A stretch of DNA of 42,417 bases, taken from positions 1-42,417 of IMG/VR virus record IMGVR_UViG_3300017737_000017. The stretch is one strand, 5' to 3'. The notes under the pieces are model-generated. The model worked only from the letters and a program-made list of their open reading frames with translations, searched no databases and was not told the DNA's origin. Below, piece after piece: positions 1 through 42,417 of this stretch; positions within the stretch are counted from its first letter, which is position 1, and every line of letters begins with the position of its first letter. The translations under genes were made by a program, and so were the position numbers. Source of the stretch: a virus.

Positions 1-2
1 AT

Positions 3-131
3 GGAGATGATCACGTCAGATATAGTGGAAAAACTTACCACAGAAAGAACGGTAAAATAAAGTATAACGGAAAGTGGCACGAAGAGGGGAGCAAAGCGTT
101 TCCTTGGGAAAAAGCTGCTTATAAAAAATAG
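3..131 (+). CDS. 3' end of a small basic protein of unknown function (partial)
   Basis: This reading frame is open from the window edge and stops at TAG 129-131, so only the last 42 codons are visible. The peptide is rich in Lys, Gly, His and aromatic residues and contains a tandem-like K-Y/T-x-x-x-G-K pattern (SGKTYHRKNGKIKYNGKW). It ends 4 nt before the next start, which fits the tightly packed operon that follows. No domain is recognised. The alternative frame that begins with ATG at position 1 gives only 19 codons and is less likely. Being a virion or accessory protein is inferred only from position. Confidence 0.5.
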   Translation, partial: GDDHVRYSGKTYHRKNGKIKYNGKWHEEGSKAFPWEKAAYKK

Positions 132-135
132 TAAC

Positions 136-435
136 ATGGGATATAAAATGAAAGGCTGTATGTACTCTAAAAAATCACCTTTAAAACAAAAGAAAAAAAC
201 AGTTGTAGGTGAAAACACTGATGAGTTAAAAAGAGATAAAAAAGGTAATAGCTATGCATTAAACATGTATGACCAAGCTGATGGTATAAATAAAGGTGAC
301 ACTATATTTGCTCCTGATTACAAGATACCAACTAGCTATGGTTATATAGAGGGTGGAGATTATGACGCTACGGAAACTAAAAGTAGTAAAAAAAGAAAGA
401 AAGGACCTAGATCTTACAATATAAAAACAAAATAA
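136..435 (+). CDS. Small basic protein with KMKG/KSPLKQ head, unknown function
   Basis: This is a 99-aa, very lysine-rich protein (C-terminus SSKKRKKGPRS...). Residues 4-7 read KMKG and residues 13-18 read KSPLKQ, at exactly the same positions as in the next gene (437-733). The bodies of the two proteins are otherwise unlike each other. No signal peptide or membrane segment is visible. The start is the ATG four bases after the previous stop, with no Shine-Dalgarno sequence. Position in a late operon and the shared head suggest a virion or head-internal protein, but that is inference. A KTPLKQ variant of the head occurs in the internal-virion candidate at 23917. Confidence 0.7.
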   Translation: MGYKMKGCMYSKKSPLKQKKKTVVGENTDELKRDKKGNSYALNMYDQADGINKGDTIFAPDYKIPTSYGYIEGGDYDATETKSSKKRKKGPRSYNIKTK

Positions 436-436
436 T

Positions 437-733
437 ATGACGTTTAAAATGAAAGGGTTTTTATACCCAGGGAAATCCCCGTTAAAACAACAAGGACCTA
501 TACCTGAAAAAAATCCAGATTTAATGAAAGGTGAAATGGAAGGAACGTGGGTTTACAAGGGTAAAGATAAAAACGAAAGAATTATTGATTTAGAAGATAG
601 AGCTGAGTTTGCTTCAAGCGATGCTGAAGGTGCTGAGGGCAAAGAAAAGAAGAAACACTTGGCTAATGCTAAAAAACTTCAACATGAGGCTGATATTATT
701 AGAAACAGAAAGCCAGATAAAAAACAAAAGTAA
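437..733 (+). CDS. Small charged protein with KMKG/KSPLKQ head, unknown function
   Basis: This is a 98-aa, highly charged protein. Its head again has KMKG at residues 4-7 and KSPLKQ at 13-18. The middle is acidic (DLEDRAEFASSDAEGAEGKE) and the last third is a lysine-rich helix. It starts one base after the stop of the preceding gene, and its TAA shares a base with the ATG of the holin gene, so the three genes are probably translationally linked. A second plus-strand frame overlaps its 3' half but has no independent support. Function is unknown; the common head with its neighbour could be a docking, packaging or processing signal. Confidence 0.7.
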   Translation: MTFKMKGFLYPGKSPLKQQGPIPEKNPDLMKGEMEGTWVYKGKDKNERIIDLEDRAEFASSDAEGAEGKEKKKHLANAKKLQHEADIIRNRKPDKKQK

Positions 734-1125
734 TGAGTATATTAACAAAAATATTTTCTTCTGGAGCAACAGAGCTTATAAAGGGTGTTGGTGGTGTTAT
801 AGACAATCTACACACGTCGAAGGAAGAAAAGCTAGCTGCTGAACTTAAGGTTAAAGAGCTTATAGCTAGTTACGAGGCTGAAATGCAAAAACAAGTTACA
901 GAAAGATGGAAGATGGACATGCAGTCAGACTCTTGGCTGTCCAAAAATATAAGACCATTAGTATTAATTTTTTTAGTAGTATCAACAGTGTTATTAGTTT
1001 TTATAGACGCTGGTGTTATAGCTTTTGAAGTTAAAGCTTCTTGGGTAGACTTATTACAATTAGTATTAATAACCGTGATCGGTGCCTACTTCGGAGGACG
1101 TTCACTTGAAAAAGTAAAAAAATAA
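733..1125 (+). CDS. Holin (3TM, GTA-type)
   Basis: This 130-aa protein should sit in the inner membrane and release the endolysin at the end of infection. The N-terminus is amphipathic (ILTKIFSSGATELIKGVGGV), residues about 30-70 form a charged helix, and SDSWLSKNIRP is followed by two strongly hydrophobic segments (about residues 77-102 and 107-122). The W-x-x-D...S-x-x-x-x-x-R-P pattern before the membrane segments is what I recall of the GTA_holin_3TM family. It starts on the overlapping TAATG of the upstream gene. Its likely partner is the M15-type endolysin at 40286, at the far end of the plus-strand operon. Identification is from motif and hydrophobicity only. Confidence 0.75.
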   Translation: MSILTKIFSSGATELIKGVGGVIDNLHTSKEEKLAAELKVKELIASYEAEMQKQVTERWKMDMQSDSWLSKNIRPLVLIFLVVSTVLLVFIDAGVIAFEVKASWVDLLQLVLITVIGAYFGGRSLEKVKK

Positions 1126-1128
1126 ATT

Positions 1129-1728
1129 ATGGCAACAAATTACAACTTTGATCCGTTAGGATCTATGGGTAGCGTTTATACTGACGCTAATAGCGCTGTT
1201 ATACCGCCGCAGGGAATGGTTATTACAGCTATACAATTTTTAGCAGACAATATATTAACTGAGTTACTAGCAGAACAACACCCAGCTGGCGTAGCCGCTG
1301 GACCAAAGTATATTAGTACAACTGTCGCTCATGCGGCTGGTGACGCTAGTCAAGCTTGTGGTAATGGTAATTCAGTTGGGCCAACAATAACAATGACTGG
1401 TACTAATGCAGCTGTTAAAGTAGGACAAAGAGTTACAACAGCAACACCAAGCGCTACATTTCCATCTCACCACGATTATGCCACAGGTATTGACCCTGTT
1501 TTTATTACAGCAATATCAGCTAACGGTTTAGTTTTAACACTATCTAGAAACGTTGCACTTTCTAATGGTACTAACATGGAGTTTTCAGCTCCTCTTGGCA
1601 CTGGTCACGGTGGTATAGAAACTGACAATGCTGTTTTTCCAAAAGGTTTAACTATATATGGTAGATGGACAAGCGTTAAAGCTACACCTGATGCAAATGG
1701 TGGTATAATCTGTTACTTCGGAGTTTAA
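1129..1728 (+). CDS. Beta-rich probable virion/tail-appendage protein
   Basis: This is a 199-aa protein rich in Gly, Ala, Thr and Asn with no signal peptide or membrane segment, the composition expected of a phage tail or decoration protein. Residues about 85-155 hold a module with the pattern V-G-x-x-V...P...I-T-A-I-x-x-x-x-L-x-L-S...G-x-x-x-x-F. A similar module is found near the C-terminus of the 683-aa protein at 20295. The C-terminal part (GLTIYGRWTSVKATPDANGG) looks like a closing beta-sandwich. The stop overlaps the next start by one base. Exact function is not known; position among tail-appendage genes supports a structural role. Confidence 0.65.
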   Translation: MATNYNFDPLGSMGSVYTDANSAVIPPQGMVITAIQFLADNILTELLAEQHPAGVAAGPKYISTTVAHAAGDASQACGNGNSVGPTITMTGTNAAVKVGQRVTTATPSATFPSHHDYATGIDPVFITAISANGLVLTLSRNVALSNGTNMEFSAPLGTGHGGIETDNAVFPKGLTIYGRWTSVKATPDANGGIICYFGV

Positions 1729-2144
1729 TGTTAGGCTTAAGTTTAAATGGACAAGCTTCACGCTCTTCAGCCGTAGTTATAGAAGATTATTTATGGTCTT
1801 CCGTGACAGCTGGCGAAATAACACCTAGATTTAGTGACGTTAGACTAAGCAATGTTCAAGACTTTAATGATGCTTGGGATATAGGCGAAGTAGGTAATTC
1901 CACTGGTGGTGACGCTGGTGGAGGGATGTTTAGTACTGCTTCAAGAAATCACATGATGCCAGCAACAGACCCAAACCCAAATTACTTTTCTGATGACGAA
2001 GGTTATTGGGTTGTTACAGAGGCAAACAACTTAGCGATGACTGATGCTGAGGACATGAGGGTTGGTCAAGACGGGGATAGTGATACAGAGTTGACACCAA
2101 TAGCTGTAGGAAACTTCCCTATTGGAGATGGAAATTACGTATAA
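1728..2144 (+). CDS. Hypothetical protein, probable virion-associated
   Basis: This is a 138-aa acidic protein with many Asp, Asn, Gly and Ser residues and no recognised domain. Its ATG shares the last base of the preceding stop codon (taATG), so it is likely translationally coupled to the 199-aa protein upstream. The sequence is low in lysine, unlike most neighbours, and contains a glycine-rich turn (STGGDAGGGMFS). I do not recognise the family. Location between two probable tail-appendage genes suggests a partner or decoration role, but nothing in the sequence demonstrates this. Confidence 0.6.
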   Translation: MLGLSLNGQASRSSAVVIEDYLWSSVTAGEITPRFSDVRLSNVQDFNDAWDIGEVGNSTGGDAGGGMFSTASRNHMMPATDPNPNYFSDDEGYWVVTEANNLAMTDAEDMRVGQDGDSDTELTPIAVGNFPIGDGNYV

Positions 2145-2165
2145 AAATAAATAAAAAAATAAGAT

Positions 2166-2669
2166 ATGGCAACACCAAGTGTAGTACCTAGAGCCGACGG
2201 CGAGGGTAAAATAGGAACATCAATAAAAAGATGGTCTGAAGGTCACTATGACCAGTTAGAGTTAGGACATCCAACTAGACCTATAACAGGTTACGAGTCT
2301 TTTATAATATGCGCGTCAGACGAAACAACAGCTATAACAACTGGAGATGACAAAGTTAGGTTTACAATGCCTTACTCATTTCACGTAGAGGAAATAAAAG
2401 CAACACTAAGCGCGACTAGTACTAGTGGTAATGTTACTGTTCAGGTTACTGAAAACGGTGCTGCAAATAACATAACATCAGCGGCTATATCAATAACTGC
2501 AGGCGCGGTATTAGGAACTACTACTACTTTTGGTAGTGGCGGTGGAACAAATCCAGATGCAAATATACCAGAGGATGCTGTTGTAGGTGTAAATATAGAT
2601 GGCGCTGGAACAGCTGCTAAAGGTTTAAAAGTAATGATAATAGGATACAGAAGTAATCACACTTTATAA
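2166..2669 (+). CDS. Tail-fibre/appendage-like protein
   Basis: This 167-aa protein begins with a V-P-R-A-D-G-E-G-x-I-G-T-x-x-K-R-W head (residues 7-23). I associate this type of head with tail-appendage proteins of uncultivated marine phages. The remainder is a beta-sandwich-like stretch: FTMPYSFHVEEIKATLS, then alternating T/V strands, ending in KVMIIGYRSN. No catalytic motif is seen. The ATG follows an A-rich leader (aaaaataagatATG) without Shine-Dalgarno. It overlaps the next gene by one base. A structural role at the virion periphery is likely; the precise position (fibre, spike tip or head decoration) is not determined. Confidence 0.65.
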   Translation: MATPSVVPRADGEGKIGTSIKRWSEGHYDQLELGHPTRPITGYESFIICASDETTAITTGDDKVRFTMPYSFHVEEIKATLSATSTSGNVTVQVTENGAANNITSAAISITAGAVLGTTTTFGSGGGTNPDANIPEDAVVGVNIDGAGTAAKGLKVMIIGYRSNHTL

Positions 2670-3481
2670 TGAGTAATATAATTATAAATCCATTTGCTTT
2701 TGGTGGCTTTCACAACACCACAACTAACACTCAATCATTTTCGTTTGATGGGGCGGGTGATTTTCTCTCTCGTGCAGATGATAATAACTGGGATTTTATA
2801 GATGGCAGTGCTACTGGCACCGATAACGAGAAGCATAGTTTTTCTTTTTGGATGAAGAGAAACGTGGCTAATGGTACTTATGGTATAATTTCAAAATATA
2901 GCGGAGGTGCTAATAATTCTTATAGACATTTCTACCACACCAGTGGGAGTGGTGGTTTATTCTTAGATACTTATCAGGGGTCTGGTAGTGCTTACAAAAG
3001 AAGAGTTATTGAAAATCAATTTAACACCAATTGGGAGCATCACGTTTGGGTTCACGATGGAAATCCTACAGGTTGGAAACTTTACATAAATGGAGTTCTA
3101 CAAACTGACACTAATAATACGGGTGGTACTGGTGGTGAAATGGTTGATACAGCTGCTGCTGTTTATATTGGAAAAGCAAGTGGCTTGTCTGATTTAGCTG
3201 GTAAGATGTGTCAGTTCATGGCTTGGAAAGGTATTGAGTTAGACCAAGCAGCAGCGACATATCTGTATGCCGGCGGTACAGCAATGAGAAACCCAACGTT
3301 AGCAGGTAATCAAGGAACTGGAGTTTACACACAAACACAAGCAGACGGTTTGTTAGTTTGGTTACCCATGGACGATGCTAATGGTGCTGATGATCACTCG
3401 GGGTCAACTCATGGAACACATAATTTTACAAAAAACGGTAACTGTGACGTTACAACAGGAGCGGGTAACGTACCATTCTAA
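2669..3481 (+). CDS. LamG / concanavalin A-like lectin-domain virion protein
   Basis: This 270-aa protein contains one LamG-type (ConA-like) jelly roll. Residues about 22-36 read SFSFDGAGDFLSRAD. These are followed by the HSFSFWMKRN strand, the HHVWVHDGNPTGWKLYING strand pair with the typical W-K-L-Y-I-N-G-V-L core, a VYIGKASG strand, and a closing GLLVWLPMDDANGADDHSG region. Such domains bind carbohydrates and are common in phage appendages that contact surface polysaccharide. It is the last gene of this block and is followed by a 58-bp gap with a palindrome. Receptor or decoration function is inferred from fold and position. Confidence 0.75.
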   Translation: MSNIIINPFAFGGFHNTTTNTQSFSFDGAGDFLSRADDNNWDFIDGSATGTDNEKHSFSFWMKRNVANGTYGIISKYSGGANNSYRHFYHTSGSGGLFLDTYQGSGSAYKRRVIENQFNTNWEHHVWVHDGNPTGWKLYINGVLQTDTNNTGGTGGEMVDTAAAVYIGKASGLSDLAGKMCQFMAWKGIELDQAAATYLYAGGTAMRNPTLAGNQGTGVYTQTQADGLLVWLPMDDANGADDHSGSTHGTHNFTKNGNCDVTTGAGNVPF

Positions 3482-3498
3482 TAAGTTATCTACAATAC

Positions 3499-3516
3499 GT
3501 GTAACTATATAGTTAC
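3499..3516 (+). promoter_or_regulatory. Perfect 16-bp palindrome / putative promoter or operator
   Basis: The gap between 3482 and 3539 contains the perfect palindrome GTAACTATATAGTTAC at 3501-3516. The string GTGTAACTATATAGTTA (3499-3515) matches GTGTGATTATTTAGTTA at 22721-22737 in 14 of 17 positions; both lie in intergenic gaps shortly before a start codon. The downstream leader (TTAAATTAAATAT) is also shared. Promoter or operator function is inference. A terminator is less likely because the stem is AT-rich and there is no T run. Confidence 0.45.
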
Positions 3517-3539
3517 AAAATAAACTTAAATTAAATATA

Positions 3540-3836
3540 ATGTCAAAAAACACAAGTAAAATGATAAAAGAACTTAAAGGTATTAAACCTGAAATTATCA
3601 AAAAAGAAGAATTAACTAGATTAAGAGAAATAGTTGGGGCTATAAACGAAAACAAAATGGGCATAGGAACGCTTGAAGCCCAAAAACATAGTCTAATACA
3701 CCAGTTAGCTGCGATAAACGAAAGATTAACAGTTATGCAAGATGAACTAATGAAAGAGTATGGTACTCTAGATATAGACATAAACACTGGTGAAATAAAA
3801 TATAATGAAAATGACGAAGCTAATAAGAAAGATTAG
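3540..3836 (+). CDS. Small coiled-coil protein, unknown function
   Basis: This is a 98-aa, charged, almost wholly helical protein. Residues about 20-78 have a heptad-like pattern (LTRLREIVGAINENKMGIG, LEAQKHSLIHQLAAINERL) and the tail is acidic (DINTGEIKYNENDEANKKD). It is the first gene after the palindromic gap, with the start in a TTAAATATAATG context. Its last 32 nt overlap the next gene in another frame. Family not recognised. Lying just upstream of the terminase genes, it could be a packaging or assembly accessory factor, but that is a guess from position. Confidence 0.65.
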   Translation: MSKNTSKMIKELKGIKPEIIKKEELTRLREIVGAINENKMGIGTLEAQKHSLIHQLAAINERLTVMQDELMKEYGTLDIDINTGEIKYNENDEANKKD

Positions 3837-4032
3837 TATAGGTAAAGACTACAAAAATGATGCTATGCATTATGCTGTTGGTCAAGAAGTATACGGTGGA
3901 CATAAAATATGTGATATAGTAGAAGAGGAAACTAAGTTTTCTGTTTACATAACAAAAAACAAAGAGGTTTTACCTTGGAAAGACTTCAACAAGAACATGG
4001 CTGTATCTGTAGAGTATAACTTACAATATTAA
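3805..4032 (+). CDS. Small hypothetical protein
   Basis: This is a 75-aa protein whose start lies inside the 3' end of the previous gene (32-nt overlap). A second in-frame ATG at 3811 would shorten the overlap and the protein by two residues. The sequence has alternating strands (HYAVGQEVYGGHKICDIVEE, KFSVYITKNKEVLPW) that would suit a small beta-barrel or SH3-like fold; this is an impression, not a family match. It ends 5 nt before the next start. Function unknown. Confidence 0.55.
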   Translation: MKMTKLIRKISIGKDYKNDAMHYAVGQEVYGGHKICDIVEEETKFSVYITKNKEVLPWKDFNKNMAVSVEYNLQY

Positions 4033-4037
4033 AAATT

Positions 4038-4241
4038 ATGGCATATAAACAAGCAGGGTGGTCTCCATTTACAAAGCTAGATGATAAGGCTAGAAAGAAA
4101 GAAATAAAAACTTTCATAAAAAACAACATGGATAAAATGTCTGACGCTGAAATGATGAAAGCTGTTAGATCAAAATCTGATAATAAGACTGAGTACAATT
4201 GGAACGTTAAAACCAAAGAAGTAGAAGCTCATGATTTATAA
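4038..4241 (+). CDS. Small basic hypothetical protein
   Basis: This is a 67-aa protein beginning MAYKQAGWSPFTKLDD, followed by a lysine-rich helix (KARKKEIKTFIKNNMDKMSD). The AYKQxG-SPF-K head loosely recalls the lysine/serine-proline heads of the small proteins at 136 and 437 but is not the same motif. Its final base overlaps the ATG of the next gene (taATG). No domain recognised; location just before the terminase region is the only functional hint. Confidence 0.55.
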   Translation: MAYKQAGWSPFTKLDDKARKKEIKTFIKNNMDKMSDAEMMKAVRSKSDNKTEYNWNVKTKEVEAHDL

Positions 4242-4831
4242 TGAAAAGCGTTTATAACTTTGTTGTTGAGCCTATTGGTGGTAGATATAATAATACTAAA
4301 AATGTTGGTGATTCTGAATTGATATTAAACACAGAAATGTACAATCACAAGTATGTTAATAGAGAAGCCAAAGTATTATCATCGCCTATAATAACTAATA
4401 GTAATATAAAAGTTGGTGATAAGGTTATATTACATCACAATGTTTTTAGAAGGTGGGAAAATCAGTATGGTGAAGAGAAAAACAGCAGAAGCTATTTTGA
4501 AGAAAATAAATATTTTGTAAATGAAGATCAAATATTTTTGTACAAAAGAAATAAAGATTGGATAGCACCAAAAGAATATTGTTTTATAAAACCAATCAAA
4601 AGCATAGACAACTACGATAATAACAGTGAAAGACCTTGTATAGGTATAGTTAAGTATTCTGTAGAAAAAAGTTTAATTGGTTGTTTAGTTGGTTTTCACC
4701 CTGGTTCTGAATACGAGTTTGTTGTGGACGGACAAAGACTATATAGAGTTTTATCAAATTTAATTACAATAAAATATGAATATCAAGGAAACGAAGAAGA
4801 ATATAATCCTAGCTGGGCAGAAAGCAGTTGA
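4241..4831 (+). CDS. Conserved phage protein, possible tandem GroES-like barrels
   Basis: This is a 196-aa protein with no signal peptide or membrane segment. Two segments look like chaperonin-10 (GroES) beta-barrels. One spans about residues 44-100 (NIKVGDKVILHHNVFRRW, then YFVNEDQIFLYKR), where I-K-V-G-D-K-V-I resembles the GroES core strand and the charged insert after VFRRW could correspond to a mobile loop. The other spans about residues 132-185 (GIVKYS...VGFHPGSEYEFVVDGQRLYRV). Phage GroES homologues such as T4 gp31 help fold the capsid protein, which would suit its place before the head genes. The match is by eye and weak; simple 'conserved hypothetical' is the safe call. It overlaps the next gene by 56 nt. 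Confidence 0.6.
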   Translation: MKSVYNFVVEPIGGRYNNTKNVGDSELILNTEMYNHKYVNREAKVLSSPIITNSNIKVGDKVILHHNVFRRWENQYGEEKNSRSYFEENKYFVNEDQIFLYKRNKDWIAPKEYCFIKPIKSIDNYDNNSERPCIGIVKYSVEKSLIGCLVGFHPGSEYEFVVDGQRLYRVLSNLITIKYEYQGNEEEYNPSWAESS

Positions 4832-5051
4832 AGAGCTAATTAAAGTAGCTAAAGAAGCAATCGTTGATTCAGACGATGATATATCAGCAGATAGACTTAA
4901 AAATGCAGCTGCGACAAAGAAACTCGCTATATTTGATGCATTTGAAATACTTAACAGAATCCAAGAAGAAGAAAGCTTACTTGAAGGTAGATCACCTGAG
5001 AAAAACAAAGAGCAAGTCTTTAAGGGTTTCGCAGAAGGTAGATCAAAATGA
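4776..5051 (+). CDS. terS: Probable terminase small subunit
   Basis: This is a 91-aa helical, charged protein (GQKAVEELIKVAKEA, then KLAIFDAFEILNRIQEEESL). It sits directly upstream of the large terminase and overlaps it by 4 nt (ATGA), the usual arrangement of terminase subunits, where the small subunit recognises the DNA and stimulates the motor. There is no obvious helix-turn-helix at the N-terminus, so the assignment rests on position, size and helical content. Its start lies 56 nt inside the preceding gene in a different frame. The opposite-strand frame over this stretch looks like a shadow of it. Confidence 0.55.
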   Translation: MNIKETKKNIILAGQKAVEELIKVAKEAIVDSDDDISADRLKNAAATKKLAIFDAFEILNRIQEEESLLEGRSPEKNKEQVFKGFAEGRSK

Positions 5052-7267
5052 AGTACGAGCAAACACTAGTAAAAACGATAGATCCTGTTAAAAAAACAAC
5101 AATAAGCAGGCTTAATAAAAACAAAAAATGGGAATATGGATACAATAAAGAGCATGATATCGTGGTTATCTCTAAAACTGGAAAAATTGGACAAGTGGTG
5201 GAGATTCAAAATTTGCGAATTGGGTTGCCGCTTGAACCGAAAACAGTGTACGTGCACCCTAAAAACAAATGGGTAAAATTAGATCAACCACAAGAATTAA
5301 GTAGGTTAAAAAATATATTCGACTGGAGAAGTTATCCTGAAGAGCAAAAAGAGCAGTGGTTTGATTACATAGACGAAGAGTTCAAGAGAAGAGACGAAGG
5401 TTTTTGGTTTACTAACAATGGTAAGCCAACATACATAACAGGCGCTCACTATATGTATTTGCAGTGGAGTAAGATAGATGTAGGCGCACCGGATTTTAGA
5501 GAGGCAAATAGATTGTTCTTTATATTTTGGGAAGCTTGTAAAGCAGATAAAAGATGTTATGGGATGTGCTATCTTAAAAACAGACGTTCTGGATTTTCTT
5601 TTATGTCGTCAGCCGAAGCGGTTAATCAAGCCACTATATCAAGTGATAGTAGATATGGTATATTATCAAAAAGTGGAGCTGATGCTAAAAAAATGTTTAC
5701 AGACAAGGTAGTACCTATTAGTATAAACTATCCATTTTTCTTTAAACCTATTCAAGATGGTATGGACCGTCCTAAATCCGAGCTCGCTTATCGTGTACCT
5801 GCTAGTAAGTTTACTAGAAAAAAGATAACAACAAACGAAAAGCTAGAGAATATAAAAGGCTTAGATACAACTATAGATTGGAAAAATACTGGAGACAATA
5901 GTTATGACGGTGAAAAACTAGCGTTACTAGTACATGATGAAAGTGGTAAGTGGGAAAGACCTGACAATATATTAAACAACTGGAGAGTTACAAAAACATG
6001 TTTACGATTAGGTAGTAGAATTATAGGTAAGTGCATGATGGGTTCAACATCTAACGCTTTAGATAAAGGAGGCGATAACTTTAAAAAACTATACAATGCA
6101 AGCGATGTCTCAAAAAGAAATAGAAATGGTCAGACAAAGTCTGGTTTATACTCTTTGTTTATCCCAATGGAATGGAACTACGAAGGATTTATTGATGAGC
6201 ACGGAGTTCCAGTTTTCACTACTCCTGATGTCGACGTGTTTGCCCCAGACGGTGAACTGATAGATGTAGGCGTAATAGATAACTGGCAAAACGAGGCTGA
6301 TGGTTTGAAGGGTGATCCGGATGCTTTAAATGAGTTTTACCGTCAATTTCCTCGAACTACAGAGCACGCTTTTAGAGATGAGGCAAAAAACAGTATATTT
6401 AATTTAACAAAAATATACGAGCAGATAGATTACAACGAAGAGCTTGGTAGAAGTTTGGGTATAACAAAAGGTAATTTTCAGTGGGTAAACGGGGTAAAGG
6501 ACTCTAGGGTTATATTTTATCCAGACATAAATGGTAGGTTTAACATATCTTGGGTTCCACCTCAACCAATACAAAACAATGTAGTTATAAAAAATGGTAT
6601 ACGATACCCTGGAAACGAGCATGTTGGTGCTTTTGGTTGTGATAGTTACGATATCAGTGGTACTGTAGATGGTCAAGGTTCAAAAGGAGCACTACACGGA
6701 TTAACAAAATTCTCCATGGAAGACGCTCCGGCTAATAGTTTTTTTCTTGAATACTTAGCTAGACCGCAAACAGCTGATATGTTTTTTGAGGATGTTTTAA
6801 TGGCTTGTGTTTTTTATGGCATGCCTTTGTTAGCTGAAAATAATAAACCAAGATTATTGTATTACTTTAGAAGAAGAGGTTATAGAGGTTTTAGTATGAA
6901 CAGACCTGATAAAGTTTGGAACAAGCTATCTGTAGCGGAAAAAGAAGTAGGTGGAATACCAAACTCTAGTGAAGACATTAAGCAGGCTCATGCCGCTGCT
7001 ATCGAGATGTATATACAAGATCACGTTGGTATGAAGCAAGATGGGACACATGGTGGTATGTATTTTAACGTAACACTTAACGACTGGAGTAGGTTTGATA
7101 TAAATAGAAGAACCAAGTATGACGCTTCTATAAGTTCTGGTTTAGCTATAATGGCTTGTAACAGACATTTGTACAGACCTAACCCAAGATTAGAAAAACA
7201 AGAGTTAAACTTAAATATTTCTAAGTATAACAACAAGGGAGTAAATTCAAAAATAATTAAACGATAA
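5048..7267 (+). CDS. terL: Terminase large subunit (packaging ATPase/nuclease)
   Basis: This 739-aa protein is the DNA-packaging motor, docking on the portal. The ATPase half shows the Walker A position as KNRRSGFSF (residues 177-185), where the usual GK[ST] lysine is replaced by Phe183. Walker B is ALLVHDE (292-298, with D297/E298), and a coupling-type motif GSTS lies at 332-335. The nuclease half has metal-binding aspartate candidates D532 (GAFGCDSYD) and D692 (KYDASISSGLA), and a middle acidic site around FFEDVLMA. Such TerLs act in the cytoplasm to package and cut DNA. The start overlaps terS by 4 nt and the portal gene begins 2 nt after the stop. The overall look recalls TerLs of crAss-like and marine podoviruses. 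Confidence 0.92.
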   Translation: MKYEQTLVKTIDPVKKTTISRLNKNKKWEYGYNKEHDIVVISKTGKIGQVVEIQNLRIGLPLEPKTVYVHPKNKWVKLDQPQELSRLKNIFDWRSYPEEQKEQWFDYIDEEFKRRDEGFWFTNNGKPTYITGAHYMYLQWSKIDVGAPDFREANRLFFIFWEACKADKRCYGMCYLKNRRSGFSFMSSAEAVNQATISSDSRYGILSKSGADAKKMFTDKVVPISINYPFFFKPIQDGMDRPKSELAYRVPASKFTRKKITTNEKLENIKGLDTTIDWKNTGDNSYDGEKLALLVHDESGKWERPDNILNNWRVTKTCLRLGSRIIGKCMMGSTSNALDKGGDNFKKLYNASDVSKRNRNGQTKSGLYSLFIPMEWNYEGFIDEHGVPVFTTPDVDVFAPDGELIDVGVIDNWQNEADGLKGDPDALNEFYRQFPRTTEHAFRDEAKNSIFNLTKIYEQIDYNEELGRSLGITKGNFQWVNGVKDSRVIFYPDINGRFNISWVPPQPIQNNVVIKNGIRYPGNEHVGAFGCDSYDISGTVDGQGSKGALHGLTKFSMEDAPANSFFLEYLARPQTADMFFEDVLMACVFYGMPLLAENNKPRLLYYFRRRGYRGFSMNRPDKVWNKLSVAEKEVGGIPNSSEDIKQAHAAAIEMYIQDHVGMKQDGTHGGMYFNVTLNDWSRFDINRRTKYDASISSGLAIMACNRHLYRPNPRLEKQELNLNISKYNNKGVNSKIIKR

Positions 7268-7268
7268 T

Positions 7269-9671
7269 ATGGCTGAGTCAGTACATGCAAATTTTCCTTC
7301 ACAAGTAGTTAGCGACCTAGAAAAATCAACTAAGGAGTATGGTTTAAAGGTAGCAAAAGCTATACAGAATGAGTGGTTCCACGGAGCTCACTCAAATAAA
7401 TATCTTCATTCTCAAAACAAGTTTCACAATTTAAGACTTTATGCTAGAGGAGAACAATCAATACAAAAATATAAAGATGAGTTATCTATTAATGGTGACT
7501 TAAGCTACTTAAACTTAGACTGGACACCAGTACCTATTATATCTAAATTTGTAGATATAGTTGTGAATGGTATGGCTCAAAGAACTTTTGATTTGAAATG
7601 TTATTCTCAAGATCAATATGGTGTTAGCAAAAGAACTGAGTACATGGAGACTATCATGCGAGACATGAGAACTAAGCAGTTTAACGAGACAGCAAAGCAA
7701 CAGTTAAACATGGATCTTTATAAGTCTGATCCAGACAAACTACCAGAAACAGAAGAAGAACTAGCATTACACATGCAGTTAACATATAAACAGCAGGTTG
7801 AGTTAGCTAACGAGCAGGCTATAAATACATTGTTAGAAGGTAGTAGGCATGAGCTTATAAACAGAAGAGTTTTGCAAGACTTAACTGTATTAGGCATAGG
7901 GGCAACTAAAACGTCATTTAACTGGTCAGAAGGTGCTAAAGTAGAATATGTTGATCCCGCTAATTTAGTTTATTCTTACACTGAGTCACCTTATTTTGAA
8001 GACATATATTATGTTGGTGAGGTTAAGACTATACCTATAAACGAGTTAGTTAAAGAGTTTCCTCACTTAAACCACGATGATTTATTAAAAATAAACAAAA
8101 CAGCAAAAAGAGGTACTAACAGGTATGCTGCAACATCTACTAATGATATAAATAAAGTTCAAGTTCTTTACTTTAATTATAAAACGTACATGCACGATAC
8201 TTATAAGGTTAAGACTAACAACGCTGGTGGTCAAAAAGCTATAGCTAAAGAGGATACTTTTAAACCACCAAAAGACGCTACGGATTATTCTAGAATACAA
8301 CAGGTTATGGAGTGTTTATACGAAGGCGCTATGATACTTGGTACAAACAAGTTGATAAAATGGGAGAAAGCTAAAAACATGATGCGTGATAAGAGTGATT
8401 TTAACAAGGTTAGAACTAACTACTCTATAGTTGCGCCTAGAATGTATAATGGTAAGATAGAATCACTTGTAAGCAGAATAACAGGTTTTGCTGATATGAT
8501 ACAGCTTACTCACCTAAAAATACAACAGGTATTATCTAGAATGACTCCTGATGGTGTTTATTTAGATGTAGATGGTTTAGCTGAGATAGATCTTGGTAAC
8601 GGAACAAACTACAACCCGCAAGAAGCTTTAAATATGTTCTTTCAAACAGGTTCAATACTAGGTAGGTCAATGACTCAAGATGGTGATCAAAATCCTGGAG
8701 CTGTTCCTATAAAAGAAATTAATAACGGTCAAGGCGCTGGTAACAAACTACAGGCTCTTATAGGTAACTACAACTATTACTTACAGATGATAAGAGATGT
8801 AACCGGACTTAATGAGGCTGCTAGCGACACACCGGCTGTAGACTCTTTAGTTGGCATACAAAAGATGGCGGCCGCAAACTCAAACACCGCTACAAGGCAT
8901 ATACTTCAAGCAAATCTATTCTTAACAGCAGAAACTTGCGAAGCCTTGTCCCTTAGAATATCTGACATACTAGAATACTCTCCAACAAAGGACGCATTCA
9001 TACAGGCTATCGGCGCTCACAACATAGCGACTTTAGAAGAAATGAAAGAGTTGCATTTATATGATTTTGGTATATTTTTAGAGTTAAAACCTGATGACGA
9101 AGAAAAACAAGTTTTAGAAAACAATATACAGATGGCTTTGTCACAAAAACTAATAGATCTAGATGATGCTATAGATCTTAGAGAGGTTAGAAACTTAAAG
9201 CAAGCTAATCAACTCTTAAAGCTAAAGAGAAAGCAGAAAGCTGAAAGAGACCAGAAAATGCAACAACAGAACATAGAAGCTCAAGGTAAGTCTCAACAAG
9301 AAACTCAACAAGCTGCTGCTCAAGCTGAAATAGGAAAACAACAAGAGATGAACAAGTCAGCTATGGAGTTAGAGAAAACAAAAAACCACTTAAAAATAGA
9401 GTACATGAAACAAGAGGCTATGTTAAAAAGAGAGCTAATGGATCATGAGTTCGAAATAAACATGAAGCTTAGACAAGCTGACAACCAATCAGCAATGAGT
9501 AAAGAAAAAGAAAAGGACAATAGAAAAGATCAAAGAACAAAAATACAAGCTTCTCAACAGAGTCAACTTATTGATCAAAGAAAAGGTGAAAAAGAACCTA
9601 AAAACTTTGAGTCAGCAGGTAATGATAGTATGGGTGGAGGAGTTGAGATGGGAGGATTAACAAATAACTAA
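7269..9671 (+). CDS. Portal protein
   Basis: This 800-aa protein follows the terminase immediately, the standard place for the portal, the dodecameric ring at the capsid vertex through which DNA enters and leaves. The N-terminal third contains the conserved-looking stretch LDWTPVPIISKFVDIVVNGM (about residues 79-98). A wing/clip-like region follows (EGAKVEYVDPANLVYSYTES), then a long helical portion with VTGLNEAASDTPAVDSLVG. Residues about 640-765 form a Gln/Lys-rich helix suited to a portal barrel or crown. The C-terminus is glycine-rich and contains FESAGNDS (780-787), similar to a motif at the start of the next protein. Length is greater than T7-type portals (about 540 aa) and nearer the larger marine/crAss-like ones. 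Confidence 0.85.
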   Translation: MAESVHANFPSQVVSDLEKSTKEYGLKVAKAIQNEWFHGAHSNKYLHSQNKFHNLRLYARGEQSIQKYKDELSINGDLSYLNLDWTPVPIISKFVDIVVNGMAQRTFDLKCYSQDQYGVSKRTEYMETIMRDMRTKQFNETAKQQLNMDLYKSDPDKLPETEEELALHMQLTYKQQVELANEQAINTLLEGSRHELINRRVLQDLTVLGIGATKTSFNWSEGAKVEYVDPANLVYSYTESPYFEDIYYVGEVKTIPINELVKEFPHLNHDDLLKINKTAKRGTNRYAATSTNDINKVQVLYFNYKTYMHDTYKVKTNNAGGQKAIAKEDTFKPPKDATDYSRIQQVMECLYEGAMILGTNKLIKWEKAKNMMRDKSDFNKVRTNYSIVAPRMYNGKIESLVSRITGFADMIQLTHLKIQQVLSRMTPDGVYLDVDGLAEIDLGNGTNYNPQEALNMFFQTGSILGRSMTQDGDQNPGAVPIKEINNGQGAGNKLQALIGNYNYYLQMIRDVTGLNEAASDTPAVDSLVGIQKMAAANSNTATRHILQANLFLTAETCEALSLRISDILEYSPTKDAFIQAIGAHNIATLEEMKELHLYDFGIFLELKPDDEEKQVLENNIQMALSQKLIDLDDAIDLREVRNLKQANQLLKLKRKQKAERDQKMQQQNIEAQGKSQQETQQAAAQAEIGKQQEMNKSAMELEKTKNHLKIEYMKQEAMLKRELMDHEFEINMKLRQADNQSAMSKEKEKDNRKDQRTKIQASQQSQLIDQRKGEKEPKNFESAGNDSMGGGVEMGGLTNN

Positions 9672-9686
9672 TTTATATTTTATATT

Positions 9687-10814
9687 ATGGAAGAAAACAA
9701 AGACAACGTAGTTGAGGAAACTACACAAGAAAAACAAACAGAAGAGACTCCTAAGATTGATGAGTCTAAGTTTGATAGCGCTGGAGATGACAGTGTTATT
9801 AAAATTGATTTAAGTCAACCACCACCTTCTAGTAAAGAAGAGGTTGTTGAAGAAGAAGTCATTGAAGAAACAGCAGAAGTTGATTCTGTTTTAGAAGAGA
9901 TATCAGAAGATTCTACCGAAGAAGAAGTTGCTGAAGTAGAAGAGCAGATTGAGGAGGTTGTAGCTGAAGCAGAAGCAACGGGTAAACCTTTACCGGAGAA
10001 TATAGAAAAACTAGTAAACTTCATGGAGGAAACTGGTGGTGATTTAACAGACTACGTTAAGTTAAACGAAGACATCAATGAGATGGACGACTCGGAAGTT
10101 TTACACAATTATTATAAAGAAACAAAACCTCACTTGGAAGATGAGGAGATTAATTTTTTGTTAGAAGACAACTTCTCTTTCGATGAAGAGTCTGATGATG
10201 ACAAAGATATTAGAAAGAAAAAAATAGCGTTAAAAGAGCAAGTTGCCAACGCTAAAGCTCACTTGGAAGAGCGTAAATCCAAATACTATGAGGAAATCAA
10301 GGCTGGAAGCAAACTTACGGGCGAGCAACAGAAAGCAATTGATTTTTTCAACCGTTACGAAAAAGAGTCTGAACAAGCGATGGAAGTTCAACAAAGTCAA
10401 GTAGATACTTTTTTAAATAAGACTAATAATCTTTTTAACGACAAATTCAAAGGTTTTGAATATAACGTCGGTGAAAAAAAGTATAGGTTTAATGTTAACA
10501 ATAGAAACGAAGTAAAAGACAACCAAAGTGACATCAACAATTTTGTCAAAAAGTTTTTGAACAAAGATGGTATGATGGATAACGCGGAAGGTTATCATAA
10601 GTCTCTATTTACAGCTATGAACCCTGATGTTATTGCAAACCACTTCTATGAGCAAGGTAGAGCTGATGCTATCAAAGATGGTGTATCAAAAGCCAAGAAC
10701 ATAGACACTAGTGCTAGAGGATCTCACAACGAGATTGAAGTTGGTGGTATGAAATATAGAATTTTAGGCGATGACTCAAACTCTTTAAAAGTAAAAATGA
10801 GAAGTAAAAAATAA
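9687..10814 (+). CDS. Probable capsid scaffolding protein
   Basis: This 375-aa protein lies between portal and major capsid protein, where scaffolding proteins are normally encoded. The first ~110 residues are extremely acidic (runs such as EEVVEEEVIEETAEVDS). The middle (about 165-260) is a charged helical region, and the C-terminus is basic (SLKVKMRSKK), as in scaffolds that touch the capsid with a basic tail. No protease motif is seen. FDSAGDDS at residues 29-36 resembles FESAGNDS at the portal C-terminus. Scaffold function is inferred from position, charge layout and size. Confidence 0.7.
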   Translation: MEENKDNVVEETTQEKQTEETPKIDESKFDSAGDDSVIKIDLSQPPPSSKEEVVEEEVIEETAEVDSVLEEISEDSTEEEVAEVEEQIEEVVAEAEATGKPLPENIEKLVNFMEETGGDLTDYVKLNEDINEMDDSEVLHNYYKETKPHLEDEEINFLLEDNFSFDEESDDDKDIRKKKIALKEQVANAKAHLEERKSKYYEEIKAGSKLTGEQQKAIDFFNRYEKESEQAMEVQQSQVDTFLNKTNNLFNDKFKGFEYNVGEKKYRFNVNNRNEVKDNQSDINNFVKKFLNKDGMMDNAEGYHKSLFTAMNPDVIANHFYEQGRADAIKDGVSKAKNIDTSARGSHNEIEVGGMKYRILGDDSNSLKVKMRSKK

Positions 10815-10841
10815 ATTATTAACCCATTAAAATATTAAAAA

Positions 10842-12287
10842 ATGGCAATTACAGGCGTACCGGCTACTGGATATACTCCAGCGCCAATCAAACACGCTGT
10901 TACCCAAAACTATATTGACTTCGCTACATTAGGCGCGTCAGATGGTTGGGCACAGCAATACTTACCAGATCTTATGGAAAAAGAAGCTGAGGTTTTTGGA
11001 AACAGAACTATCTCAGGATTTCTTTCTCAAGTAGGAGCTGAAGAATCTATGACTGCTGACCAAGTTGTTTGGTCTGAGCAAGGTAGATTACACTTAGCAT
11101 ACACAGCAACAAGATCTGCTGATGTTGTTACAATTGTTAACGATGTTGACGGAAACGCTGTTGGTGTAAACCACGCAGTACGTGCAGGTGACATGGTTTT
11201 ACTTTCTGACAATAACACTACGGTTAGAGCTTACGTTATCAACGTAGACCCAACTGCTGGTAACTATGCTGAAATTACAGTTAAACCTTATGCTACTATG
11301 GCTGGTGGTGCTGCTGCAAACATGAATGCTACTACATTAGGAACTGCTGGAATAACTTGTTTAGTTTATGGTTCTGAATATGTGAAAGGTTCTGTTGGTA
11401 GAGGCTTATCTAACGAGCCACAATTCAAATCTAGAACTAACAAACCAATCATCTTGAAAGATCAGTACAGCGTGTCTGGATCTGATGCTTCTGCAATCGG
11501 TTGGGTTGAGGTTTCTGGTGAAGATGGTCAAAATGGATACCTATGGTACTTAAAAGCTTCTGGAGATACTAGAGCTCGTTTTTCTGATTACTTAGAAATG
11601 GCGATGTTAGAGTCTCAAAAAGCTGCACAAACTATCACTGCTGCTCAGGTTGGAGCTACTGGTACTATATCTGGTACTGAAGGTTTATTCTCTGCTTTAA
11701 CTACTAGAGGTAATCAAACTTCAGGTATTACTGGTGTTCCGTTAACTGATTTAGCTGAGTTTGACTTAATGTTAGCTGAGCTTGACAAAAACGGTGCAAT
11801 TGAAGAGAACATGATGTTCTTAGATAGAACTACTGCTTTAGCTGTTGATGATATGTTAGCTGCTATGAATTCTTATGGTGCTGGTGGTACTTCTTTTGGA
11901 GTATTCAACAACTCTGAAGACATGGCTTTAAACTTAGGTTTCTCTGGTTTCAGAAGAGGTTCTTATGACTTCTACAAGTCTGACTTTAAATACCTTAACG
12001 ACAAAGGTACAAGAGGTGGTTTAAACGATGCTATCAACAACGTTAGAGGTGTAATGATTCCTGCTGGTGTATCTTCTGTATACGATGAGCAATTAGGTAA
12101 AAACCTAAAACGTCCATTCTTACACGTGAGATACAGAGCTTCTCAAACAGATGACAGAAAGCTAAAAACTTGGACTACTGGTTCGGTTGGCGCTACTACT
12201 TCTGATTTAGATGCGATGGAAATGCACTTCTTATCTGAAAGATGTTTAGTTGTACAAGGAGCGAATAACTTCTTTATGTTAAACTAA
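10842..12287 (+). CDS. Major capsid protein
   Basis: This 481-aa protein directly follows the probable scaffold and is followed by a strong rho-independent terminator, as expected for the most abundant structural product. Features consistent with an HK97-fold capsid protein are a helical N-arm (QNYIDFATLGASDGWAQQYL), an E-loop-like region (QVVWSEQGRLHLAYTATRS), and a long A-domain ending in LDAMEMHFLSERCLVVQGAN. An inserted beta domain lies at about 85-180 (ADVVTIVNDVDGNAVGV...). Codons look more uniform than in neighbouring genes (GCT, TCT, TTA, AAC preferred), in keeping with high expression. The start follows the A-rich leader ATATTAAAAAATG without Shine-Dalgarno. Confidence 0.85.
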   Translation: MAITGVPATGYTPAPIKHAVTQNYIDFATLGASDGWAQQYLPDLMEKEAEVFGNRTISGFLSQVGAEESMTADQVVWSEQGRLHLAYTATRSADVVTIVNDVDGNAVGVNHAVRAGDMVLLSDNNTTVRAYVINVDPTAGNYAEITVKPYATMAGGAAANMNATTLGTAGITCLVYGSEYVKGSVGRGLSNEPQFKSRTNKPIILKDQYSVSGSDASAIGWVEVSGEDGQNGYLWYLKASGDTRARFSDYLEMAMLESQKAAQTITAAQVGATGTISGTEGLFSALTTRGNQTSGITGVPLTDLAEFDLMLAELDKNGAIEENMMFLDRTTALAVDDMLAAMNSYGAGGTSFGVFNNSEDMALNLGFSGFRRGSYDFYKSDFKYLNDKGTRGGLNDAINNVRGVMIPAGVSSVYDEQLGKNLKRPFLHVRYRASQTDDRKLKTWTTGSVGATTSDLDAMEMHFLSERCLVVQGANNFFMLN

Positions 12288-12300
12288 TAGTTAGTTTTTA

Positions 12301-12336
12301 AAAGAACCGGGGCTTCGGCCTCGGTCCTTTTTATTT
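12301..12336 (+). terminator. Rho-independent terminator after the capsid gene
   Basis: ACCGGGGC-TTCG-GCCTCGGT forms an 8-bp GC-rich stem with one G-U pair and a stable UUCG tetraloop, extended by AAAG/CTTT across one mismatch and followed by a T run. It starts 14 nt after the MCP stop codon and is one of the few GC-rich spots in the window. It probably limits read-through from capsid transcription into downstream genes. Confidence 0.9.
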
Positions 12337-12361
12337 TATTAATTTTATTATATATTATATT

Positions 12362-13216
12362 ATGGCAAAAAAACAAGAAACAAAAAAAGAAAAGGTTGAA
12401 TCGGTAAAAGTTGAAACTGAAACTGTTACTGTAGAAAAACCAAAACCAGTTGTAGAAAAACCTGCACCTGTTATTAAAAAACAAATAAAACCTGAATGGG
12501 AAGTAAAAGATCGTATATACGAGTTGAAAGGAGCTAGACCGTTAATGAAGGCTATTAAAACTCACAGTATATATTACTTTGACGAGAAAAAAGGTTTTGA
12601 AAGAGAATTGAAACACACTACAAATCAAAAAACTTGTTTTGTTGATGAGTTTCCAGAAGGATCTAGACAAGTGTTAGAGCACATTATATTTAGAAATGGT
12701 GTGTTAGCTGTGCCTAGAAACAAAGTAACGCTACAAAAGTTACTATCACTTTACCACCCAGATAGAGATAGATTGTGGTTTGAAGTAAATAAAGTTGAAG
12801 CAGCTAGAGAAGAAATACTAGATTTAGACCTGCAGTTAGATGCGATGAATATAGCTAGAGACATGGAGATTGATGACGCTGAAGCTATACTTAGAGCTGA
12901 GAAAGGTTCTATGGTGTCTAAGTTGAGTTCTAAGGAGCTTAAAAGAGATTTGCTTATATTTGCTAGAGAAAACGCACGTCTGTTTATAGAGTTAGCCTCT
13001 GACGACAACGTTTACTTGAGAAATATTGGTGTTAAAGCTGTTGAGGGAGGTATACTAAGATTATCTCCAGACAATAGAGCTTTTTACTGGGGTTCTAATG
13101 ATAGAAAACTATTTGTAGTTCCTTTTGATGAGCATCCTTACTCAGCGTTAGCCGCTTGGTTTAAAACTGACGAAGGCATGGAAGTATTCAAAAGTATTGA
13201 AAAAAGGTTAAATTAA
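12362..13216 (+). CDS. Conserved hypothetical virion protein between two terminators
   Basis: This 284-aa protein has a low-complexity Lys/Glu/Val/Pro N-terminus (residues 1-45, KPKPVVEKPAPV) followed by a folded region. That region includes YELKGARPLMKAIKTHSIYYF, a FRNGVLAVPRNKVTLQKLLSLYHP segment and a helical C-terminal half (LDLDLQLDAMNIARDMEID). Its VLAVPRNKVTLQKLL stretch has the look of proteins that bind or decorate capsids, but the family is not identified. The gene sits alone between the MCP terminator and another terminator at 13231-13260, so it needs read-through or its own promoter. The 25-bp AT-only leader (12337-12361) is a candidate site. The minus-strand frame over its start is a shadow. 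Confidence 0.7.
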   Translation: MAKKQETKKEKVESVKVETETVTVEKPKPVVEKPAPVIKKQIKPEWEVKDRIYELKGARPLMKAIKTHSIYYFDEKKGFERELKHTTNQKTCFVDEFPEGSRQVLEHIIFRNGVLAVPRNKVTLQKLLSLYHPDRDRLWFEVNKVEAAREEILDLDLQLDAMNIARDMEIDDAEAILRAEKGSMVSKLSSKELKRDLLIFARENARLFIELASDDNVYLRNIGVKAVEGGILRLSPDNRAFYWGSNDRKLFVVPFDEHPYSALAAWFKTDEGMEVFKSIEKRLN

Positions 13217-13230
13217 TTACCTTTCATATT

Positions 13231-13260
13231 CCCCGGTGATTTTAAAGTCACTGGGGTTTT
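13231..13260 (+). terminator. Rho-independent terminator
   Basis: CCCCGGTGA and TCACTGGGG form a 9-bp stem (one G-U pair) around an 8-nt AT loop and are followed by TTTT. It starts 14 nt after the stop of the 284-aa gene and 23 nt before the next start. With the terminator at 12301-12336 it isolates a single gene. Confidence 0.85.
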
Positions 13261-13283
13261 ATGAAATAAACTAAAAAAACATC

Positions 13284-13991
13284 ATGGCAATAAGTGTAGA
13301 TACAGTATATCAAAGAGTGTTAGCGTTAGCTAATAAAGAACAGAGAGGTTATATAACCCCTCAAGAGTTTAACTTACTAGCTAATCAAGCTGAACTTGAA
13401 ATATTTGAAATGTACTTTTATGACATGAACATAAGAGAAAGAGTAGATGTAGAGAGAGACCCGCATACTACTGAATCTGATATATCCCAATTGATAGGTT
13501 TAAAACTAAAGCCTTTCACTACTGTAGCTACCGTTACTGGTGGTGACACATTCCCCGCTGCATACATGATAGGTAGAATATTTTTCAACAATAGGCTTTG
13601 TAAAAAAGCAGATAGAAACGAAATAAGAAATATACTTGATTCAGTAAGACATAATGTTATATTAAAAAGAGATCCAATGTACTGTGAGTCTCTTACGAAC
13701 GGTGATGACATAGAGGTATACGGCGCAACAAACGGTGCCAAAGCAACAACAGGTGTTACTTGTGAAGTTATAACATCGCCTACTGGCAACGTAGCTTGGG
13801 GTTATGTTGTGGTAAATGAAAAAGCTCTTTACAACGCGAACACTTCTGTTAACTTTAACCTACATGACTCTGAAGAAACAAATTTAGTTATGAAAATTGC
13901 TGAGATGGCTGGTATAGTTATAAACAAAGCTGGTTTTGCTAGTACGTTTGCTAGTAGAGATCAAAACGAATTACAAATTAAAAAACAATAA
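13284..13991 (+). CDS. Probable head-tail connector/adaptor protein
   Basis: This 235-aa protein begins with a helical segment, VDTVYQRVLALANKEQRGYI followed by TPQEFNLLANQAELEIFEMY. I have seen this pattern (K-E-Q-R-G-Y-I-T-P-x-E-F-N-x-x-A-x-x-A) in connector-region proteins of marine and crAss-like podoviruses. A central beta domain follows (residues about 70-200), and the C-terminus is helical (NLVMKIAEMAGIVINKAGFA). It is 3 nt upstream of another connector candidate. Assignment to the neck (ring or adaptor) is from position after portal and capsid genes and from the family recollection; it was not verified by search. Confidence 0.65.
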   Translation: MAISVDTVYQRVLALANKEQRGYITPQEFNLLANQAELEIFEMYFYDMNIRERVDVERDPHTTESDISQLIGLKLKPFTTVATVTGGDTFPAAYMIGRIFFNNRLCKKADRNEIRNILDSVRHNVILKRDPMYCESLTNGDDIEVYGATNGAKATTGVTCEVITSPTGNVAWGYVVVNEKALYNANTSVNFNLHDSEETNLVMKIAEMAGIVINKAGFASTFASRDQNELQIKKQ

Positions 13992-13994
13992 AAC

Positions 13995-14900
13995 ATGGGA
14001 TTAGGATTACCAGGAGCTAATGATAGCGCTTACTATGTTGCTAATGGAGCGCATGGAGAATACCAGTATTTAACACTAGAAGATATAGTTGAAGCTTTTG
14101 TTGCGACGTATATAGGTAAAGACAAGATATGTGAAGGTGTCAATGTGTCTGACGTGCACTTCCACGCTACAAGAGCTTTGCAAGAATTAAGCTACGATAC
14201 CTTAAGATCTATAAAATCTCAAGAGTTAGAAATACCACCCTCACTACAAATGTTACTACCAAGAGACTTTGTTAACTATGTTAAATTTACTTGGAGTGAT
14301 TCTGGAGGAGTTGAACATGTTATATATCCTACTTCTAAAACTTCAAACCCAACAGATATTGGCTATACCGCTTCTACCGACACTTATGCTTTTACAGGTA
14401 GCGTTTTAAACTCAGACGAAGTGTCTGATACTGTTACAAACTTTAAGTCAGCTACACCTGTCGACAATCAAAACAACTCAGATGATGATGATTACGATTT
14501 ATTAAATGGTCAAAGGTTTGGTTTAGACCCACAGCAAGCTCAGGTTAATGGTTCGTTTTTTATTGACTACGCTACAGGAAAAGTTCACTTTTCATCTAAT
14601 ATTGCTGGAAAAACTGTGATTATAAAATACATAAGCGATGGGCTTAGTACTGGATCTAAAACTGATGGTGACATGACGGACGGGGCTGCTGTTGTTCATA
14701 AGTTTGCAGAAGAGGCTATGTACAAACATATACTTTATGCTTGCTTGTTAGCTAGAAAAGACAGCTCACCACCAACATTACAGTTGATAAAAAAAGAAAG
14801 GTTTGCAGCTATTAGAAATGCAAAAATAAGATTATCAAACATTAAAATTGAAGAGATTACACAGGTACTTAGAGGTAAATCTAAAATTATAAAACACTAG
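13995..14900 (+). CDS. Probable head-tail connector / tail tube-like protein
   Basis: This is a 301-aa protein located between the adaptor candidate and the 1791-aa tail protein. It contains an N-terminal helical region (LTLEDIVEAFVATYIGKDKI, then DVHFHATRALQELSYDTLRS), a proline-led loop (LEIPPSLQMLLPRDFVNYVK) and a central beta-rich domain. It ends in a helical tail (EEAMYKHILYACLLARKDSS). The 'VxFHATRALQELSYD... LPxDFVNYV' layout resembles T7 gp11/tail tubular A-like or crAss ring proteins that bridge portal and nozzle. It starts 3 nt after the previous stop. The identification is structural inference from pattern and gene order. Confidence 0.65.
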   Translation: MGLGLPGANDSAYYVANGAHGEYQYLTLEDIVEAFVATYIGKDKICEGVNVSDVHFHATRALQELSYDTLRSIKSQELEIPPSLQMLLPRDFVNYVKFTWSDSGGVEHVIYPTSKTSNPTDIGYTASTDTYAFTGSVLNSDEVSDTVTNFKSATPVDNQNNSDDDDYDLLNGQRFGLDPQQAQVNGSFFIDYATGKVHFSSNIAGKTVIIKYISDGLSTGSKTDGDMTDGAAVVHKFAEEAMYKHILYACLLARKDSSPPTLQLIKKERFAAIRNAKIRLSNIKIEEITQVLRGKSKIIKH

Positions 14901-14903
14901 AAT

Positions 14904-17900
14904 ATGGCTGAAATCAAAAGAACATTTTCTCAGAAAGGATTTATGAATAAAGATTCTGACGAGAGAATTGTCCCGCCCGGGCAATACAGAGACGCGAATA
15001 ACATACAGGTTTCTACTTCTGACGGTTCTAATGTTGGTACAGCGCAATCACTACTTGGTAACATTGACGTGTCGGGGGATGTGGTTCCCGATAATTACAG
15101 TAAATGTGTTGGTGCTATTGCTAAACCAGAGTCTGATTTAATATACTATTTTGTTTTCTCAGGTGGAAACAATTATGGTAATGTTAATTTGACGCCTAAT
15201 ATAATGAAAGATTATATTATAGAATACAACACTAATAGTAAATCTAGTAAGTATGTTTTTGTTGACATACATAGCGTCGTTGGATCTGTTGTAGAAAACT
15301 CACCCGCACCTTACAATCACTTTATAATTGACGAATTATCTAACGCTAACATCAATGTTACTGGTGTTAGAATAGGTATGACTGTTTTTGGTACTTTCAC
15401 AAACTCTACCGGTGGTAATATAGCTCACCCTATAACTGGTGCTGCTGTAGCTAACGGCGCTACATACTCTATAAGTACTTTTGATGGGGTTACTGTTACT
15501 GACATAAAACAAGAAGGAGGAGCCCCAGCTGGTTGGGAAATATGGACTAGCTTAGGTAGTGGTCTTCCCGCTACAACAGGAGATTTAATTAGATTTGTAG
15601 CTCCTAAGGTTTTAAAGTTTGGTCCTAATAATTTTATACCAGCTATAAATGTGTTAGATGATATGTTGTTTTGGACAGATAACTTAAATGAGCCTAGAAA
15701 AATAAACATAACACGCTCTCTACATGGTACTGGGGGTATAGCATACCTTCACAATGGTGGTGTAGCTGGTTTTTCCGCTGGTGCACCAACAGACTCTACT
15801 ATGTCTAACATAGCAAATAACAATGATCATTTTCACACTAGGTTAGTAACCAAAGAAAATTTCCAATACAAGGTTTGTACTAACCCGGCTGGTAACAAAG
15901 CTAGATATATAGAAGAAGCTGATATCACTGTTATAAAGAGAAATCCAACAATGCCTTTAGAGTTGGAAATGTCAACTACTGAAATATCAAGAGAGAGCAG
16001 TGGTACTGCTAATCCTATATTTGCTAACTTATCGGGTGTTCCTTTTCACGATGGTACCGACCCATACACGGTTGGCCAAACGCTAACAGTTACCTTTGAC
16101 TCTGTAGTTGACTTTAGAGAAGGTGATGTTTTAATATTTGTGCAAAACGATCCCGACAACGATCCTTCAAATTTTCCAACAGAAGACGCTTTGGTAAGAG
16201 CACTTGTTACATCTGGTAATACTGGTGGGCCTGCCAACGGTGGTATAACCGGCCCATATACTATAGAGATGCAAGCCGTTGACCAAACTCTTGGTAACAC
16301 AGATATAAACTGGTATTGTAGATTAGAGCAAGCTAAACCTCTTTTTGAGTACAAGTTTCCTAGATTCTCTTACAGATGGAAGTACGTTGATGGTGAATAC
16401 TCTACTTTTGCACCTTGGTCAGAGATAGCTTTTTTACCTGGAGATTTTGATTACCTACCTAAAAAAGGTTTTAACCTTGGTATGACCAATAACGTTAGAT
16501 CGTTAAAACTTAAAAGATATTTTCAAGAGTTCAGCAATGTGCCTGGTGATGTAGTGGCTGTTGAGCTATTATATAAAGAAACAAATAAAGCAGTATGTTA
16601 CACGGTTAAAGAAATAAAAAAATCAGACGGAGCTCCCCTTTGGCCAGACATGGCTGCCAACTGGAATAATAGAGGTGAATATACTATATCTTCAGAGCTG
16701 ATACATGCCGCTGTTCCTGCTAACCAATTATTAAGACCTTGGGATAATGTCCCTAGAATCGCTAGAGCTCAAGAGATAACAGCTAATAGAGTTGTGTATG
16801 GTAACTACGTACAGAACTACGATATAGATGAAGCTATAGAGATTGATGTAGATTACGTTTCTACTGACATAGATAACTCTGGTAACGTTGATGGTATAGA
16901 AACACCAACACTATCCTGTAAGACTCTTAGAAACTATCAGGTTGGAGTTGTTTTTAGTGATTTTTACGGAAGAGAAACGCCAGTACAAGTACCTAAAAAA
17001 GGTGGTTCTGTAGCTATACCAAAAGGAGCTTGTATTACGTCAAACCAACTAAGGGCTCGCTTGATATCAGATCCACCTTCTTGGGCTGAAAAAATGAAGT
17101 GGTATATAAAAGAAACCTCTAACGAATATTACAACGTTGCTATGGATCGTTTTTACGATGCTGAAGATGGTAATGTTTGGATTAGTTTCCCTTCTGCTGA
17201 AAGAAATAAAATAGCAATAGATACATATTTAATACTTAAAAAACAACATGACAACCAAACAGCTGTTCTTGATAGAGCTAGATATAAATGTATAGCTGTT
17301 GAAAACGAGCCGCCTACATTTATAAAGAAGAATAGAAAATCTTATGGTATGGCTCAGGTTGATTTTACTACTGCTGGAAAACCTGAAATAGATAAAACCT
17401 TTATAATCGTTAGAAGGTCAGATTTTGAAGCAAACTTTAGTAACGCTGTTGATAAAGACGATTTAGAACTTAGAATTGGTGGTGTTGATGGTGGTACGGT
17501 TTTTACTAGTAACTTTTACGATGTAGCTGGTATAGCTCTAGGTGGTGGTACTTGGGCTAAAATAACCATAAAAGGTAAGTTTGAAAACGACGTTGCATTT
17601 GCCGCTGGCATGGACCCTAGCAATGAGATAAAATTAGAAATAGTTGAAAATCAAATAAAACATAAACCAGAGTTTGATGGAAGGTTTTTTGTTAAGATAT
17701 ATAAAGATTTAGTTTTAGAAAACGAACTCTTAACAGCTTTTAACGACACGTTGATTTATGCTGTTGTTGACACTATGCAGGTTGGTTATAGAAATGATCA
17801 CGGTGGCTCAAACGAATCCACATGGACATCATGGAGAAACAATCACACAGGAGATCAGTACTCTACAAACAATAGGTGGTACTATGATTGTGAAGGTTCT

Positions 17901-20279
17901 CAAGATCAACAGAGTGGACAAACCTATGATAGCTCTCAACGTGGAGGTTGTTTTAACAGTGGTGGTGTTGGTTATTTTGAATTAGGATATTCTAATTTTA
18001 ATCATAGTGGCGGTGTGTCAAGTCAGGGTAGTAAGTTTACAGTACCTTACGATAGACTTAAAAATGTTGGTGGATTAATAAGATGGTCACAAGACCCAAC
18101 TCAAACTATATACACAATAGATGGTATACGTGGTAAAATTGCTTCAACTATAGGTGCTGGAATGAATTTGTTTGGCGGTGAAAGTGGTAGTAGTAGTAAG
18201 CCTTTAGTTGGTGATGCTGGTGATACAAAGTGGAATTATAGTAACGCTACTACTGACGATGATAATCAAAAAGTTGCTTACAGAATACGTTTAGGCTCTT
18301 TCAACGGTGGTCCAAACACATGGTTTCACGGTGGACTTGATGTTTCTACAGGTCCTAACGCGCCAACAAATCATAATTGGTGTCCGCTAGCATCTGATCA
18401 GTCAACATTTAATAATATGAACGCTGCTAACGAACTTTACACAGCTACAACTTATGGTACTGGTTGTAATCACTTTGGCGGTTATACGGGTAGGTTTTTA
18501 GATGGCTGGACTGACAATTCTAAGTGTATAAGTACTATAGAGTTTTTAGAGCCATTTATAGTAACAGACACAGAGGGTGGTCAAACTTTTAGTAGTGACA
18601 ATCCAGCAATATGGGAAACAGAACCTAAAGAAGATGTGGGTCTAGACATATATTACGAGGCTTCGGGATGTATACCTATAAACTTTTCACATGTTACAAA
18701 TGAAGAGTTAATACCTATTGGTAGTACGTTTAGTTTTCCTGGTCACTCAGCAGTTCACACGATTTCAGCTTTAAACGATGACGTCATAACATTTACACCT
18801 TTAGCCAACATAGCGGCTGCTGACGAGTCTTCTATAGTTATAACTAGATATGATAACTCCAAGATAACAGGTGTTATAAATAAAAGTGGTGGTGTTTCTA
18901 TTGGTGATCAGATAACAGGTATATATATGGGTAGATTTCCAAAAAAACACAACAACACTTCAAAGCCACAGTATGCCACACACCACCAACAGTTTTCTCT
19001 AGGGTGGTTTAACTGCTGGGCCTGGGGTAATGGTATAGAGTCTGATAGAATAAGAGATGATTTTAATGCAGCTCAAATAGATAACGGTGTAAAGGCTTCT
19101 ACAACAATAGCTGAACCTTATGAAACAGAAAGAAGAGGTAGTGGTTTTATATGGTCTGGAATATACAACTCTACTAGTGGTGTTAATAGACTAAACCAAT
19201 TTATACAAGCTGAACCGATAACTAAAGATTTAAACCCAGATCACGGTACTATACAAAAGCTTTTTACAAGAAACACAGATACACTTTGCTTCTGTGAAGA
19301 TAAAGTGCTAACTATATCTACAAACAAAGACGCGTTATTCAATGCTGACGGCTCTTCTAATGTTTCGGCTAGCAACAACGTTTTAGGTCAAGCTATACCA
19401 ATAAATGGAGAGTTTGGAATATCTACAAACCCAATGAGTTTTGCAGCAACGCCAAGCGGAGCTTATTGGTGTGATCAAATGAGAGGCCAGGTATTAGCGT
19501 TAAACGGTAAGAGTGTTATGTCTATATCTGACATTGGCATGAAAGATTACTTTAACGACGAGTTGAGGGGAAGTGCAAATTGGTTTATTGTTGGAACTTA
19601 TGATGGTAAGAAAAATGAATATAACTTAACGTTTGGTAAAAAATATAACAAAACACAGTTTACTCCTACCTCACAAACAGTTAGTTACAGTGAAATGGTT
19701 AAGGGTTGGTCTAGTTTTAAGAGCTTTAAACCGGAGGTTGGTATAAGCTTAAATAACGAGTACTACACTTGGTATGAAGGGGAGATGCATCAACACCACA
19801 TGGAAAACGATCTACTTGGAAACGCTCACCCTAGAAATAACTTTTACGGTCTTCAGTACTACTCTGATTTTACCGTGATATTTAATGATCAACCAGGTTC
19901 TGTTAAAAGTTTTAACACTATTAACTATGAAGGTACCCAGGCTCGTATAACACCTTTTGTAACCGCTAACGTCACTGACGCTGCTGGTAACAATTTTACT
20001 ATAGGTGATAGGGAGTATTATAATTTAAACGTTAAACAAGGTTGGTATGTTGATAGTATGATAACAAACCTACAAACTACAGATGATTTAGAGTTTAAAA
20101 ATAAAGAAGGCAAGTGGTTTAGTACTATAAAAGGAGAAGCCACTACATTAAGTAACTTAGACGAAACAGAGTTTAATACACAAGGTATAGGTATAGCTAA
20201 TATAGTGACATCTGGAGTTAGAAACTCAACTAAAAGAGAATTTACAATAAGAGACTACAGTGGCGGTGGTTGGGATTAA
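14904..20279 (+). CDS. Large tail protein (nozzle/stabilisation protein-like)
   Basis: This 1791-aa protein is the main tail component candidate. Its head (RTFSQKGFMNKDSDERIVPP, then GQYRDANNIQVSTSDGSNVG and LLGN) matches the pattern of tail tubular B (T7 gp12) and P22 gp10-type proteins: a statement of which sites are filled, then a beta-propeller. Later parts are rich in aromatic, Gly and Asn residues and contain repeated beta strands, including a Ser/Gly-rich insert at about residues 980-1060 with several Cys. It is longer than T7 gp12 (about 790 aa), so extra domains are inserted, probably surface-exposed. It occupies the expected position after the connector genes. No lysozyme motif was identified. 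Confidence 0.75.
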   Translation: MAEIKRTFSQKGFMNKDSDERIVPPGQYRDANNIQVSTSDGSNVGTAQSLLGNIDVSGDVVPDNYSKCVGAIAKPESDLIYYFVFSGGNNYGNVNLTPNIMKDYIIEYNTNSKSSKYVFVDIHSVVGSVVENSPAPYNHFIIDELSNANINVTGVRIGMTVFGTFTNSTGGNIAHPITGAAVANGATYSISTFDGVTVTDIKQEGGAPAGWEIWTSLGSGLPATTGDLIRFVAPKVLKFGPNNFIPAINVLDDMLFWTDNLNEPRKINITRSLHGTGGIAYLHNGGVAGFSAGAPTDSTMSNIANNNDHFHTRLVTKENFQYKVCTNPAGNKARYIEEADITVIKRNPTMPLELEMSTTEISRESSGTANPIFANLSGVPFHDGTDPYTVGQTLTVTFDSVVDFREGDVLIFVQNDPDNDPSNFPTEDALVRALVTSGNTGGPANGGITGPYTIEMQAVDQTLGNTDINWYCRLEQAKPLFEYKFPRFSYRWKYVDGEYSTFAPWSEIAFLPGDFDYLPKKGFNLGMTNNVRSLKLKRYFQEFSNVPGDVVAVELLYKETNKAVCYTVKEIKKSDGAPLWPDMAANWNNRGEYTISSELIHAAVPANQLLRPWDNVPRIARAQEITANRVVYGNYVQNYDIDEAIEIDVDYVSTDIDNSGNVDGIETPTLSCKTLRNYQVGVVFSDFYGRETPVQVPKKGGSVAIPKGACITSNQLRARLISDPPSWAEKMKWYIKETSNEYYNVAMDRFYDAEDGNVWISFPSAERNKIAIDTYLILKKQHDNQTAVLDRARYKCIAVENEPPTFIKKNRKSYGMAQVDFTTAGKPEIDKTFIIVRRSDFEANFSNAVDKDDLELRIGGVDGGTVFTSNFYDVAGIALGGGTWAKITIKGKFENDVAFAAGMDPSNEIKLEIVENQIKHKPEFDGRFFVKIYKDLVLENELLTAFNDTLIYAVVDTMQVGYRNDHGGSNESTWTSWRNNHTGDQYSTNNRWYYDCEGSQDQQSGQTYDSSQRGGCFNSGGVGYFELGYSNFNHSGGVSSQGSKFTVPYDRLKNVGGLIRWSQDPTQTIYTIDGIRGKIASTIGAGMNLFGGESGSSSKPLVGDAGDTKWNYSNATTDDDNQKVAYRIRLGSFNGGPNTWFHGGLDVSTGPNAPTNHNWCPLASDQSTFNNMNAANELYTATTYGTGCNHFGGYTGRFLDGWTDNSKCISTIEFLEPFIVTDTEGGQTFSSDNPAIWETEPKEDVGLDIYYEASGCIPINFSHVTNEELIPIGSTFSFPGHSAVHTISALNDDVITFTPLANIAAADESSIVITRYDNSKITGVINKSGGVSIGDQITGIYMGRFPKKHNNTSKPQYATHHQQFSLGWFNCWAWGNGIESDRIRDDFNAAQIDNGVKASTTIAEPYETERRGSGFIWSGIYNSTSGVNRLNQFIQAEPITKDLNPDHGTIQKLFTRNTDTLCFCEDKVLTISTNKDALFNADGSSNVSASNNVLGQAIPINGEFGISTNPMSFAATPSGAYWCDQMRGQVLALNGKSVMSISDIGMKDYFNDELRGSANWFIVGTYDGKKNEYNLTFGKKYNKTQFTPTSQTVSYSEMVKGWSSFKSFKPEVGISLNNEYYTWYEGEMHQHHMENDLLGNAHPRNNFYGLQYYSDFTVIFNDQPGSVKSFNTINYEGTQARITPFVTANVTDAAGNNFTIGDREYYNLNVKQGWYVDSMITNLQTTDDLEFKNKEGKWFSTIKGEATTLSNLDETEFNTQGIGIANIVTSGVRNSTKREFTIRDYSGGGWD

Positions 20280-20294
20280 TAAAAACAATATAAT

Positions 20295-22346
20295 ATGGCA
20301 GACTTTATAGTACAGCAGGCTACCTCAACTCACGTCGAGGCGTCTGCTATACCAGCAGATTTTAAAGATTTAACAATAACAAACGTGGCTAATAGCGTTA
20401 ACGGTGTTTTAGAGTATTCTGGTTTTGACTTAGAGGCTTCTAATTTTACTGTTGGTGGAGACGTTACTATATCAAACCCAGGTGGTTTAAGAACTATAGT
20501 TGAAGGTAGTGGTGAGGGTGACAGTTGGAACGCTAGCTCTGGTATACTAAAGGTAGAGCTAAGTGACAATGGAACCCCTGGTGATCCTTCTAACACTATA
20601 AATGCTAGAGTTCACCACACTTCTTTTACTATGCCAACTGCCGATGTTATACTTAACGTAGATTTTGATGCTGTAGCAACACCTGGTCACGGCCCAGGTA
20701 AAAGACCGGTTCATGTTATAACGCAAACAGCAGTTAGTGGTTCGGATCACGTTACAGTGGCAACACATGATATTGCTGGTATAACAGAAACATCAAAACC
20801 ACACTTAGCAGATGCTGGTCATCAGGTTATTAGTCATTCTGGTTTTGTAGATGATAACGTGTCTACTCATATTAGCACAACAACAATAACAGCTGATTCA
20901 GGTTATTATTTAGTTAACAAAACTAGAGATGGTAAGGCTGCTAATGCTTTTTATAGAATCAGAAGTATTGGTGGTAAAGAAGATGCTGCTAGAGGTGGTT
21001 ATATAAATCTACCTTGGAGAGATTACTGGAGCATACAAGTTTATGACACTAAAAATGCAGAGGGACAAACAACAGTAACTGAGGTAAAAACTTTCTATAC
21101 ACCTCCACAGGAAGAAGCTTTAAATCCAGATCCTTATCCACCAACAAATGATTTTTGTGACTGGGGTCAAGAAGTGTATATAGATTATGAGGTTGCTACT
21201 ATAGCTGGTAGTAAGACTAATGCGAATATTACAGCTGCAGCTACATCTGTCTCGATATCACAAGCGGAAGAACAGGGTTCTGTAGCTTTTGAGCAGGTTA
21301 TAGCCATTAATGCTAATAAACCTGGAAGAGTTCGTTTAATAGTTGTTGAGGTAGACGCTAGTAATGCTATACAAAAGTATTATAACTTCACGACAGTTAA
21401 TAATGACAGCGCTGATACTATTGGTGCTTTTCAAGTTGGAACAGCTGCTAAGGATATAGTCTTTACAGCAGCGACAGGTAACAGAATATTAGAGACTGTT
21501 CGTATACCAGAAACTACTACCGATAAAATATACTCTGTTTACTTAAATGAACTAACGTCTGGTGGCGCGCCTTATTTAGATGTGCCGACTGGTCAATCTA
21601 ATATTCCAGACGCTCACGGTGAAATGATATTCCATCATAGAGCAGCTGTCGCGGCAAACAAGGTTACTATAGACTCTCGTAACGTTACTAACGCAACTTA
21701 TGGTGGTAGCGCTGTTAGTTTTCCACCTGGAAGACAGTTGACGGGTCCTTTACCGACAGCAAGTAGAGCTCAAAGAACAGCAACGTTTACACACACCGCT
21801 AGTGGTGGTAAGACTTTAAGTTTGACAAGACAACCTTACACTAACAATAAACAATCAACCGCACTCGGCTTAACTAATAGAGATTTTAGAGGTTGGAATC
21901 AACTTGCAACTCTATCGACAGCTGCAAACGCACTTGCAACCAGCATAGTACTAGCGGCTACAGACAACGCTATAGGTTTAAAGGTTGGTATGAAGGTATC
22001 TGACACACATTTCCCTGGAACATTGAGGAAAGATGGAACATCTGGAACACCAACTACAGCTGCTGGACAGGCTATCCCTGGTATTAGGGTCGCTAACAAC
22101 ACAAAAATAACAGCTATAAACGGTAGAACATTAACTATATCACCAGGTCTTGTGGCTAGCATACCAGTTGGTGACAAGCTTCAGTTTGATACCGACTATG
22201 CTTACACTGTTGACGAGGCTGTAGCTACTATAAATGGATCAAACACTGTTGTTACTACTGTGTGTAAGATAACAATAGATGCGTACGGAGAAAACACGCC
22301 AGACGGAAATATAACACTTCAACCTAACTATATAACATCAACTTAA
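20295..22346 (+). CDS. Beta-rich tail protein
   Basis: This 683-aa protein contains almost only beta-strand-like segments with Thr, Gly, Asn and Val. Residues about 550-640 carry a module (GLKVGMKVSDTHFPG, then ITAINGRTLTISPGL and VGDKLQFD) similar to one in the small protein at 1129. An N-terminal region has repeated Asn/Asp-rich loops and residues about 275-300 are Pro-rich (YTPPQEEALNPDPYPPTNDF), a likely domain linker. No enzyme motif or signal peptide is visible. It follows the 1791-aa tail protein by 15 nt. It is likely a tail-associated or fibre-anchoring protein; the family is not recognised. Confidence 0.65.
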   Translation: MADFIVQQATSTHVEASAIPADFKDLTITNVANSVNGVLEYSGFDLEASNFTVGGDVTISNPGGLRTIVEGSGEGDSWNASSGILKVELSDNGTPGDPSNTINARVHHTSFTMPTADVILNVDFDAVATPGHGPGKRPVHVITQTAVSGSDHVTVATHDIAGITETSKPHLADAGHQVISHSGFVDDNVSTHISTTTITADSGYYLVNKTRDGKAANAFYRIRSIGGKEDAARGGYINLPWRDYWSIQVYDTKNAEGQTTVTEVKTFYTPPQEEALNPDPYPPTNDFCDWGQEVYIDYEVATIAGSKTNANITAAATSVSISQAEEQGSVAFEQVIAINANKPGRVRLIVVEVDASNAIQKYYNFTTVNNDSADTIGAFQVGTAAKDIVFTAATGNRILETVRIPETTTDKIYSVYLNELTSGGAPYLDVPTGQSNIPDAHGEMIFHHRAAVAANKVTIDSRNVTNATYGGSAVSFPPGRQLTGPLPTASRAQRTATFTHTASGGKTLSLTRQPYTNNKQSTALGLTNRDFRGWNQLATLSTAANALATSIVLAATDNAIGLKVGMKVSDTHFPGTLRKDGTSGTPTTAAGQAIPGIRVANNTKITAINGRTLTISPGLVASIPVGDKLQFDTDYAYTVDEAVATINGSNTVVTTVCKITIDAYGENTPDGNITLQPNYITST

Positions 22347-22347
22347 T

Positions 22348-22710
22348 ATGGCAGCATCAGTAATGACATTTTCTAACCCACTAAACGTTTCTGTTCAAAT
22401 AGGAGACACCGCTTACTACGTTCCAACAACTTCTAGTGGTAATTTTACAGTAAACAGTAGTGCGGTTGTTGAAATAGGTATAATTTCAGCCATAGATATA
22501 AGTAACATAAATGCACCGATAATAACAGTTGGTAACTCTCAAATTGCGAACGGTACTATTAATAATGGTTTTATATTATTTAGTAAAGATAATAAAGCTA
22601 ATCTAAGTTCTTTGTTAGGTTATTACTGTGAAACAAAGGTTAAAAGTAATTCAACTGTTGAGGAAGAGTTGTTTTCAATAGCTGTAGATACGTTTGAAAG
22701 TAGTAAATAA
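22348..22710 (+). CDS. Conserved small virion-associated protein
   Basis: This 120-aa protein begins with MTFSNPLNVSVQIGDTAYYV (from residue 6) and ends with FILFSKDNKANLSSLLGYYC followed by ELFSIAVDTFESSK. This layout (N-P-L-N-x-S-x-Q-x-G-D-x-A-Y-Y ... F-S-K-D-x-x-x-N-x-S-S-L-x-G-Y-Y ... E-S-S-K) recurs, as far as I remember, in many uncultivated marine phages without an assigned role. It is probably a compact beta-sandwich. It starts one base after the upstream stop. It is the last gene before a 41-bp gap with a putative promoter. Confidence 0.65.
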   Translation: MAASVMTFSNPLNVSVQIGDTAYYVPTTSSGNFTVNSSAVVEIGIISAIDISNINAPIITVGNSQIANGTINNGFILFSKDNKANLSSLLGYYCETKVKSNSTVEEELFSIAVDTFESSK

Positions 22711-22720
22711 CGATAAAAAA

Positions 22721-22737
22721 GTGTGATTATTTAGTTA
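22721..22737 (+). promoter_or_regulatory. Putative promoter/operator element upstream of the cupin gene
   Basis: GTGTGATTATTTAGTTA lies in the 41-bp gap 22711-22751, 14 nt before the cupin ATG. It matches 14 of 17 positions of the element at 3499-3515, and both are followed by the leader TTAAATTAAATAT. No sigma-70-like -10/-35 pair or canonical Bacteroidetes -7/-33 pair is obvious. Function is inferred from repetition and placement only. Confidence 0.4.
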
Positions 22738-22751
22738 TAATTAAATTAAAT

Positions 22752-23204
22752 ATGAATAAAGATATAAAGTTATCTTCAAGAAAGAAAATCTTAGATTTTC
22801 AATCGATGTTAATCAGTGATGCTGATGAGGTTAACATTGTTACTCATCAAGACTCAAAGATATTTCCATTAAAGCATACGTTTGCAGATGGGATATATGT
22901 TAGACAAATGTCTATGAACCCAGGATCTGTAGTTGTTGGAGCAATACACAAACACTTACATGTTTGGTTTTTGTTAACCGGGCATATTTCAGTTGTCACA
23001 GAAGAGGTTACAGAAGATTATATATCACCATGCTACGTTGTTGCAACACCAGGAACTAAAAGAGTTATATACGCGCATGAAGAAAGTATATTTGTAAATA
23101 TACATAAAAACCCTACTAATTCTCAAGATATAGAATGGTTAGAAAAAGAAATAGTAGCTAAAGATTTTAAAGAATATGAAGAATACATTAATCAAAACAA
23201 ATAA
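22752..23204 (+). CDS. Cupin-fold protein
   Basis: This 150-aa protein has a single cupin domain. Motif 1 is G63-A-I-H66-K-H68-L-H70 followed by WFLLTG, and motif 2 is P100-G-T-K-R...H109...N116. H66, H68 and H109 are probable metal ligands. The usual glutamate of motif 1 is not in its normal place, so the metal site may be altered. Cupins range from oxygenases and isomerases to mere binding proteins; the sequence does not say which. The gene has a putative promoter of its own (22721-22737) yet sits among virion genes, so it could be an auxiliary metabolic gene or a structural cupin. Next gene starts 3 nt later. Confidence 0.75.
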   Translation: MNKDIKLSSRKKILDFQSMLISDADEVNIVTHQDSKIFPLKHTFADGIYVRQMSMNPGSVVVGAIHKHLHVWFLLTGHISVVTEEVTEDYISPCYVVATPGTKRVIYAHEESIFVNIHKNPTNSQDIEWLEKEIVAKDFKEYEEYINQNK

Positions 23205-23207
23205 GAT

Positions 23208-23903
23208 ATGAGTTTTTTACTAGTAGGTGCCGCGGCTGTCGGTGTTGGCGCTGGTGTAGCTAAAGCTATATCTGGTGGTAAAGCCAAGAAAGCTGCAAGA
23301 AAAGAAGCTGCCGCCGCAAAGGCAAGGCTAAACGCTCAAAAAGAAAAATTTAAGCAGTTGGACACGTCTAACCCATATAAAGATCTTCAAAATACTATGG
23401 AGGATCTAACCGTAAACACTCAGGAAGCTGAGTTCGCGGCACAACAACAACAACAAAACCAAGCAAACATATTGCAAAACATGAAAGGGTCTGCTGGTAG
23501 TTCTGGTATTGCTGGTTTAGCGCAGGCTATGGCTAACCAAGGTTCTATGGATGCTCAGAAGTCTGCAATATCAATAGGTAAGCAAGAGTCTCAAAACCAA
23601 ATGCAAGAGAGAAGTATGGCTAGTCAAATACAAAACCAAAAAGCTCAAGGTGATATAATGTCTCGTGACATGGAAAGAAACAAAATATCAACACTAATGG
23701 GTATGGAAGCTGGAGATGTTAGTGCTGCTAACGCAAAGGTAGCTGCTGCTGATCAGAAAATGTGGTCGGGTATAACTGGGGCTGCCGGAGCTGTTACGGG
23801 TGCTTTGACTGGTGGAATGGGTGGTGCAGCTGGCGGGGCTGGTGGAATGCCTCAGATGGATTTCCAAAATCCTTTCTGGAAACAACAACCAGCAACATCA
23901 TAA
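23208..23903 (+). CDS. Probable internal virion protein (Ala/Gln-rich)
   Basis: This 231-aa protein has a glycine/alanine-rich hydrophobic N-terminus (LLVGAAAVGVGAGVAKAISG). A long helical Ala/Lys/Gln/Met-rich middle includes a QQQQQNQ run near residue 80, and a second Gly/Ala-rich segment lies near residues 185-215 (GAAGAVTGALTGGMGGAAGG). The end is aromatic (DFQNPFWKQQ). Such proteins are typical DNA-ejection (internal virion) components of podoviruses, with membrane-active glycine/alanine helices. It precedes two further candidates for the internal core. Assignment is based on composition and position. Confidence 0.6.
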   Translation: MSFLLVGAAAVGVGAGVAKAISGGKAKKAARKEAAAAKARLNAQKEKFKQLDTSNPYKDLQNTMEDLTVNTQEAEFAAQQQQQNQANILQNMKGSAGSSGIAGLAQAMANQGSMDAQKSAISIGKQESQNQMQERSMASQIQNQKAQGDIMSRDMERNKISTLMGMEAGDVSAANAKVAAADQKMWSGITGAAGAVTGALTGGMGGAAGGAGGMPQMDFQNPFWKQQPATS

Positions 23904-23916
23904 TAAAATATAAGAT

Positions 23917-25179
23917 ATGAAAAAGAAAACACCTTTAAAACAAATGGATTCTGGTTTAGTAAACGCTTATAAAGAAGCTATGATGTCTGAAGTTCCACGT
24001 GGAGATGCTATGGGTAAAGGAATGGATGCCATAATGGATATGGCTAGTGGAGTTGTAGACAAAGCTTGGCAAGATAAGAACGCTGCTAGGGACAAAGAAA
24101 AAGAAAGAGTAAGACTAGCCAAGGAAAAAGGAGATAAAGTTGCTCAAGCTACTTTAGATATGGGAGGTTCTTTGGGTAAAAGTACTTTTGATAGTTGTTA
24201 CCCAGCTGTAGAGTCTATTCAAGCTGAGTACGATGAAGCGGTTAAAAACAACGATAAAAAAGCTATGGCTATGGCTATGCAGAAACTAAACGAGTTTAGC
24301 GCTACAACAGGTAGTTTAAAAGAGCTTAACAGTGATGTCGCTTTAGCTAAAAAAGAAAACGATTTATCAGCTAATTGCAAGCCAGGTGGAAGAGAAGATA
24401 CTATACTCACGAGTTTTTTAGATGATTCTACGAAAAAAAGAGTTAGTGCCAACGATGATGGAATGCAGATGTTTGAGTATGAAGTCGAGATTGATGGTAA
24501 GAAAGAGTGGGTTACACACGACGATGTTAGCAACATACTTGAGAAAAATAGAACTGACCACGAATCTATAGCTGATGTTAGGGATTTAATAATACAAGCT
24601 GGAGATGCTGCTGATGATGAGAATAGAGCTGGAAAAGAGTTCAATGATTATGACGAGGTTAGGACTACCTCTAAGATGAATACTATAATAAAAAAGGGCA
24701 AACTAAACTCTTTGTTGTATGATGATGTTTTAGAAAATGGAGAGCCTTTTGTTGATGCTATATATGAAAATCCAGAGATAAAAGGTATGACTTACGAGTC
24801 TCTTGGATTAACGCAAAAAGATATTGCTGCTAAGGTTGATACTAATAACGATGGTGTGATACAGGAAAATGAAGCTCAAACATTGCTAGAGCTTGGTCAT
24901 AAGGATATGATTGTTGACGCTTTAATTAACTCTGACAACCCTAACTTTGATGAAGAAAGAACTAGAGGCGTTATGGCTAACTACTTTAGCACGGCTGTAA
25001 AGCAACAATATGGAAAAAATAAAAACAAAGGTAAACAAACAACACAGGTAGATAATGCGGCTGATGGAACTATGTATCAAAAAAATAGTGATGGATCTAT
25101 GTCACCGATGAGCCCAGCAAGCGATCAATTTAAAAACATGACAACAGAAGAGTTGTTAGCTATGTATCCAACAAACTAA
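23917..25179 (+). CDS. Probable internal virion protein with EF-hand loop
   Basis: This 420-aa, mostly helical, charged protein begins MKKKTPLKQ, a close variant of the KSPLKQ heads at 136 and 437. Residues 308-319 read D-T-N-N-D-G-V-I-Q-E-N-E, a complete canonical EF-hand loop (Asp 1, Asn 3, Asp 5, Gly 6, Ile 8, Glu 12), flanked by helices, so calcium binding is plausible. The C-terminus is low-complexity with Met/Ser (SPMSPASDQFKNM). Placement between the Ala/Gln-rich protein and the 3387-aa polyvalent protein suggests an internal core or ejection role. No enzyme motif is seen. Confidence 0.65.
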   Translation: MKKKTPLKQMDSGLVNAYKEAMMSEVPRGDAMGKGMDAIMDMASGVVDKAWQDKNAARDKEKERVRLAKEKGDKVAQATLDMGGSLGKSTFDSCYPAVESIQAEYDEAVKNNDKKAMAMAMQKLNEFSATTGSLKELNSDVALAKKENDLSANCKPGGREDTILTSFLDDSTKKRVSANDDGMQMFEYEVEIDGKKEWVTHDDVSNILEKNRTDHESIADVRDLIIQAGDAADDENRAGKEFNDYDEVRTTSKMNTIIKKGKLNSLLYDDVLENGEPFVDAIYENPEIKGMTYESLGLTQKDIAAKVDTNNDGVIQENEAQTLLELGHKDMIVDALINSDNPNFDEERTRGVMANYFSTAVKQQYGKNKNKGKQTTQVDNAADGTMYQKNSDGSMSPMSPASDQFKNMTTEELLAMYPTN

Positions 25180-25186
25180 ATTAAAT

Positions 25187-28100
25187 ATGACTAGAGAACA
25201 ATTAGGAGAGGTACTTCAAAAGATGGCTGCTGATGGACAGCCAAAAGAAAACATGGATAAAGTCGCTGCTCATTACCAGGGCGTTATAGCGAAGTCAAAA
25301 GAAGCAGAAGAAAACCCTCACAAAAACTCAGATGGCACTTGGAAAACAGTTGCCCAAATAGAAGAGGAACAGTTTGGAACAAAAAAAGAAAAAGGCTCTC
25401 AGACGACCGATGCGACTGTAGAGCCTCAAATAGTATCCGAAGGTACGGAATCACCATCGGAAGATGGTTCATCGGAATCACAACCTCAAGGTTATCAGCC
25501 TAATACCCCAATAACAGATGGTGGTTACGAATATAAGTTTGATGTAAACAAAGATGGCTTAGGTGTTTACTATACTAGAAAGGTAGGTGAAAATGACTGG
25601 ATAAACGTTTCTGAAACTCAACCTGGTAGTGCGGCTGAAGTTTCTATAGCTAGTGAGTTTGGGCACGCTGATTTTGATAAGTCCGCATACTTCAAACAAA
25701 AGAAAGAAATAGAAAAGCAAAAAGAAGAGGAGGAAAGAAGAACATCAAACCCTACGTCATTCGCTGATATAGGTATGACTAAAGATTTAGATGGTAGTTT
25801 ACTACAGGGAGATTTTAGGTACGTTTTTGATAAGAATGATCAGAAATGGTACAAACAACCTAAGCATGGTATACCTGTAATGGCTGTTAATCAAAAAGGA
25901 GATGAAGTGTCTGAAGAGCTAGTAAGCCAAATAAACTCTTTACATAATGATGGTCAAGCTTCTTCTATAGGTATTAAAAAAGAGGGTGATATGTCTAGCT
26001 ACCTGTATGCGCCGATACCTCCAATGCCTCTCGATATAGACTTAAACGTTACTTCTAAAAACGATTGGGAAGGAGCATTACACACCCAAATGAGTGGTGA
26101 TGATGCTAACAGGGAATCTATTAGAATAAAATCGTTAGGTTATGATGATGAGTTTGATATAAGAAACACCAAGACTTGGGTTAACATGGAAGAAAGCGCT
26201 TTTGAATCTGCTATTGAAAATGCTTACCCAGGTATTTCTGTAGAACAAACTGGAGCGGGAAACGCTGCTTATATATCGGTTCCTTGGAGTGATAAAAAAA
26301 TATACGTAGATTTAAAACCAGAAGATGGTTTGTTTGGTAGTTCTAATGATGAGGTAGACAAGGTGTTAAGAAATTTTAAAAGAAGATACTTAGAAGAAGT
26401 AGAGTCTGGTAAGATAAATAACTCTTTGTCACAATTACTAAACACTAGAGGCACGGGTGATACATTTGTTGAGAGCGATGTTGTTAAGTTTAATGATATG
26501 GCTAAAGAAATAGATGGTTTAAACTTAAGCGTAACAGAAAAGTTTCAGTACGATGGCGCTGGTGATATGATTGCTGGTTATGAGGTTTTTGCTGGAGGTG
26601 AGACAAAATGGTTTGAAACAGCACCTGAGGTAAACAATTTTATATACGAAAACATGTCTAGCGAAGACGTAGCAGCTATACATGCTCACGAGCTGAAATT
26701 AAAAACAAGCTTAATAAAAGAAAGAGAAACTTATGTAGATGATAAGTACGAAAGCCTTGAAAGAGAAGAAGTTTTAGAGACGTTTTACAAAGACTCATTA
26801 CTACCAACCATGATGTTTGACCTTGGAGAAAGTGGCAACCACAGCGGTATGTCTCAAGAGGGTATGGCTATTGTTAAGAACTACATGGAGGTACCACTGA
26901 AAGAAAAGAAGATGGTACCAAATCCTATACAAAAACCAGGGCAACCACCATTGGTTGAGGGCGAGGTAACCGTAGAGGACTGGGAGAGAAAGAAGTACGA
27001 GGTTATAAAGTCTGAAATGAAAAAGAAGCTTTCACCAAAAGATTATGCCTTATTTGAAGAGTACATATCCAAAGGAGATATACTTGGTACTGAAAACATG
27101 AATAAGACTAAGTTGAAAATGGCTGAAGATAGTGGCAAGTCATGGACAGAAAGACAGCTAGACAAAGGTAATAAGTCTATAATAAAAGATAATGTAAACA
27201 AAACCTTAGCAAAGTTAAACAGAGAAAAAAATGACATAGGCATTAAGGTTAAAAAAATGAACGAGTCTTTTAAATTAGACGTTAAAAGACTTAATGTTGT
27301 TAAAGAAAACTTAGCTCTAACAATTAGAGATTCTGGAGCAGGCGTAACGGTTACTGGTGAAGGAGACAATATGGTTATGACTGTTTCGCACCCAGACGCT
27401 GAGGTTCAGAAAAAACTACAAGCTCAGCTAAACGACTATCAGAGAAGTCAAAAGACAATAAGTAGTGAGTATAAAACAACGTATGAAAGCGTTATGGGCC
27501 AACACGATAGTTGGATGAAAAAAAATATGCAAGATCTTAAGACAAACCAAGATCTTCAAGAGTTTACTTCTAAAGAGTATGATTTTAGAAAGATAATAGG
27601 GCAAGAGTTTACTGATGGTTTTGAATCTATGGCGTTTAGTATACCAGCTATTTTTGGAAATGATTACTCTATAGATAGGGTTAACGAGGTCAATGCTTCT
27701 AAGTCAAATTTAAAAACAGCGTTAACTTATGATCAAGCCGTGGAGTTTGGTGAAAAAGGAGAGTTTGCTCTTAGAACAACAGCATCTCAAGGTGCCAACA
27801 CTATAGTTGCTATCGGGTCTAGTATGTTGGGTATACCACCTGTATGGAACACAGCGCTACTAGCGACTTCTTTTGGTTTATCAGCTGGTGGCCAAACTAG
27901 AGCTGATCTTACTAACAGAGTTAAAATGGGTGAGGAGGCAGATGAAATGCTTACTAAACTAGAAGAACAATATAAATCAGGAAGTGTACCTTACGAGCAG
28001 TACAGAGAATCTAAGTTAGCTTTACAAAAAACAATTGCAGCAGGCGATATATCACCAACTCAACTTTTAGGCGCAACTTGGACAGCTGCGGCTATAGAAG

Positions 28101-31100
28101 GTGGTGTTATGGCTGTGCTAGGTACTATACCTAACTCCATGAAACTTGTTAAAGATTTTTCTGGAAGCATAGATGATATAGGTAGAGTTGTAACAAGAGG
28201 TAGGTTGGGGTTAGGTTACGATATAGCAAAAGGACTTACAACCACTATTGGAGGTGAAGTATTAGAGGAAACAATAATATATGCTGGAAATGAGTTTTCT
28301 CAAAACATGATATTAAATGGTAATTTAAAAGATGCTGACTGGTCACAGTTTGACGACACTTTTGTTACCTCTGTTATTATGTCTGGACCAATGTCTGGAC
28401 CAGGTGTTCTTTATTCTAACGTTGTTGGTCATGTACAAACAAAGCAGGCTAGAACTGTTTACAACGATGTTATGCAGAATGTTAGTAAGATTGAGAACAT
28501 GATGAAGAATCTAAAACCTGGGGACGTTGTTGGTAAAGAGCAGTTAGCTGTTGCTTGGAAAACTGAAATGGAAAAACTAGGTCCTATACAGTCTGGTATG
28601 GAAACAGATGCTATAAATCTTGGTTCTGATAAGTTGAAAAACTTAATTAAAAATAATATAAATTTAACGCAGTTACACTCTGAAGCTAATATAAAACCTA
28701 CTGATTCTGAAGCTACCAAAGAGGCTAAGATAAAAGATCACGTTGAAGGTTTGAAGGGTGAGGAAAAATCAAACTTTGAGGATAGATTAAAACTAGCAAA
28801 CGATAACATCAACAAAATAAAAAGTAGTGTTGACTATGGTAAGGAAGGTACCGCTATGGATTACGATGTTAATCCAGAAACTGGAGATGTAAACGGAGGT
28901 ATTATATATAACATGTTTGGAAGTCTAGGTATTGAAGTAGGTAACGCCTTAGCTAAAAAAGATCCTAAGTTTGAAAAGCTATCAAACAGAGAGCAAGCTG
29001 GTTTAGTTTTAGAAGAAATAAAAAATAGACAAGTAAAAGCAAACGACAAAAGAATAAGAGACAACAAAGCTCAAGTCGAAGCTGTAGAAAAATCTGTGTA
29101 TGATGGTTTAACTTGGGAAGAGTGGAAAAACAAAAATAACAAGAAAAACAGAAGAAAGGCACAAGAAGATGCTGAATACACTAGAAGATCAAACTCTTTA
29201 CTAGCAAATGAAACAGAAGCTGTAATAACAGCTACAGAGCAAAACAATAACGCTAAGTCAATTCTTGGGGACGAAAGACTAAAGTCACTACAAATATTAA
29301 ATCCAGACAATGGTGATACTGACGGTAAGTTCACTAAGGAAGAAATAGAAATGAAGATTAGGGAAGAACTTTCTGATAATCCAGCTGAAGCAAACAGAAT
29401 AATACAGGGCTTAAGAAAAGGTAGTACAAATGGAGTTATAGTAAACAATAAGTACATTGCTTTAAATCCTGAGGCAGCTAGAGAACAAATGAAAAACGGT
29501 AATCTTTTAGCTGGTACTGTTTTATCACATGAGATAAGTCACTTTATAGATGATGCTGTAATGACAAAACCTCAAAGAGTGGATTATGCTAACAAACTAA
29601 ACGCTTACATGGCATCTGAAATGCCAGCTATAGATAGAGAAGCTATACATCTGTTAGAAGGATTAGCTGATGATAGTCCAGCTAAATGGGAGAGTGGAGT
29701 TCCTTTTGAAGGTCAATCACCTACAGTTAAAGATGAGTACACTAAAAGAGTGCAAGACGTTTTGCAGCAAGATAGAAACGCTGTATACAAGAAAAAAGTT
29801 CAAAAACAAGGTAGAGGTGTTGGTAAAAACGTGATGAGTTTGTTTAACGCTGATTTTAATATAAAATCACCTAACGATGCAGCTGCTTGGGTTGGTAGTT
29901 ATTTAACTGGTTTTGAAAATGGTGAGCTAGGTAAGTTGCAAAAAAGAAAGTTTGATAACACTCAAGCTCAACAAACAAATGATCAGGGTTTCAGAGAGTC
30001 TAGTAATCTACAAGGAACACTAGACACTAGATCACAAAATCCGACAAAAAGAGACGTTGGAAGAATGGTTGACGAAATGATAAGTTTAAAGCCTAACGGT
30101 GACTATGTTGAGGCTGGAGGTTTACTTCAATCAGAGTTAGGTCAACAGTTAGGTGGAATGATGGAGAACACAACTAGAAGACTTTACGATAACATACCTG
30201 ATGATGCAAAACGCACGGTGTCTAGGAATGATTATAAGGAGGCTTTACTGATGGACGCTTATAGTATGATCAAAAACGAATACGATCCATCTAAACAAGA
30301 TCTAGACGCCTTTGTTAGTAGTAGGTTAAATTTAAGAGCAAACGCTTTGGCAACGGCACTAGGTATAGAATCTTCTATAGAAGAAGGTGGCGGTGGAATA
30401 GCTTTAGATGCTAATGAAGTTAAAGATTTAGAAGGTGATTTAGGTATAGACGATGTTTTGAATATTGAAACAATTGAAAACCCTACATACCCGCTAACAG
30501 ACAACATGGTTATGTCTAACGCTGATGCTGAAAACGTTAATAACTCTATACTATTAAGCGTTGGTACTGAGCTACCAGCTATAGATGCTCAGGTTAGTAA
30601 AAATAAATTTACAACACCGTTTATAGCTGCGCTTAAAAAAGCTTTTGGCGTTAAGGGTGGACCATTGCACGTTGCTGTTCAAAACATGATGGGTAAAACC
30701 CCAGCTGAAATAGATAGATTTTTAACAGATCCCGTTAACAAACAAGCGATACTAGATGCTTTACCAACAGGTTGGTTGTCTAAAAACATTCCAGCTGCTG
30801 TTGAAAAATCTGTTAATGGAACTAGAATAGATAGTGAAGATGGTAAAACAACTATACTAACACCTAACTGGACACCTGATTGGAAGGGTCAGAAAATAGA
30901 TAGATGGAACGCTAAAGACGAAGGTCCTTATAGAGGTAACACTGCTGGACCGCCTGTTGTGCGTAGAAACCCAAAAGCTATAGAAACAGTTTCTAATGCT
31001 GATCTTAGAAGTAAGTTTGTCAAAGGTAAAACTATGACTGAATTAAATCGTAATGGTTTGACTAAGTTGCAGTTAGCTATAGCTCAAGAAATAGGGTTAG

Positions 31101-34100
31101 AGCTTTTCAAGAAAGATATTAAAGCTGACGGCCCTTTAACAGAAGTGTTTAAGCAAAGGCAAGATGTGTTTGATAGAGTTTTAGCTGAAAACTATGCTGA
31201 AGAAATATCTAGGCAAATGGAAAGAGGTACAGCTAAGTTAAGTGAAAATCCAGAGACAGAGCTAAATATAACTAGAGGTAGTGTCATAGTAGATGAGGCT
31301 AACAACTTAGTTAAAGAAGTTATACAAAACTACAATAAAGACTTACAGTTTGGTGGATTAGAAGCTGCTTTAGCAAACTACTCTCCAGAGATGATAAACG
31401 CTTTTGAGTCTATGGGTATATTTGAAATGTTTAACACTGATACTAAGCAAGGTTTTGTTAAGCCTACCAAAGCTATGGATTGGTTAAGTTTTGAAAACCA
31501 AAAAGCGGCATACACTGATAACGGTACTCAGAGCACATTCATGAAAGATCAACAAGCTAAACAAGCGGAGGTTATGATAGATATACTACCTCCACAGGTT
31601 GTTAGAGTTTTAGGTAAAGAGTTTTTTGGCATGACTAGCGCTAGACAGCTAGACGCAGCTAGAAATAAACAAGATGGAACGCAAGGTAAGTACGTATACT
31701 TAGACGATAAGCTTATACGTAAGGCGGCTAAAAAAGATACTAATGTAAAACTACCTTTTGATCCTTTAAAGCTTGAGATGTTAAATTCTGGAAGTGGACT
31801 AATGGTTGATATACAAAAAATCCAAAACATGGATTTAACTGTAGAAGAAAAGCAAAAAAGACTAGAGGCTTTACAGCCAAGAATAGACGATGCTAATGCT
31901 AACAATAAGAAGTTTTTAACTTGGTACGCAACTCAAAATGCTATCGCTATAGCTAAAAACCCAGATTTAGCAATTGGCCTTGCTGGTCAAATGCAGGGAG
32001 CTACTAATAACGTTAAGGGTTTTAGAGCTTACACTAATCTTGGTATGATAAAATTACAGAAAGGATCTCAAGCTCCTTATCTAACAAGAGCTGGTAAACC
32101 AACTAATGTAAAACCTACAAACAAAAACGGTGGTTATATAAATAGAAACCATCCAGACTTTACAAGAGCGTTAGAGCTTGCTGACGGTAACGAAACTAAA
32201 GCAGCTGGTTTGCTAAAATACAAAGGAGAACATATAGATCCTAGTGCTAACGTTATGCAAGAGCTATTTGCATCTACACTAGAATTAGCAGATATATTAA
32301 AAACTACACCAGAAAAATATCACGATAAAATAGTAAGAGAACACCAAGCTAAGATGGATAACATCTTAACTAACTTTGATCAGTCTCTTGGACCTATAAT
32401 AGATTCTAAAATACAAGATAGTAAACTTGGTTCTACTAGTAGATTAGGTTGGGCTAGAAACTTTTCTGTTTCTGATCAGATTAAAAACTACTACAACACT
32501 AATGATGGTGGTGGGGTTGATAATGTTATAAAATCAAGAACTACTCAAACGCTACAGGTTTTATCTCAAAAAGCTAGAATAGGTAATGAAATAGTTTCTA
32601 AAGCAACACAGGTTGCTAGATCATCAGAAAATCCTACTAGAGGTATAACCGTATTAGACTTTGATGACACACTAGCTACTAGTAATTCTTTGATTAGGTT
32701 TACTAGACCAGATGGAACTACAGGAACGCTTAATGCAGAACAGTACGCTAAGACGTATGAAGAGTTAACTGACTTAGGTTATAAGTGGGATTTCTCAGAG
32801 TTTAACAAAGTTGTTGGTGGTAAAATAGCTCCATTGTTTCAAAAAGCATTAAAACTACAAGGCAAGTTTGGTCCTGAAAATATGTTTGTATTAACGGCTA
32901 GGCCACCTCAAGCTGCTAAGGCTATATTTGATTTTTTAAGTGCTAACGGTTTAAACATACCTATGGAGAACATAACTGGCTTAGCTAACTCTACAGCAGA
33001 AGCTAAGGCGTTGTGGATAGCGGATAAGGTTGGTGAAGGTTATAATGACTTTTACTTTGCTGACGATGCTTTGCAGAATGTACAAGCTGTAGATAACATG
33101 TTAGAACAATTTGATGTTAAACGTAAAGTACAACAAGCGAAGTTAAGTGAAAACCCTTCTGACGCTTTTAATGTTATACTTGAAGAAACAATGGGTGAAG
33201 GTCGTGAGAAAATTTACTCAGAGGCAAAAGCCCAAATACGTGGTGCTGAAAAAGGTAAGTATAAATTCTTTATACCACCATCAGCAGAAGACTTTAAAGG
33301 ACTGTTATATAGTTTTCTTGGTAAAGGTAAAAAAGGAGAAGCACACATGGACTTTTTCCAGAAAACACTAATACAACCCTTTGCTAGGGCACAAAGAGAA
33401 CTTGATTCCGCTAGGCAGTCTATATCTAACGACTACCAAGCGTTGAAAAAAGACTTTAAAGGAGTTACAAAAAATCTTAACAAAAAGATGCCTGGAAGTG
33501 ATTATACTTTAGACCAAGGTATTAGAGTTTTGTTATGGGATAGAGCCGGCTTTGACATACCTGGTTTATCTAAAACAGATAAAGCGGAAATATTAAAAGC
33601 TGTTAACAACAACCCGGATGCAGTTCAGTTTGCAAACACACTTAGTTTAGTTTCAAAACAAGACAATGGATATTCTAAACCTGGAGATTTTTGGACAACC
33701 GAGAGTATAGCTAGTGATCTTAACGACATAACAAATACTATTGGTAAGGATCAATTCTTAACAGAGTTTAAAGAAAACAGAGAGCAAGTATTTGGTAAGT
33801 GGGTTGGTGGAAAGCTAGTTGGACCTAACATGAATAAGATAGAGGCTTTGTATGGAAGTAGGTTTAGAGAGGCTTTAACAGATATGGTCTGGAGAATGGA
33901 GAACGGTAGTAACAGAAACTTTGGAAGTAATAGACTTACAAATCAGTTTGCTAACTGGGTAAACAACTCTGTTGGTGCTATTATGTTCTTTAATGCTAGA
34001 TCCGCTGTGCTACAAACTTTATCTTCTGTTAACTTTATAAACTGGGGAGATAACAATGCTTTTAAAGCTGCTAAGGCATTTGCTAACCAACCTCAGTTTT

Positions 34101-35350
34101 GGTCTGACTTCGCTAGAATATTTAACTCAGACATGTTAAAACAAAGAAGGTCTGGTTTAAGAACCGATGTATCACAATCTGAAATTGCACAAGCAGCTGG
34201 AAAAGGTGGTAACAAAGTAAAAGCTGTTATGGCGTACTTGCTTAAAAAAGGATTTTTACCAACACAAATTGCGGATAGTTTTGCTATTGCTTCTGGTGGT
34301 GCTACTTTCTTTAGAAATAGAACAAAGACTTATATGGATCAAGGTATGAGCAAGGCGGATGCTGAATCAAAAGCTTTTATTGATTTTCAAGAAATAGCTG
34401 AAGAAACACAGCAGTCATCAAGACCTGATTTAATATCACAACAACAAGCATCTCCACTTGGTAGGCTTATATTAGCTTTTCAAAACACACCAATGCAGTA
34501 CGCTAGACTTACTAAAAAATCTGTTTTAGATCTAGCAAACGGTAGAGGTGATTTTAAGACTAATGTTTCTAAAATACTTTACTACGGAGCTATACAAAAC
34601 GCTATATTTTCTAGTTTGCAAAAAGCAATGTTTGCGTTTGCATTCGATGATGATACTGACGAAGAGAAAGAAAAGCAAAAAAGAAAAGAACTTCAAGTTT
34701 TAAACGGTATGGTAGACTCTCTACTAAGAGGTATGGGTGTTGGTGGCGCTATTGTTTCTACCGCTAAGAATATGATAATGGCTTTTGCTGAACAAAACAA
34801 TAGTAGAGACTTTGACTATTCAGAACCTTTGATAGCTATGCTTAACCTATCTCCTCCAGTTGGATCTAAGGCTAGAAAAATATTGTCAGCGGGTAAAACG
34901 TTTAAATACAAGAAAGATGAAATAATGTACATGGATAAGTTGGACATCGATAATCCTATGTGGAACTCAATAGGTAACGTTGTTTCATCTACAACCAATA
35001 TACCTTTAGATAGAGTTATAAATAAGGTTAACAACTTAAAGGAAGTTATTGACCAAAGAAACTCTGCTTGGCAGAAACTAGCTTTATCTCTCGGTTGGAA
35101 CACTTGGGATCTTGGAGTAGAAAATGAAGAGTTTAACGAGGCTGAAAAAGAAGTAGCTAAAATTAAGAAAGAGAAATCAGAGGCAAAAAGAAAAGCTAAA
35201 AGAGAAGAACAAAAAAGACTTGAAGAGATAGAAAGAAAGAAAAAAGAAGCTCGAATGGTTCAATGTTCTGCTAGAATTAGAAAGGGTAAAGGACCTCGAT
35301 GTAAAAATAAAACAGAAAACAAAAATGGAAAATGCTATGCGCATCAGTAA
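25187..35350 (+). CDS. Giant polyvalent virion protein (metallopeptidase, HAD-like, LPD38, zinc finger)
   Basis: This is a single uninterrupted 3387-aa frame. Two Y-x-F-D-x-N repeats lie at about 115-130 and 207-222, and a charged helical part follows. Two hydrophobic Gly/Ala stretches at about 865-905 and 957-985 may touch membrane. H1448-E-I-S-H1452 is a zinc metallopeptidase motif. A sigma-region-2-like helix lies at about 1685-1730. A HAD-like domain at about 2487-2650 has DFDDT at 2491-2495, LTAR at 2569-2572 and D2626-D2627. An IPPSAEDF-type region (about 2690-2760) and an LPD38-like region (about 2925-2990) follow. The end is a coiled coil and a C3360/C3372/C3383/H3386 zinc finger resembling DUF5763. 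Polyvalent proteins of this kind are thought to be ejected with the DNA and to act on host targets. No RNA polymerase motif was found. Confidence 0.85.
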   Translation: MTREQLGEVLQKMAADGQPKENMDKVAAHYQGVIAKSKEAEENPHKNSDGTWKTVAQIEEEQFGTKKEKGSQTTDATVEPQIVSEGTESPSEDGSSESQPQGYQPNTPITDGGYEYKFDVNKDGLGVYYTRKVGENDWINVSETQPGSAAEVSIASEFGHADFDKSAYFKQKKEIEKQKEEEERRTSNPTSFADIGMTKDLDGSLLQGDFRYVFDKNDQKWYKQPKHGIPVMAVNQKGDEVSEELVSQINSLHNDGQASSIGIKKEGDMSSYLYAPIPPMPLDIDLNVTSKNDWEGALHTQMSGDDANRESIRIKSLGYDDEFDIRNTKTWVNMEESAFESAIENAYPGISVEQTGAGNAAYISVPWSDKKIYVDLKPEDGLFGSSNDEVDKVLRNFKRRYLEEVESGKINNSLSQLLNTRGTGDTFVESDVVKFNDMAKEIDGLNLSVTEKFQYDGAGDMIAGYEVFAGGETKWFETAPEVNNFIYENMSSEDVAAIHAHELKLKTSLIKERETYVDDKYESLEREEVLETFYKDSLLPTMMFDLGESGNHSGMSQEGMAIVKNYMEVPLKEKKMVPNPIQKPGQPPLVEGEVTVEDWERKKYEVIKSEMKKKLSPKDYALFEEYISKGDILGTENMNKTKLKMAEDSGKSWTERQLDKGNKSIIKDNVNKTLAKLNREKNDIGIKVKKMNESFKLDVKRLNVVKENLALTIRDSGAGVTVTGEGDNMVMTVSHPDAEVQKKLQAQLNDYQRSQKTISSEYKTTYESVMGQHDSWMKKNMQDLKTNQDLQEFTSKEYDFRKIIGQEFTDGFESMAFSIPAIFGNDYSIDRVNEVNASKSNLKTALTYDQAVEFGEKGEFALRTTASQGANTIVAIGSSMLGIPPVWNTALLATSFGLSAGGQTRADLTNRVKMGEEADEMLTKLEEQYKSGSVPYEQYRESKLALQKTIAAGDISPTQLLGATWTAAAIEGGVMAVLGTIPNSMKLVKDFSGSIDDIGRVVTRGRLGLGYDIAKGLTTTIGGEVLEETIIYAGNEFSQNMILNGNLKDADWSQFDDTFVTSVIMSGPMSGPGVLYSNVVGHVQTKQARTVYNDVMQNVSKIENMMKNLKPGDVVGKEQLAVAWKTEMEKLGPIQSGMETDAINLGSDKLKNLIKNNINLTQLHSEANIKPTDSEATKEAKIKDHVEGLKGEEKSNFEDRLKLANDNINKIKSSVDYGKEGTAMDYDVNPETGDVNGGIIYNMFGSLGIEVGNALAKKDPKFEKLSNREQAGLVLEEIKNRQVKANDKRIRDNKAQVEAVEKSVYDGLTWEEWKNKNNKKNRRKAQEDAEYTRRSNSLLANETEAVITATEQNNNAKSILGDERLKSLQILNPDNGDTDGKFTKEEIEMKIREELSDNPAEANRIIQGLRKGSTNGVIVNNKYIALNPEAAREQMKNGNLLAGTVLSHEISHFIDDAVMTKPQRVDYANKLNAYMASEMPAIDREAIHLLEGLADDSPAKWESGVPFEGQSPTVKDEYTKRVQDVLQQDRNAVYKKKVQKQGRGVGKNVMSLFNADFNIKSPNDAAAWVGSYLTGFENGELGKLQKRKFDNTQAQQTNDQGFRESSNLQGTLDTRSQNPTKRDVGRMVDEMISLKPNGDYVEAGGLLQSELGQQLGGMMENTTRRLYDNIPDDAKRTVSRNDYKEALLMDAYSMIKNEYDPSKQDLDAFVSSRLNLRANALATALGIESSIEEGGGGIALDANEVKDLEGDLGIDDVLNIETIENPTYPLTDNMVMSNADAENVNNSILLSVGTELPAIDAQVSKNKFTTPFIAALKKAFGVKGGPLHVAVQNMMGKTPAEIDRFLTDPVNKQAILDALPTGWLSKNIPAAVEKSVNGTRIDSEDGKTTILTPNWTPDWKGQKIDRWNAKDEGPYRGNTAGPPVVRRNPKAIETVSNADLRSKFVKGKTMTELNRNGLTKLQLAIAQEIGLELFKKDIKADGPLTEVFKQRQDVFDRVLAENYAEEISRQMERGTAKLSENPETELNITRGSVIVDEANNLVKEVIQNYNKDLQFGGLEAALANYSPEMINAFESMGIFEMFNTDTKQGFVKPTKAMDWLSFENQKAAYTDNGTQSTFMKDQQAKQAEVMIDILPPQVVRVLGKEFFGMTSARQLDAARNKQDGTQGKYVYLDDKLIRKAAKKDTNVKLPFDPLKLEMLNSGSGLMVDIQKIQNMDLTVEEKQKRLEALQPRIDDANANNKKFLTWYATQNAIAIAKNPDLAIGLAGQMQGATNNVKGFRAYTNLGMIKLQKGSQAPYLTRAGKPTNVKPTNKNGGYINRNHPDFTRALELADGNETKAAGLLKYKGEHIDPSANVMQELFASTLELADILKTTPEKYHDKIVREHQAKMDNILTNFDQSLGPIIDSKIQDSKLGSTSRLGWARNFSVSDQIKNYYNTNDGGGVDNVIKSRTTQTLQVLSQKARIGNEIVSKATQVARSSENPTRGITVLDFDDTLATSNSLIRFTRPDGTTGTLNAEQYAKTYEELTDLGYKWDFSEFNKVVGGKIAPLFQKALKLQGKFGPENMFVLTARPPQAAKAIFDFLSANGLNIPMENITGLANSTAEAKALWIADKVGEGYNDFYFADDALQNVQAVDNMLEQFDVKRKVQQAKLSENPSDAFNVILEETMGEGREKIYSEAKAQIRGAEKGKYKFFIPPSAEDFKGLLYSFLGKGKKGEAHMDFFQKTLIQPFARAQRELDSARQSISNDYQALKKDFKGVTKNLNKKMPGSDYTLDQGIRVLLWDRAGFDIPGLSKTDKAEILKAVNNNPDAVQFANTLSLVSKQDNGYSKPGDFWTTESIASDLNDITNTIGKDQFLTEFKENREQVFGKWVGGKLVGPNMNKIEALYGSRFREALTDMVWRMENGSNRNFGSNRLTNQFANWVNNSVGAIMFFNARSAVLQTLSSVNFINWGDNNAFKAAKAFANQPQFWSDFARIFNSDMLKQRRSGLRTDVSQSEIAQAAGKGGNKVKAVMAYLLKKGFLPTQIADSFAIASGGATFFRNRTKTYMDQGMSKADAESKAFIDFQEIAEETQQSSRPDLISQQQASPLGRLILAFQNTPMQYARLTKKSVLDLANGRGDFKTNVSKILYYGAIQNAIFSSLQKAMFAFAFDDDTDEEKEKQKRKELQVLNGMVDSLLRGMGVGGAIVSTAKNMIMAFAEQNNSRDFDYSEPLIAMLNLSPPVGSKARKILSAGKTFKYKKDEIMYMDKLDIDNPMWNSIGNVVSSTTNIPLDRVINKVNNLKEVIDQRNSAWQKLALSLGWNTWDLGVENEEFNEAEKEVAKIKKEKSEAKRKAKREEQKRLEEIERKKKEARMVQCSARIRKGKGPRCKNKTENKNGKCYAHQ

Positions 35351-36392
35351 AATACTAATATTATTTTTAGTGCTATCAATTAGTACTAAAGCACAAACAA
35401 ATTTTGACGAGTTTTGTAAAAAGACTTTTAAATTTTCAACATTTTATATTGCTGCTAACGGAGGTACTTCTGTTTCAGATGTAGATGTTTTCTCCGTAGA
35501 GAATGGTCTTGAAACTTCTATAGTAAAAACACCTTACGACTACAACTTAGCTATGGGTATACGTAAGATAGCTAGGTTTGGTTATGAAAACAAGGCAAAC
35601 ACTTTTTATGACGGCACAGAGGAGTCTTGGTCTGACGGCGCTAATATAGGTAAAGTGCCTGGTTTAGAGTTTTTATTTGAGGTTGATTACACTAGACAAC
35701 AAGGGGATACGTATCTAGATCAGCATCATTTCCTGAGATACGTGGGTGATAACTATATTATAAAAGGAGAGTACCTTGAAGACGGTTTTGCTGATATAAA
35801 ATACTTTGAAACGTCTGAGAGATACAGGTATAAAATTGGTAAAAAATTCTCTTTGAACTTGGGTTTAGCTCAAAGGTTGTCAGAACCGTATGGTTACGAT
35901 CCATTAGAGCAATGGGTTTTAAGCAACGGAGATATACACTATACATATCTAGCGCTACAAGAAGGATATAACGTTGATGTTTACAACGGTGAATATTTTG
36001 ATCCTTCAGGAAATTTAGTAGCTACAAGTAAAGAAGTTTGGGAATCTGTGATTATACCTAAAGCTCTGTCAGATTACTCTGAAAGAAAAAGAAACGAGCT
36101 AGAAAACAAGATGCTACAATCGCTTGTTGTAGGCTTTGATTTTTATCATTATAAAAAAGATTTTTGGTTTCACGCGTGGGCAAGCTTAATGCCTTACCAT
36201 TATGATGATGGAGGTAGTTATACTTATCACAAGTACAATAACAACGAGCAGTGGTATGACTACTCTGGTGGAACTATATTCGGCTACAAATATAATAAAC
36301 ATTTAGGTACTTTTGTTGAAGGTAAATACAATAAGTATTGGAACAGAGAGTGGTATGATTTTAAATTAGGAATAAATTACGTAATATTTTAA
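35337..36392 (+). CDS. Secreted probable outer-membrane beta-barrel protein
   Basis: The product is 351 aa from the ATG at 35337 (355 aa from the alternative start 35325). I prefer 35337 because it gives a classic Sec signal peptide, MRISKILILFLVLSISTKAQ, cleaved near KAQ as in Flavobacteria. The mature part is rich in aromatic residues and alternating strands (KFSLNLGLAQRLSEPYGY, FWFHAWASLMPYHY) and ends LGINYVIF, a terminal Phe as in outer-membrane barrels. It begins inside the 3' end of the giant gene (14-nt overlap). Family not recognised. It could act in superinfection exclusion, as a receptor-like decoy, or in outer-membrane disruption during lysis; none of these is shown by the sequence. 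Confidence 0.7.
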   Translation: MRISKILILFLVLSISTKAQTNFDEFCKKTFKFSTFYIAANGGTSVSDVDVFSVENGLETSIVKTPYDYNLAMGIRKIARFGYENKANTFYDGTEESWSDGANIGKVPGLEFLFEVDYTRQQGDTYLDQHHFLRYVGDNYIIKGEYLEDGFADIKYFETSERYRYKIGKKFSLNLGLAQRLSEPYGYDPLEQWVLSNGDIHYTYLALQEGYNVDVYNGEYFDPSGNLVATSKEVWESVIIPKALSDYSERKRNELENKMLQSLVVGFDFYHYKKDFWFHAWASLMPYHYDDGGSYTYHKYNNNEQWYDYSGGTIFGYKYNKHLGTFVEGKYNKYWNREWYDFKLGINYVIF

Positions 36393-36394
36393 AA

Positions 36395-36670
36395 ATGGCA
36401 AAAGAACTAAACGAAGACACAGGTTTTAACGTAAGCATTAAAACATTAATAGGTATAGGGGCTGCTATATCTACAATTATAGGTATGTGGTTTGCTTTAC
36501 AGGCAGACATTGCAGACGCTAAAGAGCTACCAAAACCAGAAGTTGGTAGAATGGAGTTTCAAATGAAAGACGAAAATATTCGACAAAGTATTATGAATAC
36601 AGAGAAAAACGTTGAGAAACTTGAAGAGCGAATGATAAGAATGGAAGACAAAATAGATCGACTAAGATAA
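36395..36670 (+). CDS. Membrane-anchored coiled-coil protein
   Basis: This is a 91-aa protein with one membrane segment, IKTLIGIGAAISTIIGMWFA at about residues 15-34. A periplasm- or cytoplasm-facing helical tail with heptads follows (ENIRQSIMNTEKNVEKLEER, MEDKIDRL). A single N-terminal anchor plus coiled coil is the layout of inner-membrane spanins and of XhlA-type lysis proteins, and it lies between two exported proteins. There is no signal-peptidase site, so it should stay in the inner membrane. It could bridge to an outer-membrane partner (a spanin-like pair with the barrel protein upstream), but this is speculation. It starts 2 nt after the barrel stop. Confidence 0.65.
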   Translation: MAKELNEDTGFNVSIKTLIGIGAAISTIIGMWFALQADIADAKELPKPEVGRMEFQMKDENIRQSIMNTEKNVEKLEERMIRMEDKIDRLR

Positions 36671-36676
36671 AATCAA

Positions 36677-37000
36677 ATGAAAAAATTAATTTTAATAACG
36701 ACTGTACTTTGTAGTAACATGGCTTTTGGGCAAATGAAAGCCGTTCACTTTAACGCTGATTGGAACACTGATAACGGTGTTGAGTGGTTTGAAAAACTTT
36801 CAGATGTAAAGAAAGAGCACATGGACATCGGACATGGCGACTGTCAATCTAAATATAAAATAGCTATCGTACCAACAATACTTATTTTTAAAGATGGCGA
36901 GGAGGTTGCTAGATTTCAAGCCGATCTTAGCTTTAAAATGTTAGCTACAAGAAAAGAAATACAAGCAGAAATAGATAACCAATTAATGAGCGATTTTTAA
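36677..37000 (+). CDS. Periplasmic thioredoxin-fold protein lacking the CxxC site
   Basis: This is a 107-aa protein with a signal peptide (MKKLILITTVLCSNMAFGQ, residues 1-19) followed by a short thioredoxin fold. The strand KAVHFNADWN (21-30) sits where thioredoxins have FWAxWCxxC, but here both catalytic cysteines are replaced (N-T-D-N). The second half keeps the cis-proline signature IVPTILIFKDGEEVARF, with P66. The only cysteine in the mature part is C56. It is therefore predicted to be periplasmic and redox-inactive, perhaps a binding or chaperone version. It lies 6 nt after the membrane coiled-coil gene and abuts the adhesin gene at 37001. Confidence 0.75.
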   Translation: MKKLILITTVLCSNMAFGQMKAVHFNADWNTDNGVEWFEKLSDVKKEHMDIGHGDCQSKYKIAIVPTILIFKDGEEVARFQADLSFKMLATRKEIQAEIDNQLMSDF

Positions 37001-38893
37001 ATGAAAAAGATATTACTTTTAACAATTTTACCTTTTTTAATGTTTGCACAGGGACCTGGTCCTTGTGTTCCTATATTAATAAACATAAACTTAGATCAAT
37101 ACCCTAGCGAGACTAATTGGGATATCAAAGATAATTATGGTTCTATTGTTTTGTCCGGTGGGCCTTACGATAGTGTACCAAGCTATCAGCCTCAAATGAT
37201 AATGAACTGCTTGCCAGTAGGTCAGTTTACATTTACTATATATGATCAGTATGGTGATGGCTTACAAGGCTCGCTTTGGGGAGGTAACGACGGATCGTAC
37301 TACGTGATTCAGTGTGGAGATACCTTGGTTTACGGTAACGTACCAGACTTTGGGACAGATTCCACTCACATGTTAATGTCTGACACGTGTATTCCACCTC
37401 CACCAATTCCAGGCTGTATGGACGAAGATTATTTAGAGTTCGACCCAGCAGCCACAGTAGATAATGGTAGTTGTTTTACCTTAAAAATATACGGGTGTAC
37501 AGATAGTACAATGTTTAATTATGATTCTCTTGCCAACCACTTAGATTTTGTTGATCAATGCGATTACACTTTAATATTAAAAGATTTGCTAGGCAATGCT
37601 TGGATCGGTTCATATTTAGAGATAAGACAAGGAGACACAGCTTATCAGTTTCAAATGGATTCACTTGGTCCAGAGCAACATTTTGATATAGTGCTAGACG
37701 CTCCAGAGCCTTTTGAAGTAGAATTTTTTGTTGTACAACAGGCTAGCGGAACTACGATAGAGTGTGGTTTTGAAATAATAAACCCAATAGGAAACACAAT
37801 TATAGATATACCACCAACTCAACTAGATGCCTTTGTTGTTTATCCTGGTTTTGCTTATTGTGGTGATGGTTGCGAGTCTTATATATTAGGTTGTTTAGAC
37901 ACAGCTGCTGTGAACTGGAATTTTTATGCCAACACCTCTGATAGCTCTTGCTACTACCTACCCGGTTGCACTAGCCCAGCGTATTTAGATTATCACGTAG
38001 ATACTACAAATAATATTTTTAGAGATTACCATGTTCAGGATAGTTGCTTAGTTTTAGCAATGTTTGGCTGTATGGATAGTTTAGCTTTTAACTATGATAG
38101 TTTGGCTAATGTAGATAACGGTGGTTGTTTACCTGTTGTTACGGGTTGTATGGATGCTTTTGCTTTTAATTACAATTCTAACGCAAACACTCCCGATACT
38201 TGTATACAAATAATATATGGCTGTATGAGTAGTATAGCTTTTAACTACGACTCTCTAGCTAACACAGATGATGGTAGTTGTATTGAATTTATATACGGTT
38301 GTACTGACTCAACAATGTTTAATTTTAACCCTCTTGCTAATGCTGACGATAGTGGCTGTACTCCTTTTATACTTGGCTGCACGGATCCTTCTATGTTCAA
38401 CTATGATGTTTTGGCGAACACTGAAGATTTTAGTTGTATTCCTTTTTTATATGGATGTATGGATTCCAATGCACTTAATTATGACTCGACTGCAAACACA
38501 GATAATGAAAGTTGCATTGAAATTGTGGTTGGCTGTATGGACCAATCTGCTTACAATTATAATAGTTATGCTAATTTTGACGATAGCTTTTCTTGTCTTT
38601 TCGATGCTAATTGTATTTCTGGTCCTGGAAACCCCTACTGGCTCAATGATGATTGTTATGCGTGGGTAATAGATGTAGATGAGTATTGTTGTGATGTTGA
38701 GTGGGACGAGATATGCCAACTTACTTACAATTACTGTGATAGCACTTATGTTGGTCCCTTACCTAAAAGATTTATAAACAAAAAATTAATATCAATTACA
38801 GATATACTAGGTAGACCTTCTAATATTATTAAGAACAAATTGTTGTTCTACCTATATGACGATGGAACTGTTGAAAGAAAAATAAAATTATGA
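37001..38893 (+). CDS. Secreted cysteine-rich repeat adhesin with T9SS-like C-terminal domain
   Basis: This 630-aa protein has a signal peptide MKKILLLTILPFLMFAQ (1-17) and a first beta domain at about 18-132 (FTIYDQYGDGLQG core, as in Bacteroidetes surface proteins). It carries 11 copies of a G-C-M/T-D-x-x-A-x-N-Y-D-x-x-A-N-x-D-x-x-x-C unit; seven are consecutive at residues 356-535 with a ~26-aa period. A YCCDVEWDEIC module lies near 562. The last ~44 residues (KLISITDILGR, then LLFYLYDDGTVERKIKL) match the style of type IX secretion sorting domains. The protein should leave the cell through Sec and T9SS and be displayed or released. It overlaps the next gene by 4 nt (ATGA). This is unusual cargo for a phage. 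Confidence 0.8.
   Translation: MKKILLLTILPFLMFAQGPGPCVPILININLDQYPSETNWDIKDNYGSIVLSGGPYDSVPSYQPQMIMNCLPVGQFTFTIYDQYGDGLQGSLWGGNDGSYYVIQCGDTLVYGNVPDFGTDSTHMLMSDTCIPPPPIPGCMDEDYLEFDPAATVDNGSCFTLKIYGCTDSTMFNYDSLANHLDFVDQCDYTLILKDLLGNAWIGSYLEIRQGDTAYQFQMDSLGPEQHFDIVLDAPEPFEVEFFVVQQASGTTIECGFEIINPIGNTIIDIPPTQLDAFVVYPGFAYCGDGCESYILGCLDTAAVNWNFYANTSDSSCYYLPGCTSPAYLDYHVDTTNNIFRDYHVQDSCLVLAMFGCMDSLAFNYDSLANVDNGGCLPVVTGCMDAFAFNYNSNANTPDTCIQIIYGCMSSIAFNYDSLANTDDGSCIEFIYGCTDSTMFNFNPLANADDSGCTPFILGCTDPSMFNYDVLANTEDFSCIPFLYGCMDSNALNYDSTANTDNESCIEIVVGCMDQSAYNYNSYANFDDSFSCLFDANCISGPGNPYWLNDDCYAWVIDVDEYCCDVEWDEICQLTYNYCDSTYVGPLPKRFINKKLISITDILGRPSNIIKNKLLFYLYDDGTVERKIKL
38066..38596 (+). repeat. Seven tandem Cys-rich repeat units inside the adhesin gene
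   Basis: Seven consecutive units, each starting with a G-C-M/T codon triplet and ending in a Cys, recur every ~78 bp (25-27 codons). They are diverged at nucleotide level but share G-C at the start, N-Y/N-F in the middle, A-N and the final C. Four more diverged units lie upstream in the same gene (from about 37412). Paired Cys in each unit suggests a disulfide-stabilised rod after export. Confidence 0.8.
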
Positions 38894-39459
38894 AGTGGAT
38901 AGGTCAACACATATTTGATTTTATAAGTAGATTTAGAAATGATGTATACTTAGAAGATTTACCTGTTACTACAGAGTCAAACATGGTTGTTGTTGCGTCA
39001 AACGGTAAGATTTCTAAAAGATCCACTAGTACACTATCCACTGGATCTACACTCCAGACTAAAACAGAGATAACTCAAGCACAGCTTAATTCTATGCATA
39101 CCACTGGTATTGTTATAGCAACTGCGCCTGGAGCAAACAAGGTTATAATACCTACTAGTTGTGTTCTATTTGTAGATAGAGCTTCCGCTCAATTAAATTC
39201 TTCTGCTGATTTTAATTTAAGCTACGCTAATGTTATGCCAGCGGTATACGCAACCTCATCTATAGGCCACGTCAGAAGGTTTATGGGTGGTATAACTACA
39301 GATGCTGTTCTAAGCGCAAGTTTACCTTATAAGATATCTCATTCTCTAACATCCATAGCAAACCAGGGTGTTCACGCAAATTTTGACGCAGCAATCACAT
39401 CAAATAGTTGTAATAGTGTTGCTGTGCACTTTAGTTACGTAATAATAGATATAACATAA
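38890..39459 (+). CDS. Tail-fibre/spike-like protein
   Basis: This is a 189-aa protein that starts MKWIGQHIFDFISRFRNDVY, a head I recall from putative tail-fibre proteins of many uncultivated marine phages. It is followed by a hinge (LEDLPVTTESNMVVVASNGKI) resembling the opening of phage spike or fibre domains, and by a beta-rich C-terminal domain (KVIIPTSCVLFVDRASAQL). It is coupled to the adhesin gene by an ATGA overlap. No catalytic residues are recognised. It probably forms part of the adsorption apparatus; function is inferred from the head motif and composition. Confidence 0.65.
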   Translation: MKWIGQHIFDFISRFRNDVYLEDLPVTTESNMVVVASNGKISKRSTSTLSTGSTLQTKTEITQAQLNSMHTTGIVIATAPGANKVIIPTSCVLFVDRASAQLNSSADFNLSYANVMPAVYATSSIGHVRRFMGGITTDAVLSASLPYKISHSLTSIANQGVHANFDAAITSNSCNSVAVHFSYVIIDIT

Positions 39460-39460
39460 T

Positions 39461-39955
39461 ATGGCATTAGACTCAAAAAAACACGAACCATTTTTTTCAA
39501 CAACTGGATCAGGAGCTGACAAGATAACAGCTGAGAAGCTAGTTAACATTAAAAACTATTGGGATCAAGAAAAATCAGAGGGATGCTCTAAATATGTAGA
39601 TGACCCTGTTATGGCGCCTATTCTTTACCAGCTGCAAAAAATGCAAGACGAAATAGATTATCTAAGAACTGAAATAAGCACCAACAAAGACGCTAAAAAC
39701 ACGTTAGCTCTAGGAACAACATCAACAACAGCATTGAGAGGTGACACTACCACTATAACAACGTCACAATCATCAGCTATAACAGCTAACACAGCTAAGA
39801 TTACTTTTCCAGTAACAACAGCTGCAAACAACGCATTAAGTTTTAGTATTAATGGTAATAAATTAACAATAACAAATACTGTTACACAGTTAGGTAGGCC
39901 TGGGCAACCAACACCAAAACCACAAATATTGACAACAACACTTAATTTAAAATAA
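39461..39955 (+). CDS. Probable tail-appendage protein
   Basis: This is a 164-aa protein. Residues about 40-75 include a short coiled coil (ILYQLQKMQDEIDYLRTEIS), typical of trimeric fibre shafts. The C-terminal half is Thr/Ala/Asn-rich and beta-like (TITTSQSSAITANTAKITF, then LSFSINGNKLTITNTV), ending in a Pro-rich loop. It starts one base after the preceding stop. No known domain is identified. A trimeric appendage or fibre-associated subunit is a reasonable inference from the coiled coil followed by strands and from its neighbours. Confidence 0.6.
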   Translation: MALDSKKHEPFFSTTGSGADKITAEKLVNIKNYWDQEKSEGCSKYVDDPVMAPILYQLQKMQDEIDYLRTEISTNKDAKNTLALGTTSTTALRGDTTTITTSQSSAITANTAKITFPVTTAANNALSFSINGNKLTITNTVTQLGRPGQPTPKPQILTTTLNLK

Positions 39956-39956
39956 A

Positions 39957-40280
39957 ATGGCAATAAAAAGAGGAATAATAACTACAGACACCACAACTAC
40001 CGTGGTTCCTCAACGTGCAACCACAACAGAGGCATCTTGGGAAAATAAATATGGAACACATACTAGTTTACACCTTTGTAATGCTGATGATGTTGATGTT
40101 ACTGTTACTGTGGTTTACACATCAGATTCTGTTGATTATATATTAGTAAAAACAATTATACCACCATCAGCGACGCTAGTTTTAACAGATGGTTTAGATT
40201 TTGACAACTCTGTTTATGCTTTAAAAATAATAACAGACGCTGTTAGTGGAACACCAATTTTACATTATTCTTTAAATTAA
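39957..40280 (+). CDS. Small beta-sandwich virion-like protein
   Basis: This is a 107-aa protein of alternating strands: VDVTVTVVYTSDSVDYILVK, then TIIPPSATLVLTDGLDFD, ending YALKIITDAVSGTPILHYSL. This suits a compact beta-sandwich of the kind found in small tail or decoration proteins that normalise or cap fibres. It starts one base after the upstream stop. No signal peptide. Family not recognised. Confidence 0.6.
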   Translation: MAIKRGIITTDTTTTVVPQRATTTEASWENKYGTHTSLHLCNADDVDVTVTVVYTSDSVDYILVKTIIPPSATLVLTDGLDFDNSVYALKIITDAVSGTPILHYSLN

Positions 40281-40285
40281 AAAAC

Positions 40286-40741
40286 ATGATAAGCAAACAC
40301 ATAAGCGACAAAGAAGGTGTTTACAGCAATACCGCTATTAGAAGAGGTATAGACAATACACCTACAGATGATCACCTACACTTTATGCAAATAATTGCTA
40401 ACGAAATATTTGAACCACTTAGAGAGTATGTTGGTGGACCAATAAAAATTAATAGCTTTTATAGATCGCCAGAGCTTAATACCGCTATTGGTGGCTCTAA
40501 AACCTCACAACACTGTAAAGGTCAAGCAATGGATATAGACGATACCTTCGGTCACATGACTAATGCTCAGATGTACGAGTGGATTAAAGACAACTTAGAT
40601 TTTGATCAAATGATTTGGGAGTTTGGTAATGATAGCAACCCTAATTGGGTTCACATTAGTTATGTTTCTGCTGAAAAAAACAGAAACAGATGTTTAAAGG
40701 CATACAAAGAAAACGGTAAAACAAAATACAAAGTAATTTAG
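40286..40741 (+). CDS. Endolysin, M15-type zinc peptidase
   Basis: This 151-aa protein has the peptidase M15_3-type metal site: S-Q-H76-C-K-G-Q-A-M-D83-I-D, and W121-V-H123 near the C-terminus. H76, D83 and H123 are the probable zinc ligands. The SFYRSPELN stretch (about 53-61) is a typical substrate-binding segment of these enzymes, which cut peptidoglycan cross-bridge or stem peptides. There is no signal peptide, so it needs the holin at 733 to reach the cell wall. It is the last sizeable gene of the plus-strand block. A virion-associated role (tail peptidase) is possible but less likely given its small size and lack of extra domains. Confidence 0.85.
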   Translation: MISKHISDKEGVYSNTAIRRGIDNTPTDDHLHFMQIIANEIFEPLREYVGGPIKINSFYRSPELNTAIGGSKTSQHCKGQAMDIDDTFGHMTNAQMYEWIKDNLDFDQMIWEFGNDSNPNWVHISYVSAEKNRNRCLKAYKENGKTKYKVI

Positions 40742-40781
40742 TGATTTCTTAACATAGTAACTATTAATACATTATAGTGGC

Positions 40782-40797
40782 GAGTGATTATACACTC
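40782..40797 (+). promoter_or_regulatory. Small hairpin directly before a 25-aa gene
   Basis: GAGTG-ATTATA-CACTC forms a perfect 5-bp stem with a 6-nt loop and ends at the base before ATG 40798. The 8-mer GTRAYTAT, present in the elements at 3499 and 22721, also occurs at 40757-40764 and 40784-40791 in this gap. It may control translation or transcription of the small gene; the stem is short and the inference weak. Confidence 0.3.
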
Positions 40798-40875
40798 ATG
40801 GAAACAAGAAAAATAGACATAAGCCCTATTATATATATAGTACTAATGATTACTATATTTTTATTGTCGGTATAA
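40798..40875 (+). CDS. 25-aa single-pass membrane peptide
   Basis: The frame starting ATG 40798 reads M-E-T-R-K-I-D-I-S-P followed by a hydrophobic run (IIYIVLMITIFLLSV) and a TAA stop just before the terminator hairpin. A charged N-terminus plus a terminal membrane helix is typical of tiny phage membrane peptides (lysis regulators, antiholins). An in-frame GTG at 40777 would add seven residues. It follows the endolysin gene, which favours a lysis-related role by position. The short length makes chance possible, but the intact hydrophobic run ending next to a terminator supports it. Confidence 0.5.
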   Translation: METRKIDISPIIYIVLMITIFLLSV

Positions 40876-40877
40876 AA

Positions 40878-40901
40878 AAAGGGAGCCGTTAAGCTCCCTT
40901 T
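40878..40901. terminator. Bidirectional rho-independent terminator between convergent units
   Basis: AAAGGGAGC and GCTCCCTTT form a perfect 9-bp stem around the loop CGTTAA. On the minus strand it is followed by a run of seven T (complement of 40874-40880); on the plus strand by TTTATT. It lies between the plus-strand late operon, ending with the 25-aa gene, and the minus-strand Hc1/RNR genes, and so can end both. Confidence 0.88.
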
Positions 40902-40907
40902 ATTAAT

Positions 40908-41096
40908 TTAAAACTGTGCGTTCTTTTGATCTTGAACTTCAACCCTAATATCTTGGGCCATCTTTTTAACCATTTGCATAGCTTTTCTAACCCGTGTTCC
41001 TGCTGAGTTATTTCCTTCTATAAATTTAGTTACATCAGATTGACAATCATTAATTACATTTTGTAATTCATCGAACTCGTTATTTAATTTATTCAT
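40908..41096 (-). CDS. Hc1/H1-like histone family protein
   Basis: This is a 62-aa helical protein. Residues 29-51 contain N-N-S-A-G-T-R-V-R-K-A-M-Q followed by a lysine/glutamine-rich helix (VKKMAQDIRVEVQDQ). The G-N-x-x-A-G-T-R-x-R-K-A pattern is that of the Hc1 / bacterial histone H1-like family that is common in Bacteroidetes, small proteins believed to bind and compact DNA. Here the N-terminal half (residues 1-28) is less basic than in bacterial homologues. It lies 14 nt downstream of the ribonucleotide reductase gene on the same strand, so it probably shares its transcript, and it ends just before the bidirectional terminator. Confidence 0.75.
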   Translation of the reverse strand: MNKLNNEFDELQNVINDCQSDVTKFIEGNNSAGTRVRKAMQMVKKMAQDIRVEVQDQKNAQF

Positions 41097-41110
41097 TTTA
41101 TTTAATTTGA

Positions 41111-42417
41111 TTATAAGCTTGATATTTCACAAGAACCACCGGCGCAAGCTAATTCACCTGATAGATCTGTCTCGTCAGTTGTTTCAACAATCATAGATAA
41201 ATCTACATCGTTTAACAACTTAACTCTTTTGTTGAACTCTTCTTCGGTTATATCCTCAAATGGAGCTTGAGTATATGTTCCACCATCATAAGGTAGAACT
41301 GATAAACCGTTGTAACACTCTCTGTTGTCCCACATCCATTTCCCAGCTTTATCCCATTCATCTTCTTTTAAACTAATTGTTGCAGACACGTTGTGAGTGT
41401 TAGATCCTTTTCTGTGACCTGGTTTCACCCATTCGGTAGCAACTTTTTTGACTCTCTTGAGTAAGTCAAAAGCAGACTCAGTTCTTAATATAGAACCTTT
41501 CGGTGCTGATTGTGGTATTTCGATAACAGCCGTATCGTGTGGTCTAAAATACTCGTCCTGCACTAAATCAGGGTTGTGAGCCAATAAGTACTTGTAAATC
41601 GGCTCATTTTTCCCTACACGCAGTCTACGGATGTAGAAATCATTATGCCACGCATGAATACCGGATGACGTTCCAAGTACCAGAGATGTTGTCCCTGCAG
41701 GCTTCACGCATGTTGTACGCGCAGCTTTGTTTATCCCTATGAGCTTTGCAACTCTAGAATTTTCACGTTTAACTACATCCGCAGCTTTAGCCATATCCAT
41801 ATTCAAGACTTTCTTCGATGCTATACCTGTCATTGACACTCCAACCAAAGCATCTTTTTCGGTTGTCTCTTGCCATATCTCTCTTAGATAGTGGAATTCC
41901 GTATAGCCCGCTTGTAGCGTACCTATGAAAGATGCTGCTTTAACGCGAGCGTTAAGATCTTCCTGATCCGTGACGTCACTTACATTAACTTCGCACAAGT
42001 TACAAAATTGATATGGCCTTAACGCAATCTCACAACATGGATTAGTTCCCCAATCTTTATCGTGATTAAAGTATATGCCAGGCTCACCAGAACCAGATAA
42101 TTCAATTCTTTTCCATAAACCCATAAAAAACTCTTTAGTTATTTTATGTCTTATAAGCACCGCTGAGTTATTAGCTCTACCACGCTGTGGATCCGTTTCC
42201 CACCAATTACCCGATTTACTTGAGATCATTTCCTCGTCGTATGCTGAGAACAACGATATTAATGCAGCGCGGCGAATACCACCAGCAAGCACAGCGTCAG
42301 CAATGTGACACACAATATCGTGAACTTCAAGTGTTGATAATTTTCTCCCATCTTCTTTACTTTCTAATATTCCTTTAATTTTTACTAAACATTCTTTTAA
42401 TGGTTGTGGTCCTGGAG
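41111..42417 (-). CDS. nrdJ: Adenosylcobalamin-dependent ribonucleotide reductase, C-terminal part (partial)
   Basis: The gene runs off the right edge: upstream of the first visible Met the frame stays open to position 42417 (LSTLEVHDIVCHIADAVLAG, continuing GGIRRAALISLFS), so 435 codons are visible and the N-terminus is missing. Class II features are T-N-P-C-C-E-I with the likely radical Cys and catalytic Glu, followed by the QFCNL cysteine of the redox pair, and a C-terminal C-A-G-G-S-C (C-x4-C), the spacing of the shuttle cysteines in monomeric B12-type RTPR. The enzyme makes deoxyribonucleotides for phage DNA synthesis and needs adenosylcobalamin, so the host must supply or import B12. 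It leads the minus-strand unit in this window. Confidence 0.9.
   Translation of the reverse strand, partial: PGPQPLKECLVKIKGILESKEDGRKLSTLEVHDIVCHIADAVLAGGIRRAALISLFSAYDEEMISSKSGNWWETDPQRGRANNSAVLIRHKITKEFFMGLWKRIELSGSGEPGIYFNHDKDWGTNPCCEIALRPYQFCNLCEVNVSDVTDQEDLNARVKAASFIGTLQAGYTEFHYLREIWQETTEKDALVGVSMTGIASKKVLNMDMAKAADVVKRENSRVAKLIGINKAARTTCVKPAGTTSLVLGTSSGIHAWHNDFYIRRLRVGKNEPIYKYLLAHNPDLVQDEYFRPHDTAVIEIPQSAPKGSILRTESAFDLLKRVKKVATEWVKPGHRKGSNTHNVSATISLKEDEWDKAGKWMWDNRECYNGLSVLPYDGGTYTQAPFEDITEEEFNKRVKLLNDVDLSMIVETTDETDLSGELACAGGSCEISSL

Follow-up and report, generated by a model that had tools for sequence, protein, structure and literature searches.

The window analysed here, a stretch of 42,417 nucleotides corresponding to a 42.4-kb virus record, carries a single uninterrupted frame with an ATG start that encodes a giant protein of 3387 amino acids. 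The locus raises the question of how the virus uses such a protein, as one chain or as a set of separate products. A first-pass annotation had proposed an injected multi-enzyme. Its description of a 3387-aa one-frame protein with HEISH at residues 1448-1452, HAD motifs DFDDT (2491-2495), LTAR (2569-2572) and D2626-D2627, and a Cys3His finger at the very end (C3360-C3372-C3383-H3386) was confirmed in every one of these details. The features are listed below (numbers in brackets indicate residues of the giant protein).

23208..23903, + strand: 231-aa ORF rich in Ala and Gln, its hydrophobic ends rich in Gly and Ala; may encode a small ejection protein, from composition and position only
23917..25179, + strand: 420-aa ORF directly upstream of the giant gene; candidate second ejection protein, from position only
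25187..35350, + strand: giant ORF of 3387 codons; putative polyvalent polyprotein that would be injected and process itself, syntenic with other phage giants
27569..28444, + strand: hydrophobic domain (795-1086), common to the virion proteins phi38:1 gp101 and phi18:3 gp123
29204..29986, + strand: zincin-like metallopeptidase region (1340-1600), from invariant residues and model core
29528..29542, + strand: HEISH (HExxH) motif (1448-1452), conserved in relatives
29735..29737, + strand: E1517, proposed third zinc ligand, invariant in 20 relatives
30029..30043, + strand: linker S1, RSQNP (1615-1619), after the zincin; candidate cleavage site (S1-S3 z 6.2, S1-S4 z 6.0)
30104..30412, + strand: sigma-factor-region-2-like segment (1640-1742), tentative, from family profile against PDB
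31235..31252, + strand: linker S2, KLSENP (2017-2022); candidate cleavage site, from the blind scan (S2-S4 z 7.2)
32618..32635, + strand: linker S3, RSSENP (2478-2483), just before the HAD domain (S3-S4 z 9.6)
32636..33139, + strand: HAD phosphatase-like domain (2484-2651), from invariant residues, model and Foldseek HAD matches
33140..33157, + strand: linker S4, KLSENP (2652-2657), just after the HAD domain, from within-protein similarity tests and blind scan
33164..35146, + strand: helical C-terminal region (2660-3320), from 46-55% identity in relatives, model and BFVD matches
35264..35344, + strand: CCCH finger (C3360-C3372-C3383-H3386), from residue positions; kept or doubled in relatives

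Gene context and link to the virion

The virus is a flavophage-type podovirus, and the giant gene closes its structural module. Terminase and portal were closest to those of MW202828 (Manatee Spring), Maribacter phage Panino, Flavobacterium Elemovirus and Cellulophaga and Tenacibaculum phages, and the gene order over the whole span between the GroES-like gene and the giant gene is conserved. Since terminase, portal and gene order are all flavophage-like, the host is probably a flavobacterium or another member of the Bacteroidetes. The habitat of the virus is marine. Matches to genome contigs were discarded as a source of host information; they led only to metagenome bins of mixed naming and probably represent stray phage contigs.

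Giant genes syntenic with that of the 3387-aa protein are present in MW202828 (3859 aa), Elemovirus (gp18, 3694 aa), phi38:1 (gp101) and phi18:3 (gp123). The 1935-aa gp123 is encoded by the last structural gene of phi18:3 and its annotation derives from MS/MS, while phi38:1 gp101 was annotated by similarity to phi18:1 gp101, which is named structural. Plain BLAST did not link the 3387-aa protein to phi38:1 gp101 or phi18:3 gp123. When an iterated HMM was seeded with residues 780-1110, phi38:1 gp101 was detected at E 1e-6 in round 1, improving afterwards to 1e-30 or better, and phi18:3 gp123 was reached in later rounds; none of the reversed-sequence decoys matched this HMM. The shared hydrophobic domain (795-1086) is a candidate part of an envelope channel. 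In four relatives the first ~130 residues of the giant frame, as computed from match coordinates, contain a cell-wall hydrolase domain, an SLT transglycosylase in L127 and L181 and a GH108 hydrolase in L166 and L173, in keeping with an ejection protein that passes through the cell envelope. By analogy with the Cellulophaga proteins, the 3387-aa protein is likely to be carried in the virus particle.

The position of the 420-aa ORF resembles that of phi18:3 gp121, a virion protein by MS/MS; a Pfam scan of the 231-aa ORF gave no match. Elsewhere in the window, the 1791-aa virion protein at 14904-20279 (+) matched the Pfam crassvirus muzzle protein (E 1.7e-18) and its C-terminal domain (E 1.1e-8), a profile match that links these flavophage podoviruses to the Crassvirales. 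Downstream, an ORF at 35325-36392 (+) overlaps the end of the giant gene by 26 bases; it has a signal-peptide-like start, an aromatic-rich, outer-membrane-barrel-like tail and no Pfam match. Signal-peptide-like starts were also seen in a 107-aa protein (36677-37000, +), whose weak thioredoxin match (E 0.002) is below the curated cut-off, and in a 630-aa protein (37001-38893, +) with repeats of the type GCMDxxAxNYNxxANxDDGSC and no match in Pfam or PHROG. A Peptidase M15 domain (E 8e-16) at 40286-40741 (+) marks a probable endolysin, and the C-terminal part of a ribonucleotide reductase (41111-42415, minus strand) is truncated where the record ends.

Domains of the giant protein

Searches of IMG/VR with TerL and with the C-terminus yielded over 580 related stretches, in which the giants range from 2032 to 4134 aa. 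Residues ~2460 to 3320 are kept at 45-55% identity in ~90 relatives, whereas few relatives match the remainder of the protein; the modules upstream of the HAD domain vary strongly. No cultured phage in the collection had a clear relative of the conserved 2460-3320 stretch, and in tblastn against cultured phages the main part of the protein found no relative and the C-terminus one weak match. Pfam, PHROGs and PDB sequence searches with the whole protein returned nothing useful, and residues 2200-2470 had no PDB match.

The zincin-like region was recognized by conservation. Exactly one HExxH motif was found in 85 of the 87 relatives with 2000 aa or more (1.4% in composition-preserving shuffles) and in 33 of 34 held-out relatives. 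Among 20 relatives of the same zincin subtype H1448, E1449, H1452, D1455, E1517 and D1524 are invariant, so that the HExxH motif is accompanied by a proposed downstream acidic third ligand (E1517), as is characteristic of zincins. An Asp three residues past HExxH and a downstream Glu have been described for metallopeptidases of phage polyvalent proteins (Iyer et al. 2017, PMC5512222). In the AlphaFold model the core had pLDDT above 90; HExxH lies on one helix and E1517 on another, further along the chain. Neither a Foldseek search of PDB with this model nor a profile search against PDB gave a match. Judged from the conserved residues, region 1340-1600 is likely to be a protease and would bind zinc. 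As a separate observation, HExxH occurs twice in the MW202828 giant (741-12320, minus strand), at residues 1612 and 2497, each time in the HEFGH form.

In the HAD domain D2491, D2493, T2495, T2570, K2607, D2626 and D2627 were invariant in 56 aligned relatives, which covers HAD motifs I-IV. The model of residues 2455-3340 had a mean pLDDT of 71. In a Foldseek search of PDB with this model the HAD phosphatase effector Ceg4 ranked best (probability 0.92, E 0.5), followed by a class C acid phosphatase and a deoxyribonucleotidase-like protein, with zero matches at E <= 0.001. HAD profiles run against PDB sequences produced only a chance match to a thioredoxin fold. Domain 2484-2651 is likely to be a phosphatase.

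In eight relatives (L111, L112, L138, L160, L168, L186, L190 and L194) a P-loop kinase (AAA_33 E 1e-9, Zeta_toxin-like) is inserted between HAD motifs I and II with a constant spacing of 277 residues; L301 and probably L120 likewise have a P-loop kinase in the HAD domain. This insertion makes a nucleic acid or a nucleotide a plausible substrate of the HAD domain. The 3387-aa protein itself has no P-loop kinase, and identification as a polynucleotide kinase-phosphatase was therefore rejected; in a comparison of the kinase profile with PDB, similarity to Pnkp was non-significant (E 0.28 or worse). In T4-type polynucleotide kinase-phosphatase, as in the eight relatives and L120, a HAD phosphatase occurs together with a P-loop kinase, but in the relatives the kinase is nested within the HAD domain, flanked by its motifs I and II. 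Other insertions at the HAD cap site were noted in L144 (near residues 1640-1850), L151 and L146, which exceed the usual length by 136, 67 and 22 residues, respectively.

When a profile of the 250 residues past the zincin was compared with PDB, sigma factors ranked at the top (best E 0.0017). A tighter profile matched a sigma factor at E 1e-4, with RpoS, RpoH, FliA, SigK, SigA and RpoD all at the same place. The 3387-aa protein joins this profile group through L138, and Pfam scans of the group members detected no sigma domain. Because the segment was chosen partly by its YDP motif, its resemblance to sigma factor region 2 is regarded as tentative. Alpha-CTD matches beside the sigma-like matches (E 0.03) were too weak to claim.

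The C-terminal region had been described as LPD38-like. At the level of sequence this found no support: the LPD38 Pfam model had no match at E <= 1 in the 3387-aa protein and 27 relatives, and hmmscan agreed, but since the LPD38 controls were silent as well, the search shows only the absence of a sequence match. The predicted fold, however, does resemble that of phage polyvalent proteins. A search of BFVD with the C-terminal model gave 54 matches at E <= 0.001, many of them phage proteins named PolyVal, ART-PolyVal or 'large polyvalent protein associated' (query TM mostly ~0.3-0.5), and one a structural protein of Gundel_1 (query TM 0.20). The likeness to polyvalent proteins therefore rests on fold. 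Four of the matches, A0A218MMX7, A0A218ML07 and A0A218MLT5 from uncultured viruses and A0A7S9STY3 from Virus NIOZ-UU157, belong by fold and 35-54% identity to the same C-terminal family; they are uncharacterised entries, one of which is named UDP-GlcNAc kinase, probably after a P-loop kinase. An early assumption that the C-terminus is shared with the giants of MW202828, Elemovirus and phi38:1 was dropped when profile comparison showed no homology. The terminal CCCH finger is kept in ~40% of the relatives, some of which have two copies.

Linkers that co-vary within one protein

A likeness between the linkers on the two sides of the HAD domain (S3 and S4) was first noticed by eye, before testing. 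The motifs differ from relative to relative and recur within each, e.g. FSRS twice, SIEYTE plus SIEYSE, or MYSK twice. Among 53 nonredundant proteins the best six-residue similarity between S3 and S4 was 16.8 within a protein versus 13.3 +- 0.41 between proteins, a value reached in none of 2000 permutations, and seven control segment pairs stayed within two standard deviations. In a blind scan, 45-aa windows were compared with the post-HAD linker. Only three other places responded: HExxH+125..195 (z up to 5.9), HExxH+525..620 (z up to 4.7) and HAD-50..-5 (z 9.3), corresponding in the 3387-aa protein to RSQNP at 1615, KLSENP at 2017 and RSSENP at 2478. Linkers at four places are thus more alike within one protein than between proteins, with z up to 9.6.

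In pairwise tests five of the six site pairs gave z 3.4-9.6, the exception being S1-S2 (z 1.3), and nine controls had |z| <= 1.7. The effect persisted when redundancy was cut to 35%, and it was also seen in members lacking the usual FS-type motif; about half of the members have no obvious [FYM]S at S1, S2 or S3. When the windows were fixed and 27 held-out nonredundant members were tested, the result was replicated for S2-S3 (z 4.0), S2-S4 (z 4.4) and S3-S4 (z 5.1). Pairs involving S1 were weak in this set (z 0.9, 1.7 and 2.8), in which one control reached 2.5.

Likeness of this kind might be a trace of recombination, if short repeats allowed module exchange and the linkers were copied within a protein. 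Modules upstream of the HAD domain do vary strongly among relatives, and giants that are otherwise similar can carry different hydrolases at the N-terminus. However, codons agreed at 76 of 140 identical linker residues, as against 72.3 expected from each protein's own codon usage. As agreement is no higher than expected, the likeness does not appear to be one of DNA, selection on the protein is the simpler explanation, and recombination is very improbable as the origin of the linkers.

Of five regions compared, the zincin was the one whose similarity between proteins best predicted how alike the linkers are across sites (r 0.167, partial r 0.134, p 0.001); C-terminal similarity failed to predict this (r 0.019, p 0.38). 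The Mantel effects are small, as would suit cleavage of the same architecture by a host protease or a separate phage protease, the resident zincin then being an effector directed against host proteins, a role that zincins of polyvalent proteins may also have (PMC5512222). An outside protease is nevertheless improbable, given that the motif varies between proteins, is similar at the sites of any one protein and follows the zincin of that protein. Co-variation of the linkers suggests a self-cleaving polyprotein, and the protein-level signal together with its tracking of the zincin fits cleavage by the resident enzyme. Zincins have been proposed to process polyvalent proteins, and P1 DdrB is cited as cleaved before packaging (both PMC5512222).

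A case that counts against self-processing is the N4 virion RNA polymerase, which has a similar zincin and yet is packaged uncut, even though the zincin region is needed for encapsidation (PMC5512222). By this example the 3387-aa protein would be an unprocessed ejection protein, injected intact, its zincin and HAD domains acting on host targets and its linkers serving as docking or unfolding signals; alike linkers could bind one shared, co-evolving partner. Intact injection is unlikely in our estimate, as none of the other tested regions tracks linker similarity as well as the zincin does, and the sites fall at domain borders. The reading that we hold to be somewhat more probable than not is that of a virion-carried, co-injected polyvalent polyprotein which is cut at its linkers by its own zincin. 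The injected multi-enzyme of the first-pass annotation survives in part: the conserved HExxH and HAD domains, the polyvalent-like C-terminal fold and a gene position at which the Cellulophaga giants are virion proteins by MS/MS speak for it, whereas LPD38 and a PDB fold for the zincin were not recovered. Absent from that annotation were the co-varying linkers, the sigma-region-2-like segment, the hydrophobic domain and the kinase insertion of relatives.

For the self-cut polyprotein the following course can be envisaged. The N-terminal part, which is headed by a hydrolase in some relatives, and the hydrophobic domain would help to cross the cell envelope. The internal zincin-like metallopeptidase would cut at RSQNP, KLSENP, RSSENP and KLSENP to release five products: the envelope part with the zincin (residues 1 to ~1615), the sigma-region-2-like part (~1616-2017), a third product (~2018-2478), the HAD phosphatase (~2479-2652) and the helical polyvalent C-terminus with the zinc finger (~2653-3387). 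These are predicted product borders, the exact cleaved bonds being left unspecified. Packaging, cleavage, the bond cut, its timing (assembly or post-entry) and the activities of the products are what we infer. A more far-reaching version, in which the self-cutting injected polyprotein frees further effectors besides a sigma-like factor and a HAD phosphatase (joined in some relatives to a polynucleotide-kinase-like domain), and in which co-evolution of protease and sites has produced a cleavage code private to each lineage, is speculative and rather doubtful.

Comparison with known systems

Cutting of polyvalent proteins by zincins was proposed in 2017 and few supporting cases were found. Cut sites can now be predicted to residue level in dozens of related proteins, which makes the 2017 proposal directly testable, and the varied linker motifs would give a natural set of matched protease/site pairs. 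If the reading is true, abundant uncultured viruses deliver a timed effector set from one gene, and the possible sigma-like part would immediately divert host RNA polymerase. In the open-access papers searched, co-varying cleavage sites were not found to be reported; what is new here is the within-protein likeness of four linkers, co-varying with the zincin.

The Cellulophaga giants phi18:1 and phi38:1 gp101 and phi18:3 gp123 resemble the 3387-aa protein in gene position and hydrophobic domain. They differ in being half its size, in having neither an HExxH nor a HAD motif that could be found, and in their C-terminal region, which was unmatched in profile comparison. N4 vRNAP and the crAss-like virion RNA polymerases and cargo proteins are alike in size, in virion-gene position and in the idea of protein injection (PMC5512222; PMC10172136), and N4 vRNAP contains a zincin (PMC5512222), comparable to the zincin-like region here. 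Unlike in these polymerases, no RNA polymerase domain was recognized in the 3387-aa protein when its sequence was searched against Pfam, PHROGs and PDB, and identification as a virion RNA polymerase was rejected for want of such a domain.

From the polyvalent proteins of PMC5512222 the 3387-aa protein is set apart by three traits. It has no Pfam LPD match, it contains a HAD domain, a term that a word search did not find in the text of that paper, and it has co-varying linkers, which the available part of the paper does not describe. Phage-type polyvalent proteins are otherwise alike in size, HExxH domain, variable effector modules and C-terminal fold (PMC5512222). With several domains of disparate activity (HExxH, HAD, hydrophobic, helical C-terminus) joined in one long phage protein and with the C-terminal fold of known polyvalent proteins in BFVD, the 3387-aa protein is classed here as a variant of the phage polyvalent proteins.

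Follow-up and report, generated by a model that had tools for sequence, protein, structure and literature searches.

What would a virus gain from carrying a gene for an outer-membrane β-barrel? The question is raised by a stretch of 42,417 nucleotides (positions 1 to 42,417 of the IMG/VR virus record IMGVR_UViG_3300017737_000017, hereafter the window), in which a real and intact ORF on the plus strand (35337–36392) encodes a protein of 351 amino acids. An alternative in-frame ATG lies at 35325; aligned relatives start near 35337. The N-terminus, MRISKILILFLVLSISTKAQ, is read as a signal peptide (35337–35390) with an ..AQ end, cleaved by the usual rule about before the Q of KAQ; such cleavage ends are usual for flavobacterial signal peptides. 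By motif, 155 of 198 distinct relatives have an SPI-like N-terminus, 42 a lipobox-like one (e.g., ..CAAPKKCC) and one neither. The signal peptide ending in KAQ that had been noted in the initial annotation is confirmed. The terminal Phe noted there stands for the majority of the family and fails for the rest: the last residue of the 198 relatives is F in 131, L in 41, R in 19, Y in 5, and I in 2, so that a terminal Phe is common, not universal. An ending of the form GxN[YF]x[IV][FYWRL] is present in all 100 aligned relatives. Outer-membrane barrels are recognized by BAM through their C-terminal strand, and the ending shared by these 100 relatives is of this recognition type.

The AF2 model built on a 100-sequence alignment (pLDDT 80, pTM 0.72) has about 12 strands, with low confidence at residues 82–102, and supersedes an earlier model from 22 sequences (pLDDT 67.8). 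The best PDB structure matches have E-values of 6.5e-08 with the earlier model vs. 7.4e-06 with the better one. Among the VIA matches listed, 50 of 50 are outer-membrane or Omp85-type barrels (best Z 11.6); absence from this listing, as for PorV chains, does not exclude a family. The structural neighbors in the same listing include OmpG, CymA, NanC, and KdgM, at 4–13% identity; FadL appears in the structure list of the earlier, weaker model, where other barrels score alike. The amphipathic alternation of the 12 predicted strands is 1.30 vs. 0.81 ± 0.18 for shuffled strands, and 29 of 5000 shuffles reach it. The aromatic alternating strands and the outer-membrane barrel proposed initially are both upheld by these results, and the structure prediction suggested at that time gave a barrel and no non-barrel fold such as a β-sandwich. 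Between strands 7 and 8, the AF2 secondary structure and the conservation delimit a conserved insertion of 75 residues (residues 183–257; 35883–36107, plus strand) with a helix at 232–254, which, judging by strand parity, probably lies on the surface side. The protein is thus predicted to be a phage-specific 12-strand outer-membrane β-barrel.

Searches of Pfam, PHROGs, NCBIfam, and PDB sequences gave no match for this protein, in agreement with the earlier statement that no family could be recognized. Relatives are encoded on 314 and 546 IMG/VR stretches in two scans, which may count one stretch twice, and the 100-sequence alignment shows 55–77% identity to the window protein with 66 invariant positions; together these indicate a family under constraint rather than a chance ORF. 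When a phage collection was searched by tblastn with two barrels, one coiled-coil protein, one thioredoxin-like protein, and two cargo proteins (the neighboring genes described below), no convincing isolate relative of the barrel, coiled-coil, or thioredoxin-like gene was found, and a profile search of nine phage records, run with no positive control, gave 0/9. Among 296 genomes of the order of the metagenome-assembled genome (MAG) G001, a profile search matched solely G001's own known contig. A pattern scan of genome contigs retrieved four loci, each of them from a MAG or a binned assembly; for one (L084), the contig agrees with an IMG/VR virus contig (L159) in length and very nearly in range. 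Neither the profile search of the 296 genomes nor the pattern scan of the genome contigs yielded a clear chromosomal copy, and misbinned phage is the likely source. In the viral structure library BFVD, the protein A0A516LKJ4 (342 amino acids) has the same fold over its own length (TM 0.72/0.74, E 1.2e-24, 22% identity). Several named phage outer-membrane proteins (OMPs) are also listed there, namely an OMP of phiAS5, a cyanophage OMP-like protein, and porins of uncultured Caudovirales, which are likewise phage-encoded barrel proteins although they match the present fold weakly (query-normalized TM about 0.17–0.35); the initial view that phages rarely encode barrels is not sustained by this listing.

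The barrel gene is one of four co-travelling genes, encoding the barrel, a coiled-coil protein, a thioredoxin-like protein, and a Cys-rich cargo protein. In the window, where all are on the plus strand and the barrel gene heads the cassette, the second gene (36395–36670) encodes a 91-amino acid protein that reads as a single hydrophobic stretch followed by a heptad-like coiled coil, with weak PHROG matches to families of unknown function. The third (36677–37000) encodes an exported thioredoxin-like protein of 107 amino acids with weak thioredoxin matches, one relative of which exceeds the Pfam cut-off. The FNAxW-type motif region is visible in 161 of 171 distinct members of this family, in which an active-site CxxC was not found: CxxC occurs anywhere in four of these 161 and, in the three of the four that were inspected, lies in the signal peptide. 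The fourth gene (37001–38893) encodes the cargo, an exported repeat protein with 35 Cys in 630 amino acids. Among 105 distinct barrel loci with at least 4.5 kb of flank on each side, the coiled-coil gene is near the barrel in 104 and the thioredoxin-like gene in 104, while a cargo ORF can be recognized by its repeat motif in 99 and all four genes in 98; BLAST matches supply the cargo in six motif misses, bringing the full cassette to 104/105. Reciprocally, 28 distinct loci retrieved through the thioredoxin-like family, with at least 6 kb on each side, all have the barrel and the coiled coil, and 21 have the cargo motif; by inspection, many of those lacking the motif have, ahead of the barrel, Cys-rich ORFs with a tail like those of type IX secretion system (T9SS) cargo. 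In 54/105 loci, the nearest cassette gene on the upstream side of the barrel is the cargo (median spacing −1 nt); in 45/105, including the window, where it is the third gene downstream of the barrel, the cargo lies at the opposite cassette end. This four-gene cassette was not found in the literature searched.

The assignment of the cargo to the T9SS comes mainly from the relatives. TIGR04183 scores above its cut-off in five of seven cargo proteins tested, the other two being those of locus L060 and of the window, and PF18962 in four of four relatives' cargo proteins, the proteins for both tests having been picked mostly by a visible YPNP motif. By these curated families, the cargo of relatives has a C-terminal T9SS sorting domain of type A. 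The window's own cargo, matching none of the NCBIfam families and hence not TIGR04183, has a short C-terminal tag alone (..ITDILGRPSNIIKNKLLFYLYDDGTVERKIKL; 38768–38890), and a tail of this type also closes three exported-looking ORFs of a Flavobacteriales MAG, in ORFs of which the cargo's repeats are found as well. Against the phage collection, tblastn with the cargo gave repeat-level matches only, in Synechococcus phage S-CAM3, where the Cys-rich repeats occur in a protein labelled virion structural protein, and in a marine single-cell virus.

The portal relatives of the window belong to Flavobacterium, Cellulophaga, Maribacter, and Tenacibaculum phages, which supports the flavobacterial host assumed initially. 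Outside the cassette, a giant protein of 3387 amino acids is encoded directly upstream (25187–35350, plus strand), and in many podovirus-type loci a homologue precedes the barrel; an M15 peptidase endolysin, identified by profile matches, lies downstream (40286–40741, plus strand), and a holin gene is located at 733. The cassette occurs in phages with unrelated capsids: among 25 contigs, a gp23-type capsid is found in 8 and a podovirus-type capsid in 3, as well as in the window, and none has both. In a tree of 85 barrels, 8 of them labelled gp23-type, there are 3 label changes vs. a shuffled mean of 7.7, meaning that capsid labels cluster yet interleave. The podovirus-type L125, L155, and L163 group with the gp23-type L098 (support 0.972); the other labels in this tree were assigned from a match to the giant protein upstream, some of them (L224) with uncertainty.

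Cellular barrels that are paired with T9SS cargo provide the closest comparison. According to the available text of the reports, the PorP/SprF barrels (SprB-SprF, PG1035-PorP) collect and anchor type B cargo (PMC9143113, PMC12618676), PorP/SprF and PorV are 14-stranded FadL-type barrels (PMC9143113), and in SprB/SprF-type pairs the cargo gene comes first, followed by the barrel gene (PMC12618676). The phage protein resembles PorP/SprF in being an outer-membrane barrel of about 300–350 amino acids whose gene adjoins a T9SS cargo gene, and the cargo-then-barrel order in 54 of 105 phage loci is that of the SprB/SprF-type pairs. It differs in being phage-borne, in the accompanying coiled-coil and thioredoxin-like genes, in its 12 predicted strands as against 14, and in that the phage cargo tags are type A or short, whereas those of PorP/SprF cargo are type B; in the available text on F. 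johnsoniae, type A tags use PorV, a dedicated barrel being unnecessary (PMC12618676). Membership of either family was rejected: the barrel has no NCBIfam match to TIGR03519 (PorP/SprF) at E ≤ 1, and hhalign against 11 SprF-type ORFs gives a probability of 12%, spanning 68 columns; for PorV (NF033709), there is no NCBIfam match and hhalign gives 0.2% against five PorV-family ORFs, the control comparison of SprF with PorV reaching 63% globally. A TIGR03519 search of the window had no match and its controls were silent too, while the model does match in MAGs G001 and G002. T9SS cargo has already been published in phages, in Cryophage and crAss-BACON cluster 2, both of which likewise have genes for proteins with T9SS sorting domains, use of the host system being proposed for Cryophage; the available text of these sources mentions neither a linked outer-membrane barrel nor a four-gene cassette (PMC7468147, PMC6949934).

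Because the barrel nearly always occurs in a set with a large T9SS-tagged protein, the infected cell is probably re-dressed at its surface by these marine viruses of flavobacteria. In the explanation proposed here, which we regard as about evenly balanced between right and wrong, a co-transferred cassette would bring a T9SS cargo together with its own barrel, acting as a PorP/SprF-like carrier or anchor, to form a surface coat. Export of the barrel would rely on Sec, and its insertion on the host BAM machine. In the late phase of infection, the cargo would enter the periplasm, be kept competent by the thioredoxin-like periplasmic protein, acting non-catalytically, and exit through the host T9SS translocon; the phage barrel would then collect or hold it at the surface, as PorP/SprF do for their own cargo, while the coiled coil, anchored in the inner membrane, would act as a tether for the barrel on its inner face. 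Once displayed, the cargo would form a coat on the infected cell and on debris from it, the most likely effect being that neither other phages nor progeny of the same phage adsorb there, and it is in blocking superinfection or re-adsorption that we infer the gain to the phage. The barrel-cargo partnership is proposed by analogy. The narrower idea, that the barrel is the phage's own T9SS outer-membrane carrier, unrelated to PorV or PorP/SprF and forming with cargo, helper, and tether a mobile surface-display system, is held tentatively, its chances being somewhat below even. Several observations count against a carrier: the barrel has no detectable homology to PorP/SprF or PorV, and has 12 predicted strands vs. 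their 14; the window cargo lacks TIGR04183; the cargo is at the other cassette end in 45/105 loci; and the scoring relatives' tags are type A, which use PorV in F. johnsoniae as far as the available text describes (PMC12618676).

Other explanations have to be weighed against this re-dressing of the cell. The barrel alone could block superinfection by masking or displacing a host receptor, with its neighbors as folding helpers or passengers. Lambdoid porin genes provide a precedent, and a predicted surface protein of a phage with a long putative surface insertion (183–257) would suit such a role; however, passengers are not expected at a linkage of 104/105, or 28/28 reciprocally, and the strong conservation, insertion included (mean majority residue 72%), is unlike that of a receptor-specific decoy, so we consider this unlikely. 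The stand-alone superinfection porin envisaged in the initial annotation is therefore not retained, the barrel being a member of a four-gene cassette with T9SS-tagged cargo in relatives; superinfection blocking is a possible purpose of the cassette itself. A role for the barrel in supporting infection, as a transport porin or in nutrient uptake, might be suggested by the neighbors OmpG, CymA, NanC, and KdgM but appears improbable since the similarity (4–13% identity) is at the level of the fold only and the linked secreted cargo is left unexplained.

Slightly less probable still is a role at lysis, where the cassette would open or weaken the outer membrane, the coiled coil resembling an inner-membrane spanin and the barrel being its outer-membrane partner. 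The late position of the cassette, the endolysin (40286) and holin (733) of the window, an i-spanin-like layout of the coiled coil by eye, and an endolysin homologue within 6.5 kb in 25/101 loci are all consistent with such a role, but the other 76 loci have none nearby (relatives of three queries, of M15 and amidase types), 13 coiled-coil members scanned match no spanin family, and a separate Rz-like spanin candidate (phrog_739) lies beside the cassette in L084. Lysis would also give a T9SS cargo of 600–1400 amino acids no role. That barrel and cargo are virion parts, e.g., a fiber and its anchor, is very improbable: signal peptides and T9SS tags, and the presence of the cassette beside two unrelated capsid types, argue against it, despite the structural and fiber-like genes adjoining the cassette in the window and the cargo repeats in the S-CAM3 protein labelled as structural.

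The T9SS is a main surface-protein exporter of abundant marine Bacteroidota, and to our knowledge the changes that phages of Bacteroidota make to the host surface have been little explored. With the conserved cassette, one can test directly whether the T9SS is taken over by lytic phages, and its barrel, of unknown family, offers a new lineage in which the capture of T9SS cargo at the surface can be studied. If the proposed explanation is true, a complete and horizontally moving surface-display system would re-coat the infected cell.

The open reading frame at 35337-36392 (+) starts within the 3' end of the gene for a 3387-aa giant protein (25187-35350, +) and encodes a product of 351 aa, whose translation bears out the N-terminal signal peptide ending KAQ proposed in the initial annotation. 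AF2 models of this product reached a pLDDT of 67.8 and a pTM of 0.60 with 22 sequences, and 80.2 and 0.72 with 100 sequences; the modelled barrel comprises about 12 membrane strands, with residues 183-257 forming a 75-residue insertion that includes a helix and residues 82-102 an uncertain stretch. A relative of 330 aa (L040:6001-6993) lacks about 20 residues, in frame, across this conserved, low-confidence segment (about 82-101). Outer-membrane barrels rank top when the PDB is searched with Foldseek (NanC, E 7.4e-06; PorB, NanC and NalP for the first, 22-sequence model), and bacterial outer-membrane or Omp85-type barrels make up 50 of the 50 rows listed by VIA-align (TamA, Z 11.6, 3.7 Å over 179 residues; CymA, Z 11.0; OmpG, Z 10.9). 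Such matches of a predicted model indicate a common fold class and imply no function. Strand alternation lies above that of shuffled strands, with 29 of 5000 shuffles reaching the observed value. Outer-membrane barrels are recognized through a C-terminal BAM signal, which is fitted by the ending GxN[YF]x[IV][FYWRL] found in 100/100 aligned family members. As far as prediction goes, the product is a beta-barrel, as had been claimed, and its location is probably the outer membrane.

The view that the barrel belongs to no recognized family also held, with zero matches in Pfam, PHROGs and NCBIfam at E<=1 and none in the PDB by profile search (E<=5); its sole close structural relative is the viral protein A0A516LKJ4 (TM 0.72, 22% identity). 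Two scans counted 314 and 546 viral stretches encoding relatives, the best 80 of each being kept. No match was found among isolate phage records, and a search of 296 genomes of one order matched a single contig, already known and probably viral. One cassette-bearing contig (L083, CALBOT010000064.1), assigned by binning to a MAG that bears the name of an archaeon, Nitrosopelagicus, is probably a misbinned phage. On a 245,646-b IMG/VR contig, two loci separated by about 119 kb (L181 and L183) each encode a barrel 89% identical to the query; either the gene is present twice or the assembly is concatenated.

Three accompanying genes recur around barrel relatives, in the window a coiled-coil gene (36395-36670), a thioredoxin-like gene (36677-37000) and an exported Cys-rich repeat cargo (37001-38893). 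Of 202 distinct barrels, 105 have 4.5 kb or more of flank on each side; among these, profiles place the coiled-coil gene nearby in 104 loci and the thioredoxin-like gene in 104, while the cargo is detected by motif in 99 and the complete cassette, on the same motif, in 98. BLAST supplies the cargo in six of the seven incomplete loci (L024, L126, L130, L131, L154, L158); the remaining one, L180, combines cargo and barrel but lacks the other two genes. Gene orders are rotations of one series: 45/105 loci begin with the barrel and end with the cargo (34+11), 30 begin with the cargo, 21 end with the barrel, and a few have other orders. The genes are closely packed, median spacings of the four neighbour pairs being 11, -1, 17 and -1 nt, counted over all fetched loci with duplicates kept. 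Since the 105 loci had been fetched by the barrel, a reciprocal fetch was made with the thioredoxin-like family (78 loci examined; 28 kept after dropping duplicate sequences and loci with a flank under 6 kb on either side): barrel and coiled coil are present in 28/28 distinct loci and the cargo motif in 21/28. By inspection, most motif-less loci with room carry Cys-rich ORFs with tails like those of the host type IX secretion system (T9SS) directly before the barrel (e.g., L303, L316, L321, L325, L329). In several loci, a small ORF of 49-60 aa, starting M[IN].NWI and ending GFE[IL], adjoins cargo or barrel (L125:7798-7947; L148:4581-4730; L168:9083-9265).

The thioredoxin-like protein lacks the active-site CxxC and is weakly recognized, one relative exceeding the Pfam cut-off. 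Matches of the coiled-coil protein are PHROGs of unknown function, or other PHROGs singly and weakly. An Rz-like spanin candidate (phrog_739) lies shortly before one cassette (L084:4335-4634), so the coiled-coil gene is not the sole spanin candidate of that phage.

The window cargo starts with a signal peptide and contains 35 Cys, its repeats following the pattern GCxDxxAxNYDxxANxDDGSC. The cargo of relatives ends in a curated T9SS type A sorting domain: PF18962 exceeds its cut-off in 4/4 relatives' proteins tested, and TIGR04183 in five of seven cargo proteins (L121, L155, L100, L068, L056), the exceptions being those of L060 and the window. The window cargo carries instead a short tail, ..ITDILGRPSN..LLFYLYDDGTVERKIKL. 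Three exported-looking ORFs of a Flavobacteriales MAG end in this short type, and another combines cargo-type repeats with a YPNP-type tail; both tail types therefore look like host sorting signals, and the short tail would be one. Five loci (L022, L029, L034, L035, L039) harbor, besides the cargo, another Cys-rich repeat ORF of very large size upstream of the barrel; it measures about 1334-1365 aa, is open at the edge of the locus and has no T9SS-like tail. The cargo's repeats also occur, at about 30-40% identity, in a protein of cyanophage S-CAM3 that is annotated as virion structural protein (NC_031906, 36526-37002).

The window (42,417 bases; a linear virus record from IMG/VR) shows a podovirus-type order of terminase, portal, capsid, 1791-aa tail-type protein and giant protein, with roles taken from sequence and order, or from database matches for portal, capsid, holin and endolysin. 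Its portal has 87 phage-record matches, none of them reaching 60% identity: Flavobacterium phages account for 68, Cellulophaga for 15, Tenacibaculum for 2, and Maribacter and an unnamed Caudoviricetes for 1 each. The giant protein contains a metalloprotease-like HEISHF motif and a Cys-rich C-terminal tail (CSARIRKGKGPRCKNKTENKNGKCYAHQ), both read from sequence. Among 25 contigs tested, eight encode a gp23-type capsid protein and three others the podovirus-type phrog_13704, also present in the window; none has both, and 14, many of them fragments, have neither. Barrels from the two phage types interleave in the tree. Because the cassette moves as a block between unrelated virions, it more likely acts on the host than forms part of the particle.

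Published work describes flavobacterial PorP/SprF barrels as binding type B cargo, being required for its secretion and retaining it at the surface, their genes commonly lying directly 3' of the cargo gene (PMC9143113; PMC12618676), and links SprF to the gliding track (PMC12635249). Given this precedent, and the cargo being the barrel's nearest upstream neighbour within the cassette in 54/105 phage loci, the phage barrel may, by analogy, act as a carrier or anchor for T9SS-tagged cargo. However, it has zero detectable homology to SprF or PorV, 12 predicted strands as against 14 in PorP/SprF, and relatives whose cargo bears type A rather than type B tails. As type A tails use PorV in F. johnsoniae (PMC12618676), the barrel might alternatively merely anchor or protect cargo after PorV-dependent release. 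Displayed cargo could then form a coat blocking adsorption of rival phages, or of the phage's own progeny, to the cell and debris, which would be the phage's gain.

Earlier reports mention a T9SS cargo in a cryoconite phage, termed a unique occurrence there, with a suggested bearing on inter-strain competition or superinfection (PMC7468147), and one beside crAss-BACON genes (PMC6949934). The listed results of full-text searches, in a collection with few subscription journals or preprints, showed no phage cassette of T9SS cargo and outer-membrane barrel. Of the superinfection porin first claimed, the barrel stands by its predicted fold; its standing alone does not, since linkage and T9SS tags in relatives make it the membrane part of a conserved four-gene surface-secretion cassette, a finding of more interest than a lone superinfection porin.
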